Positions 1-64,000 of a DNA stretch of 64,000 nt are shown here, piece by piece. The stretch comes from Chordicoccus furentiruminis (GTDB lineage Bacteria; Bacillota; Clostridia; Lachnospirales; Lachnospiraceae). Below the pieces are notes generated by a model. The model did not search any database and was not told where the DNA came from. It was given only the letters and a program-made list of their open reading frames with translations. Position 1 is the first letter of the stretch. Every line of letters begins with the position of its first letter. Made by a program: the position numbers and the translations under genes. The stretch spans positions 620,001 through 684,000 of the forward strand of contig NZ_CP048829.1 in the NCBI RefSeq assembly GCF_019355395.1, given 5' to 3'.

Positions 1-352
1 AGCCCACCTGAGAGGAAATGCAGACCGAATTACCGTGGTGATAGCTCATCCAGACGCTTTCGACGTAGTTCCCGTCCCGCATGCGGAACAGATACTTCCG
101 CGTCCCGTCGATCTTCGAGATCTGAAGCGCCCGCTGCTCCGGCGCGCCGATGGGCCAGCGGGCGGCCATCTTCTCCCGGAGCGCCGCCGGCACGTTGGTC
201 ATCTCGTCCCAGGACCCCGCCAGTTTCCGGTGGAGCCAGCCGTAGATCTGCTCCGCCCGGTATGACTTCTCCCCGAGCGCGCCGACCGCCGCCTTCAGCG
301 CCGGAAGGTCCATCGAGAGGAGGTCCTCCGTCTCTTTTCTTTCTTCCGTCAT
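1..352 (-). CDS. rlmN: RlmN, 23S rRNA/tRNA adenine-C2 methyltransferase (N-terminal part, cut by window edge)
   Basis: Only the first 117 codons are inside the window; the gene runs off the left edge. RlmN is a radical-SAM enzyme that methylates C2 of A2503 in 23S rRNA and A37 of some tRNAs. The visible part has the family's N-terminal helical domain (residues about 12-65, with YRAEQIYGWLHRK) followed by the start of the catalytic domain: KYLF, the DGNYVESV strand and YHHGNSVCISSQVG. The radical-SAM CxxxCxxC motif must lie beyond the edge and is not seen. The ATG overlaps the rsmB stop as ATGA, so the two are probably translationally coupled at the end of the murE operon. The family call is secure; whether the protein is complete cannot be judged. 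Confidence 0.93.
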   Translation of the reverse strand, partial: MTEERKETEDLLSMDLPALKAAVGALGEKSYRAEQIYGWLHRKLAGSWDEMTNVPAALREKMAARWPIGAPEQRALQISKIDGTRKYLFRMRDGNYVESVWMSYHHGNSVCISSQVG

Positions 353-1701
353 CGTCTCTTCTTTCTGAACCGGGCGAGGAAGAACCCGTCGGAGTCATGG
401 ATACCCGGGATCATCTGCAGCGTTCCCTCCGACGTGGTCAGCTGCCTCAGTTCACGGGGCAGACAGGGGTCGAGGCTCTCCGGCTCGAACGCGAACTGCT
501 TCGCGAACCACCGTGCGTTGTCGATATTCTCCCGCCGGTTCACGGTGCAGGTGCTGTAGATCAGGACGCCGCCCGGGCGGACCATCGTGGCCGCGTTCCG
601 GAGAATCGCCCGCTGAAGCTCCACCAGCGAATCGATTTTCTCCGGCGTCACCCGATACTTGATATCCGATTTACGGCTGATGACCCCGAGTCCCGAGCAC
701 GGCAGGTCACAGATGACAAGATCCGCCTTCTCTTCCGATTCCGGATCCGGCAGCAGCGCGTCGCGCTGCATCGGCTTCACATTGATCAGTCCGGCTCTCT
801 TCACGTTGTCGCGGATCAGCTGCACCTTCTCCTCCGTGAGATCCCGCGCCTCGATCATCCCGAATCCGGCCATTTTGTCGGCGAGATGGAGGCTCTTGCC
901 TCCCGGCGCCGCGCAGACGTCGATGACGTAATCGCCTTTCCGCGGAGCGGCGATTTCCGCCACCAGCATGGAGCTCACGTCCTGAGGATAGATCCATCCT
1001 TTCCGGAACGCCGCCAGTCCGGGAAGATAGTTGTAATCCGAGATGGTGTAGGCGTACGGCAGATAGGGCGCCTTCCGCACGGTCACGCCCTGCGCCTCAA
1101 GCGACTCGATGATCGTGTTTTTCGAGATCCGGTCCGTCTTGAAGCGGACCGTCGTCGGCCGTTCCGTCAGATCCGCCTTCAGCATTCTGCGCGTGACGAT
1201 GGGGCCGTATGTCTCGAGCCAGTCACGCACCAGCCACTCCGGCATCGAGTAGGTCACCGAGTAGGCCTTCACCGGGTCCTTCTTCTCGTCCGGGTAGGGG
1301 ATCGAAGTCCCGCTCCGGATGATGGCCCGGAGGACGCCGTTCACGAAGCCCTTCAGATTATAATAGCCTCTCTTCTGGGTCAGCCGGACGGCCTCGTTGA
1401 CCGCCGCCGCCTCCGGTACGCCGTCCATGAACCGGATCTGGTAGACCGCGCTCCGGAGGATGTCGCTGATCACCGGCTTCATCCGGTCCACGGGCACGGT
1501 GGAAAAGCAGTTGATGATGTAATCGATTTCGATCATCCGCTCCACGGTTCCCTCGCAGACCCGGTTGATGAACGCGCGCTCCCGTTTCGTCAGGTACTGA
1601 TACCGGTCCAGCGCTCCCCGGATCGCCATATGCGAGTAGATCCCGTTCTCACTGATTTCCGTGAGAATCCGCAGGATGATCTCTCTGGGATTTTCCGTCA
1701 T
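349..1701 (-). CDS. rsmB: RsmB, 16S rRNA (cytosine-967-C5) methyltransferase
   Basis: A 450-residue protein of normal family length. It methylates C967 of 16S rRNA using SAM. Residues about 5-130 form the NusB-like RNA-binding domain (REIILRILTEI, KRERAFINRVCEGTVE). The SAM-binding Rossmann domain follows, with VIDVCAAPGGKS, then motif IV DLPCSGLGV and the catalytic-Cys motif STCTVNRREN. The ATG chosen lies 11 bases after AGGAGG; longer reading of the frame runs into fmt and has no site of its own. It sits between fmt and rlmN, a common firmicute order. Both Cys motifs of the RsmB/Nop2 family are present, so the enzyme should be active. Confidence 0.96.
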   Translation of the reverse strand: MTENPREIILRILTEISENGIYSHMAIRGALDRYQYLTKRERAFINRVCEGTVERMIEIDYIINCFSTVPVDRMKPVISDILRSAVYQIRFMDGVPEAAAVNEAVRLTQKRGYYNLKGFVNGVLRAIIRSGTSIPYPDEKKDPVKAYSVTYSMPEWLVRDWLETYGPIVTRRMLKADLTERPTTVRFKTDRISKNTIIESLEAQGVTVRKAPYLPYAYTISDYNYLPGLAAFRKGWIYPQDVSSMLVAEIAAPRKGDYVIDVCAAPGGKSLHLADKMAGFGMIEARDLTEEKVQLIRDNVKRAGLINVKPMQRDALLPDPESEEKADLVICDLPCSGLGVISRKSDIKYRVTPEKIDSLVELQRAILRNAATMVRPGGVLIYSTCTVNRRENIDNARWFAKQFAFEPESLDPCLPRELRQLTTSEGTLQMIPGIHDSDGFFLARFRKKRR

Positions 1702-1729
1702 GCCCTGTGCTTCCTCCTTCTTCCGTCTC

Positions 1730-2668
1730 TTATGACAGCTGATTGTTCCGGATCGTGTAGCCGCGAAGGAAATCCGAAGCACGCATCCGCTTCCGTCCTT
1801 CCAGCTGCAGCTCCTCCGGCACGAGGATCCCGCTTCCGGTACGGATATAGAGTCCTTTCGCGTCCTGGCGCACAATCCGCCCGATTTCCTCCTCCGGTCC
1901 CTTCTCGCCGTGCTTCTCCACATGCGCCTTCCAGATCTTCAGGATATGACCGTCGAGATGGGTCCAGGCCGAAGGCCAGGGATTCATGCCCCGCACTTTC
2001 CGTTCGATCGACTCCGCGTCCGCGGACCAGTCGATCTCTCCGCTCTCCTTCGAGATCAGCGCGGCGTAGGGCGTCGTGCTCTCCGCCGGCTGTTTCGTGT
2101 AGACCGCGGTTCCGTCGGCCACATGGGGGATCGTCTCAATCAGAAGCTTTGCGCCGGCGGCGGCGAGCTCCTCGAAGAGGCTGCCGCCGGTGGTTTCCTC
2201 TGTGATCGGCACCCTGCACTGAGAGATGATGTCGCCCGTGTCGAGGCCCTCGTTCATCCGCATGATCGTGACGCCGGTCTCCGCGCAGCCGTCGAGGATC
2301 GCATGCTGGATCGGCGCCGCGCCGCGGTAGGCGGGCAGCAGCGAGGCATGCACGTTGAGGCATCCGTACCGGGGCATCCCGAGGATCTCCTTCGGGATGA
2401 TCTGGCCGAACGCCGCCACCACGATCAGATCCGGCTTCAGCGCCCGGATCTCCTCAACGGCCTCCGGACGGCGCACGCGGACCGGCTGCAGCACCGGAAT
2501 TCCCCGGCGAAGCGCCTCTTCCTTGACAGGTCCCGGGAGAATCTCTTTCTTCCGTCCTCTCGGACGGTCCGGCTGCGTGACCACGCCGGCCATCTCATAG
2601 CCCGCATCGGCGAGCGCGGCCAGAACGCCTACCGCGAAGTCCGGTGTTCCCATAAATACGACTCTCAT
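1730..2668 (-). CDS. fmt: Methionyl-tRNA formyltransferase
   Basis: A 312-residue cytosolic enzyme, the usual Fmt length. It formylates Met-tRNAi using 10-formyl-tetrahydrofolate. The N-terminal formyltransferase domain opens with MRVVFMGTPDFAV. The folate/catalytic segment is present: LNVHASLLPAYRGAAPIQ, then GVTIMRMNEGLDTGDII. A C-terminal OB-fold domain begins near residue 205 (NPWPSAWTHLDG). The internal ATG at this position was chosen over upstream in-frame codons because MRVVFMGTP is the family's start and it lies one base after the def stop. The def-fmt pair is the classic deformylase/formyltransferase unit, here inside the murE-priA-rsmB-rlmN operon. Confidence 0.97.
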   Translation of the reverse strand: MRVVFMGTPDFAVGVLAALADAGYEMAGVVTQPDRPRGRKKEILPGPVKEEALRRGIPVLQPVRVRRPEAVEEIRALKPDLIVVAAFGQIIPKEILGMPRYGCLNVHASLLPAYRGAAPIQHAILDGCAETGVTIMRMNEGLDTGDIISQCRVPITEETTGGSLFEELAAAGAKLLIETIPHVADGTAVYTKQPAESTTPYAALISKESGEIDWSADAESIERKVRGMNPWPSAWTHLDGHILKIWKAHVEKHGEKGPEEEIGRIVRQDAKGLYIRTGSGILVPEELQLEGRKRMRASDFLRGYTIRNNQLS

Positions 2669-2669
2669 C

Positions 2670-3161
2670 TCACTCTTCCTCCCCGTCCTCGTCCTCGGCG
2701 GAAGCCACATCATGAACCGGTCCTTCCGCCAGCTCGGTGTACATATGTCCGTCCAGATGATCGATCTCATGGCACATCGCCCGCGCGAGAAGGTCCTCCG
2801 CCTCATAGCGAACCGGCTGCATGTCCGCGTCGAACCCTTCCACCACCACTTTCTGAGGCCGCGTGACGAGAGCCGACTTGCCCGGCAGAGAGAGGCAGCC
2901 CTCCTCTCCGGTCTGGGAGCCCTCCCGCTCCGTGATCACCGGATTGACCAGCGCGATCGGGTCGCTGCCGGTCGTATCGATCACCACGATCCGTTTCAGG
3001 ATGCCGACCTGAGGAGCCGCGAGTCCCACTCCGTTCGCGTCGTACATCGTTTCAAACATATCCTCGATCAGCTGCCTGAGCCGGGGCGTCATCTCCTTTA
3101 CCTCCCGGCATTTTCTCGCAAGCACCGGGTCTCCCATGATCCGAATCGTTCTGAGTGCCAT
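2670..3161 (-). CDS. def: Peptide deformylase
   Basis: A 163-residue metalloenzyme that removes the formyl group from nascent peptides. All three family motifs are seen: motif 1 GVGLAAPQVG, motif 2 EEGCLSLPG with the metal Cys, and motif 3 CHEIDHLDG with the HExxH pair of metal His and catalytic Glu. The ATG is 8 bases downstream of AAGGAGG, which fixes the start (MALRTIRIMGDPVLARK). A short acidic tail (ASAEDEDGEEE) follows the catalytic domain; it is poorly conserved in such enzymes and may be disordered. The gene precedes fmt by one base and follows priA by 25 bases. Confidence 0.97.
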   Translation of the reverse strand: MALRTIRIMGDPVLARKCREVKEMTPRLRQLIEDMFETMYDANGVGLAAPQVGILKRIVVIDTTGSDPIALVNPVITEREGSQTGEEGCLSLPGKSALVTRPQKVVVEGFDADMQPVRYEAEDLLARAMCHEIDHLDGHMYTELAEGPVHDVASAEDEDGEEE

Positions 3162-3186
3162 CGTTCTGTCCTCCTTCGTCTGTATT

Positions 3187-5403
3187 CTATGTGCAGAGAT
3201 CAAACTGTATGCGGATCTTCCGGAATCCGCTGTTCATTTCGATGTATTCCTCCAGCATATCCTTCGCCCGGATGAGCCGTTCGGGATCGCTGTGCCGGAT
3301 GTAGATCACCTGTCTGTACTGGTCCCGGATCCTCCCGATGCTCTGGGGGGCGGGTCCGATCGCGTGCAGCGTCTGATGCGGATCGATACGGTCAAGATAT
3401 TTCCGCAGGTACCGCATCCCCCGCGTCAGCAGCTCTTCATCCGGCGCGCTTCCCAGTATGGCCGTCATCGAACCGCAGGGCGGGTACTCCATCAGTTTCC
3501 GGTAACTGATTTCTTCTTTATAAAATGTATCATAATCCTGACGCGCGGCGGCCTGAATCGCGAAGTGCTCCGGCCTGTAGGTCTGAATCACTGCGCGCCC
3601 GGGTCTTTGGCCGCGGCCGGCTCTTCCCACCGCCTGGGTGATCAGCTGATAGGTGTGCTCCGAGGAACGGAAGTCGCTCTCGTTCAGGGACAGATCCGCC
3701 ATCAGAACGCCGACCAGCGTCACACCCGGAAAGTCGTGTCCTTTGACGATCATCTGGGTTCCGATCAGAATATCCTTCTCGTGACCGGCAAACTGCGTGA
3801 GGATCGCTTCATAGCCTTCCTTGCCTTTCGTCGTGTCCGCGTCCATCCGCAGCACGCCGGCGGAGGGAAAGCTCTTCCGGACAAACGCCTCCACCTGCTC
3901 CGTCCCGATGGAAAGTCCTCCGATGAACGGGGATCCGCAGACCGGACACCGATGCATCTCAGGCGTCTCGTATCCGCAGTAATGACAGACCAGACGGCCG
4001 CCGATATGCTGGGTGAGCGAGACGTCGCAGTGGGGACACCGGGCGACATGGCCGCATGAACGGCAGGTCCACGCGCCCGCGTAGCCCCGCCGGTTCAGGA
4101 ACAGCATGATCTGCGCGTGCTCATCCAGCGCCTCCGCCATCTCATCCCGGAGCGCACGGCTCAGAATGGTGCGGTTGCCATCCGCCAGCTCCGCCCGCAT
4201 ATCGACGATCCGCGCGTCCGGAAGGCGGCTTCCGCCGTACCGTCCTTCGAGCCTGAGCCCGAGATAGAGGCCGTCGGCGGCCCGCTTCGCGGCCGTCACC
4301 GACGGAGTCGCCGACCCGAGCACGACGTGTGCGTGCTCGATGCGTCCGCGTTCGATGGCGGTCTCGCGCGCGTGGTAGCGCGGAACTGTCTCGGAGTGGT
4401 ACGTCTCCTCGTGCTCCTCGTCGATGACGATCAGTCCGAGGTCCGGAAACGGCGTGAACAGCGCCGACCGCGGTCCCACCATCACCTGAATGTCTCCCTT
4501 CCGGGCAGCTTTCATCTGGTCGTACCGCTCGCCGCCGGAGAGACGCGAGTGCAGGAAGGACACCTTGTCTCCGAACCGTTTCACAAACCTGAGCACCGTC
4601 TGCCAGGTCAGCGCGATCTCCGGTATCAGCACAATCGCCTGCTGCCCCTTTGCGAGCACATCGGCGACAAGCTCGGTATAGACCACAGTTTTCCCGCTTC
4701 CGGTGACGCCGTTGATCAGAACCGGCCGGTCTGCTCCGGCCCATTCTCCCCGGACCGCGCTGATCACGCTCTGCTGCTCCGCCGTCGGGTGATCCGGCGG
4801 CAGCACTTCCGCGTCCCCCGACACGCGCCGGTATACATCCTCCGTATCCACCCGGAGAACACCGTCCCCCTCGAGACCGCGGATCACGGAAAGAGGCACC
4901 GAGGCTTCTTTTTCCAGCGCGCCGAGGCTGACGCCGCTCTTTCCGGCCAGCATCAGCCGGAGCACCCGCTCCTTTGCCTGATAGTGACGGCGGACGGCCA
5001 GTTCGAGCGCCTTTTCCGCACTCTCCCGATCCGTCAGTGAAACGGTGGCGGCTGTCCGGGGCGCGTATTTTTTCCGAACGGGAACGACCGTCTTCAGCGC
5101 CTGGATCAGCGTAGAACCATAGGTCCGGCTCATCCATGCGGCCAGTCTGACCAGCCTCGCGTCCGCCGTCTCCCCGTCGGTCACCACATCGAGAATCGCG
5201 CGAAGGCGTTCGGGAGGCACGCCGCAGCTGTCGCTGAAGCGTGTGATGTAGCCTTCCGTCACGCGCGAGTGCCCGAACGGAATCCGGACGACGCTGCCGA
5301 TGACGGCCCGGTCCTGAAGTTCAGGCGGGACGGCGTAGGTAAACGGATGATCGAGTCTGCTTCCGGTGATCGAGACGATCACATCAGCGTAGCGCTTCTT
5401 CAT
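3187..5403 (-). CDS. priA: PriA, primosomal replication restart helicase
   Basis: A 738-residue superfamily 2 DNA helicase that reloads the replisome at stalled forks. The N-terminal 3'-DNA-binding domain (residues 1-105, HPFTYAVP) and a winged-helix region come first. The helicase core has Walker A GVTGSGKT, the DEAH-box variant IDEEHEE and GSATPS. A zinc-binding insert with eight Cys (CRSCGHVARCPHC and CHYCG...CPVCGS) is intact, and the motif QAVGRAGRG follows. The ATG start overlaps the end of murE by 20 bases; a TTG one codon upstream is an equally possible start, since the ribosome site (GGGAAAT) is weak, which suggests coupling to murE translation. Confidence 0.96.
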   Translation of the reverse strand: MKKRYADVIVSITGSRLDHPFTYAVPPELQDRAVIGSVVRIPFGHSRVTEGYITRFSDSCGVPPERLRAILDVVTDGETADARLVRLAAWMSRTYGSTLIQALKTVVPVRKKYAPRTAATVSLTDRESAEKALELAVRRHYQAKERVLRLMLAGKSGVSLGALEKEASVPLSVIRGLEGDGVLRVDTEDVYRRVSGDAEVLPPDHPTAEQQSVISAVRGEWAGADRPVLINGVTGSGKTVVYTELVADVLAKGQQAIVLIPEIALTWQTVLRFVKRFGDKVSFLHSRLSGGERYDQMKAARKGDIQVMVGPRSALFTPFPDLGLIVIDEEHEETYHSETVPRYHARETAIERGRIEHAHVVLGSATPSVTAAKRAADGLYLGLRLEGRYGGSRLPDARIVDMRAELADGNRTILSRALRDEMAEALDEHAQIMLFLNRRGYAGAWTCRSCGHVARCPHCDVSLTQHIGGRLVCHYCGYETPEMHRCPVCGSPFIGGLSIGTEQVEAFVRKSFPSAGVLRMDADTTKGKEGYEAILTQFAGHEKDILIGTQMIVKGHDFPGVTLVGVLMADLSLNESDFRSSEHTYQLITQAVGRAGRGQRPGRAVIQTYRPEHFAIQAAARQDYDTFYKEEISYRKLMEYPPCGSMTAILGSAPDEELLTRGMRYLRKYLDRIDPHQTLHAIGPAPQSIGRIRDQYRQVIYIRHSDPERLIRAKDMLEEYIEMNSGFRKIRIQFDLCT

Positions 5404-6868
5404 CAAGGATTTCCCGGATCAGTACCCGCTCGTCCATCGGATGCTTGACGCCGCGGATTTCCTGATAGTCCTCGTGTCCTTTTCCGGCGAGCACGATGAC
5501 GTCGCCCTCCTCGCCGTGAGTGATCGCGTAACGGATCGCCTCCTTCCGGTCTTCTATTGTGATGTAGCGGCCCTCCGTCTTCCGGATCCCGGTGACGATG
5601 TCGCCGAGGATCGCCTGAGGATCCTCGAAGCGCGGATTGTCCGAGGTGATAATCGTGAAATCCGCCAGCCGGCCCGCTGTTTCTCCCATCTCGAAGCGGC
5701 GTGCGCGCGCCCGGTTTCCGCCGCAGCCGAAAACGCACACGATCCGCTTCGGGCCGTAGTCCCGGAGTGTCGTGAGCAGACTCTCCAGCGCCATCGCGTT
5801 GTGCGCGTAGTCGATCATCAGGGTAAAACGGTCCGACACCGGAACCGGCTCGATGCGTCCCTTCACCTTCGCGCTCTTAAGCGCGCTCCGGATCGCGTCC
5901 GCCGGGATGCCGAAATGCTCGCAGCAGGCGATCGCGGTCAGCGCGTTGTAAACCGAGAACAGGCCCGGAAGGTCCAGCTCCACATGGAGCGGCATTGATC
6001 CGGTCACATCGAAGGACATGCCGAGATACCCGGGTCTTGCGACATGCTCGATATGGACAGCCCGCAGGTCAGCCTTCTCCGACCGGATCCCGTAGGTTTC
6101 CACCTCACAGGTGTGGCCGGCCAGCACATCGGCGGCGTGAGGATCGTCGATGTTGACGATCCCGAGGCGGCACTGACGGAACAGCCTTCCCTTGCATTCC
6201 ATATACTCCTCGAAGGAGCTGTGCTCGTTCGGTCCGATATGATCCGGCGAAATATTGGTAAAGACGCCGATCTCAAAGAGGATGCCGTCCGTGCGGTGCA
6301 TCTTCAGCGCCTGACTCGAAACCTCCATCACCGCGCAGTCGCAGCCCGCGTCGATCATCGCGCGGAGATCCTTCTGCACCACATAGGACTCCGGCGTCGT
6401 GTTGGCCGACGGAATCCGCTGATCCCCGATGATCGCCTCGATCGTGCCGATGAGGCCGGTCTTATGCCCCGCATGATCCAGAATCGACCGGATCATGTAG
6501 GTGGTGGTCGTCTTGCCTTTCGTTCCGGTGACGCCGATCACGGGAATCTGCTCCGCCGGATAGCCGAACCAGGCCGCCGAGGCCAGCGCGAGGCCGAGCC
6601 GGGTGTCCTCCGTCTCATAGACGGCGACATGCTCCGGTATCTTCAGTCCCTCCGGCATATGCCCCTTCTCGACCAGTACCGCGGCCGCACCGCTCTCAAA
6701 TACCTGCGGCAGGAAGCGATGGCTGTCGGAATTCGTTCCGACAATGCAGACGAACAATGTCCCCGGTCCCGCCTTCCGGGAATCGTAGACAAGGCCGGTG
6801 ATGTCCGGGTCTTCCGGTCCTGCTGTTCTCACGGTCTGAAGTCGTTCCAGTATTTTCGATGCTTTCAT
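5384..6868 (-). CDS. murE: MurE, UDP-MurNAc-L-Ala-D-Glu:meso-diaminopimelate ligase
   Basis: A 494-residue Mur ligase of normal length. It adds the third amino acid to the peptidoglycan stem peptide in the cytosol. The N-terminal UDP-binding domain has VYDSRKAGPGTLFVC. The central ATPase domain has the P-loop GVTGTKGKTTTTYM and TTPES. The C-terminal domain carries SDNPRFEDP; the DNPR signature is known to select meso-diaminopimelate rather than lysine, so the wall is predicted to be DAP type. The ATG follows AGGAG at good spacing. It is the first gene of a six-gene operon with a strong upstream promoter, linking wall precursor synthesis to replication restart and translation functions. Confidence 0.97.
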   Translation of the reverse strand: MKASKILERLQTVRTAGPEDPDITGLVYDSRKAGPGTLFVCIVGTNSDSHRFLPQVFESGAAAVLVEKGHMPEGLKIPEHVAVYETEDTRLGLALASAAWFGYPAEQIPVIGVTGTKGKTTTTYMIRSILDHAGHKTGLIGTIEAIIGDQRIPSANTTPESYVVQKDLRAMIDAGCDCAVMEVSSQALKMHRTDGILFEIGVFTNISPDHIGPNEHSSFEEYMECKGRLFRQCRLGIVNIDDPHAADVLAGHTCEVETYGIRSEKADLRAVHIEHVARPGYLGMSFDVTGSMPLHVELDLPGLFSVYNALTAIACCEHFGIPADAIRSALKSAKVKGRIEPVPVSDRFTLMIDYAHNAMALESLLTTLRDYGPKRIVCVFGCGGNRARARRFEMGETAGRLADFTIITSDNPRFEDPQAILGDIVTGIRKTEGRYITIEDRKEAIRYAITHGEEGDVIVLAGKGHEDYQEIRGVKHPMDERVLIREILDEEALR

Positions 6869-6898
6869 AATATTCTCCTGTGATCGTACTGACTTTTC

Positions 6899-6927
6899 AT
6901 TTTATCCCATCCGTTCCGTTGCGTCAA
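6899..6927 (-). promoter_or_regulatory. Sigma-A promoter of the murE operon
   Basis: On the minus strand TTGACG (6922-6927) and TAAAAT (6899-6904) are 17 bases apart. The start point would be about 24 bases before the murE ATG. The region from 6928 to 7050 is AT-rich compared with the rest of the window and holds no convincing gene. Confidence 0.75.
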
Positions 6928-7053
6928 ACTTTAGAATTTCTTTAGAAAATTTAGATTTTCTTTCGGCAGCTGTCATACTTTTTCCACAAAGTGCCGGTAT
7001 ATTGTATTTCAGATAGTTGATGAACCACTCACTATCTCCCCCCTCATTAGATG

Positions 7054-7093
7054 AAAAGAAAGAAGAGGCCCGAAAGGGTCTCTTCTTTCTTTT
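7054..7093 (-). terminator. Intrinsic terminator of the carAB-uppP-arcC operon
   Basis: An 18-bp stem, with only one G-U pair, closes on a GAAA loop at 7072-7075. It lies 8 bases past the arcC stop. Read on the minus strand the descending arm ends in a U-rich run, as an intrinsic terminator should. Because the stem is A/T-rich at both ends it could also act in the opposite direction. Confidence 0.85.
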
Positions 7094-7101
7094 CTCTGCG
7101 C

Positions 7102-8043
7102 TCATACCTCATTCACGATCTCCGTGCCGGCCTTGCCGAGATACGCGGCTCTCGCCCGCGGAATCGACGTGATGATCGCCCGGCGGGACGCGCCCAGCTC
7201 GACGAAGTTGATCGCCGCCTCAAACTTCGGCCTCATCGATCCCTTCTCGAACTGATTCTCCTCAAGGTAGCTCCGGGCCTGATGAACGCTGATCCGCCCC
7301 AGCATTTTTTCATTGTCCGAGCGGTAATTCAGCGCAACCGCATCGACGGAGGTCAGAATCATCAGCGTATCCGCACTGAGATCGATCGCAAGGAGGCCGG
7401 CGATCAGGTCTTTCTCGACGACAGCGGACGCGCCCCGGAGGTCCACGCCCTGTTCCATCACCGGAATGCCGCCTCCGCCGCAGCAGATCACGATCTGATC
7501 ATCCTTCACCAGCGCCTTGATCGCGTCCAGCTCGATGATTTCCTTCGGAGCCGGAGACGCGACAATCCGCCGGAAGCCGTCTTCCACCTTCGTCACGAAA
7601 TTTCCTTTTTTCTCCTCCGCGTCCGCCTCCTCTTTCGTCAGCAGACGGCCGATGATCTTCGTCGGCTCGTAGAATGCCTCGTCATACGGATCCACCAGCA
7701 CCTGGGTCAGCACGGTGGACACCGGCCGGTAGATGCCGCGCGTGATCAGCTCCGCCCGGATCGCGTTCTGGAGGTCATAGCCGATATAGCCCTGGCTCAT
7801 GGCGGAGCAGACCGACATCGGACAAGTCGTATATTCCGGATGGTTCTGGGCGAATTCATTCATGGCCATATGAATCATGCCGACCTGCTGCGAATTGCTG
7901 TGGGAGATCACCACGTTCGCGCCGGTCTCCGCCAGATCCGCGATCGCCTTCGCCGCTTCCTTCGTCGCCCGCTGCTGCTCCGGCAGCGTCGAGCCCAGCG
8001 CGCGGTGTCCGAGTGCCACGACGACTGTTTTCTTCTTATCCAT
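7102..8043 (-). CDS. arcC: Carbamate kinase
   Basis: A 313-residue amino-acid-kinase-fold enzyme. It interconverts carbamoyl phosphate plus ADP with ATP, carbamate and ammonia, usually in the last step of arginine deiminase or purine degradation. Family signatures are MDKKKTVVVALGHRALG, VISHSNSQQVG, the long RPVSTVLTQVLVDPYDEAFYEPTK segment, and CCGGGGIPV. No arcA, arcB or allantoin genes are in the window. It follows uppP by 18 bases and ends just before a strong terminator, so it is the last gene of the carAB operon. The pairing with carbamoyl phosphate synthase is notable because the two work on the same product. Confidence 0.95.
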   Translation of the reverse strand: MDKKKTVVVALGHRALGSTLPEQQRATKEAAKAIADLAETGANVVISHSNSQQVGMIHMAMNEFAQNHPEYTTCPMSVCSAMSQGYIGYDLQNAIRAELITRGIYRPVSTVLTQVLVDPYDEAFYEPTKIIGRLLTKEEADAEEKKGNFVTKVEDGFRRIVASPAPKEIIELDAIKALVKDDQIVICCGGGGIPVMEQGVDLRGASAVVEKDLIAGLLAIDLSADTLMILTSVDAVALNYRSDNEKMLGRISVHQARSYLEENQFEKGSMRPKFEAAINFVELGASRRAIITSIPRARAAYLGKAGTEIVNEV

Positions 8044-8061
8044 ATTTCTTTCGCCTCCCTC

Positions 8062-8913
8062 TCAAGCAAGCGCCGACTGCGCGGCGAAAACAAGCAGGAC
8101 GATGATGCCCAGAACGATCCGGTACCAGCCGAACACCTTGAAATCATGCTTTTTGATGTAGCTCATCAGAAAGCGGATCGCAAAGACCGATACGAGAAAT
8201 GCAACCGCCATCCCGAGCAGCAGGTACATTCCCTGAACCAGCGTAAAGCTCCCGAACTTTGCCAGCTTCAGGATGCTGGCGCCGAGCATCGTCGGCACAG
8301 CGAGAAAGAAGGTGTAGCGGGACGCGCAGGTTCTCGACATGCCAAGCAGGATCCCGCCGAGGATCGTAGCGCCGGATCTCGAGGTGCCCGGGATGATCGC
8401 CAGAGCCTGGAAGATTCCGATCATAAACGCCAGCGGCCAGCTGATCTCGCTGATCTTCCGGACGCCCGCCCGCCGGCCGCGGTTCCGGTTCTCCACCAGA
8501 ATGAAGGCAGCGCCGTAGGCGATCAGCATCACCGCCACCGTCACATAGTTATAGAGATGAAGCTCGATCCAGTCATCCACCGTGAGTCCGACGATGGCCG
8601 CCGGCACACAGGAAACCAGGATCTTGAGCCACATGATGAGCTTGTCTCTCCGGAAGACGCTCCGGACCCGGGCGGCGCCGGACGTCTCCGGATCCGGCCG
8701 CCGGAACGGCCAGAGACTTTTGAAGTAGATCAGGACCACCGCGAGGATCGCGCCGAACTGGATCACGACCAGAAACATCGCCCAGAACGGATCCTTCTCA
8801 TCGATGTGAAAGAGCTGATAAAGCAGCAGCATGTGGCCGGTGGAGCTGATCGGCAGCCACTCCGTGATTCCCTCGCAGATGCCGAGCAGGACGACCTCCA
8901 GTAGTTCGAGCAT
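8062..8913 (-). CDS. uppP: Undecaprenyl-diphosphatase UppP/BacA
   Basis: A 283-residue integral membrane phosphatase with about seven or eight hydrophobic segments. It recycles undecaprenyl diphosphate to the monophosphate carrier used for peptidoglycan and other wall polymers, and overproduction can give bacitracin resistance. The two catalytic signatures are present: EGITEWLPISSTGH near residue 14 and PGTSRSGAT in the middle of the protein. A charged insert, RRPDPETSGAARVRSVFRRD, lies between the second and third membrane regions. It sits between carB (23-base gap) and arcC (18-base gap). The neighbouring polysaccharide genes in this window should raise demand for the lipid carrier. Confidence 0.96.
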   Translation of the reverse strand: MLELLEVVLLGICEGITEWLPISSTGHMLLLYQLFHIDEKDPFWAMFLVVIQFGAILAVVLIYFKSLWPFRRPDPETSGAARVRSVFRRDKLIMWLKILVSCVPAAIVGLTVDDWIELHLYNYVTVAVMLIAYGAAFILVENRNRGRRAGVRKISEISWPLAFMIGIFQALAIIPGTSRSGATILGGILLGMSRTCASRYTFFLAVPTMLGASILKLAKFGSFTLVQGMYLLLGMAVAFLVSVFAIRFLMSYIKKHDFKVFGWYRIVLGIIVLLVFAAQSALA

Positions 8914-8936
8914 GGTTTATCTCCTCTCTTCCGCGT

Positions 8937-11900
8937 TCAGATGTCCGCGATGTTGACCAGCGTCAGGCTGTCCTTGTCGGTGCTCTCAAGCGACGTCACC
9001 AGCGCTTCGGCCGTATCGATGGCGGTCAGCACGTTGACGCCGGTCTCAATGGCATTTCTCCGGATCACGAAGCCGTCATGCTGATGCTCGATGCCGTGAG
9101 GCGGCAGATCGATGATCAGGTCGATCCGGTGTCCGAGAATCAGGTCCATCAGGTTCGGATGAGGCTGCTCCAGCTTGTTCGTGCGGACCGCGTGAACGCC
9201 GTGGGCGTTCAGATAGGCGGCCGTCCCGTACGTGGAGTAGATTCGGTAGCCGAGACGCTCGAAACGGGCCGCGATCGGCACGATAGCCTCCTTGTCCTCG
9301 TCCCGCACCGTGATGATCATGTTCCGGTACTTCGGAAGATCGACGCCCGCGCCGAGGAACGCCTTGTACAGTGCCTCGCTCCAGGATTTGGAGATGCCGA
9401 GGGCCTCGCCGGTGGATTTCATCTCCGGTCCGAGGCTGATGTCCGCGTCGCGGATCTTCTCGAAGGAGAAAACCGGCATCTTGATGGCGACATACCCGGC
9501 CTCCGGCTGAAGGCCCGGCTTATAGCCCATATCCGTGATCTTATGGCCGAGAATCGCCCGTGTCGCCAGCGAAACGATCGGGATCCCGGTCACCTTGCTG
9601 ATATAGGGCACGGTCCGGGAGGAACGCGGGTTCACCTCGATGCAGTAGATCTCGTCGTTCTGATCGATGAACTGAATGTTGATCATGCCGCGGACATGCA
9701 GCGCCTTCGCCAGCTTCTCCGTGTAATCGATGATCCTGTCCTTCGCGACCTGCGACAGCGTCTGGGCCGGATAGACGGAGATGGAGTCGCCGGAGTGAAT
9801 GCCGGCCCGCTCCACATGCTCCATGATGCCGGGGATCAGGATATTTTCGCCGTCGCAGACGGCGTCCACCTCGACCTCCTTGCCGAGCATGTATTTGTCC
9901 ACAAGGATCGGATGATCCTGGGCGATCTGGTTGATGATGCCGATGTACTGGTCGATGTCCTCATCGCTGATGGCGATCTGCATTCCCTGGCCGCCGAGCA
10001 CATAGGATGGGCGGACCAGTACCGGATAGCCGAGGCGGCGGGCCGCCTCCTTCGCCTCCTCCGCCGTGAACACCGTCTGACCCTTCGGACGCCGGATGCC
10101 GCAGGACGCGAGGACCTCGTCAAACCGTTCCCGGTCCTCCGCCGCGTCCACGTCGTCCGCGGACGTTCCGAGAATCGGCACGCCCATCTTCATCAGCGAC
10201 TCCGTCAGCTTGATGGCGGTCTGGCCGCCGAACTGAACCACGGCTCCGTCCGGCTTCTCGATCCGGACGACGTTCTCCACATCCTCCGGCGTCAGCGGTT
10301 CGAAGTACAGGCGGTCCGCTATATCGAAGTCGGTGCTGACCGTCTCCGGATTGTTGTTGATGATGACGGTCTCCCAGCCCTCCTTCGCGAAGGCCCAGGT
10401 GCAGTGGACCGAGCAGAAGTCGAACTCGATGCCCTGTCCGATGCGGATCGGGCCCGATCCGAGCACCAGCACCTTCTTTCTGCCGTGACCCGGAACCGAT
10501 TCATTCTCTCCTCCGTACACCGAATAGTAATACGGTGTGCTCGCCTCAAATTCCGCGGCGCAGGTATCCACCATCTTGAACGCGGCCGTGATCCCGTTCT
10601 CCAGTCGGAGCTGTTTCACCTCGTCTTCCGTCTTTCCGGCCAGCCGGGCGATCAGATAGTCCGGGAACTCCATCCGTTTCGCCTCCGCCAGAAGCTCCGG
10701 CGTGAGTTTTCTCGTCCGAAGGGAATATTCCATCCCGACGAGATTGGCGATCTTGTCCACGAACCACGCGTCGATTCCGGTCAGCGTGACAATCTCTCCG
10801 ATCGGGATCTGACGGCGGACCGCCTCCGCGATCCTCCAGATCCGGCGGTCATCCACAGCCTTCAGCTCCTCGATCAGCTCTTCCTCCTCCAGCTGGGAGT
10901 AATCGTAGGACATCAGCGAATCGACGTGCTGCTCAAGCGAGCGGATCGCCTTCATCAGGGCGCCCTCGAAGCTGGTGCAGATCGCCATCACCTCGCCGGT
11001 CGCCTTCATCTGGGTCGTCAGCGTATGCTTCGCCGTGATGAATTTATCGAAGGGGAGACGGGGGATCTTCACCACGCAGTAGTCCAGCATCGGCTCGAAG
11101 GAGGCGTAGGTCTTCTTCGTGATCGCGTTGGGGATCTCGTCCAGCGTATAGCCGAGCGCGATCTTGGCCGACACTTTCGCGATCGGATAACCCGTGGCCT
11201 TGGAAGCCAGCGCGGAGCTGCGGCTCACGCGGGGATTGACCTCGATCACGCAGTACTCGAAGCTGTCCGGGTTCAGCGCGTACTGGACGTTGCAGCCGCC
11301 GGTGATCTTCAGCTCTTCGATGATCCGGAGCGCGGAGCTCCGAAGCATCTGATACTCTTTGTCTCCCAGCGTCTGGGACGGGGCGACGACGATCGAGTCG
11401 CCGGTATGCACGCCGACCGGATCGATGTTTTCCATGTTGCAGACCGTGATCTTGTTGCCGCGGCTGTCGCGCATGACCTCGTACTCGATTTCCTTCCAGC
11501 CGGCGATGCTCCGCTCGACCAGCACCTCGTTCACGCGGGAAAGCCTGAGTCCGTTGGAGAGAATCTCGTTCAGCTCCTCCTCGTCCCGGGCGATTCCGCC
11601 GCCGGAACCTCCCAGGGTGTAGGCGGGACGGAGGACGACCGGATACCCGATCTTTTCGGCGAAAACTCTTCCTTCCTCGACGGAATGCACGACAAGAGAG
11701 GGCGCGATCGGCTCGCCGATTTTCTCCATCGTATCCTTGAACATCTGGCGGTCCTCCGCCTTCTTGATGGTGAGAGCCGTCGTGCCGATCAGCTTCACCT
11801 CCGGATGCTCGTCAAAATATCCCTGATCCGCCAGCTCCATCGCGAGATTCAGTCCGGCCTGACCGCCCAGAGTCGGAAGCAGGGAATCCGGTTTTTCCTT

Positions 11901-12137
11901 CTCGATGATTTTTTTCACGACCTCGGCGGTCAGCGGCTCGATATAGACCTCGTCGGCGATATCCTTGTCCGTCATGATCGTCGCCGGGTTGCTGTTCAGC
12001 AGCACGACCTCCACGCCTTCCTCATGAAGGGAACGGCAGGCCTGCGTTCCGGCGTAGTCAAACTCCGCCGCCTGACCGATGACGATCGGGCCGGAACCGA
12101 TCACCATGACTTTCCGGATGTTCTGGTTCTTAGGCAT
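8937..12137 (-). CDS. carB: Carbamoyl phosphate synthase large subunit
   Basis: A 1066-residue enzyme, full family length. It makes carbamoyl phosphate from bicarbonate, ammonia (delivered by CarA) and two ATP, for arginine and pyrimidine synthesis. Two homologous ATP-grasp halves are seen: residues 1-about 400 (GSGPIVIGQAAEFDYAGTQ; RPAYTLGGSGGGIA) and about 555-935 (GSGPIRIGQGIEFDF; RPSYVLGGQGMQIA). An oligomerisation region lies between them, and an MGS-like allosteric domain closes the protein (about 940-1066, GYRIYSTYGTAAYL). The start overlaps the carA stop by 8 bases, consistent with coupled synthesis of the two subunits. Confidence 0.98.
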   Translation of the reverse strand: MPKNQNIRKVMVIGSGPIVIGQAAEFDYAGTQACRSLHEEGVEVVLLNSNPATIMTDKDIADEVYIEPLTAEVVKKIIEKEKPDSLLPTLGGQAGLNLAMELADQGYFDEHPEVKLIGTTALTIKKAEDRQMFKDTMEKIGEPIAPSLVVHSVEEGRVFAEKIGYPVVLRPAYTLGGSGGGIARDEEELNEILSNGLRLSRVNEVLVERSIAGWKEIEYEVMRDSRGNKITVCNMENIDPVGVHTGDSIVVAPSQTLGDKEYQMLRSSALRIIEELKITGGCNVQYALNPDSFEYCVIEVNPRVSRSSALASKATGYPIAKVSAKIALGYTLDEIPNAITKKTYASFEPMLDYCVVKIPRLPFDKFITAKHTLTTQMKATGEVMAICTSFEGALMKAIRSLEQHVDSLMSYDYSQLEEEELIEELKAVDDRRIWRIAEAVRRQIPIGEIVTLTGIDAWFVDKIANLVGMEYSLRTRKLTPELLAEAKRMEFPDYLIARLAGKTEDEVKQLRLENGITAAFKMVDTCAAEFEASTPYYYSVYGGENESVPGHGRKKVLVLGSGPIRIGQGIEFDFCSVHCTWAFAKEGWETVIINNNPETVSTDFDIADRLYFEPLTPEDVENVVRIEKPDGAVVQFGGQTAIKLTESLMKMGVPILGTSADDVDAAEDRERFDEVLASCGIRRPKGQTVFTAEEAKEAARRLGYPVLVRPSYVLGGQGMQIAISDEDIDQYIGIINQIAQDHPILVDKYMLGKEVEVDAVCDGENILIPGIMEHVERAGIHSGDSISVYPAQTLSQVAKDRIIDYTEKLAKALHVRGMINIQFIDQNDEIYCIEVNPRSSRTVPYISKVTGIPIVSLATRAILGHKITDMGYKPGLQPEAGYVAIKMPVFSFEKIRDADISLGPEMKSTGEALGISKSWSEALYKAFLGAGVDLPKYRNMIITVRDEDKEAIVPIAARFERLGYRIYSTYGTAAYLNAHGVHAVRTNKLEQPHPNLMDLILGHRIDLIIDLPPHGIEHQHDGFVIRRNAIETGVNVLTAIDTAEALVTSLESTDKDSLTLVNIADI

Positions 12138-13209
12138 GCTTCGCTCCTTTCATCATCTTCATGAAGCGGTCAAAGAGGAAATTGGCGTCCTGCGGTCCCG
12201 GGCAGGCTTCCGGATGGAACTGCACCGTGAAAACCGGCTTCCGGATATAGCGAAGCCCCTCATTCGTCCCGTCGTTGACGTTTTCGAAAGCGGGAACCGC
12301 CACCGACGGATCGACCGTATCCGGATCCACCGCGTAGCCGTGATTCTGAGATGTCATATACACGCGGCCGTCTCCCGTCAGATCGCGGACAGGATGGTTG
12401 CCTCCGCGGTGGCCGTACTTCATCTTAAATGTATCCGCGCCCGTCGCCAGCGCCATCAGCTGATGTCCGAGGCAGATCGCGAAAACCGGCACGCCCGATT
12501 CGTAAAACCGGCGGACATTGTCGATAATCGTTCCGTTTTCCTTCGGATCGCCCGGTCCGTTTGACAGCATGATGCCGTCCGGACGGCCCGCAAGAACCTC
12601 CTCCGCCGGCGTACCGGCCGGATAGATTGTCACATCACAGCCCCGTTTCGCCAGATTCTGCGCGATATCCTTCTTTGCCCCGTAATCCATCAGCGCCACG
12701 CGGGGTCCTTTCCCCGGTATGTGAACGGAGGCCCGGCATGTCACGCGGTCCACCACGGGACCGACCTTGTACGCACGGATCGCTGCGAGCGCCTCCTCGC
12801 GGTTCATCTCCCGTGTCGTGATCATGCCGTTCATCGTGCCGTGTTCGCGGAGACGCCGTGTCAGCGCCCTCGTGTCGATTCCGGCGATGCCGGGAATGCC
12901 GTGTCCGGCGAGAAATTTCTGAATGGATTCTTCCGAGCGGAAATTGCTCGGCAGCCGGGAGAGTTCCCGGACGATGAAGCCGTCCGGCCAGGGGCGGTCG
13001 GATTCCATGTCCTCGCTGCAGATGCCGTAGTTGCCGATCAGCGGATAAGTCATGCAGACGGCCTGTCCCGCATAGGAGGGATCAGTGAGCACCTCGAGAT
13101 AGCCGGTCATCGAAGTGTTGAACACAATTTCGCTGACACAGGTGCCTTCGGCGCCGATGCTCGTTCCGGTGAACACGGTTCCGTCTTCCAGGATGAGATA
13201 TGCTTTCAA
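12130..13209 (-). CDS. carA: Carbamoyl phosphate synthase small (glutaminase) subunit
   Basis: A 359-residue glutamine amidotransferase that supplies ammonia to CarB. The N-terminal CPSase domain starts KAYLILEDGTVFTGTSIG. The class I GATase domain has the nucleophile in FAICLGHQLMALA and the His/Glu pair in QFHPEACPGP. The start is taken as TTG because KAYLILEDG is where the family begins and no ATG lies nearby; upstream in-frame codons fall in the 77-bp repeats. The ribosome site is only AAAGGG, so initiation may be weak. Its own promoter carries a palindrome over the -10 box, suggesting repressor control. Confidence 0.96.
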   Translation of the reverse strand: MKAYLILEDGTVFTGTSIGAEGTCVSEIVFNTSMTGYLEVLTDPSYAGQAVCMTYPLIGNYGICSEDMESDRPWPDGFIVRELSRLPSNFRSEESIQKFLAGHGIPGIAGIDTRALTRRLREHGTMNGMITTREMNREEALAAIRAYKVGPVVDRVTCRASVHIPGKGPRVALMDYGAKKDIAQNLAKRGCDVTIYPAGTPAEEVLAGRPDGIMLSNGPGDPKENGTIIDNVRRFYESGVPVFAICLGHQLMALATGADTFKMKYGHRGGNHPVRDLTGDGRVYMTSQNHGYAVDPDTVDPSVAVPAFENVNDGTNEGLRYIRKPVFTVQFHPEACPGPQDANFLFDRFMKMMKGAKHA

Positions 13210-13252
13210 CGTATTTGCCCTTTCTGTCCGTAAAACAGCCTCAGGATCGAAG

Positions 13253-13266
13253 GTATTGTACAATAC
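13253..13266. promoter_or_regulatory. Perfect 14-bp palindrome over the carA -10 box (candidate operator)
   Basis: GTATTGTACAATAC is a perfect inverted repeat that contains the TACAAT -10 hexamer. A repressor dimer bound here would block RNA polymerase. No regulator gene in the window can be assigned to it. The palindrome is seen directly; its role is inference. Confidence 0.45.
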
Positions 13267-13283
13267 GGACCCTCTTTTTTCAA
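13255..13283 (-). promoter_or_regulatory. Sigma-A promoter of carAB-uppP-arcC
   Basis: On the minus strand TTGAAA (13278-13283) and TACAAT (13255-13260) are 17 bases apart, giving a leader of about 40 bases before the TTG start. No PyrR-type attenuator hairpin or terminator fits in so short a leader. Confidence 0.7.
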
Positions 13284-13303
13284 GGCAGGCTCCGGATTCG
13301 GGG

Positions 13304-13517
13304 CTGCGGGCCACGCCATTCGTGCCTGCAAAGCAGGCACTCATCGCGGCTGTCGCCGCATGCACTGGCGGGGGCGTGAGCTGCGGGCCACGCCATTCGT
13401 GCCTGCAAGGCAGGCACTCATCGCGGCTGTCGCCGCATACACTGGCGGGGGCGTGAGCTGCGGGCCACGCCATTCGTGCCTGCAAGGCAGGCACTCATCG
13501 CGGCTGTCGCCGCATGC
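13304..13517. repeat. 77-bp tandem repeat, about 2.8 copies, with internal hairpins
   Basis: Copies start at 13304, 13381 and 13458; the third breaks off after about 59 bases. The full copies differ at only two or so positions. Each unit contains two inverted repeats: GTGCCTGC/GCAGGCAC around a three-base loop, and GCGGC/GCCGC around TGTC. All reading frames through it give low-quality peptides and there is no ribosome site, so it is unlikely to be coding. It lies between the tRNA-Leu terminator and the carA promoter. It is not a CRISPR array because there are no unique spacers. It could be a REP/MITE-like element or a structured RNA array. Confidence 0.85.
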
Positions 13518-13577
13518 CGAAATCCCGGGTCCCGTCTGTCTTCGTGCCAGCACGGACAGTCGGAACCCGGGATTTCG
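13518..13577. repeat. Long imperfect hairpin next to the 77-bp repeats
   Basis: Left arm 13518-13540 and right arm 13555-13577 pair over 23 bases with two mismatches. The 14-base centre can itself fold through CGTG/CACG. The left arm starts exactly where the third 77-bp copy is interrupted. There is no U-run on either strand, so it is not a typical terminator. Confidence 0.75.
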
Positions 13578-13601
13578 TCGCGTGGCTCGTAGCTTACGCG
13601 C

Positions 13602-13626
13602 AAAAAAACCAGGTCTTCCGACCTGG
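13602..13626 (-). terminator. Intrinsic terminator of tRNA-Leu
   Basis: On the minus strand the stem CCAGGTC/GACCTGG with a GGAA loop (13609-13626) is followed by seven T residues (13602-13608). It lies just downstream of the tRNA 3' end. Confidence 0.9.
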
Positions 13627-13637
13627 CTTTGATCTCC

Positions 13638-13721
13638 TGCAGGAGAAGGGACTTGAACCCTCACTGTATTGCTACAACAGGCACCTGAAGCCTGCGCGTC
13701 TGCCAATTCCGCCACTCCTGC
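13638..13721 (-). tRNA. tRNA-Leu, anticodon CAG
   Basis: An 84-base class II tRNA. The acceptor arms GCAGGAG (13715-13721) and CTCCTGC (13639-13645) pair perfectly. The anticodon stem CAGGC/GCCTG holds the loop TTCAGGT, giving CAG for CUG codons. A long variable arm and the T-loop GGTTCAAGTC are present. The 3' CCA is not encoded, so it must be added after transcription. It is a single-gene unit with its own promoter and terminator. Confidence 0.95.
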
Positions 13722-13752
13722 GAACCGCTGACGTAACCCGTCAACGCTGATC

Positions 13753-13781
13753 AGTATACGTGTTTCAGACGGGTTCGTCAA
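13753..13781 (-). promoter_or_regulatory. Strong promoter of tRNA-Leu
   Basis: On the minus strand TTGACG (13776-13781) and TATACT (13753-13758) are 17 bases apart, with the tRNA 5' end about 31 bases further on. Confidence 0.8.
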
Positions 13782-13831
13782 CAGGAAATTTCAAAATATC
13801 GTGATTTTTTCCGAAAACCGAAAATCCTGCC

Positions 13832-13854
13832 CCGGCCGCGTCCGGCGCGGCCGG
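13832..13854 (-). terminator. Probable terminator of the clpX operon
   Basis: A perfect 9-bp G/C stem (CCGGCCGCG/CGCGGCCGG) with a five-base loop follows the zinc-ribbon gene. The T-tract after it is broken (ATTTTCGGTTTTC), so termination may be partial. Confidence 0.55.
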
Positions 13855-13876
13855 TTATACGCGGAAGACATCTTCC

Positions 13877-14602
13877 TCAGCTTTCGCTTTCCTTCCGCTC
13901 CGTCTTCTCGGCATCGTCCACCGTCGTGAACGTCGCATCCATCGCGGCCGTCTCATCGGCCGTCTGATCCTTCACCTCGGTGAATTCAGCGCCCGGCACC
14001 TCATCCTTCGAGGTTTCTTCGTCCTGTTTCCCGGGTTCGGCGCCGCCTTCCGGGTTTTCCAGCGCAGCGTCCGCTTCTCCGGAGGGATTCTCATCCTCTT
14101 CCGGCGCACAGGACGCCGCAGGCTGTTCCTTCTCCGTCGCTTCGGAGCCGCTTTCCGATCCGGCCTCTTCCTGACCCTTCTCTTCCGCAGCCGGAGACGC
14201 ATCGGAAACGTCCGTCTCATCGGCAGGCGCTTTCACCGGAGCCGGCGCCCCGCACTTCGGGCAGAAGGCCGCGTCCGCGTCGATCAGTTCCTCACAGTTC
14301 GGGCACACCTTCTGACCCTTTGCCCTCGCGAGCTTGCCCTTGAGATCAAGGATCAGCGCCTTGTGCGAGGCCACCTCGCCGAGAAGCCCCTTCTCCTCCT
14401 CCCCGAGTTCAATCTCACCGGCCGCATACCGGCGGGCGATCACGGAACCCACCTTCTGCAGAAGAGCCTGCACTTCCTTCTGCTCCCCGCTGATCTGGGA
14501 GCTGAGTCTTGCCGCCTCGATGAACGAGCTCGTCCTCTCGGCCGCCGCCTGTCCCGCCTTTGAAATCGTTTTTCCTAAATCCGTAAAAAAGTCATCTGCC
14601 AT
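13877..14602 (-). CDS. Zinc-ribbon protein with acidic disordered tail
   Basis: A 241-residue cytosolic protein of unknown function. Residues 1-about 95 are helical and probably coiled-coil (GKTISKAGQAAAERTSSFIEA). A single zinc ribbon follows near residues 98-118 (CPNCEELIDADAAFCPKCGAP). The last 120 residues are almost entirely Glu, Asp, Ala, Ser and Pro, which implies disorder. No membrane segment or signal peptide is seen. It follows clpX by 15 bases and has a good ribosome site, so it is co-transcribed with it. A role as an adaptor or substrate of ClpXP is possible only from context. Similar zinc-ribbon proteins are common in Lachnospiraceae without assigned roles. Confidence 0.8.
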   Translation of the reverse strand: MADDFFTDLGKTISKAGQAAAERTSSFIEAARLSSQISGEQKEVQALLQKVGSVIARRYAAGEIELGEEEKGLLGEVASHKALILDLKGKLARAKGQKVCPNCEELIDADAAFCPKCGAPAPVKAPADETDVSDASPAAEEKGQEEAGSESGSEATEKEQPAASCAPEEDENPSGEADAALENPEGGAEPGKQDEETSKDEVPGAEFTEVKDQTADETAAMDATFTTVDDAEKTERKESES

Positions 14603-14617
14603 CTTTTTTCTCCTTTC

Positions 14618-16030
14618 TCAGCCCCGTCCCGCTCCCAGCTGCATGGTGCCGCGAAGCAGGATCTGCGGGCTCCCCTTCCGTTCCACATAGTCCTTTGTGA
14701 TGACAACCTCTCCGATGCTGTCGTCCTTCGGAATCTCGTACATGATATCCAGCATATAGTCCTCAAGAATCGACCGGAGTGCTCTCGCGCCGGTTCCCAT
14801 CGCCAAAGCCCGCTGCGCAATCACTTCAAGCGCTTCCTTCTCAAACGTCAGCTTCACCTCGTCCATCGCCAGCAGCGCCTGATACTGCCGGATGATGGCG
14901 TTCTCCGGTTCGGAAAGGATCTTCACCAGCATATCCGCCGTCAGCTCCTCCAGCGGGCAGAGAATCGGAAGACGTCCGAGAAATTCGGGGATCATGCCGA
15001 AGGACCGGAGATCCTCCGTCGTGACGTGGCGGATCAGATTCGGCTCATCGTCATACTTGTCTTTCAGATCCGCGTGAAAGCCGATCGAGCTGTGCCGGTT
15101 CATCCGTTCCTTGATGATATCCTCAAGCCCGGGGAAGGCGCCCCCGACGATGAAGAGAATATTCTTCGTATTCACCATCCTCATCGGGACCATGGCGTTT
15201 TTGCTGGTCGCACCGACCGGAACCTCGACCTCCGCGCCTTCCAGCAGCTTCAGCATGCCCTGCTGCACCGCTTCGCCGCTGACATCCCGCTGATTCGTAT
15301 TCTTCTTTTTCGCGATCTTGTCGATCTCATCGACAAAAATGATGCCGTGCTCCGCCTTTTCGACGCTGTTGCCGGATGCGGCCAGCAGCTTTGACACCAC
15401 GCTTTCAATATCGTCGCCGATATAGCCCGCCTCGGTCAGCGACGTGGCGTCGGTGATCGCCAGCGGCACGTCCAGCAGCTTCGCCAGCGTCTGGACCAGA
15501 TACGTTTTGCCCGATCCGGTGGGGCCGATCATCAGAACATTCGATTTTTCGATTTCAACCGGCAGTTCTTTCTCAGCCTTTCCTTCCTTGCGGGCGTCCG
15601 CGCGCCGTTCCTCTGTGATGATCCGCTTGTAATGGTTGTAGACGGCAACGGACAGGATCTTCTTCGCCTTCTCCTGACCCACGACATAGCGGTCAAGCTC
15701 CGCCTTGATTCTGTGCGGCTGCGGCACATCCTTCATCCGGAAAGGCCGGGGCTGTTCTGCCTCTTTTTTCGTTTCCGCTTCGGGCTCCTGCGCGCCGCCC
15801 CCGAAAAGGTCGCTCAGATTGACGAAGGAAATGTTTTTGAACTGATCCGCGAGTGACTTCAGCTCCGGACGTGACTGAAACGCATCCATGCTCTTCTGCA
15901 GACAGTCCTCACAGACAGACATGCCGTTCGGCATATGAAGAAGTCGTCCTGCCTTCTCCGCGGGACGACCGCAGATCGAACAGAAGCCTTCGTCCTTCTC
16001 CTCCTCCGTTTTATTCTTATCTTCCGCCAT
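14618..16030 (-). CDS. clpX: ClpX, ATP-dependent unfoldase of ClpXP
   Basis: A 470-residue AAA+ unfoldase that feeds substrates to ClpP. The N-terminal zinc-binding domain has Cys17, Cys20, Cys40 and Cys43. The AAA+ core has Walker A GPTGSGKT, the pore motif GYIGDD, Walker B IIFVDEIDKI, the RDVSGEAVQQ loop, and the IGF loop (SSIGFHAD) that docks onto ClpP. The C-terminal small domain has GTGARALRSILE. It is somewhat longer than usual because of a charged segment near residues 75-95 and basic inserts near 135-150. clpP and tig, which often precede it, are not upstream here; the gene has its own promoter. Confidence 0.97.
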   Translation of the reverse strand: MAEDKNKTEEEKDEGFCSICGRPAEKAGRLLHMPNGMSVCEDCLQKSMDAFQSRPELKSLADQFKNISFVNLSDLFGGGAQEPEAETKKEAEQPRPFRMKDVPQPHRIKAELDRYVVGQEKAKKILSVAVYNHYKRIITEERRADARKEGKAEKELPVEIEKSNVLMIGPTGSGKTYLVQTLAKLLDVPLAITDATSLTEAGYIGDDIESVVSKLLAASGNSVEKAEHGIIFVDEIDKIAKKKNTNQRDVSGEAVQQGMLKLLEGAEVEVPVGATSKNAMVPMRMVNTKNILFIVGGAFPGLEDIIKERMNRHSSIGFHADLKDKYDDEPNLIRHVTTEDLRSFGMIPEFLGRLPILCPLEELTADMLVKILSEPENAIIRQYQALLAMDEVKLTFEKEALEVIAQRALAMGTGARALRSILEDYMLDIMYEIPKDDSIGEVVITKDYVERKGSPQILLRGTMQLGAGRG

Positions 16031-16088
16031 ATTCTCGATGATTCCTTGCTTTCCCTGTATGATTCACGCCTTCTCCGGCGTTCTTTTT

Positions 16089-16117
16089 ATTATAAGGCCC
16101 TGAAATCGGGGCCTCAA
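16089..16117 (-). promoter_or_regulatory. Sigma-A promoter of clpX
   Basis: On the minus strand TTGAGG (16112-16117) and TATAAT (16089-16094) are 17 bases apart. The leader is about 50 bases and includes a small ACGCC/GGCGT hairpin. No CtsR-type direct heptad repeat was recognised. Confidence 0.7.
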
Positions 16118-16130
16118 GTAAACTTTTTCT

Positions 16131-16166
16131 AAACGAAAGGCAGGCGGATCATCCCATCCGCCTGCC
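16131..16166 (-). terminator. Intrinsic terminator of the htrA-like gene
   Basis: An 11-bp perfect stem (GGCAGGCGGAT/ATCCGCCTGCC) with a six-base loop at 16139-16166 is followed on the minus strand by TTTCGTTT. It lies 12 bases after the protease stop codon. Confidence 0.85.
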
Positions 16167-16178
16167 CCTTTGTTCCGT

Positions 16179-18161
16179 TCAGTTTCCAAATCCTCCGAAA
16201 ACCCCGTCGTCCCCGAAGAGATTTCCGTAATTCCCTTCAATCCGCCCGCTTTCCTCCGAGGAATCCGCCGACTCCGCGTCCGATGCTGACGAATCCGTCT
16301 GATCCGATCCGAGCGCTTCCTTCCGGCTTCCGAGCGTGACATCCACCGATACCTTGGTAAATCCGCTGCTGCCTTTAAGACGGCTCACCGAAAGCGAAAC
16401 GGTCTCGCCCGCCGCATAATACTTCAGCTCCTTCAGGAAGTCCTCGTTGCCCTTGACGGAATTTCCGTCGACGGCCGTGATCACGTCGCCTTCCTTAAGG
16501 CCCGCCTTGTCCGCAGGCCCTCCGGCTGTCACGCCGGAGACATACACGCCGGACGGGTATCCGCTGCTGGTCGCCGCGGACGGCACCGTCATCACGGTCA
16601 CGCCCAGATATCCCGCTTTGTCAGCGCTGACCGCCGTCCTTGCCTCCTTGCTTCCCAGTTTCTCCAGAATCGGCTCAGCCGTCGCCATCGGGATCGCATA
16701 GCCGACACCCTCGATGCTGGTATCCACCAGTTTCGCCTCGTTGATGCCGATCAGCTCTCCCTTCATGTTGAGCAAAGCGCCGCCGGAATTGCCCGGATTG
16801 ATGGAGGCGTCCGTCTGAATCATGGTCCGGACGGTGCCGTCGGAATCGGTCACCTGGCGTCCCAGCGCGCTGATAATGCCGCTCGAAACCGACTGACCGT
16901 ATCCAAGTGCGTTGCCGATCGCGACCACGGATTCGCCGACCTGGGTGGAATCGGAATCACCGACAGCGATAATCGAAATCTTCTTCTGCGTCTTCTTCGG
17001 AATGTCCGAAGAAGCGACCGCCACGATCGCAAGATCATTGTCGGCGTCCGCGCCCTTCAGCGTGCCTTCGACCGCCTCGTCGTCGCAGAATGTCACCGTG
17101 ATCTCGTCGCTGTCGCTGATCACATGGTTGTTCGTCGCGATCAGAAGCTCCTTGTCCGTCTTCCCGACGATGATGCCGCTGCCGGCGCTGACATCCTGAT
17201 ATTTTTCCGTCTGCCCGAACAGGTTCTCATACTCCTCCTCGGAGACGTTGGTGATGGAAACCATCGACGGCATCGCCTTGCTGACCACCTCGGGGACCGT
17301 CAGATCCTTCTCACTGGCGTTCCCGCTGCCGATCTGCATATCGCCTGCGGCTTTCTCAGCATCCGAAGCCGCGGATTCCGCCGGCTCCGCGCTGTCGGAA
17401 GATGCGGATTCCGCCGTGGACAAAGCGCTCTCCGTCTTTGAGGCGCTGTCCGTTCCGGCTTCAGATGCAGCCGCTTCCTCCGACGAGGACGCGGCATTGT
17501 CAGACGACGCTGACGACTCGCTGTTTCCGATCACAATGCCGGAAGAGGCTCCGCTGTCCGTACCGCCTGAGCTTCCGTCCTTCAGCCGTGTCCGGGAGAC
17601 GCCCAGTGCCACCGCCGCGACGGCCAGCACCAGCGCGACGAAGAGGCCGACCGCCATCAGAACAGTCCGCATCCGGGAATGCCGGCGGGGGTCCTTCGGC
17701 TCACCGCCGTTCCGCGGCCCGCGCCCGCCTCCGTTTCCTCCGTCTCCGCCGGACGGTTCGGGCGTCTGGAACCGGTACGCGTCGTAGCGGCTGGTATAGG
17801 GTCTATCCGCCCGGCTGCTCTCGTCCGAAGTCACTGACGCGCCGTCCGCAGCTTTCTCTCCGTCCGGTTCCGGCACAGCGGATCCGACAGCGGCAGATGA
17901 CCCGGATGCTTTGTTATCCTCCCGGGAAGAACCGTCCGCCGGGGCGGATGTCTCCGGCTTTTTATTCTCATTTTCCGTGCCGGTCCTGTCTTCCCGGGCG
18001 GGTCCGTCCGCCGGGATGTATTTCTCCCAGGGCTTCGTCACTCCCTGATCCTTCGCCGGAATCTCCGGCTTCTCTCCCGTTTCCGCCGCGGGCGCTCCGG
18101 CTGAGCCTTCCGTCTTCCGGTCATTGACGTCGTCATAAAAGTCCTTCGTTGTTCTGTCCAT
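16179..18161 (-). CDS. Membrane-anchored HtrA/DegP-type serine protease with PDZ domain
   Basis: A 660-residue S1C protease predicted to degrade misfolded proteins outside the membrane. Residues 1-163 are a polar, disordered cytosolic tail; one transmembrane helix spans 164-188; residues 195-280 form a Ser/Ala/Asp/Glu-rich linker. The trypsin-like domain (about 285-505) keeps the triad His346 (TNNHVI), Asp376 (DNDLAIV) and Ser459 (INPGNSGGAL). A PDZ domain (about 515-610) has GYLGV and AGLKEGDVI. A Ser/Asp-rich tail ends the protein. It stands alone between two terminator regions. The long tails at both ends are unusual and could be regulatory; the family call is secure, the exact ortholog is not. 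Confidence 0.93.
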   Translation of the reverse strand: MDRTTKDFYDDVNDRKTEGSAGAPAAETGEKPEIPAKDQGVTKPWEKYIPADGPAREDRTGTENENKKPETSAPADGSSREDNKASGSSAAVGSAVPEPDGEKAADGASVTSDESSRADRPYTSRYDAYRFQTPEPSGGDGGNGGGRGPRNGGEPKDPRRHSRMRTVLMAVGLFVALVLAVAAVALGVSRTRLKDGSSGGTDSGASSGIVIGNSESSASSDNAASSSEEAAASEAGTDSASKTESALSTAESASSDSAEPAESAASDAEKAAGDMQIGSGNASEKDLTVPEVVSKAMPSMVSITNVSEEEYENLFGQTEKYQDVSAGSGIIVGKTDKELLIATNNHVISDSDEITVTFCDDEAVEGTLKGADADNDLAIVAVASSDIPKKTQKKISIIAVGDSDSTQVGESVVAIGNALGYGQSVSSGIISALGRQVTDSDGTVRTMIQTDASINPGNSGGALLNMKGELIGINEAKLVDTSIEGVGYAIPMATAEPILEKLGSKEARTAVSADKAGYLGVTVMTVPSAATSSGYPSGVYVSGVTAGGPADKAGLKEGDVITAVDGNSVKGNEDFLKELKYYAAGETVSLSVSRLKGSSGFTKVSVDVTLGSRKEALGSDQTDSSASDAESADSSEESGRIEGNYGNLFGDDGVFGGFGN

Positions 18162-18352
18162 TTATCTCTTCCTCTTTTCAGCCGTCCACCCCTCTGTCCG
18201 CCGATACGCCGCCGGAAGGAACGGTCCGTTGATCGTTCACATCAGACCGTATACCTGTAAGACAGGCCGTCTGTCTGATTACAGAAGTAGGATAATCAAT
18301 ATTTGTGATGATTATGTGATGGTACGGCTGTGAAAAAGTGAACAGATCTTTT
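18162..18352. other. Intergenic region upstream of the htrA-like gene
   Basis: This 191-base gap is AT-rich around 18290-18330. No terminator for the upstream glycosyltransferase and no promoter with good boxes at 16-18 base spacing could be supported. The htrA ribosome site (AAGAGGAAGAG) lies at its end. Confidence 0.5.
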
Positions 18353-19306
18353 TCAGGATCTTCCCGCGTCCTCCCTTCTTTTCGCCATTCTGTCCCAGAA
18401 GACCGGGTTCATCGAACACCGGCGGACGAGACGGGCCGGCAGGCGCTGATAGGAACATCCCAGCCGGAAGCCGGCCAGCCGGAACGCGCACTGCAGCCAG
18501 AAGCCCGGCAGAAGATAACCCCGGTGCACGCGGATCAGACGCCGTGAGACATAGCGGACAAGCCGTCCGCCCTCCGATACCGACGGAACATGGGCAAAGA
18601 TTTCCGGGTGCATGGCCTGCGACACGCCGTTGTCGAAATTCCGGCGAAACTGCTGGCGGTTGGTATAATTATGAGAATGATAGACCTCCGCCTCCGCCGC
18701 ATAGGCAATCCGGAATCCCAGCGCGATGAGGCGTCCCGCGTAGATCATGTCTTCATTGAAGATGGCCGGTACGGAAAAGCCCTTCAGCTTCCGGAATGTT
18801 TCCCCGTCATACGCGGCGCAGACATTCGAGCAGAAAAACGTCTTGACGCCGAACCGGCTGAGATCCTCCGCGCCTCGCACATGTGACTCCGGCGGATAAT
18901 TAAAGGAACGAACGAAGCCCTCCGGTATCCGGCAGTCCGCCTTCGGAAGCTGTCTCGCGTAACACGCCTTCACCACCGGATCCTCGAAGGGTTCCAGCAG
19001 ATGAAGGATCAGATGTTCGTCCGCAGGCACCGCGTCCTGCGTCATGAAGATCAGATAGTCGGCGTCAGAGAAGCCGGCACCCATATTTCTCGTGCCGGCA
19101 TGATCGAACTGCCTTCTGGTGATATGAAACACTTCTGCATTGCCGATGCCTTCAACGAGCGAGTCGTCCCACCCGCTCTCCTCCGTGTTGACGATGAGGA
19201 TATGAGACACAGGATATGACTGCTTCGACAGTCTTTTTATCAGATCCCGGAAGGATCTGTCCGGATAAAAGGACGGAATAATCACGTCCACGGTAGCCAG
19301 CCCCAT
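18353..19306 (-). CDS. GT2 family glycosyltransferase, rhamnosyltransferase-like
   Basis: A 317-residue cytosolic GT-A enzyme. It opens VDVIIPSFYPDRSFRDLIKRL, typical of family 2, and has a metal-binding position in FMTQDAVPAD in place of the usual DxD. The later DMIYAGRLIALGFRIAYAAEAEVYHSH segment (about 205-235) carries the catalytic Asp and closing His of rhamnosyltransferase-like GT2 enzymes. The acceptor and sugar are unknown; rhamnose is likely because dTDP-rhamnose genes lie upstream. It follows the LCP gene by 11 bases and is the last gene of the unit that begins with the sugar-phosphate transferase. Confidence 0.85.
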   Translation of the reverse strand: MGLATVDVIIPSFYPDRSFRDLIKRLSKQSYPVSHILIVNTEESGWDDSLVEGIGNAEVFHITRRQFDHAGTRNMGAGFSDADYLIFMTQDAVPADEHLILHLLEPFEDPVVKACYARQLPKADCRIPEGFVRSFNYPPESHVRGAEDLSRFGVKTFFCSNVCAAYDGETFRKLKGFSVPAIFNEDMIYAGRLIALGFRIAYAAEAEVYHSHNYTNRQQFRRNFDNGVSQAMHPEIFAHVPSVSEGGRLVRYVSRRLIRVHRGYLLPGFWLQCAFRLAGFRLGCSYQRLPARLVRRCSMNPVFWDRMAKRREDAGRS

Positions 19307-19317
19307 ATTGAAACGCC

Positions 19318-20997
19318 TTACTTTACCACGTCGGCTTCGCCGCCGGACGCGCCGATGACACTGTTCTTCTTCGCCAGATCCCGGTTCGACTCGGTCAGAT
19401 TGGACAGTGTCTGAATATCTTCGCTGTACAGCTGAACCGTCGAGCTCACCTGATAGTCCTGTTCGTCGAACAGGAACTCATGCAGTTCCTTCACATTGTC
19501 CGCCAGCGTGACCGGCACGACGCAGTCAAGCGCGTTCGTCCCCACGACCACCTTTTTCTCCAGATGCTCGAACGGGAACCCGGTCGTCTTCTCGATCTCG
19601 CCGCCGAACAGCGTCGTCGCCATCTGAATGATCTCAGCCGCCGAGAAGGACGTCTTGCAGTAGGGGAAGACGTCGTTGATCATCGCGTTGACGGTCGTCA
19701 GTCCCCTGGACTTGGCTTTGTCGACGATTTTATTGATGACGACCCGCTGACGCTGGGTGCGCTTCATGTCATTGCCGGTCGTATAGCGGATCCGGGCATA
19801 CGAAACCGCCTGCACGCCGTTCAGATGATAGTTGGCCGCCTCCTCCGACGGTTCGATCGGCGTATAGGAAAGGCCGGTGGCCTTGGAGGTCTCAACACAG
19901 TAATTGTTCATATGAACGACTTCCTGCTTTGTCATCCAGACATCGATGCCGTCGAGGTCGTCCACCAGCTTCGCCACTGCGTTGAAATCCACCACGACAT
20001 AGTCATGGATGTTCAGATCAAGGTTCTTGTTGAGCATCGAAAGAAGCTGCTTCGCGCTGCCGTTCTGATAAGCGGCGTTCGCCTTGTCGTAGTTTCCTTC
20101 CGCCTTCGTCTCGCCCAGCTGGTAGTTCTCCACTTTGGTGACCGCGCTGTCGCTGGTGCTGAAGCTGTCGTTGTTATTGTAGAGATCGTCCACGTTCACC
20201 GAGGACGAGCCGTCGTTTTCATCATCGCCGCTGTCGTAATAGCTGCTGCTTGTGCCTCCGTTGTCATAATAACTGCTGCTTCTGCCGCCGTTGTCGACAT
20301 AGCCGCTTCCGCCGCCATTGTCATCATCGCCGCCGTTGTCGTAGTCGCTGCTGCTTCCGCCGCCGTTATCGTCATCGCCGCCGTCGTCGTAGTTGCCGCC
20401 ATCGTCGCCGCCATCGTCGCCGCCATCGCCGCCGTCATCGACGACATCACCGCCGGTGTCTCCGCCGTTGTCGTAGTCGCCGCCATCGCCGCCGTCATCG
20501 ACGATGTCGCCCAGATCATCGCTGTCTCCCTGCTTGACGTTATAGGTCAGGTTTTTCCCGATGTTCAGCAGCGTGTCACGGTACAGAGAGACCATGCGGA
20601 TCTTGCCCGTGGCGTTATTGATGCTCGCGATGATCATCGTGTCGCTGTTCGCGTAATCGATCTCCTTGCTGTCGCGGGTATCGATGCCGACGAGCGCGAT
20701 GTTGGTGTATCCCTTCAGCTTCTCGGAAGAAGCTACCTCGCTGTTCTCCTCCGCCGCGTCCGCGTCAAAGTTCGGGTCCGGAGTTGCTGCCGCAGAGGCA
20801 CCGCCGGTCACCGTACCGCCGCCGGTTGTCACCGTACCGGCCGTCCCCGCCGAACCGATGCCGCCGAGCCCCGCGTTCAGACGGGCAAACAAAAAGATGC
20901 CGGCCGCCAGCACGACAAGCGCAATGATCTCGATCACGAAGATCACCAGCGGTGCTTTTTTCTTTTTCCTTTTCCTGTTTCTTCCCGAATCAGACAT
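19318..20997 (-). CDS. LytR-CpsA-Psr (LCP) family wall-polymer ligase with Asp/Gly-rich insertion
   Basis: A 559-residue protein. LCP enzymes move lipid-linked polysaccharides onto peptidoglycan at the outer face of the membrane. A Lys/Arg-rich start and one transmembrane helix (about 15-40) anchor it. The LCP domain starts near residue 97 (YTNIALVGIDTRDS, SDTMIIASIN, SLYRDT) and resumes near 303 with KANAAYQNG, then HDYVVVDFNAVAKLVDDLDGIDV and the Arg-rich VSYARIRYTTGND...RTQRQR. Between these parts, residues about 157-270 are nearly all Asp, Gly, Asn, Ser and Tyr in short repeats. Ordinary LCP domains have only a short loop there. It follows the sugar transferase by 16 bases, which fits its role as final ligase for the polymer. 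Confidence 0.93.
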   Translation of the reverse strand: MSDSGRNRKRKKKKAPLVIFVIEIIALVVLAAGIFLFARLNAGLGGIGSAGTAGTVTTGGGTVTGGASAAATPDPNFDADAAEENSEVASSEKLKGYTNIALVGIDTRDSKEIDYANSDTMIIASINNATGKIRMVSLYRDTLLNIGKNLTYNVKQGDSDDLGDIVDDGGDGGDYDNGGDTGGDVVDDGGDGGDDGGDDGGNYDDGGDDDNGGGSSSDYDNGGDDDNGGGSGYVDNGGRSSSYYDNGGTSSSYYDSGDDENDGSSSVNVDDLYNNNDSFSTSDSAVTKVENYQLGETKAEGNYDKANAAYQNGSAKQLLSMLNKNLDLNIHDYVVVDFNAVAKLVDDLDGIDVWMTKQEVVHMNNYCVETSKATGLSYTPIEPSEEAANYHLNGVQAVSYARIRYTTGNDMKRTQRQRVVINKIVDKAKSRGLTTVNAMINDVFPYCKTSFSAAEIIQMATTLFGGEIEKTTGFPFEHLEKKVVVGTNALDCVVPVTLADNVKELHEFLFDEQDYQVSSTVQLYSEDIQTLSNLTESNRDLAKKNSVIGASGGEADVVK

Positions 20998-21013
20998 GCT
21001 TCATTCCTCGATT

Positions 21014-22420
21014 TCAATACGCGTTTTTGTTGACAAATCCCCGGAAAACCGTGAGGAACAGGATCTTGACATCCAGTCCCAGCGTCCAGTTTTCTATATA
21101 ATAAAGATCGTAATCGATCCGTTTGCGAATGGATGTGTCGCCGCGGTAGCCATGAACCTGGGCCCATCCCGTCATACCGGGACGGACCTGATGCTTTACC
21201 ATGTACCGCGGGATCTCTTCCTGAAATTTCTCAACAAAATACGGTCTCTCAGGGCGCGGTCCGACCAGCGACATGTCCCCCTTCAGGACGTTGAACAGCT
21301 GCGGGAGCTCATCAATGCTGGTCTTCCGCATAAAACGGCCGACACGCGTCACCCTCGGATCGTCCCGGGTCGTCCACTTCCTTTTTTCCGACCGGTTGTC
21401 CTGCACCACCATGGAACGGAACTTATACATCATGAAAGGCTTGTTGTGAAGGCCCACCCGTTCCTGCCGGAAGATGACAGGTCCCGGCGAAGTCGTCCGG
21501 ATCAGGATGGCAAACAGGAGCATCAGCGGCGAGAAGACGGCGATGCAGACGAGACTCCCGATGATATCCAGGAGACGCTTGATCATCGCGGGAAATGCAT
21601 TTGACAGCGGGACGTACCGGATATTGATCACCGGCAGTCCGAGAATGTCCTCGGTATACGGTCTGGTCGGGATAATGTTGTAGTAGTCCGGGACGAGTTT
21701 CGTATGCACACCGGACTTTTCGCAGAGCGCCACGATCGCCTCCAGCCGGTAGTACTCGGAAAGGCCGAGTGTGATCGTGATCTCATCCAGGTGATTTTCC
21801 GGGAGGATGATCATCAGATTGTCAATCCGGCCCAGCACACGGATCCCCTTGTACTCGGTGCCCGCCTCGGCCCGGTCGTCAAGAATGCCCCGGATATTGT
21901 AACCCCACTGTGGATTTGCCAGCACCCGGTCGATATACTCCTCCGCCGCACGCCCGTAGCCTACCAGCAGCACATTCTTCATGAAGCGCCCGTGACGGCG
22001 CATCCGCTTCACGATCCCCCAGATACCGAACCGGACCGCGATGTCCGCGGCTGCATTGCACACGAAAAAGACAAAGATCATGGTCCGTGACCAGTCATCC
22101 AGATGCATCGTGAACAGCGCCACGATGAAGACCAGATAACCGATGATATTGGCCGTGATCACATTGCCGATTTCCACGCGGCGGCCCTTCATCCGGTTCA
22201 CCGCGTACAGATTGCACGCCCAGTAGAGAATCAGCATCACCGGGATGATGAACGGCAGGGCCATCATATAGACCCGGTAAGGCACCGATTCGATTGAATG
22301 ATCGGAAAACAGATGGCTGCGGAACTTCAGATACCATGCCAGCCAGTAAGTCAGCGCCATGACGGCGGCATCCACGAGAGCCAGGAGTCTGTTCAGATAC
22401 CTCTGATTTTCTTCTATCAA
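21014..22420 (-). CDS. Polyprenyl-phosphate sugar-1-phosphate transferase (WcaJ/CpsE type)
   Basis: A 468-residue membrane enzyme that starts polymer synthesis by moving a hexose-1-phosphate from UDP-sugar to undecaprenyl phosphate. Four N-terminal membrane segments (about 10-120) and a soluble Rossmann-like CoA-binding-type domain ([15 protein letters not shown]) come first. A further helix ([16 protein letters not shown]) leads into the catalytic bacterial sugar transferase domain: [44 protein letters not shown]. The start is TTG, seven bases after GAGGA. A promoter directly upstream makes this the first gene of a three-gene unit. The sugar is not fixed by sequence; glucose or galactose are the usual substrates. 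Confidence 0.93.
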
Positions 22421-22459
22421 CTTCTCATTCCTCGCGCTTCCGCTCGCTTACAATGCTTA

Positions 22460-22488
22460 AATATACTATAAGCCCCGCGACATGGCAA
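22460..22488 (-). promoter_or_regulatory. Promoter of the sugar transferase-LCP-GT2 unit
   Basis: On the minus strand TTGCCA (22483-22488) and TATATT (22460-22465) are 17 bases apart, about 40 bases before the TTG start. It lies in the 86-base gap after the preceding glycosyltransferase, so these genes can be expressed apart from the rfb operon. Confidence 0.65.
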
Positions 22489-22506
22489 GAAAATTCAGCC
22501 GCCGTT

Positions 22507-23484
22507 TCACCTGCCGGTGAAGCGCCGCACGATATTGACCCAGAGTTCGAGCTGAATCGCAAGATAGACCGGCAGCCGGTCCGGGCGGAAGCGGACGCGC
22601 CGTCCCTCCGCCGCCCCCTTCCGGGCGAGGAAAAAGCCGCCGGCCAGTCCGCGGATGTACTCGCGCCCATATCCACGGCGTGCAAAGAACACCGCCTTTG
22701 CCGCGAATCCCGGTATCAGAAAAGGCAGATTGATCAGGATCTGAAGCGGCGGCATGTTCTTCGCGATGAGATAGATGCTGTTGCGCGACGAGTTCTTCAC
22801 CTTGAAAAGATTGTAGATCGAGCCGCTGGAGGCGCTGCCCACATGGAGCACCCTCGCCGACGGGACAAACTCATTCCGATACCCGGAGAGACGGGCCCGC
22901 CATCCGATGTCGGTGTCCTCAAGATAAGCGAAATGGTGCTCGTCAAAGAGGCCCACTTTCTTCAGATACGCCGTCCGGTAGACGGCCGCTCCCGCGCAGG
23001 CGGCGAAAATCCGGCAGGGCTTTTGATATCGGGTTTCCGGCCGGCCTTTCCCCCGGGCGAAAGCCCAGCCCAGCGCGCAGTAGAGATCGCCGGCGTCGTC
23101 GATCCGGGACGGGTCGTCCATCCGAAGCATCTTCGCCTGAGCGGAAAAAAGCCGCGGATCCCGCTCCATCGCATCCATGAGTCCGGCGATGCAGCCCGGC
23201 TCCGCTTTCGTGTCATTGTTGAGGAGAAACACATAATCCATGTCGGAAGCGGATCTGATCCCTGTGTTCACCGCACCGCAGAAACCGGTGTTCTCCGGCA
23301 GAGCGATCCGCTCCGTCTCCGGGAATTCCCTCCTGAGATACGCCACGCTGCCGTCCGATGAGCCGTTGTCCACGACGATGATCCGGTCCGGCTTCCGCGT
23401 CTGGCCGCGGATCGCGCGGAGACAGTCTCCCAGATACTTTCTTCCATTATAATTGGGAATCACCACCGCGATCGTCGATGCCAT
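22507..23484 (-). CDS. GT2 family glycosyltransferase, WbbL-like
   Basis: A 325-residue enzyme starting IAVVIPNYNGRKYLGDCL with VDNGSSDGS and the DxD-equivalent FLLNNDTKAEPG. The region LEDTDIGWRARLSGYRNEFVPSARVLHVG matches the WbbL/RfbN rhamnosyltransferase group. A hydrophobic stretch near residue 250 (LQILINLPFLIPGFAAKAVFFA) may attach it to the membrane. It is the last gene of the rfb/ABC-exporter operon, 99 bases after the 604-residue GT2. Transfer of rhamnose from dTDP-rhamnose to the lipid-linked primer or chain is a reasonable guess from the neighbours, not shown by the sequence. Confidence 0.85.
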   Translation of the reverse strand: MASTIAVVIPNYNGRKYLGDCLRAIRGQTRKPDRIIVVDNGSSDGSVAYLRREFPETERIALPENTGFCGAVNTGIRSASDMDYVFLLNNDTKAEPGCIAGLMDAMERDPRLFSAQAKMLRMDDPSRIDDAGDLYCALGWAFARGKGRPETRYQKPCRIFAACAGAAVYRTAYLKKVGLFDEHHFAYLEDTDIGWRARLSGYRNEFVPSARVLHVGSASSGSIYNLFKVKNSSRNSIYLIAKNMPPLQILINLPFLIPGFAAKAVFFARRGYGREYIRGLAGGFFLARKGAAEGRRVRFRPDRLPVYLAIQLELWVNIVRRFTGR

Positions 23485-23583
23485 CAGACTCTCTCCCGCC
23501 TTCGCCGGCCTTCCTTATCATTCCGCAGCCGGCGGAACTGGTCCGCCGGTCCGACGCTCCTTCGGGCGCGCGGCCGGACGCTC

Positions 23584-25398
23584 TCAGACCCGGAGCGAAT
23601 AGTTCCATTTTTTCAGCGACAGATTCGGATTGTACATCGGGTCTCCCTCCTTCAGCACATCCTCCCAGTTCTCGCGGAAGGTCTCGATCTCTCCCTGAAA
23701 ACGCCGGACCTTCTCCTCCGAATCCTCCGGACCCCTCGAAAGCGACTCGTCATGGTACAGTTCCGCGTAAGGATCGTAGACGATCCGGTACCCGGAGCGT
23801 CCGATTCTGAGGCAGAGGTCCACGTCGTTGAACGCGACGGCCAGCGCCGTGCTGAAGCCGCCCACCTTCTCGAACGCCTCCCGCTTCACCATCATGCAGG
23901 CGGCCGTCACCGCGCTCAGGTCCTGCATAATCGCCGATTTATGCAGATAACCGCTCCGTCCGCGGGGCAGTCCCACGAACATCGAGCCCGCGATGCCGCC
24001 CATTCCGACCACCACGCCGGCGCTCTGAATCCGGTTGTCCGGATAGTAGAGACGGGCTCCGACCGCTCCCACGTCCTCCCGCTGACAGACGCCCAGCATC
24101 TCCGTCAGCCAGTCGCGGCTGATCGTACCCCTCACGTCATTGTTCAGAAGAAGCAGGTAGTCGCCGGCGGCGAACCGCTCGCCGTAATTGTTGATGGCGG
24201 AGTAATTGAAGCCTTTCTTCCAGCGGACCAGCCTGACCTCCGGACGGGCGGCCAGCTCCCGGTAATACTCGAAGGCTGCTCTTTCGGTGCTGTTGTTCTC
24301 AATCACGATGATCTCGAGCCGCGGATAGCCCGTATCGAGCAGCGAATCGATGCATGCCCGCAGCGACTCCGTCTGATCCCGGTTCGGAATCAGAACGGAA
24401 ACCAACGGTTCGCCTTTCACCGGATACCGCACCCGGTAGAAGCCGAAATCAGGAAGCATCTCCACGACGCCGTCCGTTCCCGTCCGTTCGAGATGATGCT
24501 CAATGGCGCGCCGTCCCGCCTCATAGGCGTACTGCTTGCTCATCGGATTGTCGGCTGTGGAAGCCGAATGCGTCCGCCAGTGATACAGCACCCGCGGCAC
24601 TCGCGCGATCCGGGCGGCCTTCTCCGCGCAGCGGAAGATGAAGTCGTAGTCCTGCGCGCCGTTCATCGTCTCGTCAAAGGGTCCTGCCTGATCCGCGAGC
24701 TTCCGGCTCACCACGAGAAAATGCGTGATGTAGTTGTTGGAGCGAAGCAGGTCCAGATTGAATTCCGGCTTGAAATTGGGCTGGAAATGCTTCCCCCCGT
24801 CCTCCGTGATCTTGTCCTCGTCCGTGTACAGCATGTCGGCGTGACGGAGGCTGATCGCCGAAGCGATCTCATAGAGGGCGTCCGGCTCCAGCAGGTCGTC
24901 ATGATCCAGAAAGGCAATGTACTCGCCCCGGGACGCCCCGACCGCCCGGTTGGTGTTGCCGGCGATGCCTTCATTCTTCTCAAGCGGGATATACCGGATC
25001 CGGCTGTCCCGGGCCATCCACTCCGCCGTCACCTCGCGGACGCTGCGCCGCTTCTTCCCCGTCTCCTCCGACTCATCGGAAGCGCCGGCGTCCGCGATCA
25101 CCAGCTCCCACTCCGCATAGCTCTGATCCGTGACCGACTCGATCATCTGCCGGAGAAATATTTCCGGCGTATGGAAGGCCGGCACGACAATCGAAATAAG
25201 CGGCCTCTCCTTCGGCGGATGGTTTCTCTGCCTCAGCAGCTCCGTGTCCTTCGCCCGGCGCTCCTCGAACCACGGCCCGTAGGGCACGTCCTCGGGTTCC
25301 AGCCGGTCCATGAGGTGGTTCATGAACTCCTTCGTCCCGAAATGCCGCCAGTATTTCCATGCTTTTCTGATCTTGTATGGTGTGATCGGCAGCTGCAT
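23584..25398 (-). CDS. Tandem-domain GT2 glycosyltransferase (604 residues)
   Basis: This protein has two GT2 domains in one chain. The first starts near residue 67 (ISIVVPAFHTPEIFLRQM) with the metal motif FLDHDDLLEPDALYE; the second begins LVSVLIPNRDQTESLRAC with LLLNNDVRG. It ends GDPMYNPNLSLKKWNYSLRV, a tail shared with the other two tandem GT2 enzymes in this operon, so the three are paralogs. Unlike them it has only a short, about 65-residue leader and no beta domains. Tandem GT2 enzymes often add two different linkages in turn and so build a repeating unit. The ATG lies nine bases after GGGAGGA. Confidence 0.9.
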   Translation of the reverse strand: MQLPITPYKIRKAWKYWRHFGTKEFMNHLMDRLEPEDVPYGPWFEERRAKDTELLRQRNHPPKERPLISIVVPAFHTPEIFLRQMIESVTDQSYAEWELVIADAGASDESEETGKKRRSVREVTAEWMARDSRIRYIPLEKNEGIAGNTNRAVGASRGEYIAFLDHDDLLEPDALYEIASAISLRHADMLYTDEDKITEDGGKHFQPNFKPEFNLDLLRSNNYITHFLVVSRKLADQAGPFDETMNGAQDYDFIFRCAEKAARIARVPRVLYHWRTHSASTADNPMSKQYAYEAGRRAIEHHLERTGTDGVVEMLPDFGFYRVRYPVKGEPLVSVLIPNRDQTESLRACIDSLLDTGYPRLEIIVIENNSTERAAFEYYRELAARPEVRLVRWKKGFNYSAINNYGERFAAGDYLLLLNNDVRGTISRDWLTEMLGVCQREDVGAVGARLYYPDNRIQSAGVVVGMGGIAGSMFVGLPRGRSGYLHKSAIMQDLSAVTAACMMVKREAFEKVGGFSTALAVAFNDVDLCLRIGRSGYRIVYDPYAELYHDESLSRGPEDSEEKVRRFQGEIETFRENWEDVLKEGDPMYNPNLSLKKWNYSLRV

Positions 25399-25434
25399 GC
25401 ACGTATCCTCCCGCGTCTCCTTCGCCCTTCCGGA

Positions 25435-26346
25435 TCATTTCTCTTCCTTCAGAATCCGGATATATCTCGCCAGCGCGTCATGCCAGTCGGGCAGCGGCGC
25501 GAAGCCTTCCGCCTGAATCTTCGAGCGGTCCATCCGGCTGTTGAACGGTCTTTTCGCCGCTGCGCCGTATTCCTCGGAAGACACCGGAATCACCCTCACG
25601 CTGTCGATGCCCGCCTCCTTGAAGATCGCGCAGGCGAACTCGTACCAGGAGATGTACGGGCCTTCGTTCGTCACATGATAGATGCCGTACCGGTCCGTTC
25701 CGATCATATCCGCCACGAGCCGTGCCAGATCATAGGTATAGGTCGGCGTTCCGATCTGATCGTCCACAACCCGGAGCGTGTCGTGCGTCTTCGCCAGATT
25801 CAGCATCGTCCGGATGAAATTCTTCCCGTTCGTCCCGAAGACCCAGGCGATCCGGAGGATCCAGAAGCGGCTCAGGTGTTTCCGGACAGCCTCTTCTCCT
25901 TCCGCCTTCGTCCGGCCGTAGACGTCAAGCGGTTCGTAGGGATCGTCCGGCTCCCACGGACGGGTTCCCTGGCCGTTGAACACGTAATCCGTCGAGAAAT
26001 ACATCATCGGAAGATCCATCTCCTCGCAGACGGCGGCGATGTTCTCCGTTCCGCCCGCGTTGACCTTCCGGCAGACCTCCGGCATCTCCTCCGCCTTGTC
26101 TACCGCGGTCCAGGCCGCGCAGTGCACGACGACATCCGGCCGGACCTCCCGGATCGTCCGGCGCACCGCCTCCGGATCGGTGATGTCAAGACTCACGTAC
26201 GGCATTCCGGTGACCGGCGTGCCGTCCTGAATACCTGCATAGGATTCCTTCAGATCCGTGCCGATGCCTTCAATGCCCCGTTTTGCCAGCTCGTTCATGA
26301 CGTCGTGGCCGAGCTGTCCTGCCACTCCTGTGACGAAAACCTTCAT
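25435..26346 (-). CDS. rfbD: dTDP-4-dehydrorhamnose reductase
   Basis: A 303-residue short-chain dehydrogenase. It reduces dTDP-4-dehydro-L-rhamnose to dTDP-L-rhamnose with NAD(P)H, the last step of the pathway. The nucleotide motif GVAGQLGHDV opens the protein; VVHCAAWTAVDKAE and the catalytic YxxxK (YGRTKAEGE) follow. A GGAGG site precedes the ATG. Although rfbA, rfbB and rfbC are together at the head of the operon, this gene sits about 9 kb downstream between two tandem glycosyltransferases. All four enzymes for dTDP-rhamnose are therefore present. Confidence 0.96.
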   Translation of the reverse strand: MKVFVTGVAGQLGHDVMNELAKRGIEGIGTDLKESYAGIQDGTPVTGMPYVSLDITDPEAVRRTIREVRPDVVVHCAAWTAVDKAEEMPEVCRKVNAGGTENIAAVCEEMDLPMMYFSTDYVFNGQGTRPWEPDDPYEPLDVYGRTKAEGEEAVRKHLSRFWILRIAWVFGTNGKNFIRTMLNLAKTHDTLRVVDDQIGTPTYTYDLARLVADMIGTDRYGIYHVTNEGPYISWYEFACAIFKEAGIDSVRVIPVSSEEYGAAAKRPFNSRMDRSKIQAEGFAPLPDWHDALARYIRILKEEK

Positions 26347-26419
26347 CTTCTTCCTCCTGCATGCTTCTTATGGCGGCATGCCCGTTCCGCATGCCCGTTT
26401 CCCGATCGGCGGCGCGCCG

Positions 26420-28837
26420 TCAGTTCCGCTTCAGCGAAAAATCCTGCGTCACCATGCTGAGATTCGGATTGTAGTACGGATCTCCGTCCCGGAGAATATC
26501 CGGCCAGTGCTCCTTGAAATACGCGATTTCCCGGCTGAAGCGGCTGACCTTCTCCGGCGTGTTCTCCAGCCCTCTCGACTTCGACTCATAATGATACAGC
26601 TCCGCGAACGGGTTGTACACGATGAGATACCCCTTCGAGCGGATCTTCATGCAGAGATCGATGTCGTTGAAGGCAACCGCAAGCTCCTCCGTGAAACCGC
26701 CGGCCTCTTCGAATACTTTCGCCGGCACCATCATGCAGGCCGCGGTCACCGCGCTCATGTCCTGCTGACAGATGATCCGGTGCTGGTATCCCGTGACGCC
26801 CCGCTTCTGGTTGACAAAAGCGTGTCCCGCCACGCCGCCCCAGCCGACGATCGCTCCGGCGTGCTGAATCGTGTCGTCGCCGTAGTAGAGGCGGGCACCC
26901 ACCGCGCCCACGTCCGGCCGCATCGCGTAGCCCAGCATCTCCCGGACCGCGTCGCTCGTACACTCTGTGTCATTGTTCAGGAAGAGGTAGTACTCTCCCT
27001 TCGCTGCACGCACGCCGAAATTATTGATGGCCGAGTAGTTGAAGCCGCCCCTGTAGGTCACGGTCCGGATCCGCGGATCCTCCTTCATCAGCGCTTTGTA
27101 TCCTTCGAAGGTCTCCGGTTCCTCGCTGTTGTTCTCGATGATCAGAATCTCCAGATTCCGGTATGAGGTCGTTCCGAGAAGGCTCCGGACCGCGGTGCGC
27201 AGATCGTCCAGATGGTCCTTGTTGGGGATCAGCACCGAGACCAGCGGCTCCTCCTTCCAGTGCCAGCGCGTCCGGTAGAGTCCCGGATACTCGCCGTTCT
27301 CGGCCGCTGCGGGAAGATTCTGCCGGTCGTACCACGCCTGAACCGCACGGCGTCCCGCCTCGAAGGCGTAGGACTTCGCCTCCGGGTTGGCCGAGGTGCT
27401 CCCCTCGAAGAAGCGCCAGTGGTAGAGGATCTCCGGCACGTGGCGGATGGCGGATGTATGTTCCGTGCAGCGAAGGATGAAATCGTAGTCCTGCGCTCCG
27501 TCGAAGGCCGGATCCAGGTCCCCCGTCCGCTCATACAGCGCCCGGCTCACCAGCAGAAGATGGCAGATGTAATTCACCGAGTGGAGAAAATCCGGGTCGT
27601 AATCCGGCTTCAGATTCGGCTGCATGAAGCGGTCTCCGGGTCCGATCTTGTCCTCGTCCGTGTAGATCATCTCCGTGTCCGGATACCGGCCGAGCGTCCT
27701 CATGCACTCGTACAGCGCGCTGGGAACCAGCAGGTCGTCGTGGTCGGAAAATGCAATCCACCGCCCTTTTGCCTCATGAAGTGCCGCGTTGGTGTTCTCC
27801 GCGATCCGCATCCGAGCCTCGTGGTGCAGCACCCGGATCCGGCTGTCGCCGGCGGCGATCCCGTCAAGGAGACCGGCGATCGGCGAATCCGCCCCGCTGC
27901 CGTCCGATAAAATCAGCTCCCAGTCCGGATAGGTCTGGGCCTCAATCGAATTCACCAGTTCCCGGAGGTACTTCTCCGGCGTCCGGTAGCAGGGGACGAC
28001 GATGCTCACGAGCGGATGAGCCGGAAGCGGCTCCTTCCGCTGACGGGCCAGCTCCCGCTCGGAGGGGAGATGCTTCCGGATCCACTGGCCGTACTCCACC
28101 GTCCGCATCGCCGGGTTAAAGAGCTTGTTGTACGTCTTGGACGCGAGCGCCCGGGGGCCCTGTGTACGGAGCGCCTTCCACGCCTTCTCCGCGTACCGTC
28201 CGGTCTTCGCCGCCGCGACGCCGAACCGGTCGGTCGGAAACGTCAGCACCAGCTCGTCCCCTTCCGTGCGGAAGCGGACGCGGACCGGGCCCTTTGGAAC
28301 CGGCTGCAGCTCAATGTTGAAGCCGGCGGACGGATCGACCGGGTACTCGGGAAAGAGCTCCACGGTATCGTACCGGCGGTACCGCTCCACCCGGCTGACG
28401 AGCTTTTCGCCGTCCGTCCCGTAGACGTCGACCCGGACCGGCTCCTTCGCCACCGCCCAGCCCTGAATTCTCATCAGATCATCATGGCGGAGAACGGCCG
28501 CGTCGTCGATGAAGTACCGGATCGGGCGCTGCTTCGCCCGGAGCGCCTTCACGGAAATCTCAAAGCACAGCCTTCTTCCGCTTCCGCGGTCCGCGTACAG
28601 CCTCAAAGCATGTCCTCCGATCTCCGTCCCCAGCGTCATCCGGAGCAGCGTCTCGCAGCCTCCGTACCGCTCGTCCACATTTTCGGTTTTCTTTTCGGCC
28701 GTGACGTTCACCGGCACGTCGTCGAGGGAGGCGCTGACCTCCGCCCTCGGCGCAAGCCAGCCGGTGATCAGATAAAGACCGGGATCCGTGAGGGAAAACC
28801 GGTCCTGACGGACAAGAAATCCTGCATTCTCAGCCAA
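26420..28837 (-). CDS. Tandem-domain GT2 glycosyltransferase with N-terminal beta modules (805 residues)
   Basis: Residues 1-about 215 hold two beta-rich modules with the repeated pattern YLITGWLAP and MRIQGWAVAKEPVRVDVYG, possibly carbohydrate-binding. Two GT2 domains follow: one from about 276 (LVSIVVPCYRTPEKYLREL, FSDHDDLLVPSALYE) and one beginning LVSVLIPNKDHLDDLRTA with YLFLNNDTECTSD. It ends GDPYYNPNLSMVTQDFSLKRN like its paralogs. The start is TTG, seven bases after GGGAGGAG. A two-domain enzyme next to an ABC exporter is likely to be one of the cytosolic polymerases of the polysaccharide. The donor is probably dTDP-rhamnose for at least one domain, from context only. Confidence 0.9.
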   Translation of the reverse strand: MAENAGFLVRQDRFSLTDPGLYLITGWLAPRAEVSASLDDVPVNVTAEKKTENVDERYGGCETLLRMTLGTEIGGHALRLYADRGSGRRLCFEISVKALRAKQRPIRYFIDDAAVLRHDDLMRIQGWAVAKEPVRVDVYGTDGEKLVSRVERYRRYDTVELFPEYPVDPSAGFNIELQPVPKGPVRVRFRTEGDELVLTFPTDRFGVAAAKTGRYAEKAWKALRTQGPRALASKTYNKLFNPAMRTVEYGQWIRKHLPSERELARQRKEPLPAHPLVSIVVPCYRTPEKYLRELVNSIEAQTYPDWELILSDGSGADSPIAGLLDGIAAGDSRIRVLHHEARMRIAENTNAALHEAKGRWIAFSDHDDLLVPSALYECMRTLGRYPDTEMIYTDEDKIGPGDRFMQPNLKPDYDPDFLHSVNYICHLLLVSRALYERTGDLDPAFDGAQDYDFILRCTEHTSAIRHVPEILYHWRFFEGSTSANPEAKSYAFEAGRRAVQAWYDRQNLPAAAENGEYPGLYRTRWHWKEEPLVSVLIPNKDHLDDLRTAVRSLLGTTSYRNLEILIIENNSEEPETFEGYKALMKEDPRIRTVTYRGGFNYSAINNFGVRAAKGEYYLFLNNDTECTSDAVREMLGYAMRPDVGAVGARLYYGDDTIQHAGAIVGWGGVAGHAFVNQKRGVTGYQHRIICQQDMSAVTAACMMVPAKVFEEAGGFTEELAVAFNDIDLCMKIRSKGYLIVYNPFAELYHYESKSRGLENTPEKVSRFSREIAYFKEHWPDILRDGDPYYNPNLSMVTQDFSLKRN

Positions 28838-28943
28838 ATTATCTCCTCCCTATGCGGTTTCCTCCCGTACTGGGAGGCTGATTCCGCGTCTCAGCTGCGC
28901 CGGCGGACAGGCAGACGATCTTCCTCGCAGGAGGCTGCGTCTG

Positions 28944-31900
28944 TCAGTCGGCCGGCATCCCTCCCCGCAGGGAGAAGTCCGGTCTGTCGGTCGAAAGATT
29001 CGGGTTGTAATACGGGTCGCCGTGCTGAAAGACGTCCGGCCACCTCCGGCGGAGAATCTCCGCCTCCCGCTCAAGGCGCGCATGCCGCGCCGGGTCCGCC
29101 TCCTCCGCGTCCGAGCCGCGGGTAGCGGATTCGTCATGAAGGAGACGCGCGTAGGCGTCGGCGACCACCAGCAGCTTCCGCTCTCTCACCTTCAGGCAGT
29201 AATCGATATCGTTATAGGCCACCGCCAGCGATTCCTCAAAGCCGCCGAGGGCGAGGAAAAGCTTTCGTTCCGTCATCATCGCGGCCGCCGTCACCGCGCT
29301 GACGTCCTGGGTCGCGCGGGCCCGGCTTCCCTCCGGAAACGCGTCCGCCCTCATGCCGCCGAACATATGACACGCCACGCCTCCGCAGATTCCCAGGATG
29401 ACGCCGCAGTGCTGAATCCGGCCGTCCGGGTACGTCAGATACGCGCCGACCGCGCCCACGTCCGGTCTCTGACAGTATCCGAGCATCTCTTCCATCCAAC
29501 CGGGTTCGAGCACTTCCGTATCATTGTTGAGGAAGAGCAGGTACTCTCCCTCCGCCTCCCGGGCCGCGAAGTTGTTGATCCGGGCGTAGCTGAATTCCGG
29601 TTCCGGCCACCGGACGACCTTCACCCGCGGATCCTCGTCCGTCAGTTTCGTGTAGAGGTTCTCCGTTGCCTCCTCCCGGCTTCCATTCTCGATGATCCGT
29701 ATTTCATAGTTCCGGTAATCCGTCCGCTCAAGGATCGAGCGGACACACCGGGACAGAAGGTCCGGACGGTCCCGGTTCGGAATCAGAATCGAAACCTTCG
29801 GCTCGCCTGTCACGGCAAACCGTGTGCGGTAATGACCGGCTTCGGATGTATCCGTCACCTCCGCCCGTACGCCGAGGCGGCGCCAGTGCGCTTCCACAGC
29901 CCGCCGCCCGTTCTCAAAGGCATAGCGTTTGCTGTCCGGACTCGCCGCGGTCGATCCTTCGTGTGAACGCCAGTGATAGAGCGCCTTCGGCACATGCGCC
30001 ACCGAACGGGCTCTCTCCGACGCCCGGAGGACCAGATCATAGTCCTGCGCTCCGTCACAGGCCGGATCGAGGCCGCCGGTCTCCCCGAGAAGCGTCGCGC
30101 GGATCGCCAGAAAGTGGCAGATATAGTTGGTGCCCGCCAGATAATCCGGATCAAAATCCGGCTTGAAATTCGGCGCGAAGAGGAAACGGCCCGTCACGGA
30201 CATCTTGTCCTCGTCCGTGTAGACGAGATCCGCCTCCGGATCCCGGTTGACCGCGTTCACGATCTCCCAGAGCGCGGAAGGATCCAGCACGTCGTCGTGG
30301 TCGGCAAAGGCGATCCACTCTCCCTTTGCCTCCCGGATCGCGGCGTTGGTATTCTCCGAGATGCCTCCGTTTTTCTCCAGATGGATATAGCGGATCCGGC
30401 TCTCGCCGGGTGCGGCGGCCCGAAGGAAGGCGCCCAGCGCGTCCGTCCGGCTTCCGTCCGCGAGACAGAGCTCCCACTTTCCGTAGGTCTGGGCCCGTAC
30501 CGAGTCAACCAGCTCCTTCAGGAAGGCCGGCGGCGTGTCGTAAAGCGGAACGACGAGGCTGATCAGCGGTTCATATCCGAAACGGGCGGCCCGTTCCGCG
30601 GTCCGCTCCGCCTCCGTCTTCTCGCGGTCCATTGCCCATTCGTCGTACCCGGTGACCGGAAGCGTTTCTCCCGGCGGCAGCGCTTTCCGGCGCGCCGCCC
30701 GCGCCGCGCGCCGCCGGATCGGATCAGCGATCAGCCCCACCGGTTCCCGGAGCACGCCGCGGGGCGTCTCCGCCTGAAGGATCAGCGGCAGCTCGCCGAG
30801 ACGGTCGTAATCGATTTCGATATGAAATCCGGGCCGGCGGTCTTCCGTAAGTCCCAGCGCTTTCGTCACATCCTTCCGCTCCGTCCGGCTGATCCGGACG
30901 GACGCGTCGCGGCCGTCCGGCCGCAGCACCCTGAGCCGCTCTCCCGGGAATTCCGGGTCCGCAGCCCAGCCGAGAATATGGATCGCGTCCGGTGCGGGCT
31001 TCCGGCGGTCCACCGTGAGGTAAATGCCCGCGCCGTTGGCCACATCGGGGCGGATGGAGGCAAACGGATCGCTTTTCCCGAGGCGGGCGCGTGCGGCGCG
31101 GTACGCGCGGACGCCCCGCGTCGCCTCGGCGGCGCGCAGCGCGTCCGTCATCCGGTCCACGGTCCGATACGCGCTGTCAAGACGCGCCTCCAGCTCCCGC
31201 GTCTCTCTCCGCTGCGCGGCGAGCACTTCGGCGGCACCCTTCGTCACCTGTTCGCGTCCGGCTCTGATCTCCGCCTCCACGACGAGGCGCGCCGCCCCGT
31301 CCGGGACGGAAAAGAGAAGCTGGGGATCCGGCGCGGGGAAGACATAGAAGCCGCCGTCTGCCATGAACCCGTTCGACCCGATCTGATCCGGACGAACCGT
31401 CCGGCCGTCAATCCAGACGCCGCGGAGCGCGACGCAGACCGGCAGCTCCGTCGGATCCAGCCGGACCGCCCGAATTCCCGAAAGCGAAACATCCGCCCTG
31501 ATCCGTCCCGCTTCATCCGCGGTGAGAGCGGCGGTATCCGCCTCTGTAAAGCCCGCCCCGTGATCGAAGTAAAGGACAGCGCGCGCCCCGCAGCTCCCCC
31601 GGCCTGCGTCGCCGCCGGTCAGTTCCGCGAGCGTCGCCGCGCCCTTTGTCACTTCCGGATAGAGCTTCCAGAGCGGCGTGCCGCCCTGGCTGATCCACGC
31701 CTGAAACGACTCCTCCATCGTCTGAAAAAGAGTCAGATCGGCCGGATCAACTCCGACGGCGCGGTACAGACGGTCCGCCGGCAGATCCCGCCGGGCAGAG
31801 CTGCCCTCCGCATAGTAATGCACCAGCCGCCACTTGATGAAGGCGGCCGGAACCGGAAAAGGCATCGTCCACTCATAGTCGATCACATGGTACAGGCCGT

Positions 31901-32366
31901 CCCTCAGAATGACGTTGCCGGCAACCAGATCGAGGTCCGAGACAGCCGGCGCCATCCATTCTTTCTCACGGAGTTTCTCCGGAAAAACCGCGCGGAACGC
32001 GTCCGTCACGGCAAACGGCCGGTCCGCCGTCCGGTCGATCTCGGCGGCGAAGTCCGCCAGATCCTGAAGCAGGCCGTCGAGGTCATCCGGAAGCCGGCGG
32101 TCCAGCTTCTGCTCCAGCGTCTCCCCCTCGAGGAACTCGAAGACAGCCGCTCCCTCCTCAAGGCGCACCCGGTTCGCTCTGAGGCGCGTGCCCGCAAAGA
32201 GACGGTCCAGCTCGCGTCCGATCCGTTCCTGCGCCCCGATATGCGCCTCCGACTCCGGCCGAAGCGCCCGCTTCCGGACGGATCTGGTCCCGTTTTCCTC
32301 GGAAATCTCGGTCACGATCTGAAACGCGGGCCCGCGGTCATTGGAAAATTTTGAGAAGAGGATCAT
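28944..32366 (-). CDS. Kinase-like domain fused to coiled coil and two GT2 glycosyltransferase domains (1140 residues)
   Basis: Residues 1-about 240 look like an aminoglycoside-phosphotransferase/WbdD-type kinase fold: Lys32 in VRKRAL, a hinge FEFLEGETL, a catalytic loop with Asp146 and Asn151 (DLDLVAGN) and Asp163 in VIDYEW, the DFG equivalent. Beta-rich segments follow at about 255-365 and 440-550, with a predicted coiled coil between them (about 368-420, REQVTKGAAEVLAAQRRETR). Two GT2 domains come next, from 602 (LISLVVPLYDTPP, FADHDDVLDPS) and from 857 (VSILIPNRDRPDLLS, FLNNDTEV). The tail GDPYYNPNLS matches its paralogs. The ATG overlaps the methyltransferase stop as ATGA. The fusion suggests one protein that polymerises and also phosphorylates the chain end. 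Confidence 0.88.
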   Translation of the reverse strand: MILFSKFSNDRGPAFQIVTEISEENGTRSVRKRALRPESEAHIGAQERIGRELDRLFAGTRLRANRVRLEEGAAVFEFLEGETLEQKLDRRLPDDLDGLLQDLADFAAEIDRTADRPFAVTDAFRAVFPEKLREKEWMAPAVSDLDLVAGNVILRDGLYHVIDYEWTMPFPVPAAFIKWRLVHYYAEGSSARRDLPADRLYRAVGVDPADLTLFQTMEESFQAWISQGGTPLWKLYPEVTKGAATLAELTGGDAGRGSCGARAVLYFDHGAGFTEADTAALTADEAGRIRADVSLSGIRAVRLDPTELPVCVALRGVWIDGRTVRPDQIGSNGFMADGGFYVFPAPDPQLLFSVPDGAARLVVEAEIRAGREQVTKGAAEVLAAQRRETRELEARLDSAYRTVDRMTDALRAAEATRGVRAYRAARARLGKSDPFASIRPDVANGAGIYLTVDRRKPAPDAIHILGWAADPEFPGERLRVLRPDGRDASVRISRTERKDVTKALGLTEDRRPGFHIEIDYDRLGELPLILQAETPRGVLREPVGLIADPIRRRAARAARRKALPPGETLPVTGYDEWAMDREKTEAERTAERAARFGYEPLISLVVPLYDTPPAFLKELVDSVRAQTYGKWELCLADGSRTDALGAFLRAAAPGESRIRYIHLEKNGGISENTNAAIREAKGEWIAFADHDDVLDPSALWEIVNAVNRDPEADLVYTDEDKMSVTGRFLFAPNFKPDFDPDYLAGTNYICHFLAIRATLLGETGGLDPACDGAQDYDLVLRASERARSVAHVPKALYHWRSHEGSTAASPDSKRYAFENGRRAVEAHWRRLGVRAEVTDTSEAGHYRTRFAVTGEPKVSILIPNRDRPDLLSRCVRSILERTDYRNYEIRIIENGSREEATENLYTKLTDEDPRVKVVRWPEPEFSYARINNFAAREAEGEYLLFLNNDTEVLEPGWMEEMLGYCQRPDVGAVGAYLTYPDGRIQHCGVILGICGGVACHMFGGMRADAFPEGSRARATQDVSAVTAAAMMTERKLFLALGGFEESLAVAYNDIDYCLKVRERKLLVVADAYARLLHDESATRGSDAEEADPARHARLEREAEILRRRWPDVFQHGDPYYNPNLSTDRPDFSLRGGMPAD

Positions 32367-33289
32367 GCCTTCCCTCCCGTGAGATCCACCAGAAACGAGT
32401 TGGAGAACAGCGGAAAGAGCCCGTCCCCGATCAGCGCGTCCCACGCCCGCGTCTCGTCGAAGAGCACCATCCGCTGCCGGTCGTAATTGACCAGATTATT
32501 CCGAAGCTCCCCCTTCTTCGGCAGCCATCCGTCAGAATAGACCGCCATCGGAAGCTTGTAGTCCGGATAGGGATAATAGAATGTCCAGTCCGCCGCTCCT
32601 GTCTCCCGGAAGAGACGGACCAGAGCGGGCTTCGAGAAGGTATGGGCATACTTCGTCTCCGGATAGTTCTCGATTCCGTCGAAGAAGCGGCCGGAATGAT
32701 CCTCCCGGCATCCCGCGAAATACTTGAGGCCCAGCCGGTTCTCGATCGCGATCAGAAGATGGCCGCCGGGGCGCAGATGCCCCAGCACGATCCGGAGAAA
32801 ATCCGCATAAGGCTGATCCGAATGAATGTAGCTGCTCCCGTACTCGAAAACGCCGATCAGCGTGATCACGTCATAATCCCGGGGCAGCTTCTTCTCCACG
32901 TCCTCGAAGTTGCCGAGCCGGATCTCGAGATTGCCCGCGTTCCGGTTCCGGTACGCATTGACAAGACTTCTCTTCTTCGAGAGATCGACGCAGGTGACCG
33001 ATCCGGCCGCCCGCACGAGGGCCGGCGTCACCGCGCCGCAGCCCGACCCGATCTCCAGCACCCGGTCCGTTTTCCGGAACGGGTACCAGCTGACAATGTT
33101 CTGACGCACCGACGAGAAGTGATACATCACCGGCCATGATTTCCGCTCCGCGCAGACGATGTCGAAGCGGGACGGGTTCTCGTTCCGCGCGATCTCAAGC
33201 AGCTCGTCCTCCACCGCGCCGTCCGAGTAAAGGTCCCGGCCCGGATAATCGTCCTCGTTGATGCGCACCGATCCGATGATCTGATCCAT
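32363..33289 (-). CDS. SAM-dependent methyltransferase of the polysaccharide operon
   Basis: A 308-residue class I methyltransferase. The SAM-binding motif I is RVLEIGSGCGAVTPAL (residues 76-91), followed by VTCVDLSKKR (acidic residue of strand 2) and DYDVITLIGVFEYG (motif IV). A long C-terminal part has ENRLGLKYFAG, FFDGIENYP and FYYPYPDYKLP, which is not in small-molecule methyltransferases and suits a large substrate. It is coupled to the kinase-GT2 fusion by an ATGA overlap and follows the exporter ATPase by nine bases. WbdD of E. coli O9a joins such a methyltransferase to a kinase to cap O-antigen chains; a similar capping role is inferred here. Confidence 0.85.
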   Translation of the reverse strand: MDQIIGSVRINEDDYPGRDLYSDGAVEDELLEIARNENPSRFDIVCAERKSWPVMYHFSSVRQNIVSWYPFRKTDRVLEIGSGCGAVTPALVRAAGSVTCVDLSKKRSLVNAYRNRNAGNLEIRLGNFEDVEKKLPRDYDVITLIGVFEYGSSYIHSDQPYADFLRIVLGHLRPGGHLLIAIENRLGLKYFAGCREDHSGRFFDGIENYPETKYAHTFSKPALVRLFRETGAADWTFYYPYPDYKLPMAVYSDGWLPKKGELRNNLVNYDRQRMVLFDETRAWDALIGDGLFPLFSNSFLVDLTGGKA

Positions 33290-33298
33290 CGCATTCCC

Positions 33299-34597
33299 TC
33301 ACTTCTCCGCCGTCAGCTTCTTCAGCGTCACCTCGGAATTCATGTCGTAGAAGCCCACCGTGTTCTTCGCCGAAATCACCGTCACGTTCAGCACATCATA
33401 AAGGCGGTGAAACACCCGGAAGGATCCGGCCTGATAGCCGGTACAGCCGAAGCTCAGGAGATACTCGCCGCCCTGTAGATTCATCTCCTGACGGAAGGAG
33501 ACCTCGATTTCGTCCCCCGCCTCCATGCTCTCAACAGGCGCCTTCTCGAACATCGTATTGGTTCCGGTGATCTCGGTGCCCTGGAGATTCTTGACTGTAT
33601 AGGCGAAGATCGGATTCTCCACGCGCTGTGTAAAATGCACCCGCATCCGGATCGTAAACGGCTCTCCCTTGTTGAGCGCGTTGGTCTCCCGTCCGTCCTG
33701 ATCGAAGGTCAGGACCTGCAGGATCCTGGCCTGACCCTCGCCGTATTCAAGCGTGTCGGGGTTCATCGGAAGGTGTCCGGTGAGCGGAACATCCTTCGCC
33801 ACCGCCCGGGCGCCCTCCGGTTCGTTCTTCTTCCCGTCCTGCTCCCCGTCGCCCAGATGGACCAGCAGCTTCTTGTAGAGATCGACCATCTCCTTCGGTC
33901 CGCCCTCCGCGACCCTGACGCCCTTGTTGAGCAGGACCACCCGGTCGCAGTACTTCGAGACGGAGCTTAAATCATGGCTCACGAACAGGATCGTCTTGCC
34001 TTCCTTCTTGAACTCCTCGAATTTATGGTAGCATTTGGCCTGAAAGAAGACGTCGCCCACCGAGAGCGCCTCGTCCACGATGAGAATCTCAGGGTCGATG
34101 TTGATCGCCACCGCGAACGCGAGCCGGACGAACATGCCGGAGGAATAGGTCTTGCAGGGCTGGTAGACGAAGTCGCCGATGTCCGCGAAATCGAGGATGT
34201 CCTCGAGCTTCGCGTCGATCTCCTCCTTCGAGAAGCCGATCATCGTGCCGTTCAGGTATACGTTCTCGATCCCGGTGTACTCCATATTGAAGCCGGCGCC
34301 CAGCTCAAGCAGAGCGGAGATCCGGCCGTTCACCCTCACCTCTCCGGATGTGGGCGTCAGCACGCCGGTGATGATCTTCAGGATGGTGGATTTTCCCGAG
34401 CCGTTCGTCCCGATGATGCCCACCGTCTCACCCTTCCGGACGCTGAAGCTCACGTCGTCGAGCGCCCTGATCTCCTTCGAGTACCGGTGCTTCTTCCGGC
34501 CGATGCCGAACTCCTCCCTCAGACGGTCCGAGGGCTTCCGGTACAGCCGGTATGCCTTTGTCAGATGCGATACCTCGATTGCGTTTTCTGCTTCCAT
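33299..34597 (-). CDS. Polysaccharide ABC exporter ATPase with Wzt-like C-terminal domain
   Basis: A 432-residue ATPase. The nucleotide-binding domain (1-about 245) has Walker A GTNGSGKS (63-70), the ABC signature YSSGM (151-155), Walker B ILIVDEA (171-177) and switch His208. Residues about 285-425 form an added beta domain like the carbohydrate-binding C-terminal domain of Wzt (FTIRMRVHFTQRVENPIFAYTVKN, QEMNLQGGEYLLSFGCTGY). In Wzt that domain recognises the capped end of the chain and lets only finished polymer be exported. TagH, the teichoic acid counterpart, has a different C-terminal part. It lies between the permease and the methyltransferase, 51 and nine bases away. Confidence 0.93.
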   Translation of the reverse strand: MEAENAIEVSHLTKAYRLYRKPSDRLREEFGIGRKKHRYSKEIRALDDVSFSVRKGETVGIIGTNGSGKSTILKIITGVLTPTSGEVRVNGRISALLELGAGFNMEYTGIENVYLNGTMIGFSKEEIDAKLEDILDFADIGDFVYQPCKTYSSGMFVRLAFAVAINIDPEILIVDEALSVGDVFFQAKCYHKFEEFKKEGKTILFVSHDLSSVSKYCDRVVLLNKGVRVAEGGPKEMVDLYKKLLVHLGDGEQDGKKNEPEGARAVAKDVPLTGHLPMNPDTLEYGEGQARILQVLTFDQDGRETNALNKGEPFTIRMRVHFTQRVENPIFAYTVKNLQGTEITGTNTMFEKAPVESMEAGDEIEVSFRQEMNLQGGEYLLSFGCTGYQAGSFRVFHRLYDVLNVTVISAKNTVGFYDMNSEVTLKKLTAEK

Positions 34598-34648
34598 CCG
34601 GCCTCCCTCCGGTTCCGGCGAACCGGTTCACCGCCTTTCCGTTTTGTT

Positions 34649-35467
34649 TTACAGCACGTCCGCGAAATGCCGTCTCAGCTTCTGGAACACATGAGTGCCG
34701 AACAGCAGCAGCGCCGCGGTCCAGGTCCAGAAATAGAGATTGTACCATCCGTGCTCCCAGAACCAGGTACGGCCGTAGATCGCGTCGCGGTAGCCGGTCA
34801 CGACATAATTGAAAGGATTGATCCGGAACAGGAACGCCCAGGACCGTGTCTCGAAGGACTTCAGCACGAACATGATCGGCATCGACCAGACCGCCACCTG
34901 CATGAAAATGCTGATGATCTGAGAGAGGTCCCTGAAAAAGACCACGACCGCGCACGTCCCGTAGACGATGCCCAGGCAGAAAAGGAACATGGCGAAAAAA
35001 TAATACGGCAGCTGCAGCAGCGTCAGCGAGGGACGGATGCCGTAGCAGAGCGCGATCACCATCGCCACCAGCACAAAGAATACATGCACAAATAAAGCGG
35101 AGACCGCCTTCACCATCGGCAGGACGCCGATCTCGAAGACGACCTTCTTCACAAGATAACTGTATTCGAGAAGCACATTGGTGCCCGAGACCATCAGCTC
35201 CTGGCAGTAGAACCAGGGGACAATGCCGCAGGTCAGATAGAGCACGAAGGGTACGCTCGTCTGGGTCTGAGTCCGGAAACCGAGTCCGAAGACCAGCCAG
35301 TAGACCAGTACGGTCACAACCGGCTGGACAAACGCCCAGATAATGCCGAGATAGGACCCGGCATAGCGGGTCCGGAAATCATTTTTCGCCAGCTTTACGA
35401 TCAGCCTCCGGTTCCTGTGGATCTCGGAAGGAAGGCTGATCAGAAACGGTTTCTTTTTTTCTGTCAT
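34649..35467 (-). CDS. Polysaccharide ABC exporter permease (Wzm/TagG type)
   Basis: A 272-residue membrane protein with six predicted helices of the ABC-2 type. The N-terminal cytosolic segment KLAKNDFRTRYAGSYLGIIWAFVQPVVTVLVYWLVFGLGF is the family's amphipathic and first membrane region, and the end INPFNYVVTGYRDAIYG is also typical. With the ATPase gene it forms the transporter that flips the lipid-linked finished polysaccharide. The internal ATG was chosen because MTEKKKPFLISLPSEI starts four bases after the rfbC stop and longer frames overlap rfbC. The order rfbC-permease-ATPase is common in rhamnan and O-antigen clusters. Confidence 0.93.
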   Translation of the reverse strand: MTEKKKPFLISLPSEIHRNRRLIVKLAKNDFRTRYAGSYLGIIWAFVQPVVTVLVYWLVFGLGFRTQTQTSVPFVLYLTCGIVPWFYCQELMVSGTNVLLEYSYLVKKVVFEIGVLPMVKAVSALFVHVFFVLVAMVIALCYGIRPSLTLLQLPYYFFAMFLFCLGIVYGTCAVVVFFRDLSQIISIFMQVAVWSMPIMFVLKSFETRSWAFLFRINPFNYVVTGYRDAIYGRTWFWEHGWYNLYFWTWTAALLLFGTHVFQKLRRHFADVL

Positions 35468-35471
35468 GCAG

Positions 35472-36038
35472 TCAGGCTCCGAACCGCGCCCGCGTGTATT
35501 CCCGGAAGGATCCCCACTTCGTATCCTTGTCGGAGAGGTTGAGCGGAACATTCTCCAGCAGCGGCCACTTCACGTCCAGATCCGGATCGTTCCACGCGAG
35601 GCCGCCCTCGTCGTTGGGATGATAGAAATCCGTGCACTTGTAGCAGAACTCCGCCTCGTCCGACAGGACGTAGAAGCCGTGCGCGAAATTCTTCGGGATG
35701 AAGAACTGCTTCTTGTTCTCCTCGCTCAGCAGCACGCCGTACCATTTGCCGTAGGTATCCGATCCTTCCCGCAGATCGACGGCCACATCGAAGACCTCGC
35801 CCCGGACGACCCGGACCAGCTTGTCCTGCGGATAGTGAATCTGGAAATGCAGTCCGCGGAGAACGCCTCTCGTGGAGCTCGACTGGTTGTCCTGCACAAA
35901 AGTCTGCGGGATGCCGGCTTCCCTGAAGTCGTTGTAATTGTAGGTCTCCATGAAATAACCCCGGCGGTCGCCGAAGACGGTCGGCGTGATCACCTTCAGT
36001 CCCTCGATGCCGCAGGTCTCAACCTGAATCTTTCCCAT
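35472..36038 (-). CDS. rfbC: dTDP-4-dehydrorhamnose 3,5-epimerase
   Basis: A 188-residue cupin-fold enzyme of normal length that inverts C3 and C5 of dTDP-4-dehydro-6-deoxyglucose. The catalytic His lies in GVLRGLHFQ; the segments VVRGEVFDVAVDLREGS, FFIPKNFAHGFYVLSD and YKCTDFYHPNDEGGLAWNDP are all family signatures. The ATG is preceded by a weak GAGATG site. It follows rfbA by 126 bases and precedes the permease by four bases. Third enzyme in the order rfbB, rfbA, rfbC of this operon. Confidence 0.97.
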   Translation of the reverse strand: MGKIQVETCGIEGLKVITPTVFGDRRGYFMETYNYNDFREAGIPQTFVQDNQSSSTRGVLRGLHFQIHYPQDKLVRVVRGEVFDVAVDLREGSDTYGKWYGVLLSEENKKQFFIPKNFAHGFYVLSDEAEFCYKCTDFYHPNDEGGLAWNDPDLDVKWPLLENVPLNLSDKDTKWGSFREYTRARFGA

Positions 36039-36164
36039 CTCTCATCCGTCCTTTCCGAACCGGCCGCATCCTGACGGCGCACCGGCCCGCTCTTCGCGGC
36101 GTCCGCCCGGACGCCGCGTCCCCCTTCTCCCTGTGTTTTGTTCAGGACTCCGGCCGCTGTTTCT

Positions 36165-37049
36165 TCAGCGGACCCCAGAGCCGAGTCCCTCCGCGATATC
36201 CATCAGATACTGGCCGTAGGCGGTCTTCATCAGCGGCTGCGCCAGCTTCACCAGCTGATCACGGTCAATGAAGCCCCGCTTGTAGGCGATCTCCTCGATG
36301 CAGGAGATATACAGGCCCTGTCTCTTTTCAAAAGCCGCGACAAAATCCGCCGCATCAAGCAGCATGTCGTGATTGCCGGTATCGAGCCAGGCAAATCCCC
36401 GGCCCAGCGTCTCCACGAAGAGATCGCCCCGGCGGAGATACTCGTTGTTGACACTGGTGATCTCGAGCTCGCCCCGCGCGGAAGGCTTCACGTTTCTCGC
36501 GATCTCCACGACGTCGTTGTCGTAGAAATAAAGCCCCGGCACCGCGTAGTTGGACTTCGGGCGCTCCGGCTTCTCCTCGATGGAGATCGCCCGCCCGTCC
36601 TTGTCGAATTCAACGACGCCGTACTCTCTCGGATCTTTCACGTAGTAGCCGAAGATCGTCGCGCCCTTCTCCCGCTCCGCCGCCGCCCGAAGCACCCGGG
36701 AGAAGCTCTGGCCGTAGAAGATATTGTCGCCCAGCACCAGCGCGACCCGGTCGTTTCCGATGAAATCGGCGCCGAGAATGAAGGCTTCCGCCAGTCCGTT
36801 GGGCTTCGGCTGGACCTTGTATGTGAAATGCATGCCGAGCTGGCTTCCATCTCCGAAGAGTTCCTCGAAGGCCGGAAGATCCCGCGGCGTCGAGATGATC
36901 AGAATATCCCGGATCCCCGCCAGCATCAGCGTGGACAGCGGATAATAGATCATCGGCTTGTCATAGACCGGCATCAGCTGCTTGCTGACCGCTTTTGTCA
37001 GCGGGTAAAGACGCGTACCGCTGCCTCCCGCCAGAATGATTCCCTTCAT
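36165..37049 (-). CDS. rfbA: Glucose-1-phosphate thymidylyltransferase
   Basis: A 294-residue nucleotidyltransferase that makes dTDP-glucose, the first step to dTDP-rhamnose. The N-terminal motif [18 protein letters not shown] binds nucleotide, followed by [37 protein letters not shown] and [12 protein letters not shown]. The ATG at this position has AGAGGTG at seven bases; a GTG three codons upstream overlaps the rfbB stop and is less likely. Length and motifs are normal. The gap to rfbC (126 bases) is G/C-rich with short hairpins but shows no promoter. Confidence 0.96.
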
Positions 37050-37054
37050 CGCGC

Positions 37055-38137
37055 TCACCTCTGTCCGTACATGCTCTGATAGTAGTTCTGATAGGCGCCG
37101 GAGGTCACATGGTCCATCCAGTCGGTATGCTCAAGATACCAGGCCACGGTCTTCCGGATGCCGTCCTCGAAATTTGTCTCGGGGTACCAGCCCACCTCCG
37201 CCCGGATCTTGTCCGGCGCGATGGCGTAGCGGCGGTCATGACCCTTCCGGTCGGTCACATATGTGATCAGGTCGTCGGAGACAAGGGCCTTTCTCGGATC
37301 GCTGTCCGGCAGCAGCTCCTTCAGCGTATTCAGCACGGTATGTACGATCTGAATGTTTTGCCGCTCGTTATGGCCGCCGATGTTGTAGGTCTCGAAGAGC
37401 CTGCCCTTCTCCTGCACCATGTCGATTCCCTTGCAGTGATCCTCCACATACAGCCAGTCGCGGATATTCTTTCCGTCGCCGTACACCGGCAGCGCGCGCC
37501 CGTGAAGCGCGTTGTTGATGAGAAGCGGGATCAGCTTTTCCGGGAACTGATACGGTCCGTAGTTGTTGCTGCAGTTGGTGATGTTCGCCGGGAAATGATA
37601 GGTGTCCATAAACGCCTTGACCATAAAGTCAGAGGACGCCTTCGAAGCCGAGTAGGGGCTGTGGGGATCGTACTTCGTCGTCTCATGGAAATACTCGTTC
37701 GGATCCGAGAGAGAGCCGTACACTTCGTCCGTGGAAACATGAAGGAACTTGTGATCCTCCGGATAGCTTCCGTCCTCCCGCTCCCATGCCGCCCGCGCCG
37801 CGTTCAGCATCGTCAGCGTGCCCAGCACGTTGGTGCGGACGAACAGGGTGGGATCCTTGATGCTCCGGTCCACATGGCTCTCGGCCGCGAAATGGACCAC
37901 CCGGTTGATGTCGTTCTCCCGGAACAGCCGGCCGATCGTCTCCGCATCGCAGACATCCGCCTTCACAAAGGTGTAGTTGTCCCGCTTCTCCACATCTCTC
38001 AGGTTTTCCAGATTTCCCGCGTATGTCAGCTTGTCCACATTGATGATCCGGATCGAGCCGCCATACTTCCGGAACATGTAATGAATGTAATTGGATCCGA
38101 TAAAGCCGGCTCCGCCGGTCACGAGATACGTGCGCAT
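37055..38137 (-). CDS. rfbB: dTDP-glucose 4,6-dehydratase
   Basis: A 360-residue extended short-chain dehydrogenase that converts dTDP-glucose to dTDP-4-dehydro-6-deoxyglucose using bound NAD. The Rossmann motif is [23 protein letters not shown] and the catalytic [15 protein letters not shown] with Thr in [11 protein letters not shown] are present. Normal family length is about 340-360. It is the first gene of the 15.6-kb polysaccharide operon and has a 190-base structured leader after a good promoter. Its stop lies five bases before the rfbA ATG. Confidence 0.97.
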
Positions 38138-38333
38138 AATCCCCTCTTCTTTCCTTTCAGACGCTTCGCTTTCCTTCTGTTCTTCTCCGGCCGCCCGCTT
38201 TCCGGGCCTGACGGCCGTCCGGCCCCCGCTTTCCGTCTCCGGGCCGTTTTCCGGCCCGCGCTTCCTGTTCGCAGAGCCGTTCTGCTGCCGATGTCTTTCC
38301 TTTTATGGATCACGCTCACAGCATAGCGACGCT
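38138..38333 (-). promoter_or_regulatory. Long G/C-rich structured leader of the rfb polysaccharide operon
   Basis: About 190 bases separate the predicted transcription start from the rfbB ATG. On the minus strand the RNA can form GGGCCG/CGGCCC at 38241-38257 and GCCCG/CGGGC stems with GGAAA-type loops near 38192-38206, plus a GGCC/GGCC element near 38212-38224. No U-run follows, so it is not a plain terminator. No coding signal was seen. The structure may serve processing or antitermination of the long operon; that is inference. Confidence 0.45.
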
Positions 38334-38362
38334 ATTATAGCATCGCGGAAAGGCATTTGCAA
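38334..38362 (-). promoter_or_regulatory. Promoter of the rfb/ABC polysaccharide operon
   Basis: On the minus strand TTGCAA (38357-38362) and TATAAT (38334-38339) are 17 bases apart. The -10 box is a perfect consensus. Confidence 0.78.
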
Positions 38363-38374
38363 ATGGACTTCGGC

Positions 38375-38404
38375 TTGCCCTTACGGACCGGCGCGATGTA
38401 CAAT
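38375..38404 (+). promoter_or_regulatory. Possible divergent promoter of the GT-C gene
   Basis: TTGCCC (38375-38380) and TACAAT (38399-38404) are 18 bases apart, leaving about 38 bases to the ATG. It lies back to back with the rfbB promoter, so both could share a regulator. Confidence 0.5.
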
Positions 38405-38447
38405 TTCACCTGTAAATAATAAGATACGGATCCGGAGGAAGCGAGTT

Positions 38448-40499
38448 ATGAATCAGTCAGTTGTACGGAACGGAACGGGGAAGCGGCGCATCCTGCTCTC
38501 CTGCGCCTTCGGGGGGCTTGTATTTCTTCTCTGGCTGGCCTTCTGGAACGCCGGCCTCTTTCCGTCGGACGAGGAGGAGATCTTCGTCAAGGGCTACGCG
38601 ATGGCTCACGGCAAGGTGCTTTACCGGGACCTGATCTCCCAGCATATGCCTCTTCCCTACCAGTTTGCGGCTCTCTTCGCCGCGGCGGGCGCGCACTCCG
38701 TTACCGGCTTCCGGATCGGCTTCTATCTGCTCTTCGGCCTGCTGGCCGGCCTCTGCTTCTTCCGCTGCGCGCCGCGCTTCGGCGCCCGGACGGTCGCCGC
38801 CGCCCAGCTTATCTATCTTTCGGTGATCGCCTCCCTCGAGAACGGGACGGTGATCCTCGCCGACCAGCTGGAAGCGGCCGGGCTAGCCCTTCTGTTCTTC
38901 GAGCTGCTTCTGTTTTTCCGGGAACGCCGCCTCACGGGCGTCTCCGCCGTCTTCATCAGTCTCGCTTCCTCACTGGCCTTTCTCAGTTCCTTCGCCGCGG
39001 TCTTTCCTGTCTTCGCCTGCTTTCTGGGCGTCCTCGCCGTGGAGATCCGGGACACGGCCGCCGCGAAGGAAAACCCCGGCCGCTGTATCCTGCGTCTTCT
39101 CCGACGGTATGTGCCGCTGATGTTTCTCATGCTCCTTCCGCTGACGCTGGAGGCAGCGTATCTCGCCTCCTCCGGCACCCTCCGGGCCTGCTTCGATGAG
39201 GCCTACCGCTTCAACACTGAGGTTTATCCGAAATACTATCCGGGCGGCTACGGCGGCAGCGTGCCGGCGTCGCTCCTGGGCGGGCTCACGAAGCTGGGTG
39301 CCGCCTTCCAGTTCAGCAGACTTTCCTTCACAGTCCTGCTGCAGATCGGCGTGCTGGGCCTCGCCCTCCTCTTCCTTGTCGACCGGGTGAAACGGGAAGC
39401 CGGATCGGGCCGGGGCCGGTGGGAAGCGGCGGCCGCCGCCTTCTATCTCGTCGCCTGCGCGACCCGGGGCTGCTTCGATTATCACGGTCTGCCCGCGGTG
39501 GCGGTGCTCTCCGTGATGGCCGCCTTCGTCCTTGAATCCAGGCGAGTCCACATCCGGGCGTGGGCCGGTCATACCCGTCTGCGGGCAGCCGCGGTTCTCC
39601 TGGTCCTCTGCGCCGCTTTTTCGCCGTATCTGGTCCGTTTCCCGAACCTGTTCCGGGTAGCGGCTCCGGAAACCGTACGGACGGATTCTCTCGCCTGGGC
39701 GCTGGACCAGCTGACGGAGCCGCTTGAAGAAATCGGCTTCACCAGCTATCAGCAGGATCTGCTTCTGGACGCCGGCGTGCTCGTCGCGACGAGGTACACC
39801 GGCTCCACGCCCTGGTACTGGGAGTGGGGCCGCACCGACTGTCTGAGCCAGCTCGAAGCCGATCCGCCGAAAATCTACGTCTACGACAGCACGCTCAACG
39901 TCTGGGGCTACGCGGTATCCCAGTACGCACCGGAAATCGGCGCGTTTCTTGACCGAAACTACCGCAGCCTCTCCGATCTCGGCTTCCCGTCCCTCTATGT
40001 CCGCAATGACTGCTACACGGAGGCCCACGCAAAGCTCGACCCGACGGTGCTCTACGGTTCCACGGAGGAAGGCCCGGACGCGGAGCCCCTCCGCGCAGGG
40101 CAGTCAGTCGGGGAAGTGTTTCACTGCCCGCTGACAACCGATATCGCGAATATCGAGGTCCGGGTCAACGGGGTGGAGCACCCCGAAAGTCTGCGTCTCC
40201 GCCTTGAACTGGAGGATGAAACGGCAGTCACCCGCCGGACGCTGACCGTCACCGATTTAAGCGGCTGGAGCGCCGGATCCGTCCGGACCGTCGCCTTCGA
40301 TCCTGTCCGGCTTAAGAAAGATCATTCCTACCGTCTGCTTCTTTCACTCTCCGGTGACGGCTCGGTCACCTTCGCCCGAGGCAGAGAAACCGGCACCGCC
40401 GCCGTCGGCACGCAACGGGACGGGAAAACAGAGCCCTGGCTTCTGAGTCTGAGAATCGTGAAGGCTCAGACCGGTGTCGTGATGGTGGTCAGAAAATAA
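38448..40499 (+). CDS. GT-C-like membrane protein, probable polyprenyl-linked glycosyltransferase
   Basis: A 683-residue protein with about ten or more membrane helices in residues 15-410, then a soluble part. The first outer loop has FPSDEEEIFVKGYAMAHGKVLYRDLISQH; acidic residues there are typical of GT-C enzymes, which use lipid-phosphate sugars at the outer membrane face. Residues about 540-683 look like a beta-sandwich domain (FHCPLTTDIANIEVRVNGV). The ATG has GGAGGAA at a good distance and an upstream extension of the frame overlaps rfbB. It stands 19 bases before yfhO-like gene. The sugar and acceptor cannot be read from the sequence. Confidence 0.75.
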   Translation: MNQSVVRNGTGKRRILLSCAFGGLVFLLWLAFWNAGLFPSDEEEIFVKGYAMAHGKVLYRDLISQHMPLPYQFAALFAAAGAHSVTGFRIGFYLLFGLLAGLCFFRCAPRFGARTVAAAQLIYLSVIASLENGTVILADQLEAAGLALLFFELLLFFRERRLTGVSAVFISLASSLAFLSSFAAVFPVFACFLGVLAVEIRDTAAAKENPGRCILRLLRRYVPLMFLMLLPLTLEAAYLASSGTLRACFDEAYRFNTEVYPKYYPGGYGGSVPASLLGGLTKLGAAFQFSRLSFTVLLQIGVLGLALLFLVDRVKREAGSGRGRWEAAAAAFYLVACATRGCFDYHGLPAVAVLSVMAAFVLESRRVHIRAWAGHTRLRAAAVLLVLCAAFSPYLVRFPNLFRVAAPETVRTDSLAWALDQLTEPLEEIGFTSYQQDLLLDAGVLVATRYTGSTPWYWEWGRTDCLSQLEADPPKIYVYDSTLNVWGYAVSQYAPEIGAFLDRNYRSLSDLGFPSLYVRNDCYTEAHAKLDPTVLYGSTEEGPDAEPLRAGQSVGEVFHCPLTTDIANIEVRVNGVEHPESLRLRLELEDETAVTRRTLTVTDLSGWSAGSVRTVAFDPVRLKKDHSYRLLLSLSGDGSVTFARGRETGTAAVGTQRDGKTEPWLLSLRIVKAQTGVVMVVRK

Positions 40500-40518
40500 G
40501 ACAGGAGAAAAATCGACG

Positions 40519-43302
40519 ATGAAACGTACCACACCTGCCCGCGCGGCAGCCCGGGAGACGCTGCCGGTCCTCCTTGGCGGCAATCTGGTCTTTTTTGTGC
40601 TGTACAGCCGGTTTCTTACCGGCCGTGCCGTCTATCTGTACACGGATATCGGCTCCGATTCCGTCGCCTCCTCTCTCCCTCTGATCACCCTGCTGGAGCG
40701 TATGTTCCGCGCCGGACGCTTCGGGGGCTATGAACTCACCGCCGGCCTCGGGAGCGACACGACAGCAACCTTTATGAAGTACCTGAACCCGGTCAAGACG
40801 CCTCTGCTCTTTTTCACTCCCGGAACGCTCCCCGCCGGTCTGATGCTGACTCTCTTTCTTGAGATCAACTGCCTTCTCTTCTTCAGCTGGCTGTTCTTCC
40901 GTCGTCTTCTGGGGCATAAAACCGCCGCGGCGGCCGCCTCTCTGATCTGGACCTTCTCGGGGTATGTGACGCTGTGGAGTCAGAATCTGACCGCCGGGGC
41001 CGCGCTTGCGGCTTTCACCGTCATGATGGCCGCCCTGCTTCCGGTTCTCTTCGACCCGACGCCCCGCCGGGGTCTTATGCTCGCGCTGGCGATCGCGCTG
41101 CTTCTCCTCACGGATTACTACTATGCCTACATGTCGGCCTGGTTCGTGCTCGTCTTTGTTCTTTTCTTCGCCCTGAGACGCCGGATGCCGCTCCGCCGGA
41201 CGGGGAACCGGATGCTGCTGATCCTCATGGCGGCCGCCGGAGCCTGCGGGCTGGCAGCCGCCTCCCTTGTCCCGGCCCTTTCCTCCTTCACCGGATCGGT
41301 CCGCACCGGAGCGGCGTCCGGCGTATTCCGCGGCATCGAGTGGAACAGTCCCGCCTCGCTCCTTACGTCTCTCGGCCGTCTGTTCTCCGTCAATCTCTTC
41401 GGCGCCGGATCGGATTACCGCGGAGCGGGCAACTACTATGAGCAGGCGGCTCTTTCCGTCTCCTGCCTCGCTCTTCCGTCTCTTTCAGACCGTCTTCTCA
41501 GCCGGAAGAGCCGCCCTTCGGCCATCGCCGCGCTGGCGCTGGGGCTTCTCGCCCTTTGCAGCAAAAATGCCGCCGCGCTGCTTCAGTTCAACCGGATGGT
41601 CCAGCGGTATTCCTTTCTGATCACCTTCGCGCTGACATGCGCCGTCGGATTCTTTCTGAAAGATCTGCTGACAGGAGCGGACCGGCGCCGCTGCCGCCGC
41701 TCCGCGGCGGCCGGCGCCGCGATCACGCTGGCCGCGCTGGCCGTCCTCCGAAAGCTGGACGGCCGCTTCGGCCTTGAGACCGATATCCGGGCGATGGGCC
41801 AGACCGCGGTCTTCGCGCTGCTCTTCTGCCTGCTGATCTTTCTGATCACCCGTACGGACCGTCCCGCTCCGGCCTGTCTCAGCCTTCTGCTTCCGCTCCT
41901 CATGGCAGAGCTGATCGTGACGAACCGTCCGACGCTCTACGACCGTGACTATGTGACACCTTCAGCCTATGCTTCGGTTCTCTCCTCCGGAGAGACGGGA
42001 AAGGCGGTGAAGGAGATCCGGAGCCGCGACAGCGGTCTCTTCCGGGTCGGGGCGACAGAGGATCCGACGGACGCCAATGTCGGCACGCGGCTCGGTTTTC
42101 CGGCTGCTTCCGTCTACAGCAGCACCAACCCGGCTTCTCTCGGTACGTTGAAGCAGGAGATGGGGCTGGGCCAGATCAGCGCGAACCACTTTGTCTCAGG
42201 CGGATCGGAATTCGGCGCCTTCCCGCTGCTGGGGGGCCGCTATCTGATCCGGAACCGCACGGAGCGTCTCTCGGACACACTGCCGGAAGCACTGTTCGAA
42301 ACGATCCGTACCGACGAAGGCGCGCTCCGTGTAAGCCGGGTGCGGAATGCCCTGCCTTTCGGCTATCTCTACACACGGACCGTCTCCTCCGGTGCGCTCG
42401 CCTCACTTGCCTTCCCCCAGCGAATGCTGGCACTTTTTGGCGCCTGCCATCTGACGGGCGGCGGAACAGAAGAAGCCGGAGAAACGGCGGCGGACGGCAT
42501 CAGCGGGCTTCCCGCCCTCAGCGGGTCGGAGATCAGCGCCCTTTCGGCCCGTCTCAGCTCCCGTGACCTTCTGGACAGCGGCACGGAAGCCAATCAGCTG
42601 ACCGTCTCGGATGCCTCCGACTCCATCAGTGCGATGAAGGTTTTCAGGCCTTCCGGCTCCGATCCCTATCTCTACTACGATCTCGGCGGCGTCACGGCGA
42701 AAGGTTCGGTCCGCCTGCTCTCGATCCACGTTCGGGGTACCCGTTCGATGAGCAGCATCCGCCGGATGGAGGTCTTCTGTCTCCGCAAAGGGCAGACGGA
42801 TCCGGATCCGGAGGACCGGCTGCCCTTCAGCATCGAACCGGGTATGCCGGATCTCCTGCTTCTCCTTCCGGACGAGGCGGCACGGATCCGGCTGGATTTC
42901 CCATCGGACGGCGGCACGACCCGGCTGAGCCGTCTCTCCGTCCTCACACTTGAAGACGCCGGCTCGCTTCTTGAGCCGCTCGCTTCCACCGATGTGTCCG
43001 GGATCCAGATGGACGGCGGCACCTACCGCGCATCCCTCCGCAGCGATAAAGACGGAATCTTCTGCGTTCCCGTCCTCTGGAATGCGAACTGGAGGGCGAA
43101 GGTCAACGGCCGGTCCGCAAAGGTTCTGAACATCAACGGCGGCCTCGTCGGGATCCCGGTTTCAGGCGGCAAATCCGACATCCGTCTCGTGTACCGGTCT
43201 TCGGAAAACCGGGCCGCGCTGCGGCTCTCCGGTTCTCTGCTCCTTCTCTGGCTGGCCGCGTACATCGCCGCCGCAAGACGGGAAAAGGCGCGGGGGCAAT
43301 GA
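40519..43302 (+). CDS. YfhO family membrane glycosyltransferase
   Basis: A 927-residue protein with about a dozen membrane helices and one near the C-terminus (ALRLSGSLLLLWLAAYIAAA). The start YTDIGSDSVASSLPLITLLERMF and later GYELTAGLGSDTTATFMKYLNP match the YfhO family, whose Bacillus member glycosylates lipoteichoic acid using undecaprenyl-phosphate sugar. A large outer domain (about 480-890) includes beta-rich segments and PVLWNANWRAKVNGRSAKVLNINGGLVGIPV, a conserved YfhO end. It forms a two-gene unit with the GT-C-like gene. A DPM1-type GT2 lies convergently just downstream and could supply the lipid-linked sugar. Confidence 0.88.
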   Translation: MKRTTPARAAARETLPVLLGGNLVFFVLYSRFLTGRAVYLYTDIGSDSVASSLPLITLLERMFRAGRFGGYELTAGLGSDTTATFMKYLNPVKTPLLFFTPGTLPAGLMLTLFLEINCLLFFSWLFFRRLLGHKTAAAAASLIWTFSGYVTLWSQNLTAGAALAAFTVMMAALLPVLFDPTPRRGLMLALAIALLLLTDYYYAYMSAWFVLVFVLFFALRRRMPLRRTGNRMLLILMAAAGACGLAAASLVPALSSFTGSVRTGAASGVFRGIEWNSPASLLTSLGRLFSVNLFGAGSDYRGAGNYYEQAALSVSCLALPSLSDRLLSRKSRPSAIAALALGLLALCSKNAAALLQFNRMVQRYSFLITFALTCAVGFFLKDLLTGADRRRCRRSAAAGAAITLAALAVLRKLDGRFGLETDIRAMGQTAVFALLFCLLIFLITRTDRPAPACLSLLLPLLMAELIVTNRPTLYDRDYVTPSAYASVLSSGETGKAVKEIRSRDSGLFRVGATEDPTDANVGTRLGFPAASVYSSTNPASLGTLKQEMGLGQISANHFVSGGSEFGAFPLLGGRYLIRNRTERLSDTLPEALFETIRTDEGALRVSRVRNALPFGYLYTRTVSSGALASLAFPQRMLALFGACHLTGGGTEEAGETAADGISGLPALSGSEISALSARLSSRDLLDSGTEANQLTVSDASDSISAMKVFRPSGSDPYLYYDLGGVTAKGSVRLLSIHVRGTRSMSSIRRMEVFCLRKGQTDPDPEDRLPFSIEPGMPDLLLLLPDEAARIRLDFPSDGGTTRLSRLSVLTLEDAGSLLEPLASTDVSGIQMDGGTYRASLRSDKDGIFCVPVLWNANWRAKVNGRSAKVLNINGGLVGIPVSGGKSDIRLVYRSSENRAALRLSGSLLLLWLAAYIAAARREKARGQ

Positions 43303-43358
43303 ATCCCGCAATCCCTGCGCTTCCCCTTCCCCGGACGTCCGCAGGTTCTTCCCCCGCA

Positions 43359-43402
43359 GAAGACGCCCCGCCCGCGCTTCAAAGCGCGGACGGGGCGTCT
43401 TC
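43359..43402. terminator. Bidirectional hairpin between convergent operons
   Basis: A 12-bp outer stem (GAAGACGCCCCG/CGGGGCGTCTTC) continues into an 8-bp inner stem with a short loop. It lies between the stops of the YfhO gene and the convergent GT2. There is no clear U-run on either side, so it may end transcription poorly or act by structure. Confidence 0.6.
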
Positions 43403-43417
43403 ATACCGGTCCGGCGG

Positions 43418-44386
43418 TTACTCCACCACCGGCGTATTGTCATCAAAATTGATCCGCTCCTCCTCCACTACCAGAGGACGGTCGAGCACTCTCTGGTTGA
43501 TCGAAAGGATGTACTCGCCCAGAAGGCCGATGAAGAAGAGCTCCACGCCGCCGAGGAAGAACATGCCGATCACGAGCGGCGCCATGCCGGCCGGGAACCA
43601 GCTCCAGTGCAGCAGTTTTAAAATCAGGTACAGGATCGCCAGCACGAAGCTCACTGCCCCGATGAGAAAGCCGATGAAGGTGGCCAGTCGGAGAACGACC
43701 TTCGAGTAGGACGTAATCCCCACCATCGCCACATCGTAGAGGCTGTAGAAATTATTCTTGCTCTTTCCCGCGCGGCGCTTCGGCCGCTCATAGGGCACCG
43801 TCTGGTAATCATAGCCGAATTCGGCGATCATGCCGCGAAGGTAAGGCATCGGGTCGTGAATCTTCCGGACCACATCCACGAACGCCTTGTCATAGAGACC
43901 GAAGCCCGTGAAATTCTCGATGTGGCCGATGTCCGTGATCTTCCGCAGCAGACGGTAGTAACAGCGGCGCACCCAAGCCATGAACCGCCCCTCGTCAGTC
44001 TTCGACTTGATGCCGATGACGATCTTATGCCCCTTCTCCCACTCGTGAACCAGCGTCGGAATCAGCTCCGGCGGATCCTGGAAATCCGCGTTCAGCCGAA
44101 CCACGCAGTCGCCGTATGCCTGACGGAGTCCGTGCACCGGGGAGCGCATCTGGCCGAAGTTTCTCGCGTTGAAGATGGCCCTGACATGGCGGTCCTTCTC
44201 ACAGATTGAGCGGAGGATCGCCCGGGTGCGGTCCTTCGAATGATTATCGATGTAGATGATCTCATAGTCGTACGCCGGCAGCTGCTCCGTGAACACCTTC
44301 GTCAGCGTATCCGTCATCGGTCCCACGTTGTCTTCCTCATTGTAGGTCGGGATCACCACGGAAATCCGTTTTTTCTTCTCTTCCAT
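43418..44386 (-). CDS. DPM1/GtrB-type GT2, polyprenyl-phosphate sugar synthase
   Basis: A 322-residue enzyme with an N-terminal GT-A domain (ISVVIPTYNEEDNVGPM, IYIDNHSKDRT, VRLNADFQDPPELIPTL) and two C-terminal membrane helices (about 225-290: VLRLATFIGFLIGAVSFVLAI and PLVIGMFFLGGVELFFIGLLGEY). This layout is that of GtrB, ArnC and DPM1, which load a sugar onto undecaprenyl phosphate for GT-C enzymes. The DQDLQDP-type motif is here NADFQDP, typical of the group. It is the last gene of the five-gene unit beginning at the second CapK gene and faces the GT-C/YfhO pair. Confidence 0.92.
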   Translation of the reverse strand: MEEKKKRISVVIPTYNEEDNVGPMTDTLTKVFTEQLPAYDYEIIYIDNHSKDRTRAILRSICEKDRHVRAIFNARNFGQMRSPVHGLRQAYGDCVVRLNADFQDPPELIPTLVHEWEKGHKIVIGIKSKTDEGRFMAWVRRCYYRLLRKITDIGHIENFTGFGLYDKAFVDVVRKIHDPMPYLRGMIAEFGYDYQTVPYERPKRRAGKSKNNFYSLYDVAMVGITSYSKVVLRLATFIGFLIGAVSFVLAILYLILKLLHWSWFPAGMAPLVIGMFFLGGVELFFIGLLGEYILSINQRVLDRPLVVEEERINFDDNTPVVE

Positions 44387-44398
44387 CTTCTCCCCTGT

Positions 44399-46246
44399 CT
44401 ATCTGCGCCGCTCGTTCTCCGTCAGCGGCACCTCCACGTTCTCCGCCAGCTCCTCCCGCGGAAGGAACGGCGCCATATCCTCGATGGGCGAGGACACCAT
44501 CCGGCCGTCAGGAAGCTTCCGGGACGCGATCTTCGGCTCCGTCTTCTGAAGCGGCGAAACTTCAACCTCGATCAGCGCCGGCGCCTCCAGCTCCAGCGCG
44601 CTCCGCAAATCCGCCGATATCGTCTCGTTTCGCACGCACCGGGCAAAGCGGAATCCGAACAGGGATGCCAGCCCCGCGGGATCCGGGAATCCGAGATCGC
44701 CGCTTTCCGGTCCGATCCCGATCAGCGGGTCACGGAAATACGCGTGCTGTGTCTGACGGATCGAGTGATAGCCTCCGTTGCAGATCAGGAAAATCCGCAC
44801 GGGCAGACGGTTCGTCGCGATGGTCTGCATTTCCTGAAGATTCATCATCAGAGATCCTTCTCCGGTGACCAGCGTCACCTCTCCGCCATCCGTGGCGCGG
44901 ACAAGCCCGATGGCAGCCGGCAGTCCATAGCCCATCGAGGCTGTGGCGGAATTGGTGATAAACCGCTGTCCCTCCTTCACACGGAAGACCTGCGTTCCGG
45001 CCACCCGCGACGTTCCGCAGGAAGCCAGCACCATCGCGCCTTCCGGAAGCTGATCGGACAGCGCGTCGTAGAACCGGTAAATATTGGCGAGTCCGTCCGG
45101 CTGAGGGCCGCGCTCCGCCTCCGTCACCATCGGATAGCGCCGTTTCCTCTCCATGCAGCGGCGGAGCCAGGGCTGCGCCTTTGCGCAGAAGGGACGGGAC
45201 GGCGAGGCGCCCTCCTCCTCGAGCGTCTCCGTCAGGCGAAGGATCAGCTCCTTCGCGTCCCCGATCACCGGGAGATCGACGCGGACATTCGGCTTCTTCA
45301 GTTCGTTCGGGTCCAGCTCGTTCAGAATCACAAAGGCGCCCCGCGCCCATTCCGTGTAATCAAAGCCGGTCTGAAGAAAGCTCAGACGGCTTCCGATGGA
45401 AAGATAAAGATCGCATCCGGCGACCGCGAAATTGCCGGACCGGCTTCCCGTCATGCCGGTGCGGCCGGCGAACAGCGGATGGTCTTCCGGCATCAGATCG
45501 ACGGAGGACATGCCGCCGAGCGTCGGGATTCCGAGAAGCTCCGCGAGACGGCGGAACTCCCGCGCGGCCCCAGCCGAACGGACGCCGAAGCCGCCGAACA
45601 GAACCGGCCGCTCCGCCTCTCTGAGCTTTCTTATGATCTCCGCCACAGCCGCATCGCTGACCGGGGGAACCTGCTCATCCGGATCCTCCGCCGGATCATA
45701 GCCTTTCAGAGAAGCCGGATCAATCTCCGCCGCCTGCACGTCAAGCGGCACATCCAGCCAGACCGGCCCTCTGCGGCGGCTCATCATCAGATAAAGCGCC
45801 CGCTCGGCGCAGTACCGGACGTCCTCCGGACGCGTAATCATGACCGCGTACTTCGTCATCGCCTCCGCGCTCCGGGTGATGTCGAATTCCTGGATCCCCA
45901 TGGACCGGAGCGGAAGTCCCGTGCTGCGCACGGTCGTCTCGTAGCGTGCCTGGCCGGAGATGATCAGCTGCGGGATCGACTCCATGTAGGCGCAGAGCAC
46001 GCCGGTCATCGCGTTGGTCGCGCCCGGACCGGAGGTCACCAGCACGCAGGCCGGCCTCATCTCCGCTCTCGCGTAGGCCTCCGCCGCCATCGCGGCCGCC
46101 TGCTCATTGTGATGATAGGTGCAGCGCATCCTCGGACTGTGTCCGAAGGAATCGTCCAGATGCATCGCCCCGCCGCCGGTCACGAGGAAAACGTCCCGGA
46201 TCCCCGCCTCCGCGGCCTTCTCAACCAGATAATCAGATACTTTCAT
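44399..46246 (-). CDS. Thiamine-diphosphate enzyme of the acetolactate-synthase type
   Basis: A 615-residue three-domain ThDP enzyme. The PYR domain has the catalytic Glu in HHNEQAAAMAAEAYARA; the middle domain and the PP domain follow. The cofactor metal motif reads GEGSLMMNLQEMQTI where most relatives have GDG, and the following Asn is in FLICNGGY. Acetolactate synthase itself is unlikely: no small subunit or ilv genes are near. In polysaccharide clusters such enzymes can attach a two-carbon branch to a sugar (as YerE does) or make a side-chain acid. It follows CapK1 by seven bases and precedes the GT2 by 12. Substrate unknown. Confidence 0.85.
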   Translation of the reverse strand: MKVSDYLVEKAAEAGIRDVFLVTGGGAMHLDDSFGHSPRMRCTYHHNEQAAAMAAEAYARAEMRPACVLVTSGPGATNAMTGVLCAYMESIPQLIISGQARYETTVRSTGLPLRSMGIQEFDITRSAEAMTKYAVMITRPEDVRYCAERALYLMMSRRRGPVWLDVPLDVQAAEIDPASLKGYDPAEDPDEQVPPVSDAAVAEIIRKLREAERPVLFGGFGVRSAGAAREFRRLAELLGIPTLGGMSSVDLMPEDHPLFAGRTGMTGSRSGNFAVAGCDLYLSIGSRLSFLQTGFDYTEWARGAFVILNELDPNELKKPNVRVDLPVIGDAKELILRLTETLEEEGASPSRPFCAKAQPWLRRCMERKRRYPMVTEAERGPQPDGLANIYRFYDALSDQLPEGAMVLASCGTSRVAGTQVFRVKEGQRFITNSATASMGYGLPAAIGLVRATDGGEVTLVTGEGSLMMNLQEMQTIATNRLPVRIFLICNGGYHSIRQTQHAYFRDPLIGIGPESGDLGFPDPAGLASLFGFRFARCVRNETISADLRSALELEAPALIEVEVSPLQKTEPKIASRKLPDGRMVSSPIEDMAPFLPREELAENVEVPLTENERRR

Positions 46247-46253
46247 CTCCGCC

Positions 46254-47582
46254 TCACAGATAGTCAGGGCAGCGCTGCTCGCATACCATCGTCTTGCCGG
46301 ACTGCTGAACCGGAATCTCGTCAACGTACTCGACCTCGATCTCCGCGTCGTCCCCCAGATACTTCCGGTAGGAGGCCACGACCTCCGGCTCCTTCACCTT
46401 CGCGCCGATTTCCGCGTTGAGAAGGAGGCGGTACGAGGTGCGGGTCAGCTGAATGCAGCGGGCCTGGCGCAGCACGCCCTCGAAATTCAGCAGATTGTTC
46501 ATGAAGACATGAATCGACAGCGGCTCCCCCTTTGTGTTCCGGATCAGAGAGCCGCGACGCCCGTAGATGTCTGTGAACACTTCCCTCACCCGTCCGTCCG
46601 CGTCCGGAATCCGGTTCAGAATGCCGGTATCGCCGGTATCGTACCGGATCATCGGAAAGGCCCGGTTGTAGAAATCCGTGACGACGATCCGTCCCGGTTC
46701 GCCCTCGTCCGCCGGCTCATCCGAATCCAGCTTCAGAATCTCCACATAGAAATTGTAGAGATCCACCGTATAGCCCTTCTGCCCCGGCAGCGAAACCGCG
46801 ATGAAACCGTTCTCGTTGTTTCCGTATGAAAGCACAGGCCGGATGCCGAACAGTTCCTCCGCCTTCTCCCGTGTCGAATCCGGAAGCGCCTCGCCCATCG
46901 TGAAGATCATCTCGACGCTCCAGCCGCTGATATCGAGGGAGCTTCGCCCGATGTAATCCGTCAGTGCCGTGATCGCGCTTGAGTAGGCTACCAGCACCTG
47001 GATCCGCTCGTCGATGATCCGTTCGACGATGGCTCTCATGGCGGTGTCTCCCATATTCGAGATGTCGATCATCAGCAGGTTGTTGGTGAAGGAACGGAGG
47101 TTCGAGATCGTATTCTTTCCCCGGATCCAGGCCCGGAACTCGCCGCGCTTCATACCGAGACGGAACCCGTTCAGCTCCATCACCGCCATGAAATTCATAT
47201 TGACCCGGTCCTGCTTCCCGTCGTCCGCCAGCACGGTGAACGGCGTCCCGGTGGAGCCGCTGGTGGAAAAGCGGTGCAGCTTCTCCCGGCGGTCCCTGTA
47301 CTCATCGCTCAGCACTTCATCGAAATGCTCCACATAGTCCCGCTTCGTCATCACCGGAAAATCGCGGAGTGTCGGATGGTCCGGCAGCGACCGGTAGTAA
47401 GGCGAGCAGAGGGACGCGTAATCCATGACGGCCTGGAGGCGCCTTCTCCGATATTCCTCCGTTACCCCCCGGACGATCTCCGCCTTGTTGACGGCCAGCA
47501 TCTTCTCCAGTCTGCCGCCCTGCACGCGGTCAAGCGCGGTCCAGGCGGTCCGCCGCAGCACTTCTCCTGCCTGCTTATGCAT
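46254..47582 (-). CDS. CapK/PaaK-like adenylate-forming enzyme (copy 1)
   Basis: A 442-residue protein of the phenylacetate-CoA ligase/CapK group. The phosphate-binding loop is STSGSTGTPF; SYGNNENGF is the adenine-site motif, RYDTGDTG the ribose motif, and a C-terminal Lys in QQSGKT matches the acyl-transfer lysine. A carboxylic acid is probably activated with ATP and passed to a thiol or to a sugar. CapK-type genes are found in many capsule clusters but their substrates are mostly unknown. It is about one-third identical by eye to the second copy at 48862. No carrier-protein gene is visible nearby. Confidence 0.87.
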   Translation of the reverse strand: MHKQAGEVLRRTAWTALDRVQGGRLEKMLAVNKAEIVRGVTEEYRRRRLQAVMDYASLCSPYYRSLPDHPTLRDFPVMTKRDYVEHFDEVLSDEYRDRREKLHRFSTSGSTGTPFTVLADDGKQDRVNMNFMAVMELNGFRLGMKRGEFRAWIRGKNTISNLRSFTNNLLMIDISNMGDTAMRAIVERIIDERIQVLVAYSSAITALTDYIGRSSLDISGWSVEMIFTMGEALPDSTREKAEELFGIRPVLSYGNNENGFIAVSLPGQKGYTVDLYNFYVEILKLDSDEPADEGEPGRIVVTDFYNRAFPMIRYDTGDTGILNRIPDADGRVREVFTDIYGRRGSLIRNTKGEPLSIHVFMNNLLNFEGVLRQARCIQLTRTSYRLLLNAEIGAKVKEPEVVASYRKYLGDDAEIEVEYVDEIPVQQSGKTMVCEQRCPDYL

Positions 47583-47660
47583 GATATTCGTCTCCTTTTC
47601 TCCTGAGTATATCCGTCCGGCCGTCAGCCGGATCCGCTTCCTTCATACAGACGGCGCCCG

Positions 47661-48875
47661 TTACGCGTCTCCCGCCTCCGGATTCTTCTCCGCCCGGACC
47701 ACACCGAGCGCCAGCACCACCGCGACGCGGGCAAGATTGGCGAGCAGCACGCCGGCCGAAAAGCCCGTCAGTCCGCCGCGCTTTGTCATCACGCTGATCA
47801 GCACCAGCACCAGTCCGAGATGACAGCACTGCAGAATCAGCTGCCATATCTCGCCGGTGAACGTCAGCACCACGATGAAGAGGTAGGCCGACAGCATCGC
47901 GAGGATCTGGGACAGCGTGACAACCGTGAGAATCGGCTGTGTCCGCTCCGCCAGAGACGGATAGAACAGCCGGATAAACACCGGCGTCACCGCTTCGCAG
48001 AGCGCAAAGAATACCGCCGATACGGCCAGCCCGATTCCGGCAAACTTCATGAACCGCTTCTTCGTGATCCTGACCCGGTCCTTCGTAAGATAAGAGATCA
48101 CGATGGTGTTGACCGGCGCGATGAAGAGTACCAGCGTCTTCCCGATCAGAGACGCCGCATAGTATACCGAAACGGCCTCTCCGCCGAGCGCCGGCTTGAG
48201 AAACAGCCGGTCGATGTTGAGAGTGAGGTTCGTGACGAAATAGGACAGCACCAGAAGTCCGCCGCGCTCCATGACCAGACGGAAGCTGGCCGACCGGACC
48301 GTGACATTTCTGAAAATGCATCCGGTGGCCGCCACATAAAGGAGAGCCGCCGCTTCGCCGGCAAGAAAGATCAGATACCAGTTCCCGGTCACCCGGTACA
48401 GACAGAAGCCGGCCGCATATCCGGCCGAGCAGACCGCGTAGTAGAGGAAGTACCGCCTGTAATTGAGAGACAGGCGGTATTCCACATCACCGTAGTAGCG
48501 GAAATCCGTGAGCAGTATGAGAAGCGCCGTGAGCAGCGCCCCCGCCGCGCCTCCCAGCGAGCTGCGCGCGAACAGGAGCGCGCCCGCGATCCCGATGAGA
48601 GAATACAGGAAGACCGCCGCGCTGTAGTCTCCGTTGGTCACCGAACGGCCCCGCCGCAGCACCAGCCGGCTGTTGTTGAGAGCCTGCCCGACCGAAGGCC
48701 CGAGCGTGTTGACCAGCGCCATCAGATAGAGCATCGTGCCGTTCTGCTCCGCTCCGAGCCGCGCGGCCAGCTGCGGATAGATCAGCAGCTGAAGCACGCC
48801 GTTCAGCACGAGGGCGCCGCCGATGGTATACAGCGTGTTGCGGGCGATCTTCCCGCTGGAATCAGTTCTTTTCAT
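47661..48875 (-). CDS. Polysaccharide flippase (Wzx/MOP superfamily)
   Basis: A 404-residue membrane protein with about 12 hydrophobic segments across its whole length, starting with KIARNTLYTIGGALVLNGVLQLLIYPQLAARLG, the usual opening of Wzx-like flippases. NLTLNIDRLFLKP and YYAASLIGKTLVLFIAPVNTIVISYLTK are also typical. It would move a lipid-linked oligosaccharide across the membrane in a Wzx-dependent pathway, separate from the ABC exporter of the rfb operon. Its start overlaps the end of CapK2 by 14 bases, and a 78-base gap leads to CapK1, so it is placed between two adenylate-forming enzymes. Confidence 0.88.
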   Translation of the reverse strand: MKRTDSSGKIARNTLYTIGGALVLNGVLQLLIYPQLAARLGAEQNGTMLYLMALVNTLGPSVGQALNNSRLVLRRGRSVTNGDYSAAVFLYSLIGIAGALLFARSSLGGAAGALLTALLILLTDFRYYGDVEYRLSLNYRRYFLYYAVCSAGYAAGFCLYRVTGNWYLIFLAGEAAALLYVAATGCIFRNVTVRSASFRLVMERGGLLVLSYFVTNLTLNIDRLFLKPALGGEAVSVYYAASLIGKTLVLFIAPVNTIVISYLTKDRVRITKKRFMKFAGIGLAVSAVFFALCEAVTPVFIRLFYPSLAERTQPILTVVTLSQILAMLSAYLFIVVLTFTGEIWQLILQCCHLGLVLVLISVMTKRGGLTGFSAGVLLANLARVAVVLALGVVRAEKNPEAGDA

Positions 48876-50220
48876 GGATCAGCTCCGGACAGAGATTTTC
48901 AATGTATTTCCGTTTGCCTGATGCCAGCACGGGGATCTCGTCGACATAGGTAACCGTGATGTCGGCATCCTCTCCCAGCGCCGGCCGGATCCGCCTCAGC
49001 ATGTCCTCCGCGTTCATCCGGCTCCGGTCGCCGTTAAGCCTCAGCTCGTAGGTCTTCCTTCCGGTCTGGAGGAAGCGGTACTGACGGACGCCCTCCACAT
49101 CCCAGAAATTGTTCGTGATGACGTACGGCGTGACGGGACGCCCCTTCGTGTCGTAGAGAAGGTCGCTCCGGCGCCCGTACAGCTTCGTCAGCATGAGACG
49201 GAACCGGCCGTTCTTCATCACCTTTCTGGCAGCCGCGCTGTCGCCGTTGTCGTACCGGATCACGGGAAACGCCTCGTTCGTCAGATCCGTGAGCACGATC
49301 CGCCCCAGTTCTCCCTCGCCGGCCGGCTCGTCGCGGTCAAACTTCAGAATTTCGAAATAATAGCTCTCCGAATTGATGTAGTAGGAATCATCCGTTTCGC
49401 TCTCGATCCCCATAATCCCGTTCTCCTCGTTGGAGTAATAGGACCGGACCGGACAGCCGAACTGACGCGAAAGCTGCGCCCGCACGGGATCCGGCATCGT
49501 CTCGGAGATCGGGAGGATCGCATGCACCGAAAAACCGCTCATATCCACGCCGTGCCGCTCGATGTAACGGCTGATTTCCCCGAGCGCGGACGCGTATCCG
49601 GTCAGCACCTTCACCCTCTCGCGGCGGATCGTCTCCAGCATGCCCGCGATCGACTCGTCGGACAGCGAGGAGCTCTCCATCATGATGGTGTTTTCCGCGA
49701 ACAGCGCCAGCCGGCTTTTCTTCACGTTGTTGACCCATACACGGATGAAGGCGGTTTTCTCACCGATCCGGTAGCCGCCGAGCTGACTGAGAAAGATGCT
49801 GTCCGCCGTATTCATCAGCGCCTTTCCGCGGTTCTGAATCATGGAAAAAGGCGTACCGGTGGATCCGCTCGTCGTCATCACGCGGTTGTCCTTCGCGTCA
49901 AGGTAGGCCCTCGAACGGAATGAATCATAATGCTCCCGGAACGTATCCTTGTTGACCACCGGAAACGCGGAGAGCGGCGCGCCGCTCTCCGTATGGCGGT
50001 AGTACGGCACTGTCCGGACAGCGTGATCCAGAATGTGACGAAGCCGCCGCTCCGTCTCCTCCACGGACGTGCCTTGATGAAACGCGGCCGCGTCGCTCTC
50101 CACCCGTTTCCGCACGGCTCCGCCCCGGAGGCCGTCCAACGCAAAATAGGCGCCGTAACGCGCCTTTTCCATCAGGGTATCATGACCGGGCCACTCCCGG
50201 CCTCTCTCCTTTTCACTCAT
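48862..50220 (-). CDS. CapK/PaaK-like adenylate-forming enzyme (copy 2)
   Basis: A 452-residue paralog of the protein at 46254. Motifs are TTSGSTGTPF (phosphate loop), YYSNEENGIMGIES (adenine site), VIRYDNGDSA (ribose motif) and a C-terminal Lys in LASGKRKYIENLCPE. The internal ATG (MSEKERGREWPG) was chosen because the frame upstream crosses a hairpin. It is the first gene of the five-gene unit, 67 bases after dacA, and no separate promoter with good boxes was found there. The two copies could activate two acids or work on the same product at different stages. Confidence 0.87.
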   Translation of the reverse strand: MSEKERGREWPGHDTLMEKARYGAYFALDGLRGGAVRKRVESDAAAFHQGTSVEETERRLRHILDHAVRTVPYYRHTESGAPLSAFPVVNKDTFREHYDSFRSRAYLDAKDNRVMTTSGSTGTPFSMIQNRGKALMNTADSIFLSQLGGYRIGEKTAFIRVWVNNVKKSRLALFAENTIMMESSSLSDESIAGMLETIRRERVKVLTGYASALGEISRYIERHGVDMSGFSVHAILPISETMPDPVRAQLSRQFGCPVRSYYSNEENGIMGIESETDDSYYINSESYYFEILKFDRDEPAGEGELGRIVLTDLTNEAFPVIRYDNGDSAAARKVMKNGRFRLMLTKLYGRRSDLLYDTKGRPVTPYVITNNFWDVEGVRQYRFLQTGRKTYELRLNGDRSRMNAEDMLRRIRPALGEDADITVTYVDEIPVLASGKRKYIENLCPELIHEKN

Positions 50221-50243
50221 CTCGGACTCCCCGGCAGTACACA

Positions 50244-50264
50244 GGCGCCGCACTCGGCGGCGCC
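50244..50264 (-). terminator. Hairpin between dacA and the CapK operon
   Basis: GGCGCCGC/GCGGCGCC forms an 8-bp stem with a five-base loop. No U-run follows on the minus strand. It lies in the 67-base gap and may reduce read-through or be only structural. Confidence 0.4.
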
Positions 50265-50287
50265 CGTACATGGCTGCTGCATTGATC

Positions 50288-52084
50288 TCAGTTGCGCCGT
50301 CTTCTCAGAATCACGGTGATGATGATCGCGATGATGCCGATCAGAATCATCGAGGACAGCACCGCCATCGCGAGAAAAAGATTCCGGTCCATCACGATGC
50401 CGCTCGGCAGAACGACCTGAGCGGCCTGCTGCTTCGTGCGGTTCGCCGCGTTCATCGAGGGGGTGTTCTTCACGCCGTCGCTCACCGCCGGCTCGGCGGA
50501 TTCCGCCTCTTCAGACGAAGCCATCGTCTCGGCCGCGGAAGAGACCGCGGATTCCGCGGAGGACAGCGCCGGAACGGATGAAGGCGTCGGCGTGACGCCG
50601 TTCTTCCGGTCATAGGCGTCCTTCGTCATGACGGAGGATCCGACCTTTTTCTCTCCGAAAAGGTACTGTGTCTTCACAACCGCGCCCAGCTTCGGATCCG
50701 TCGCCTCCTGTGTCTGCCTCGTGATCCGGTCCGCGCCTGCGTCAAGCGGCAGCGTGGCGACGCCGCCCCCGGTCACGCCGTCGCCCTGGTCGACGGTCAC
50801 CTCGTGGAAATACTTGTACCCGTACCGGAAAAGATAGGCCGAATCCGCGAGGCACTTGTCGCTTCCCTGATCGTGCAGCGTCACGGCGATCAGCTCCATG
50901 CCGTCACGGTCCACCACGGAAACAAGCGTATTCAGCGCCGCGTCCGTGTAGCCGGTCTTGCCGCCGACAAAGCCGCGCGGCCCGTCGGAGGGATTCAGCA
51001 CCCAGTTGTGATGGTTCTGGAAAATCCGGGCCTCCGTCATATTGGTGGCCGGTATCGTATACTGCTTCGTGCCGATGATCTGGCGGAAGGTATCGTTCTT
51101 CAGCGCCGCCTGCGTGATCAGGCACATATCGTACGCCGTCGTCACATGATTGTCGGCCGGCATCCCGCACGCGTTGACGAAATGCGTGTGGCGGCATCCC
51201 AGTTCCGCCGCGCGCTGGTTCATCATCTCGACAAAATGATCGATGGAGCCGCCGCCGATGTACTCGCCGATCTGAGTCGCCATATCGTTGGCTGATTTCA
51301 GCATCATGCCGTACAGCATGTCCTTCAGCGTGAATACTTCTCCGGCCTGCGTGTAGAGGTTCGAGCTTCCGTCCGTCGCATAACGGGTGGCCGTCCCGGT
51401 CATCGTCACCTGCGCGTTCAGATCGCCCTTTTCCAGCGCCAGCAGACAGGTCATGATCTTGGTGACGGAAGCGGGCGGCGTCGCTGTATCCTTTCCCTTG
51501 GCGTAGAGTACGACACCGGTCTTCGCATCCATCAGGCAGGCGTAGTCCGCGTCGATGTCCTTGCCCTGCGGCCAGTCCGCGTAGCCGTTCGTCTGTACGA
51601 CGGAAGGATCGGCAATGGGGTGGTCATTCGTCCCGCTGTCCGCGGCATACGCCGCGGCGGAATCGGACTGCGATGCCGCGGACGCGGATGACGCGGCCGG
51701 CGTGGCAGCCGCCTGCGTATCCGTCTGCGTGCCGGTCTGCGTATCCGCCGTACCGGCTCCGTCATCCGTATAAGTCCGGACTGCCGTTGCGGACGCAGCC
51801 GCCGCGCCGGCGGATGAAGCATTTCCGGAGGACGCCCCCGATCCGCTGCCCGCATCGGCGTCCGTTCCGTCGACCGCCGCGTCCGTGCCGGTCTCATCGT
51901 CAGCCAGATCGGTAAAACCGTCCGTCCCGCCGTCATCCACGATCTGCGCCTCGCTGCCTGCGGCTGCCTCCGCTCCGCCGGCGCTGTCCGCCGGGATCCG
52001 CAGCGGGGCCGCGCCGACCGCCGCCGCGAGGAGCAGTGCCAGCAGCGCCGCTCTCCGCTTCATTCCTCTTTTCTCAGATTTCAT
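50288..52084 (-). CDS. dacA: D-alanyl-D-alanine carboxypeptidase (PBP5/DacA type) with long linker
   Basis: A 598-residue wall enzyme that removes the last D-Ala from stem peptides. A signal peptide (MKRRAALLALLLAAAVGAAP) follows seven extra residues. Residues about 35-165 are a Ser/Ala/Thr/Asp-rich linker. The transpeptidase-fold domain has the active-site SVTK, the SAN motif (KSANDMATQ) and KTG (VGGKTGYTD). A beta-rich domain comes next, then a Ser/Ala-rich stretch and a C-terminal membrane helix (LFLAMAVLSSMILIGIIAII) ending in Arg-rich RRRRN. The ATG at 52084 has GAGGAGG at seven bases; the next ATG at 52063 has its purine run too close. The start lies inside ptsH, overlapping by 11 bases. 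Confidence 0.93.
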   Translation of the reverse strand: MKSEKRGMKRRAALLALLLAAAVGAAPLRIPADSAGGAEAAAGSEAQIVDDGGTDGFTDLADDETGTDAAVDGTDADAGSGSGASSGNASSAGAAAASATAVRTYTDDGAGTADTQTGTQTDTQAAATPAASSASAASQSDSAAAYAADSGTNDHPIADPSVVQTNGYADWPQGKDIDADYACLMDAKTGVVLYAKGKDTATPPASVTKIMTCLLALEKGDLNAQVTMTGTATRYATDGSSNLYTQAGEVFTLKDMLYGMMLKSANDMATQIGEYIGGGSIDHFVEMMNQRAAELGCRHTHFVNACGMPADNHVTTAYDMCLITQAALKNDTFRQIIGTKQYTIPATNMTEARIFQNHHNWVLNPSDGPRGFVGGKTGYTDAALNTLVSVVDRDGMELIAVTLHDQGSDKCLADSAYLFRYGYKYFHEVTVDQGDGVTGGGVATLPLDAGADRITRQTQEATDPKLGAVVKTQYLFGEKKVGSSVMTKDAYDRKNGVTPTPSSVPALSSAESAVSSAAETMASSEEAESAEPAVSDGVKNTPSMNAANRTKQQAAQVVLPSGIVMDRNLFLAMAVLSSMILIGIIAIIITVILRRRRN

Positions 52085-52343
52085 CTCCCAGCCCCTCCTC
52101 AACCACACTGATCAGATGTTTCAGCGCTTCCTTCTCGTCTTCCCCGTTGCAGACAATCTCAATCTCGTCGCCGCACTTGACGCAGGCGCCCAGAATCGAC
52201 AGAACGCTTTTCGCGTTCGCGGTTGTGTTCTCGAACGTAAAGGTGATGGTCGACTTGTATTTCAGCGCTTCCTCACAGAACCGCGCCGCCGGCTTCAGGT
52301 GAAGACCGGATGCATTTCTCACCACTACTGTACCGCTGACCAT
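52074..52343 (-). CDS. ptsH: HPr phosphocarrier family protein
   Basis: An 89-residue protein, normal for HPr. The phospho-accepting His15 is in ASGLHLKPAA and the regulatory Ser46 is in AKSVLSILG, so it could serve both PTS phosphotransfer and CcpA/HPr-kinase control. It differs from standard HPr at the position after His15, where Ala-Arg is Leu-Lys. The start is internal to a longer frame and is the family's usual beginning. No enzyme I or PTS genes are near; instead it lies between cdaR and dacA. It may be the main HPr or a paralog such as Crh; the presence of His15 argues against Crh. Confidence 0.9.
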   Translation of the reverse strand: MVSGTVVVRNASGLHLKPAARFCEEALKYKSTITFTFENTTANAKSVLSILGACVKCGDEIEIVCNGEDEKEALKHLISVVEEGLGDEI

Positions 52344-52380
52344 GAATTTTCCTCCTTCATACACTGCGTTCCCGCCGTGT

Positions 52381-53694
52381 CTACGCGTTCACGCTGTCCG
52401 CCTTCGAATCACCCTCGGTGGCAGAAATCGTGAGATCCGCCGTCACCTGAGACGCCAGTTCATAGCCATCCGGCAGAGAAATACTTACCGGCAGCGTCAC
52501 GTCCCCGGCCTTCACGCCGCTCAGATCCACAGACGCACTGATGTCATCCGTGCTCAGACGGGCGAGTTTCTCATCGCTCCCCTTCACACGGACATCCAGC
52601 TGCGATTCCTTGAATACAGCGTTGAGGCTGTCCGGCAGATTGTCCTGACGGATGTTCTTCGTCTCGATCTCAAACGACTTTGTGTTCTGCTCGAGGATCT
52701 TGACGTTGACGACCACCTTATCCGTCAGGTCGGCGGCGAGCCGCAGATCCGCCGGCAGATAATCGGTAATCTTGACGTTGATGTCCTGGTCCGAGGAGGC
52801 GCCGCTGATATCAACCGCCTTCGAATCGGAATCAATCACGATCTTTCCTCCGTCCGCGCGGAAGGCATCGAGCGCGTCCTCACTGCCCACCAGCTGGATC
52901 GTGGACGGCGTCACGGAGATGTCGCCGACCGTGTAGCCCTCCGCCGGCGTGCCGTAGCTCTGCGCAACGATCGGCACATCCGAAAGCACCTCGTCCAGTG
53001 TCACCCGGACGCGGATGTCATCGAAGCCGATATTCGGCGTCAGATAGTTCATCCGCGAATCACTCAGCACGTCGCCGTTCTTGTCAAAGACCCGGATCGT
53101 CGTGCCCAGCGTGGCGTCGGTCTTCAGCCCGGTGACATCCACCTGGGCGACGACCTTGTCGATCCGCTCGATCAGCGACTTAGGCCCGCGCAGCGTCAGT
53201 TTCTCCGGTGTGGCGGAAATCGATCCGATCTCATATCCGTTCGCCGGCGACGTATCGCCCGCCGTGGTATTGATCACGAAATCCTGGCTCACCATATCCT
53301 CGAGCGAAATTTCGATGTTTCGCGGATTCGCCGTGATGCTGTCCGTCGAAACGCCCGGAATCTGAACCGTCACCGGCACCATCACCGGATCGGAGTTGAA
53401 GTCGATGATCTGCGTCAGATCCGCATTGGCCACGATGCTGGACGTGCTGAGCCGCTCGATGATCGAGGTGTTGGACTTCACCGTCACGCTGATATTCTGA
53501 AAACCGTCCGCAATTTTGTAGGAAAGTCCCTTCGATTCCACATAGGAGGCGTTCGACACGCTGACCGGGATCGAGGCGAACGTCTTCGTTCGGACCGGAT
53601 CGCTGACGTTCATCACGATCAGCCAGACAAAGAAGGCGATCACCAGCGAGACGACACCGAGAACCGGATGCGTGAAGACGTGATTACGTTTCAT
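52381..53694 (-). CDS. cdaR: CdaR, YbbR-domain regulator of diadenylate cyclase
   Basis: A 437-residue protein with an N-terminal membrane helix (VLGVVSLVIAFFVWLIVMNV, about 10-30) and then four or five YbbR repeats outside the cell. Repeat signatures include ISATPEKLTLRGPKSLIERI and VTPSTIQLVGSEDALDAF. CdaR binds CdaA and adjusts c-di-AMP synthesis. The ATG overlaps the cdaA stop by 11 bases. The classical third gene of this operon, glmM, is absent here; ptsH and dacA follow instead. Confidence 0.93.
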   Translation of the reverse strand: MKRNHVFTHPVLGVVSLVIAFFVWLIVMNVSDPVRTKTFASIPVSVSNASYVESKGLSYKIADGFQNISVTVKSNTSIIERLSTSSIVANADLTQIIDFNSDPVMVPVTVQIPGVSTDSITANPRNIEISLEDMVSQDFVINTTAGDTSPANGYEIGSISATPEKLTLRGPKSLIERIDKVVAQVDVTGLKTDATLGTTIRVFDKNGDVLSDSRMNYLTPNIGFDDIRVRVTLDEVLSDVPIVAQSYGTPAEGYTVGDISVTPSTIQLVGSEDALDAFRADGGKIVIDSDSKAVDISGASSDQDINVKITDYLPADLRLAADLTDKVVVNVKILEQNTKSFEIETKNIRQDNLPDSLNAVFKESQLDVRVKGSDEKLARLSTDDISASVDLSGVKAGDVTLPVSISLPDGYELASQVTADLTISATEGDSKADSVNA

Positions 53695-54562
53695 CCTTCT
53701 TCCATCCTTTCCGGAACCGCGGGATCCGCGCATCCCTCATTCTCAGGGTCCGCTTCTGCATCTGATGAAGCTGCTCGCGGAGTCCGCTGGCCGTGACGCC
53801 GGTGGTGAGCACGCCCATATAGGCGCAGGAAACCCGGCCCGTCTCCTCCGACACAATGATCGTGAAGGAATCCGACGCTTCGCTGATCCCCAGCCCGGCC
53901 CTGTGGCGCGTGCCGTATTTCTTGCTGATCTTCGCGTTATCCGAAAGAGGAAGATAACAGGTCGCCGCGGTGATCCGGTCGCCCCGGAGAATCACCGCCC
54001 CGTCGTGAAGCGGCGTGTTATGTTCAAAGATATTGATCAGAAGCTGGCTTGAGACTTCCGCATCCAGCATGATGCCGGTATCGATGTACTCCGTGAGGAG
54101 AATGTTCTGCTCAAGGACGATCAGCGCGCCGGTGCGCACCTCGCTCATCTCGTTGACCGCGCGGACGATCTCGGAAATCGTCCGGTCCGAAAACCGCTCG
54201 CCTTTCTCGCCTGCATTTTCAAACAGAAAGACAGACGAAAGAAGGCTTTTGTTTCCGAGCTGCTCCAGCGCCTTCCGGAGCTCCGGCTGAAAGATGATGA
54301 CGAGCGCCAGAAGAGCCACGGACGCCAGCCGTTGCGTGATCCAGAGGATCGCAGCCATCTGAAAGATCGTCGCGACGAGTATGAAGAGAACCACGATCAG
54401 GATCCCCTTCAGAAGAGTATAGGCGCGTGTCCGCTGAATCCATTCCATAAAGATATAGATCAGAAAGGCCAGAATCAGAATTTCCACAATATCGATGGCC
54501 TGTATTTTCGGGAAATACAGGTCATTGAGAAATATTCGGATCTGGCTCCAGATGGTGGACAC
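53684..54562 (-). CDS. cdaA: CdaA, membrane diadenylate cyclase
   Basis: A 292-residue enzyme that makes c-di-AMP from two ATP. Three membrane helices (about 20-95) precede the DAC domain (about 110-255), which has the DGA motif in TPLHDGAVILRG and the RHR motif in GTRHRAGLG. The start is GTG, seven bases after AAGGAGG; no ATG fits better. c-di-AMP controls potassium transport, turgor and wall homeostasis, which fits the mscS unit and the wall hydrolase gene next to it. Confidence 0.96.
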   Translation of the reverse strand: MSTIWSQIRIFLNDLYFPKIQAIDIVEILILAFLIYIFMEWIQRTRAYTLLKGILIVVLFILVATIFQMAAILWITQRLASVALLALVIIFQPELRKALEQLGNKSLLSSVFLFENAGEKGERFSDRTISEIVRAVNEMSEVRTGALIVLEQNILLTEYIDTGIMLDAEVSSQLLINIFEHNTPLHDGAVILRGDRITAATCYLPLSDNAKISKKYGTRHRAGLGISEASDSFTIIVSEETGRVSCAYMGVLTTGVTASGLREQLHQMQKRTLRMRDARIPRFRKGWKKDET

Positions 54563-54604
54563 GGTCGAGCCTCCTTTGCTTCAGACAACGCATACCTGAG
54601 GCCC

Positions 54605-54633
54605 ATTCTAACATAAAGCCCGGTTCAAGTAAA
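54605..54633 (-). promoter_or_regulatory. Promoter of cdaA-cdaR-ptsH-dacA
   Basis: On the minus strand TTTACT (54628-54633) and TAGAAT (54605-54610) are 17 bases apart, about 35 bases before the GTG start. The -35 box is weak. Confidence 0.55.
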
Positions 54634-54647
54634 TCCGGGGTGCCCGT

Positions 54648-54881
54648 TCAGTAAATTTTCACAATTTCGCCGTCGATTCCGTAATCCGCGCGGAACGATT
54701 CGATATCCGTCTCATTCCGTACCAGCCGGTCCTCGCGGAACCGGCCGCTTTCCCTGTTCAGAAAGCCGGCGACCTGCTCCCCGGTGCAGATGCTGCACCG
54801 GATAGCGGGCTGCATTTTCTCCGGATCGTATGCCTTCGTCCCGGCGGATTTCTTTTTCTCATTCTTATGAAGAAAGGACAT
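54648..54881 (-). CDS. Small conserved-looking protein with a CxxC pair
   Basis: A 77-residue basic-then-acidic protein. It has a Lys-rich start (FLHKNEKKKSAG), a central AIRCSICTGEQVAGF with a CxxC pair, and the end IESFRADYGIDGEIVKIY. Only two Cys are present, so a zinc site would need a dimer. The start overlaps the mscS end by 17 bases, so it is co-translated. I do not recognise a function. The Asp/Tyr-rich C-terminus resembles small proteins labelled aspartate dehydrogenase in Lachnospiraceae genomes, a name that is unlikely to be right for so short a chain. Confidence 0.7.
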   Translation of the reverse strand: MSFLHKNEKKKSAGTKAYDPEKMQPAIRCSICTGEQVAGFLNRESGRFREDRLVRNETDIESFRADYGIDGEIVKIY

Positions 54882-55731
54882 CGCACGCCTCCTTCTTCTG
54901 TCCGGCTTCCGTTTCTTCCAGAATCTGCATGTGCGGGTAGGCAAATTCAAGGCCGTCTTCTTCCTGAAACCGCCGCCAGAGCGCCAGCCGGAGATCGGAG
55001 CAGGCCTGATAATTCTCCTCAGGCGTATGCGTGAGCACGCTGCACCGGAGGCTGATGCCGGATTCGCCCAGATCCCTCACAATGACACTCACCGGCCCGT
55101 TCTCCCCTCTGTCCGCCCGCGCCGCCCGGACCGCCGGATGCGCCGCGATCACATCCGCCGCTGTCCGGACCGCCAGGTCGAGATCCGATTCGTAGGTCAC
55201 GGAGAGGTCGATGAGTCCCGTCGTATAAGCATTCTCCGCGTAATGGGCATTTTCGATGACCGCCGTATCCATCGCCGCGTTGGGGACGATGAGCGAGGCC
55301 GAATTGATGAGGTTCCGGATCACGGTACTTCTCAGATTGATGGTCGTGACATAGCCCGTCAGCTCCGTTCCGTTCACCGTCACGCGGACCCGGTCGCCGA
55401 TTTCAAACGGCTTGAAGACAAGCAGGATCAGTCCGTGCACGATATTGCTCAGTCCTTCCTGAAAGACGAACCCGAGTACGACGATCAGCAGCGAGGATGA
55501 CATCAGGATCTGATTGCTGAATTTCGAGAAACCGCTCCACAGATTCAGAATCCGGACCACGATCGCGATGATGATCAGGGCGCGGATGACGCCTTCCAGA
55601 AAGGCCATCGCGGAGTTGTTTCTCCTCTTTTTCAGCGTACGGAACACCCGCCCGTTGATCTTGAGGAGCAGCAGCATCACGGCTGTGAAGAGCAGCGCTT
55701 CCACATACTGATTCGACAGGATCTCCCTCAT
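54865..55731 (-). CDS. MscS-type mechanosensitive channel
   Basis: A 288-residue channel protein with three membrane helices: about 8-25, 45-70 and the pore helix near 75-110 (SSSLLIVVLGFVFQEGLSNIVHGLILLVFKPF). The beta domain follows with PFEIGDRVRV, a family hallmark, and LRSTVIRNLINSASLIVPN. The channel opens under membrane tension to release solutes after osmotic downshock. The start was moved to the internal ATG because GGAGGGAGGA precedes it; the first ATG at 55770 has only a poor site. It is next to the c-di-AMP operon, which also concerns turgor. Confidence 0.92.
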   Translation of the reverse strand: MREILSNQYVEALLFTAVMLLLLKINGRVFRTLKKRRNNSAMAFLEGVIRALIIIAIVVRILNLWSGFSKFSNQILMSSSLLIVVLGFVFQEGLSNIVHGLILLVFKPFEIGDRVRVTVNGTELTGYVTTINLRSTVIRNLINSASLIVPNAAMDTAVIENAHYAENAYTTGLIDLSVTYESDLDLAVRTAADVIAAHPAVRAARADRGENGPVSVIVRDLGESGISLRCSVLTHTPEENYQACSDLRLALWRRFQEEDGLEFAYPHMQILEETEAGQKKEACDVLSS

Positions 55732-55875
55732 CTCCGGACTGTCCTCCCTCCGACTTCTTTGCCCGGCCATGCGACAGCGTCCCGCCGGGCTTTACCGTTC
55801 CTCAGTCTACCACAAAGAAGCCGGGTTTGTCCCCCTGACATCCGGATACATGAAAAACCTTTCCTTACATGCCGC

Positions 55876-55903
55876 TTGCATTCTCTTCCCTCCTGTGTAT
55901 AAT
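55876..55903 (+). promoter_or_regulatory. Promoter of the FMN riboswitch-ribU unit
   Basis: TTGCAT (55876-55881) and a consensus TATAAT (55898-55903) are 16 bases apart. The start would lie just before the aptamer. Confidence 0.75.
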
Positions 55904-55915
55904 AAGGTCAGCAGA

Positions 55916-56026
55916 ATTCTTCGGGGCAGGGTGTGATTCCCTACCGGCGGTGACAGTCCGCGACCACGCAAGTGCTGAACCGGTGAAAGTCCGGTACCGA
56001 CAGTAAAGTCTGGATGAAAGAAGAAT
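55916..56026 (+). promoter_or_regulatory. FMN riboswitch (RFN element)
   Basis: The closing stem ATTCTTC (55916-55922) pairs with GAAGAAT (56020-56026). Between them lie the conserved GGGGCAGGGTG, ATTCCCTACCGGCGGTGA, AGTCCGCGA, GTGAAAGTCCGGTACCGACAG blocks of the FMN aptamer. With FMN bound, the downstream terminator should form and stop ribU expression. Confidence 0.96.
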
Positions 56027-56063
56027 GGCGTATGTGTTTGGAGATCAGATGCATGGCGTGTAC

Positions 56064-56106
56064 GGAGCCCCGGATGAACGACATCCGGGGCTCCGATTTT
56101 CTTTTT
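56064..56106 (+). terminator. Riboswitch-controlled intrinsic terminator before ribU
   Basis: A perfect 13-bp stem (GGAGCCCCGGATG/CATCCGGGGCTCC) with a five-base loop is followed by GATTTTCTTTTT. It lies between the FMN aptamer and the ribU ATG and is the likely expression platform. Confidence 0.92.
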
Positions 56107-56172
56107 CAGGTTCTGCACCGATGAATCCTCAGACCGCGGCGCTGGCCGCCACATCAAAAGGAGGGTTTTCCT

Positions 56173-56817
56173 ATGACAGACACAGCAGAAAGACCGGTCC
56201 GGCCGGACACCCGTCAGACGGGTGCATTTCGCACAAAGGAGGTCGCATTTGTCGGCGTCTTCGGCGCCGTCGCGGCGGTCCTGATGTATTTCGAGTTTCC
56301 TCTGCCTTTTCTCCCCGGCTTCTACCAGCTTGATTTCAGTGAGGTGCCCGTTCTGATCGGCACGTTCGCCTTCGGCCCGGTTGCCGGCACGCTGATCGAG
56401 CTCGTCAAGATTCTTCTTCATCTTCTTCTGAAGGGAACGTCCACGGCCTTCGTCGGAGATTTCGCGAATTTCCTCATCGGCTTCGCCCTGCTGCTGCCGG
56501 CCGGTCTTATCTACCAGAACCGGAAGACGAGAAGACGCGCACTGGCCGGGATGGCCGCCGGCACGGCCTGCATGACCGTCTGCGGCGCGGTGATGAATCT
56601 CTATTTTCTGATTCCCGCGTACGCAAAGGCCTTCGGTCTCTCCGTCGACGCCATCGTCGCGATGGGCACGCAGGTCAATCCGGCCGTCACGTCCCTGAAC
56701 GGACTCGTGCTGCTGTGCAACGTACCGTTCAATCTTCTGAAGGGGGTGCTCGTCAGCGCCGCCACCTTCCTGCTCTACAAGCACGTGAGCCGCTTCATTC
56801 ATAAGGCGGGAGAATAA
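56173..56817 (+). CDS. ribU: RibU, riboflavin ECF transporter substrate-binding subunit
   Basis: A 214-residue membrane protein with about six helices. RibU binds riboflavin and works with a shared EcfT-EcfA1-EcfA2 module, which is not in this window. Family features are EVPVLIGTFAFGPVAGTLIELVKILLHLL, GDFANFLIGFALLLPAGLIY and the last helices with NVPFNLLKGVLVS. A polar start (TDTAERPVRPDTRQ) precedes the first helix. The ATG follows AAAGGAGGG. The FMN riboswitch upstream confirms the flavin link. The 3' end overlaps the convergent SGNH gene by 23 bases. Confidence 0.96.
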   Translation: MTDTAERPVRPDTRQTGAFRTKEVAFVGVFGAVAAVLMYFEFPLPFLPGFYQLDFSEVPVLIGTFAFGPVAGTLIELVKILLHLLLKGTSTAFVGDFANFLIGFALLLPAGLIYQNRKTRRRALAGMAAGTACMTVCGAVMNLYFLIPAYAKAFGLSVDAIVAMGTQVNPAVTSLNGLVLLCNVPFNLLKGVLVSAATFLLYKHVSRFIHKAGE

Positions 56818-57559
56818 AACCGCCCTGCCTCCGGTCCGTTCCGCTGAAGCGGATGGTCTTGAGGAACCGCTCCGCCAGCAGCTCGTGTCCCTCATCGGTG
56901 GGATGAATGCCGTCCACCGTCAGCGGCTCCCCGGAGCACTGACTCTGACGGAGAAAGACGGAACGGGTCGGGACAAAGACGAAGCCTGCCTCCGAGGCCG
57001 CTTTCTCCTCCGCCGACGCGATCCGGTCCAGAACCGGGAGGAGACATTCCGGCGCCTCCGCCCCGCCGAACGTCACGGGCTCGAGTGCGAAGGGCTCAAT
57101 CACGGTCACGCGGCCGCATCCGGCGGCGCGGATCCGGGCGGCAAGTTCCCTAAACCGTTCGCTGAAGCGGCAGACCGCCCGGTCGGCTGCGCCGCCGGAC
57201 GGAAGATCCCGGACACGTTCCGTCCGGCCTTCTTTTTCTGAAGTGAAATCCGCCGGATCCGCGGATCGTTCCGCCGAAGACGCGATGCCGAGCGCATCAT
57301 TGATCCCGATCAGAACCGAAACGAAGCAGGAAGAGGCGCCGCCCGGCGCCTCTTTGATTGTCCGCTCCGTTTTCTCCCACTCCGACAGCAGGTCCTCCAG
57401 CGTATAGCCGTCGGTTCCTGCGTTGACGACGCGCAGCTCCCCGGATCCGTAATGAAGCGTCTCCGCGATTTTCCGCACATACCCTTCCCCAAGACCTTCC
57501 TCATCCCAGTTCCGGCTGCTGTCCGTCACGCTGTCGCCCAGAAACAGATATGTTCTCAT
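56795..57559 (-). CDS. SGNH/GDSL hydrolase
   Basis: A 254-residue esterase-like enzyme without signal peptide. Block I is YLFLGDSVTDSSRNW with the nucleophile Ser, the Asn block is SVLIGINDALG, and the catalytic Asp-His pair is in VDGIHPTDEGHELLAERF. Such enzymes remove acyl groups from sugars, lipids or wall polymers; the substrate cannot be told. It overlaps the convergent ribU end by 23 bases and follows the ThrE-type exporter by ten bases. A charged insert near residues 105-125 (SAERSADPADFTSEKEG) is unusual for the family. Confidence 0.88.
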   Translation of the reverse strand: MRTYLFLGDSVTDSSRNWDEEGLGEGYVRKIAETLHYGSGELRVVNAGTDGYTLEDLLSEWEKTERTIKEAPGGASSCFVSVLIGINDALGIASSAERSADPADFTSEKEGRTERVRDLPSGGAADRAVCRFSERFRELAARIRAAGCGRVTVIEPFALEPVTFGGAEAPECLLPVLDRIASAEEKAASEAGFVFVPTRSVFLRQSQCSGEPLTVDGIHPTDEGHELLAERFLKTIRFSGTDRRQGGFILPPYE

Positions 57560-57569
57560 CCTGCTCCTC

Positions 57570-58901
57570 TCAAATCACATGCCGGAAGCTCCGGTCCGTC
57601 AGAATCCGCGCGGCCACCAGCCCGAGCGGCAGCGCCAGCACAATGATGAAGGCGCCGGACATCCAGTGCGCCGCTTCCGTCACATTATTCACGCCCAGAT
57701 TATAAAGGCTCCTGTACATATACATACCCGGCACCATGATCACAATGGACGGCACGGTGAGGGAGATTCTCGGATAGCCCGACTTTTTTCTGACCGCGGA
57801 GGCCAGCAGGCCGGAAAGCAGCGCGCCGATGAAGGCCGCCTCGCCTCCGGCCATCCCGAGATAACTGACGAGCGACAGCCGGACGGTGTTCGAAACGGCG
57901 CCGATGAGACCGGCGGTGGCGGCCATCTTCCGGGGGCTGTTGTACATCAGAGAGAAGCCGTAGACGCCGAAGAAGCTCATCAGAAGCCGGAGCAGCACCT
58001 GCTGCGGATACCAGAGATCCTGGGGGATGAAATCCGCGGGCCGGAAGCTGAGCGCAGCCGCCGTCACCCATCCGGTCGCCGTCGCCACCAGAATGATCAG
58101 CACGGCGTAGGACATCCTCTCCAGCCCGGACCGCATATCCAGCTTCGCAAGATCGATTCCTCCGGTGATCAGCGGGAATCCCGGGATGATGAAGAGCATC
58201 GCGCAGATATAGCCGGCCTCATGCTCCGGCGAGACGCCGAGGAAGCGTTCCCCGAACTGGACCGACAGCACATAGACGAGACAGGCCGCCGCGACGCCGA
58301 CGATCGTGCCCGCGAGCAGCGTGAGCTTCCGCTTCACCATATACGACTTGATGGCGTTTCCGGCGCCCGCGCCCAGCAGCGTGCAGATCATCTCCACCAG
58401 ACCGCCGCCCAGAAGAAAGGTGAACCCGAAGCAGGCGAGTCCCGCCGCGCAGCCGAGCCGAGCCGGGGAATAATGACCCGGGCGGTCCCGGATGACGTCC
58501 AGCTTCCGGTGAAGCTCATCCGCCGTCATCGTATCCGCCATCTCCGGAAACGCGCGGACGAATTTCTGCAGCTCCATCAGCTTGTCCGTGTTGATGCCGG
58601 TGGATTTCAGGGACAGCGCCTGCGTCACCGCGTGCTCTCCCTGATAGATGGTGCACTCAAGCGAGACAAGGCCGATATCCGCCGAGCAGGTGACGCCGAG
58701 CTCACGGGAAAGGATATCCATCGACTCCCGCACGCGGTAGGCGCCGGTCCCGACGGACAGCATCATCAGACCCACGCGTCCGATCAGCAGCGCCTTGTCA
58801 TGCAGCTCCGCCTTCCGGATCGGGGTATCGCTCTTCGATTCGACCATGCGGTGCCAGTGGTATGTCATGTGGTGGGTTTTCAGAGGGGCCTGTTCAGGCA
58901 T
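57570..58901 (-). CDS. ThrE/YjjP-YjjB family threonine/serine exporter-like protein
   Basis: A 443-residue membrane protein with about ten helices. Residues 30-about 165 form the cytosolic YjjP-type domain (LLIGRVGLMMLSVGTGAYRVRESM), followed by helices with LLGGGLVEMICTLLGAGAGNAIKSYM and FIIPGFPLITGGIDLAKLD. The second half (about 300-440) is the YjjB-type part (FFGVYGFSLMYNSPRKMAATAGLIGAVSNTVR). Both halves are fused in one protein as in ThrE. It probably exports small amino acids or dicarboxylates; the substrate is not certain. It lies 17 bases after the FAD enzyme gene. Confidence 0.9.
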   Translation of the reverse strand: MPEQAPLKTHHMTYHWHRMVESKSDTPIRKAELHDKALLIGRVGLMMLSVGTGAYRVRESMDILSRELGVTCSADIGLVSLECTIYQGEHAVTQALSLKSTGINTDKLMELQKFVRAFPEMADTMTADELHRKLDVIRDRPGHYSPARLGCAAGLACFGFTFLLGGGLVEMICTLLGAGAGNAIKSYMVKRKLTLLAGTIVGVAAACLVYVLSVQFGERFLGVSPEHEAGYICAMLFIIPGFPLITGGIDLAKLDMRSGLERMSYAVLIILVATATGWVTAAALSFRPADFIPQDLWYPQQVLLRLLMSFFGVYGFSLMYNSPRKMAATAGLIGAVSNTVRLSLVSYLGMAGGEAAFIGALLSGLLASAVRKKSGYPRISLTVPSIVIMVPGMYMYRSLYNLGVNNVTEAAHWMSGAFIIVLALPLGLVAARILTDRSFRHVI

Positions 58902-58918
58902 TTTATCTGCTCCTTCCT

Positions 58919-60622
58919 TTACTGTGGTCCGTTTGCTTCATCTGTTCCCGCGTCCGGACGGTACCGCCGGGCCACCGCCTCCGCCGTTCTGATGCCGTCG
59001 ATGGCCGCCGACATGATGCCGCCGGCATACCCGGCTCCCTCCCCGCAGGGGTAGAGCCCGCGGATGTTCGACTGGAAGCTTTCGTCCCGCGTGATCCGCA
59101 CCGGCGAGGATGTGCGGCTCTCGAGTCCCGCGACCAGCGCCTCCGGCCCGGCAAACCCGGGAATTTTCCGCTCGAACGTATGCATACCCTCGATGAAATC
59201 CGCGGTCAGCGTCTCCGGCAGCAGCGCATGCAGCGGAGCCCGCGCGCTTCTTCCCTTAAGGCAGAGCGCCTCCGTCTCTTCCGCCGTCAGGGGACGGACC
59301 TCCGTGTCCGCTGAGAACGGATCACGGAACGCACGCTCAAATTCGGTGAAGCGCTCGACCGGAATCCGTCCGGCCGCGAGAGACGCGGCGCGTCTCTCGA
59401 GCCTTTCCTGAAAATGCAGGCCGTCCAGCGGGCCGTCTCCTCCAACCGTCTCCGCTCCGACCGTCATCACGATGGCGCTGTTGGCCCGGGCGGAGTCCCG
59501 CGCGTAGTCGCTCATCCCGTTCACGGCCAGTCCGCCCGGTTCGGAGGATGCGTCGACGATATACCCGCCCGGGCACATGCAGAAGCTGTAGACGCCGCGG
59601 CCCGAGGCGGCGCGGGTCACCAGCTTGTAGCTGGCGGCCGGAAGGCCGAGGCGCGCCCTCTCCTCCGGAGCGCCGATGCCGTAGGCGCGCTCGTCGATCA
59701 TCTTCTGGGGATGCGAAACCCGCAAGCCGACCGCGAAATCCTTCCGCGTGATGTCCGCCTGCCGTCCGTACAGCATCCGGATGGTATCCCGGGCACTGTG
59801 TCCCGGCGCCAGCACGCATACCTCCGTCTCCAGTCGACAGGGTGCGCCGCCGTCCGAAGGCTGCTCCAGAATACCGGTCAGCGCGCCGTCCCGGATGATA
59901 AGATCGGTCATCCGGGTGCGGAAGCGGACCTCTCCGCCCAGCCGGATGATCTCGTTCCGGATCGCCCGCACCACGTCCCGGAGACGGTCCGTTCCGATAT
60001 GCGGATGGGACTCATACGCGATCTCCTCCGGAGCGCCGGCCGTGATAAAGATCCGGAGCACCTCCGCGTTCCGGCCAAAGCGGTCTTTCACGTTGGTGGT
60101 CAGCTTCCCGTCGGAGTAAGTGCCGGCGCCGCCCTCCCCGAACTGGATGTTGGCGGAGGGATCGAGTTCGCCGGTTCTCCAGAACCGTTCAACCCGCTCC
60201 GTCCGCTCGGTCATCTCCGCGCCCCGCTCCAGAACCAGCGGCCGGTACCCCTGCTCCGCGAGCTTCAGCGCGCAGAACAGTCCGGCCGGTCCCGTACCGA
60301 TCACGACCGGCCGGTGACGGAGAACGGGCGCGTCCGGCGCCGGAGACGGGAACGAATACCGGACCGGCTCTTTCCAGCGGATCTGTTTCTCTCCCGCCCG
60401 TTCGGCCCGCTTCCTCTCCTGCTCCGCGCTCTTTCCCTGAAGCGAAACCTCGACTGTGTAGACGTCCATCAGCTGCGGTCTCTTTCTCGCGTCGATGCCG
60501 TGCCGCGCGATACGCCAGGTGAACGGCTCGTCCCTCCCGAGACGGAGAAGCCGCCTCAGCTTTTTCTCCAGCGCTTCCCGTCCCGCGCCGCAGGGAATCC
60601 GGATTTCCTGTATCTCGATCAT
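58919..60622 (-). CDS. FAD-dependent oxidoreductase of the COG2509 type
   Basis: A 567-residue flavoprotein. An N-terminal domain of about 95 residues (IEIQEIRIPCGAGREALEKKL) is typical of this uncharacterised dehydrogenase group. The FAD-binding dinucleotide motif is VVIGTGPAGL (106-115), followed by LVLERG; FGEGGAGTYSDGKLTTN and the closing GLYPCGEGAGYAGGIMSAAIDGI are group signatures. The reaction is unknown. It follows the short DUF4317 gene by 150 bases, a gap that holds two 24-bp repeats. Close relatives in Clostridia are annotated only as NAD(P)/FAD-dependent oxidoreductases. Confidence 0.92.
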   Translation of the reverse strand: MIEIQEIRIPCGAGREALEKKLRRLLRLGRDEPFTWRIARHGIDARKRPQLMDVYTVEVSLQGKSAEQERKRAERAGEKQIRWKEPVRYSFPSPAPDAPVLRHRPVVIGTGPAGLFCALKLAEQGYRPLVLERGAEMTERTERVERFWRTGELDPSANIQFGEGGAGTYSDGKLTTNVKDRFGRNAEVLRIFITAGAPEEIAYESHPHIGTDRLRDVVRAIRNEIIRLGGEVRFRTRMTDLIIRDGALTGILEQPSDGGAPCRLETEVCVLAPGHSARDTIRMLYGRQADITRKDFAVGLRVSHPQKMIDERAYGIGAPEERARLGLPAASYKLVTRAASGRGVYSFCMCPGGYIVDASSEPGGLAVNGMSDYARDSARANSAIVMTVGAETVGGDGPLDGLHFQERLERRAASLAAGRIPVERFTEFERAFRDPFSADTEVRPLTAEETEALCLKGRSARAPLHALLPETLTADFIEGMHTFERKIPGFAGPEALVAGLESRTSSPVRITRDESFQSNIRGLYPCGEGAGYAGGIMSAAIDGIRTAEAVARRYRPDAGTDEANGPQ

Positions 60623-60710
60623 GTCTTTCTCTCTTTCAATCCGTTCTCAGCGGGCTGTTCCCGTCCCGCCGCGCAGCCATTGACTTCATGTTCCGTCTCT
60701 TCCCGGGCAC

Positions 60711-60774
60711 CCTCCGGCCCGCAGCTGCATGCTCTCTTCTCTCCGAGCGCACTCCGGCCCGCGGCTGCATGCTC
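60711..60774. repeat. Two direct copies of a 24-bp repeat after the DUF4317 gene
   Basis: Copies at 60711-60734 and 60751-60774 match except at about two positions, with a 40-base period. Each includes CTGCATGCTC at one end. The second copy overlaps the stop codon of the DUF4317-like gene. No promoter, terminator or gene was recognised in the rest of this 150-base gap. Confidence 0.8.
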
Positions 60775-61399
60775 AGCCGCCCCCGAGGATCCGCCGGACC
60801 AGCGCCGGCTGCGCCGTCTCCGGAGCCCGGGTATACAGGTCGATCGCGCCCTCGTCGCCGCTCCTGAAGGAGAAGGCCGGGAACAGAAACCCGAAGTCCG
60901 GCCGCCCGATCTCGTAGTCCGGAAGCGTCGGCGAAACCGTGCAGATGATGAAATCGTACACTTCCTCGGACTCATAGAGATACCCCTTGTCCGACGCCTT
61001 CATCGGAACGTCATAGACACCGTGAAAAACCGCCACCGCGTAGTCCGACGGCGATACATAGGAAAGGCCGATCTGCTCGTACAGCGCTTCCATCAGAAGA
61101 TCGTTCTTCAGCCCGCAGCTGTGGATTCCGCGGAGAAGGCGCCAGAAGCCGCTGCCTTTTCCGGCCTCCTCCGGGAAGCGGCGCTCGCGGAGCTGCTCGT
61201 TGGTACGGGCAAACGGCACCGTCTTCGCGAGCTTCAGGTTCTTCGCCTTGTCTCCTCCGCTCAGATTCAGGAAGTTCACATTGAACGTGTTGTCGATCTC
61301 TCCTTCCGCCGTCATATACGCGCCGGCGATCCGGGTAAAGCAAGTACGCGTCGGAGTCATCCGACGCGTAAGCTCAAGCATGTCCTCTCTGTCAATCAT
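60773..61399 (-). CDS. Short DUF4317-family protein
   Basis: A 208-residue protein of unknown function. The start REDMLELTRRMTPTRTCFTRIAGAYM and later AVFHGVYDVPMKASDK, SEEVYDFIICTVSPT, and PDFGFLFPAFSFRSGDEGAIDLYTRAPE match the DUF4317 family as I remember it. Family members are usually about 380-400 residues; this one stops soon after the LYTRAPE segment, so the C-terminal half is missing. The stop lies in a 24-bp direct repeat, so a deletion or sequence exchange is possible; a natural short form is the alternative. It starts two bases after the glucokinase stop. Confidence 0.78.
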   Translation of the reverse strand: MIDREDMLELTRRMTPTRTCFTRIAGAYMTAEGEIDNTFNVNFLNLSGGDKAKNLKLAKTVPFARTNEQLRERRFPEEAGKGSGFWRLLRGIHSCGLKNDLLMEALYEQIGLSYVSPSDYAVAVFHGVYDVPMKASDKGYLYESEEVYDFIICTVSPTLPDYEIGRPDFGFLFPAFSFRSGDEGAIDLYTRAPETAQPALVRRILGGG

Positions 61400-61401
61400 C
61401 G

Positions 61402-62343
61402 TCAGCCGAGCACCATCTTCACGGCGCCGTACATGCCCGCGTCATTTCCCAGCTCGGCCAGCGCGATCTTCGTGCCCTCGCTGGCGTGGAACGCTGCCTC
61501 AACATAATACTTCCGCACGGTGTCGGTGAGGATGCTGCCCGCCTTGGAGACGCCTCCTCCGATAACGAAGATTTCGGGATCCACCACGCAGGAGATCATT
61601 GCCAGCGCCCGGCCGAGGATCCGGCAGACATGATTCACGATTTCAAGCGCGACGAAATCGCCGGCCTTGGCCGCGTCGAAGACGTCCCTTGCCGATGGAG
61701 ACGCGATGCCGCGGAGAGAGGAGGGCTCTTCGGACTGCGCCAGCATCTCCTTCGCGACACGGGCGATCCCGGTTGCCGACGCGTACTGTTCAAGATGACC
61801 GTTCTTCCCGCAGCCGCAGATCAGCGTCTCATCCGGATTGACCTGGATGTGGCCGATCTCGCCCGCCGCCCCGAAGACGCCGGGAAGAATCTTTCCGTTC
61901 AGGATGATGCCGCCGCCTACCCCGGTCCCCAGCGTGACCATAACGACGTTTTTATGCCCTTTGCCGCCGCCCTTCCACATCTCGCCGAGCGCGGCGACAT
62001 TGGCGTCATTGCCGACACAGATCTTTTCGACGCCGGTCAGCTTCTTCAGCTCCTCCGCCACATCGACGACGCCCCAGCCGAGGTTCACCGCACGGTTGAC
62101 GATGGAGTCATGAATCACCGGGCCCGGAATATCGATCCCGATGCCTTCCAGTTCGTCCGGGCTGATCTTCCGGTCCGCGAGATCCTTCTTCACCGCCTTC
62201 GCGATGTCGCCGAGGATATACGCGCCGTCCTTCTCCTTCCGGGTCGGAATTTCATGCCGGTAAACCAGCTCTCCGTCCGTCCGGAAAAGTCCGATCTTCA
62301 CCGTCGTTCCCCCGAGATCCACGCCAAATGCATACGATTTCAT
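61402..62343 (-). CDS. glcK: ROK-family glucokinase
   Basis: A 313-residue sugar kinase that phosphorylates glucose with ATP in the cytosol. The ATP motif is FGVDLGGTTVKIGLF; catalytic Asp is in VGNDANVAALGE; VTLGTGVGGGII and the sugar/zinc motif GEIGHIQV with CGCGKNGHLEQYASATG follow. The ROK zinc motif usually has three Cys; here the third is His, which could still bind metal. It begins the glcK-DUF4317-FAD-ThrE-SGNH group, 89 bases after the MoxR-like gene. GlcK rather than a regulator is likely because no DNA-binding domain is present. Confidence 0.93.
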   Translation of the reverse strand: MKSYAFGVDLGGTTVKIGLFRTDGELVYRHEIPTRKEKDGAYILGDIAKAVKKDLADRKISPDELEGIGIDIPGPVIHDSIVNRAVNLGWGVVDVAEELKKLTGVEKICVGNDANVAALGEMWKGGGKGHKNVVMVTLGTGVGGGIILNGKILPGVFGAAGEIGHIQVNPDETLICGCGKNGHLEQYASATGIARVAKEMLAQSEEPSSLRGIASPSARDVFDAAKAGDFVALEIVNHVCRILGRALAMISCVVDPEIFVIGGGVSKAGSILTDTVRKYYVEAAFHASEGTKIALAELGNDAGMYGAVKMVLG

Positions 62344-62432
62344 TTCAATTTTCCTCCCTCGCCCGCTTCATCGGAAGCCTTCTCCCGGCAGCGGCCGGAC
62401 CGCGCCGTCAGACATCTTCCGATTGTGTCTTC

Positions 62433-63977
62433 TTATTCTACATCCAAACGGTGTGCTCCGTCATCCCGAATCTTTCCGAAAATGCAGCCGCTGTCCTGCT
62501 GCTCATCGCTGAGATCAATTGTCTTCAGCCTCTCATCCAGCTCCCTGCGGCGGTCACGGAGAAGCAGCAGCCGGTTGTATTTGTCATAGGCCTCGTTTCC
62601 GCATTCGCTGATGAACCTGAGCGCGTCGTAGCCGCCGGAAAGCTCCGTCAGGAACAGCACCATCTCCTGTCCCTCCCCGAATGTCTCCGCCAGAAAAGCA
62701 AAAGCCCGCGTCAGATGCGCCCCGGTCCGCCGGATCTCTTCCATCCTCCGCTGCTCACGGGCTGCGAACCACGCCTTCACGGCGCCCGACGGTTCCGCAT
62801 CCGGCTGCGCCAGAACCGTCTCCAGTTCCTTCAGCGCCTGCACCGTCCGGCGTCCGGTCCGGGCGGCATTCTCGCCGATCAGACCTGCGGCTGTCCCGCC
62901 GGCCAGCCGCTTCTCCAGCTTATCCCGCTCCTCCTTAAGCGAGCCGCCGGCGATCACCCGTTTCAGAATATCCGCCAGCGCCCGCTGCAGCTCTTTCTGC
63001 TCTCCGTATCGCCGGAATTCTCCGTCCAGACGGTTCGTGAGAAGTCCGATCAGGCTGAGCTTCTCGTCAAACGGCGCCCTCGCGAGCTCCTCCGTTCCCT
63101 TCGTACAGGTCCCGTCCAGAATCCCGTCAATCCGGAAGACGCGGCTGTACCGGCAGTAGAGCTCGTAGTAGACCGCAAAATCCGCCGCGATCTCGGGATC
63201 CTCCAGATACTGCGCAGCCAGCGCCTCGTCCGCCTTCTTGCCGAGCTTCTCGTAAACCGTGATGATCCGCGAGAGATCCTCCCATCCGCGGGCCGTCACG
63301 AAACGGACCCCGTCCAGGTCCTGCTTCACCGAATAAAAGTGTTCCTTCCGGATCCCGAGATAGGAAAGGATCGAGCCGTGGACGCCCGCCTTTCTCGCGT
63401 ATTCCTTCCAGACGCCGAGATCCGCCGTGATGTCGATCCGCTTCACCCGGTCGAGCGTCACGATATCGAGATCCCGCACCGACCGGTTGTACTCCGGCGG
63501 ATTGCCCGCGGTCACGATCACGAAGCCATCCGGCACCCGGTGCGTGCCGAAGGTTTTGTACTGGAGGAACTGCAGCATCGTCGGCGCCAGTGTCTCGGAG
63601 ACACAGTTGATCTCGTCAAGAAAGAGAATTCCCTCGTGTATGCCGGTGCGCTCGATCTGGTCGTAAACCGACGCGATGATCTCGCTCATCGTATATTCCG
63701 TCACCTGGTACTCCGTCCCGCCGTACGTCTTCCGGGAAATGCTGGGGAGGCCGATCGCGCTCTGACGGGTGTGATGGGTGATCGTGTAGGATACCAGATT
63801 GATCCCCAGCTCCTCCGCCACCTGCTCCATAATCGCGGTCTTCCCGATCCCGGGCGGTCCGATCAGAAGAAGCGGCCGCTGCCGCGGAACCGGAATCAGA
63901 AAGCTTCCCGTCTCGTCCTTCGCAAGATATGCCTCGACGGTATCGATCACCGTCTGCTTCGCCTGTCTGATATTCAT
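62433..63977 (-). CDS. MoxR-like AAA+ ATPase with long C-terminal extension
   Basis: A 514-residue ATPase. Walker A GPPGIGKT lies at about residues 40-47, Walker B GILFLDEIN near 116-124, then sensor 1 VIVTAGNPPEYNRS and LDRVKRIDI. MoxR proteins are usually near 320 residues; here about 180 more residues follow, rich in Glu, Arg and Leu and probably helical (ELARAPFDEKLSLIGLL, DKYNRLLLLRDRRRELDERL). MoxR ATPases act as chaperones with a VWA-domain partner, which would lie beyond the window or elsewhere. The second ATG was chosen because GGAGG abuts the first one directly and sits six bases before this one. Confidence 0.88.
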   Translation of the reverse strand: MNIRQAKQTVIDTVEAYLAKDETGSFLIPVPRQRPLLLIGPPGIGKTAIMEQVAEELGINLVSYTITHHTRQSAIGLPSISRKTYGGTEYQVTEYTMSEIIASVYDQIERTGIHEGILFLDEINCVSETLAPTMLQFLQYKTFGTHRVPDGFVIVTAGNPPEYNRSVRDLDIVTLDRVKRIDITADLGVWKEYARKAGVHGSILSYLGIRKEHFYSVKQDLDGVRFVTARGWEDLSRIITVYEKLGKKADEALAAQYLEDPEIAADFAVYYELYCRYSRVFRIDGILDGTCTKGTEELARAPFDEKLSLIGLLTNRLDGEFRRYGEQKELQRALADILKRVIAGGSLKEERDKLEKRLAGGTAAGLIGENAARTGRRTVQALKELETVLAQPDAEPSGAVKAWFAAREQRRMEEIRRTGAHLTRAFAFLAETFGEGQEMVLFLTELSGGYDALRFISECGNEAYDKYNRLLLLRDRRRELDERLKTIDLSDEQQDSGCIFGKIRDDGAHRLDVE

Positions 63978-64000
63978 CCTCATCCTCCGTATGTGATGAC

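Follow-up and report, generated by a model that had tools for sequence, protein, structure and literature searches.

Termination of a surface polysaccharide by phosphorylation and then methylation, ahead of ABC export, has been described for WbdD of Escherichia coli O9a, in which methyltransferase, kinase and helix follow one another, the first two fused and the polymerase separate (available sections of PMC3482155). A second Gram-negative terminator is part of ORF6 of Klebsiella pneumoniae O7, a terminator-polymerase that puts methyl phosphate on rhamnose. Its methyltransferase, with the SAM residues Y28, Y66, G91, G93, E112 and Y158, methylates the phosphate, and its kinase (catalytic D441) is unrecognised by family libraries. 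An Ig-like domain follows the kinase, a coiled coil separates terminator from polymerase, and the C-terminus holds a pair of GT2 modules marked by DXDD and NXD motifs. According to the O7 authors, the kinase is nearest in fold to AmiN and quite different from that of WbdD in sequence and structure; the methyltransferase is nearest to CgnL and somewhat resembles the WbdD methyltransferase structurally. Polymerase, ruler and terminator share one chain in Klebsiella O12 WbbB, and nearly so in O7 ORF6 (all from the available sections of PMC11231755).

Among Gram-positives, Geobacillus stearothermophilus exports a rhamnan with a capped end through Wzm/Wzt. The methyltransferase of its WsaE is linked to two rhamnosyltransferases; the cap is a 2-O-methyl group, and the available sections describe no kinase (PMC2943079). 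The rhamnose-rich S-layer glycan of Clostridioides difficile Ox247 (SLCT-11), also ABC-exported, ends at its non-reducing end in phosphorylated rhamnose, assigned as 2,3-cyclic and not methyl phosphate. The terminator gene is unnamed in the available passages, and the words kinase and methyltransferase are absent from the main text (PMC6254364). A review of the R. gnavus glucorhamnan describes the polymer, with no mention of a terminator in the part available. In the literature covered, with subscription journals mostly outside its scope, we saw no Gram-positive methyl-phosphate terminator beyond the C. difficile phosphate cap. Mann, Kimber and Whitfield reportedly surveyed terminators and cap-binding modules in 2019, and may already include Gram-positive cases.

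Organization of the locus

We analysed a window of 64,000 nucleotides of Chordicoccus furentiruminis DNA. Three contiguous genes, which encode Wzt, a methyltransferase (MT) and a protein of kinase, helix and two GT2 modules, occupy 28944-34597 on its minus strand, flanked by wzm, four rml genes and genes for an initiator of the WcaJ type and a ligase of the LCP family (Table 1). A Pfam search of 38091-40499 gave nothing. Guided by the rmlC stop, we placed the start of Wzm immediately behind rmlC, which corresponds to residue 29 of the ORF 34649-35551. The kinase–GT2 gene starts at ATG 32366, whereas the mechanical ORF begins with a GTG. The MT stop and this start overlap as ATGA at 32363-32366, preceded by GGGAGGGA, as expected from the earlier claim of a separate MT gene coupled by ATGA.

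Table 1. Features of the locus, in window coordinates
Feature	Coordinates	Strand	Basis
LCP (LytR-CpsA-Psr) family glycopolymer ligase	19318..20997	-	PF03816 E=1.8e-28
WcaJ-type undecaprenyl-phosphate glucose phosphotransferase (initiator)	21014..22420	-	TIGR03023 506 bits, cut-off 411
GT2 glycosyltransferase	22507..23484	-	PF00535
Third GT2-GT2 protein	23584..25398	-	PF00535
rmlD	25435..26346	-	TIGR01214 above cut-off
Second GT2-GT2 protein, 805 aa, TTG start	26420..28837	-	PF00535
1140-aa kinase / beta-domain / helix / GT2 / GT2 protein	28944..32366	-	two PF00535 domains, AF2
Second GT2 module, NND motif at residue 947	28947..29807	-	Pfam, alignment
First GT2 module, DHDD motif at residue 689	29817..30569	-	Pfam, alignment
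Low-confidence linker domain, residues about 440-560	30687..31049	-	AF2 pLDDT blocks 46-74
Predicted helix 372-414 and 417-429, possible short coiled coil	31080..31253	-	AF2; periodicity test
Beta-strand-rich domain, residues 260-370	31257..31589	-	AF2 strands, pLDDT blocks 92-98
Kinase domain, residues 1-250 (K32, D146, N151, D163)	31617..32366	-	AF2, Foldseek, invariant motifs, O7-type profile match
SAM methyltransferase (MT), 308 aa, putative methyl-transferring half of terminator	32363..33289	-	Pfam Methyltransf_12 etc.
Wzt, ABC ATPase + cap-binding domain, 432 aa	33299..34597	-	PF00005, PF14524
Wzt C-terminal cap-binding domain, residues 283-419	33341..33751	-	PF14524; PDB best = 2r5o
Wzm permease	34649..35467	-	PF01061 E=6.1e-13
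rmlC	35472..36038	-	TIGR01221 above cut-off
rmlA	36165..37058	-	TIGR01207 above cut-off
rmlB	37055..38137	-	TIGR01181 above cut-off

The preliminary description had read these genes as a WbdD-like capping system rebuilt in a Gram-positive cell, and its assignment of the MT, the kinase fold and the exporter ATPase stood. The MT is a class I SAM methyltransferase by Pfam, and two GT2 modules (PF00535, E=1.2e-46) lie on the same chain as the kinase. The exporter ATPase carries the Wzt-like sugar-binding domain (PF14524, E=1.8e-43). Asp146, Asn151 and Asp163 of the kinase-like domain are exactly at the positions named, and together with K32 are unvarying in 81/81 sequences. Searches of Pfam, NCBIfam and PDB sequences returned nothing significant for residues 1-250. 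The AlphaFold2 model has a kinase fold, predicted confidently for residues 1-230 (pLDDT blocks 91-98; 49-75 at residues 231-260). Foldseek matched this model best to APH(3')-Ia, MphH, APH(2'') and LicA, with APH/Mph folds ranking first; AmiN was absent from the best 50 of 1858 rows. The kinase had no match in plasmid records (tblastn).

Comparison with O7-type and WbdD terminators

By sequence, the closest match to the putative terminator of the window is K. pneumoniae O7 ORF6, nearer than the E. coli type. The comparison with O7 was made through a homologue from Pseudomonas asturiensis (WP_024686765.1) and not with the Klebsiella sequence itself. This protein has Y28, Y66, G91, G93, E112 and Y158 at numbers identical to those of ORF6; the Asp of its kinase, D443, corresponds to D441. 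The window MT is 36% identical to its MT over 292 aa, with Y21, Y56, G81, G83, D102 and Y150 corresponding to the six O7 SAM residues in the same spacing; five of these are invariant in 81/81 rows, and position 102 is D in 42 and E in 39. The GT region is 39% identical over 539 aa. On the Pseudomonas kinase segment the kinase profile scored 28.7 bits, versus 5.7 for the best of 2364 other ORFs and 8.8 for the best of 500 shuffles, and hhalign gave a probability of 93% (E=2.6e-7).

On the Citrobacter homologue the kinase profile was not significant (4.9 bits, under the best shuffle); this protein has Glu at the position of family D163, and its MT-kinase gene had no blastn match in E. coli complete genomes. 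At the aligned position of K32, the Pseudomonas homologue has His and the Citrobacter homologue Arg, so ATP binding may differ.

The window kinase, with its catalytic Asp, is likewise missed by family libraries, and in the window protein, too, the kinase and two GT2 modules bearing DXDD and NXD motifs share one chain. Between them lie a predicted helix and, at the place of the Ig-like domain of ORF6, a domain predicted to be rich in beta strands. Also shared are the dTDP-rhamnose genes, wzm and wzt. MT and kinase, one chain in ORF6, are encoded by separate genes in the window, which is therefore a variant of the O7 type and not a plain member. Further differences are the Gram-positive host and the LCP ligase, where the O7 polymer belongs to LPS. 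Since the O7-type protein matches MT, kinase and GT region, a single chain combining polymerase, ruler and terminator, as suggested earlier, is not a new layout but one already described in O12 WbbB and nearly in O7 ORF6, as far as the available sections of PMC11231755 go.

The claim of WbdD machinery fared less well. The order of activities and of MT, kinase and helix is that of WbdD, but the window kinase has no detectable sequence match to it. A profile search of PDB sequences at E<=10 found no WbdD chain, and WbdD was absent from the best 50 of 1858 Foldseek rows; both comparisons are indirect. Nor was WbdD among the 56 MT-profile matches at E<=1e-3; for neither the kinase nor the MT do these searches support WbdD as the closest relative. 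Foldseek of the MT (AF2 pLDDT 94) gave assorted class I methyltransferases, including phosphoethanolamine methyltransferases, with no specific lead; CgnL was absent from its best 50 rows.

The cap-binding domain of Wzt

Among solved structures, the window cap-binding domain matched E. coli Wzt 2R5O best (E=2e-5), and more weakly the Aquifex domain 6O14 (0.029), which binds 3-O-methyl-mannose. We take 2R5O to be the O9a cap-binding domain; in the available part of its description it is 100% identical to a Klebsiella Wzt. Over 442-445 columns, the entire window Wzt is 37-38% identical to the Wzt of two gammaproteobacterial clusters. In the trimmed domain alignment, identity was 25% to 2R5O, 21% to the Aquifex fragment, 18-19% to the two gammaproteobacterial domains and on average 18% to a group of lower-scoring Wzt_C domains. 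A tree split uniting kinase-linked domains, 2R5O and gammaproteobacterial domains had moderate support (SH 0.889, UFboot 84).

Distribution and linkage in Lachnospiraceae

Of the 200 Lachnospiraceae genera sampled, 103, about half, carry the kinase; 101 of the 200 genomes had a high-scoring Wzt_C domain and 99 had both. Within 6 kb of a kinase lay 96 of the 101 high-scoring Wzt_C domains versus none of the 33 lower-scoring ones, with the line between the groups drawn after the scores were seen and at a point without a gap (121.0 bits above, 119.9 below). Moving the line to 130 bits gave 95/100 versus 1/34 from the same lists; without any line, 118 genomes have Wzt_C and 99 of them also the kinase.

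MT and kinase were paired at every locus examined. An MT match was adjacent or fused in 40/40 loci fetched by the kinase (two weak or cut), and a kinase in 80/80 loci fetched by the MT, two sets that overlap in some genomes. Both lie on one chain in 60 of the 80 relatives. Because the pair occurs among relatives both as one protein and as two, the notion of a terminator rebuilt from parts is unsupported; separate genes are one of the arrangements in which this homologous module is found.

Function of the methyltransferase–kinase pair

We consider it likely that MT and kinase domain form a two-step O7-type chain terminator that gates Wzm/Wzt export of a rhamnose polymer; homology to the O7-type terminator argues for the methyl-phosphate type of termination suggested in the preliminary description. 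Polymer synthesis by the GT2 pairs would take place on a lipid carrier in the cytoplasm, with dTDP-rhamnose as the probable precursor. Phosphorylation of the terminal sugar by the kinase would follow, after which the MT would methylate the terminal phosphate. The capped end would be recognised by the cap-binding domain of Wzt, so that only finished chains would leave through Wzm/Wzt, and the LCP enzyme would most likely link the chain to peptidoglycan.

A cap that is phosphate-based without being methyl phosphate seems rather unlikely. Here, the kinase would make a terminal or cyclic phosphate, as on the Ox247 glycan, whose authors suggest a role in termination (available passages of PMC6254364), and the MT would methylate a sugar hydroxyl or another site, as does the MT fused to two rhamnosyltransferases in Geobacillus WsaE (available sections of PMC2943079). 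However, most of the window MT can be aligned with the O7-type MT, whose homologue methylates phosphate in the available account, and an MT match accompanies the kinase at every locus of the two partly overlapping sets. A repeated internal phosphate decoration is also conceivable, given a kinase joined to GT modules that could act on each repeat; linkage to high-scoring Wzt_C and the behaviour of O7, as far as described in the sections available, point instead to the chain end and make this reading highly improbable.

Acquisition of a true WbdD of the E. coli O9a type from Gram-negatives would explain the common order of activities, the many relatives in which MT and kinase form one protein of some 700 aa (WbdD has 708 aa) and the proximity of the cap-binding domain to 2R5O; the O7 authors, too, note some structural likeness between the two methyltransferases (available sections of PMC11231755). 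Against it stand the WbdD-free profile searches with the kinase (E<=10) and the MT (56 matches at E<=1e-3), aminoglycoside and macrolide phosphotransferases at the top of the Foldseek ranking and the clear homology to the O7 type, so that we regard it as very unlikely. Those same antibiotic kinases could suggest an unrelated small-molecule or antibiotic kinase placed by chance, a reading that is barely credible given an MT partner at each of the loci examined and the linkage to Wzt.

Chain length and a possible helical ruler

The coiled coil said to follow the kinase was borne out as far as a predicted helix at residues 372-429, which may form a short coiled coil. A Pfam coiled-coil model matched 382-417 far under its cut-off (E=0.065), and heptad periodicity was slightly over that of shuffles, with 2% of 2000 reaching it at period 3.5 (best of four periods). 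A ruler is doubtful as a general part since 52 of the 70 relatives without GT fusion keep at most 60 residues after the D347 column; of all 79 relatives measured, 52 offer scant space for a coiled-coil ruler.

For the family at large, we see an even chance that a (methyl-)phosphate cap made by an O7-type MT-kinase is standard on the surface polysaccharides of roughly every second genus of Lachnospiraceae, where it would be read by a dedicated Wzt_C class related to Gram-negative phosphate-capped systems and often ruler-less, so that chain length would be set otherwise. If so, one could predict from genes how the chains end in a large class of surface polysaccharides made by gut commensals, and a Gram-negative O-antigen export checkpoint would also operate in Gram-positive cells. 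The analysis further brings to notice a kinase domain, present in 103 of the 200 genera, that lacks a significant Pfam or NCBIfam match, and relatives with and without the helical region form a natural set for testing the ruler idea.

Organization of the gene cluster

The genes for the methyltransferase (MT), the kinase-GT2-GT2 protein and the Wzt exporter ATPase adjoin each other on the reverse strand, within a co-directional block. Read 5' to 3', the cluster comprises rmlB, rmlA, rmlC, wzm, wzt, MT, kinase-GT2-GT2, GT2-GT2, rmlD, GT2-GT2, GT2, a WcaJ-type initiator and an LCP ligase. The LCP ligase gene contains a long low-complexity Asp/Gly/Ser/Tyr stretch encoded by degenerate tandem repeats (periods 12–75), and the LCP model matches two separate stretches of its product.

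Features of the window (window positions)
Feature	Position	Strand
Co-directional block	~19318–38137	-
LCP ligase gene	19318–20997	-
Low-complexity stretch	20209–20500	
GT2-GT2 protein	26420–28837	
Three-gene unit	28944–34597	-
Kinase-GT2-GT2 (1140 aa)	28944–32366	-
MT (308 aa)	32363–33289	-
Wzt	33299–34597	-
Large ORF	38091–40499	+
YfhO-family membrane protein	40519–43302	+
Thiamine-diphosphate enzyme	44399–46324	
CoA-ligase-like protein	46254–47582	-
CoA-ligase-like protein	48862–50271	-
CdaA, YbbR-like and carboxypeptidase genes	50288–54562	-
D-alanyl-D-alanine carboxypeptidase	50288–52108	-

The kinase domain and its relation to O7 ORF6

The preliminary description had assigned D146, N151 and D163 to a kinase-like domain, and these residues are in place as numbered. 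Residues 1–250 gave no significant match in Pfam, NCBIfam or PDB sequences (best PDB E 0.22 with the single sequence, 0.14 with the profile). AlphaFold2, based on an alignment with 80 relatives, modelled residues 1–230 with pLDDT blocks of 91–98. Foldseek, queried with a 600-residue multidomain model, placed APH(3')-Ia, MphH and APH(2'') on top and SYK-like protein kinases and LicA lower among the best 50 matches listed (TM-scores by target 0.27–0.50); AmiN, to which the O7 kinase is reported to be closest in fold, was absent among these. K32, D146, N151, D163, E165 and W166 were invariant in 81 of 81 alignment rows.

Klebsiella pneumoniae O7 ORF6 is described as one protein that combines an MT and a kinase missed by family libraries with an Ig-like domain, a coiled coil and two GT2 modules that use dTDP-rhamnose. 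It puts methyl phosphate on position 3 of a terminal rhamnose; methylation was incomplete in vitro, and phosphorylation is lost with the D441A exchange (PMC11231755). In the window, in contrast, MT is encoded separately, and its stop codon overlaps the start of the kinase gene (ATGA, preceded by a purine-rich stretch).

Our comparison with ORF6 runs via a Pseudomonas asturiensis homologue and published residue numbers. Among plasmid records, tblastn with the window MT gave seven matches, two of which cover more than 90% of it, both gammaproteobacterial. The P. asturiensis homologue (1457 aa, adjacent to wzm- and wzt-type genes) carries Tyr28, Tyr66, Gly91, Gly93, Glu112 and Tyr158 at the exact O7 numbers and the kinase Asp at 443. 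It shares 36% identity with the window MT (292 aa) and 39% with the GT half (539 aa), while the two Wzt proteins are 37% identical (442 columns). Our kinase profile scored 28.7 bits against its kinase (best null scores: 5.7 among 2364 kinase-free ORFs, 8.8 among 500 shuffles), and hhalign gave 93% probability; however, His occupies the K32 position, which counts against the O7 link. The Citrobacter braakii homologue, adjoined by rml genes and 43% identical to the P. asturiensis protein over 75% of the query, scored only 4.9 bits with the kinase profile, less than the top-scoring shuffle, and its residues at the K32 and D163 positions are Arg and Glu. O7-like polysaccharide clusters of both species are plasmid-borne (P. 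asturiensis pCC1524, C. braakii pF217-3) and the Citrobacter plasmid is predicted to be conjugative, so terminator genes may pass between hosts.

Distribution among relatives

The kinase domain was found in 103 of 200 family genomes at E<=1e-3, counting the window's own genome and taking the family, by inference, as Lachnospiraceae. Loci were taken from 40 of these 103 genomes, and an MT match adjoins or is fused with the kinase in 40/40, two of these matches being weak or cut. An MT-alignment scan of genome contigs, covering partly the same genomes, yielded 532 relatives, of which the best 80 were kept. By title these are predominantly Lachnospiraceae, along with Clostridium puniceum, C. weizhouense and Enterococcus sp. 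BWR-S5. All 80 have the kinase (60 fused to MT, 20 separate), GT2 modules are joined in nine, and 78 carry a Wzt_C domain within the fetched stretch. Across an even phylum sample, 7 of 398 genomes contain the kinase at E<=1e-6, four of them from the family of the window organism. Three relatives' loci (L080, L092, L061) carry a GT2-GT2 gene, its product similar at the N-terminus to the 26420–28837 protein, between wzt and the MT-kinase gene; module order therefore varies.

A coiled-coil ruler had been proposed for the kinase-GT2-GT2 protein, and helix is predicted there at residues 372–414 and 417–429. The corresponding space was measurable in 79 of the best 80 of 532 relatives. In the nine GT-fused ones, 101–260 residues separate the D347 column from the GT start. 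Among the 70 without GT fusion, 15 have at least 70 residues after the D347 column and 52 have at most 60, which, with the last strands taken into account, leaves too little room for a long coiled coil. Helix-based length control is therefore not general among relatives.

Linkage to the Wzt cap-binding domain

The Wzt_C family (PF14524) occurs in 118 of the 200 genomes at E<=1e-10. We classed its domains as high-scoring (101 genomes, E<=3.8e-35, at least 121 bits) or lower-scoring (33 domains, at most 119.9 bits), by a line set after the scores were seen and at which they show no gap. Kinase and high-scoring domain co-occur in 99 of the 200 genomes (kinase only, 4; domain only, 2). Within 6 kb of the kinase lie 96 of the 101 high-scoring domains, on the same strand, and none of the 33 lower-scoring ones; shifting the line to 130 bits changes these counts to 95/100 and 1/34.

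The best solved-structure match of the window domain was 2R5O (E=2e-5), an E. coli domain listed as 100% identical to a Klebsiella Wzt and presumably that of O9a; Aquifex domains followed at E 0.025 and more. Aquifex Wzt domains are described as binding 3-O-methyl mannose (PMC9445017). A 50-domain tree was built from 25 domains selected among the kinase-linked loci, 20 lower-scoring domains, two gammaproteobacterial ones, the window's own and two PDB fragments. In it, the linked Firmicutes domains, both gammaproteobacterial ones and 2R5O fell on one side of a split with moderate support (SH 0.889, UFboot 84). By raw identity, the window domain is no nearer to the gammaproteobacterial domains (18–19%) than to the lower-scoring group (mean 18%), with 25% to 2R5O and 21% to the Aquifex fragment.

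Proposed mechanism and novelty

Going beyond gene content and homology, we infer as most likely that the WcaJ-type enzyme would initiate the chain on a lipid carrier and that GT2 pairs would extend it with dTDP-rhamnose as donor. Phosphorylation and methylation of the chain end would terminate growth, Wzt would recognise the cap, and the capped chain would be exported and attached by the LCP enzyme. In the main rival reading, the cap is phosphate and the methyl group is placed elsewhere; the C. difficile Ox247 glycan is described as a Gram-positive case of a phosphorylated rhamnose end (PMC6254364). A terminal methyl phosphate, as ORF6 makes, is still the likeliest reading.

Methyl-phosphate termination is already known. 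Nor is the union of polymerase, ruler and terminator on one chain new: O12 is reported to have this layout, and O7 nearly so (PMC11231755). The O7 paper mentions alpha- and gammaproteobacteria, cyanobacteria and Methanoculleus, and a text search of it with six Gram-positive terms gave no hit (PMC11231755). As far as literature searches show, the wide Gram-positive spread, the separate encoding of MT and kinase, and the linkage with high-scoring Wzt domains are new, although a 2019 terminator survey may overlap.

Neighbouring genes

Opposite in strand to the cluster, a large ORF without a Pfam match at E<=1e-3 precedes the YfhO-family gene. The thiamine-diphosphate enzyme is encoded close to two proteins similar, below the cut-off, to a DVU_1553-type AMP-dependent CoA ligase, with polysaccharide genes nearby. 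A CdaA-type diadenylate cyclase, a YbbR-like protein and then a D-alanyl-D-alanine carboxypeptidase are encoded further along.
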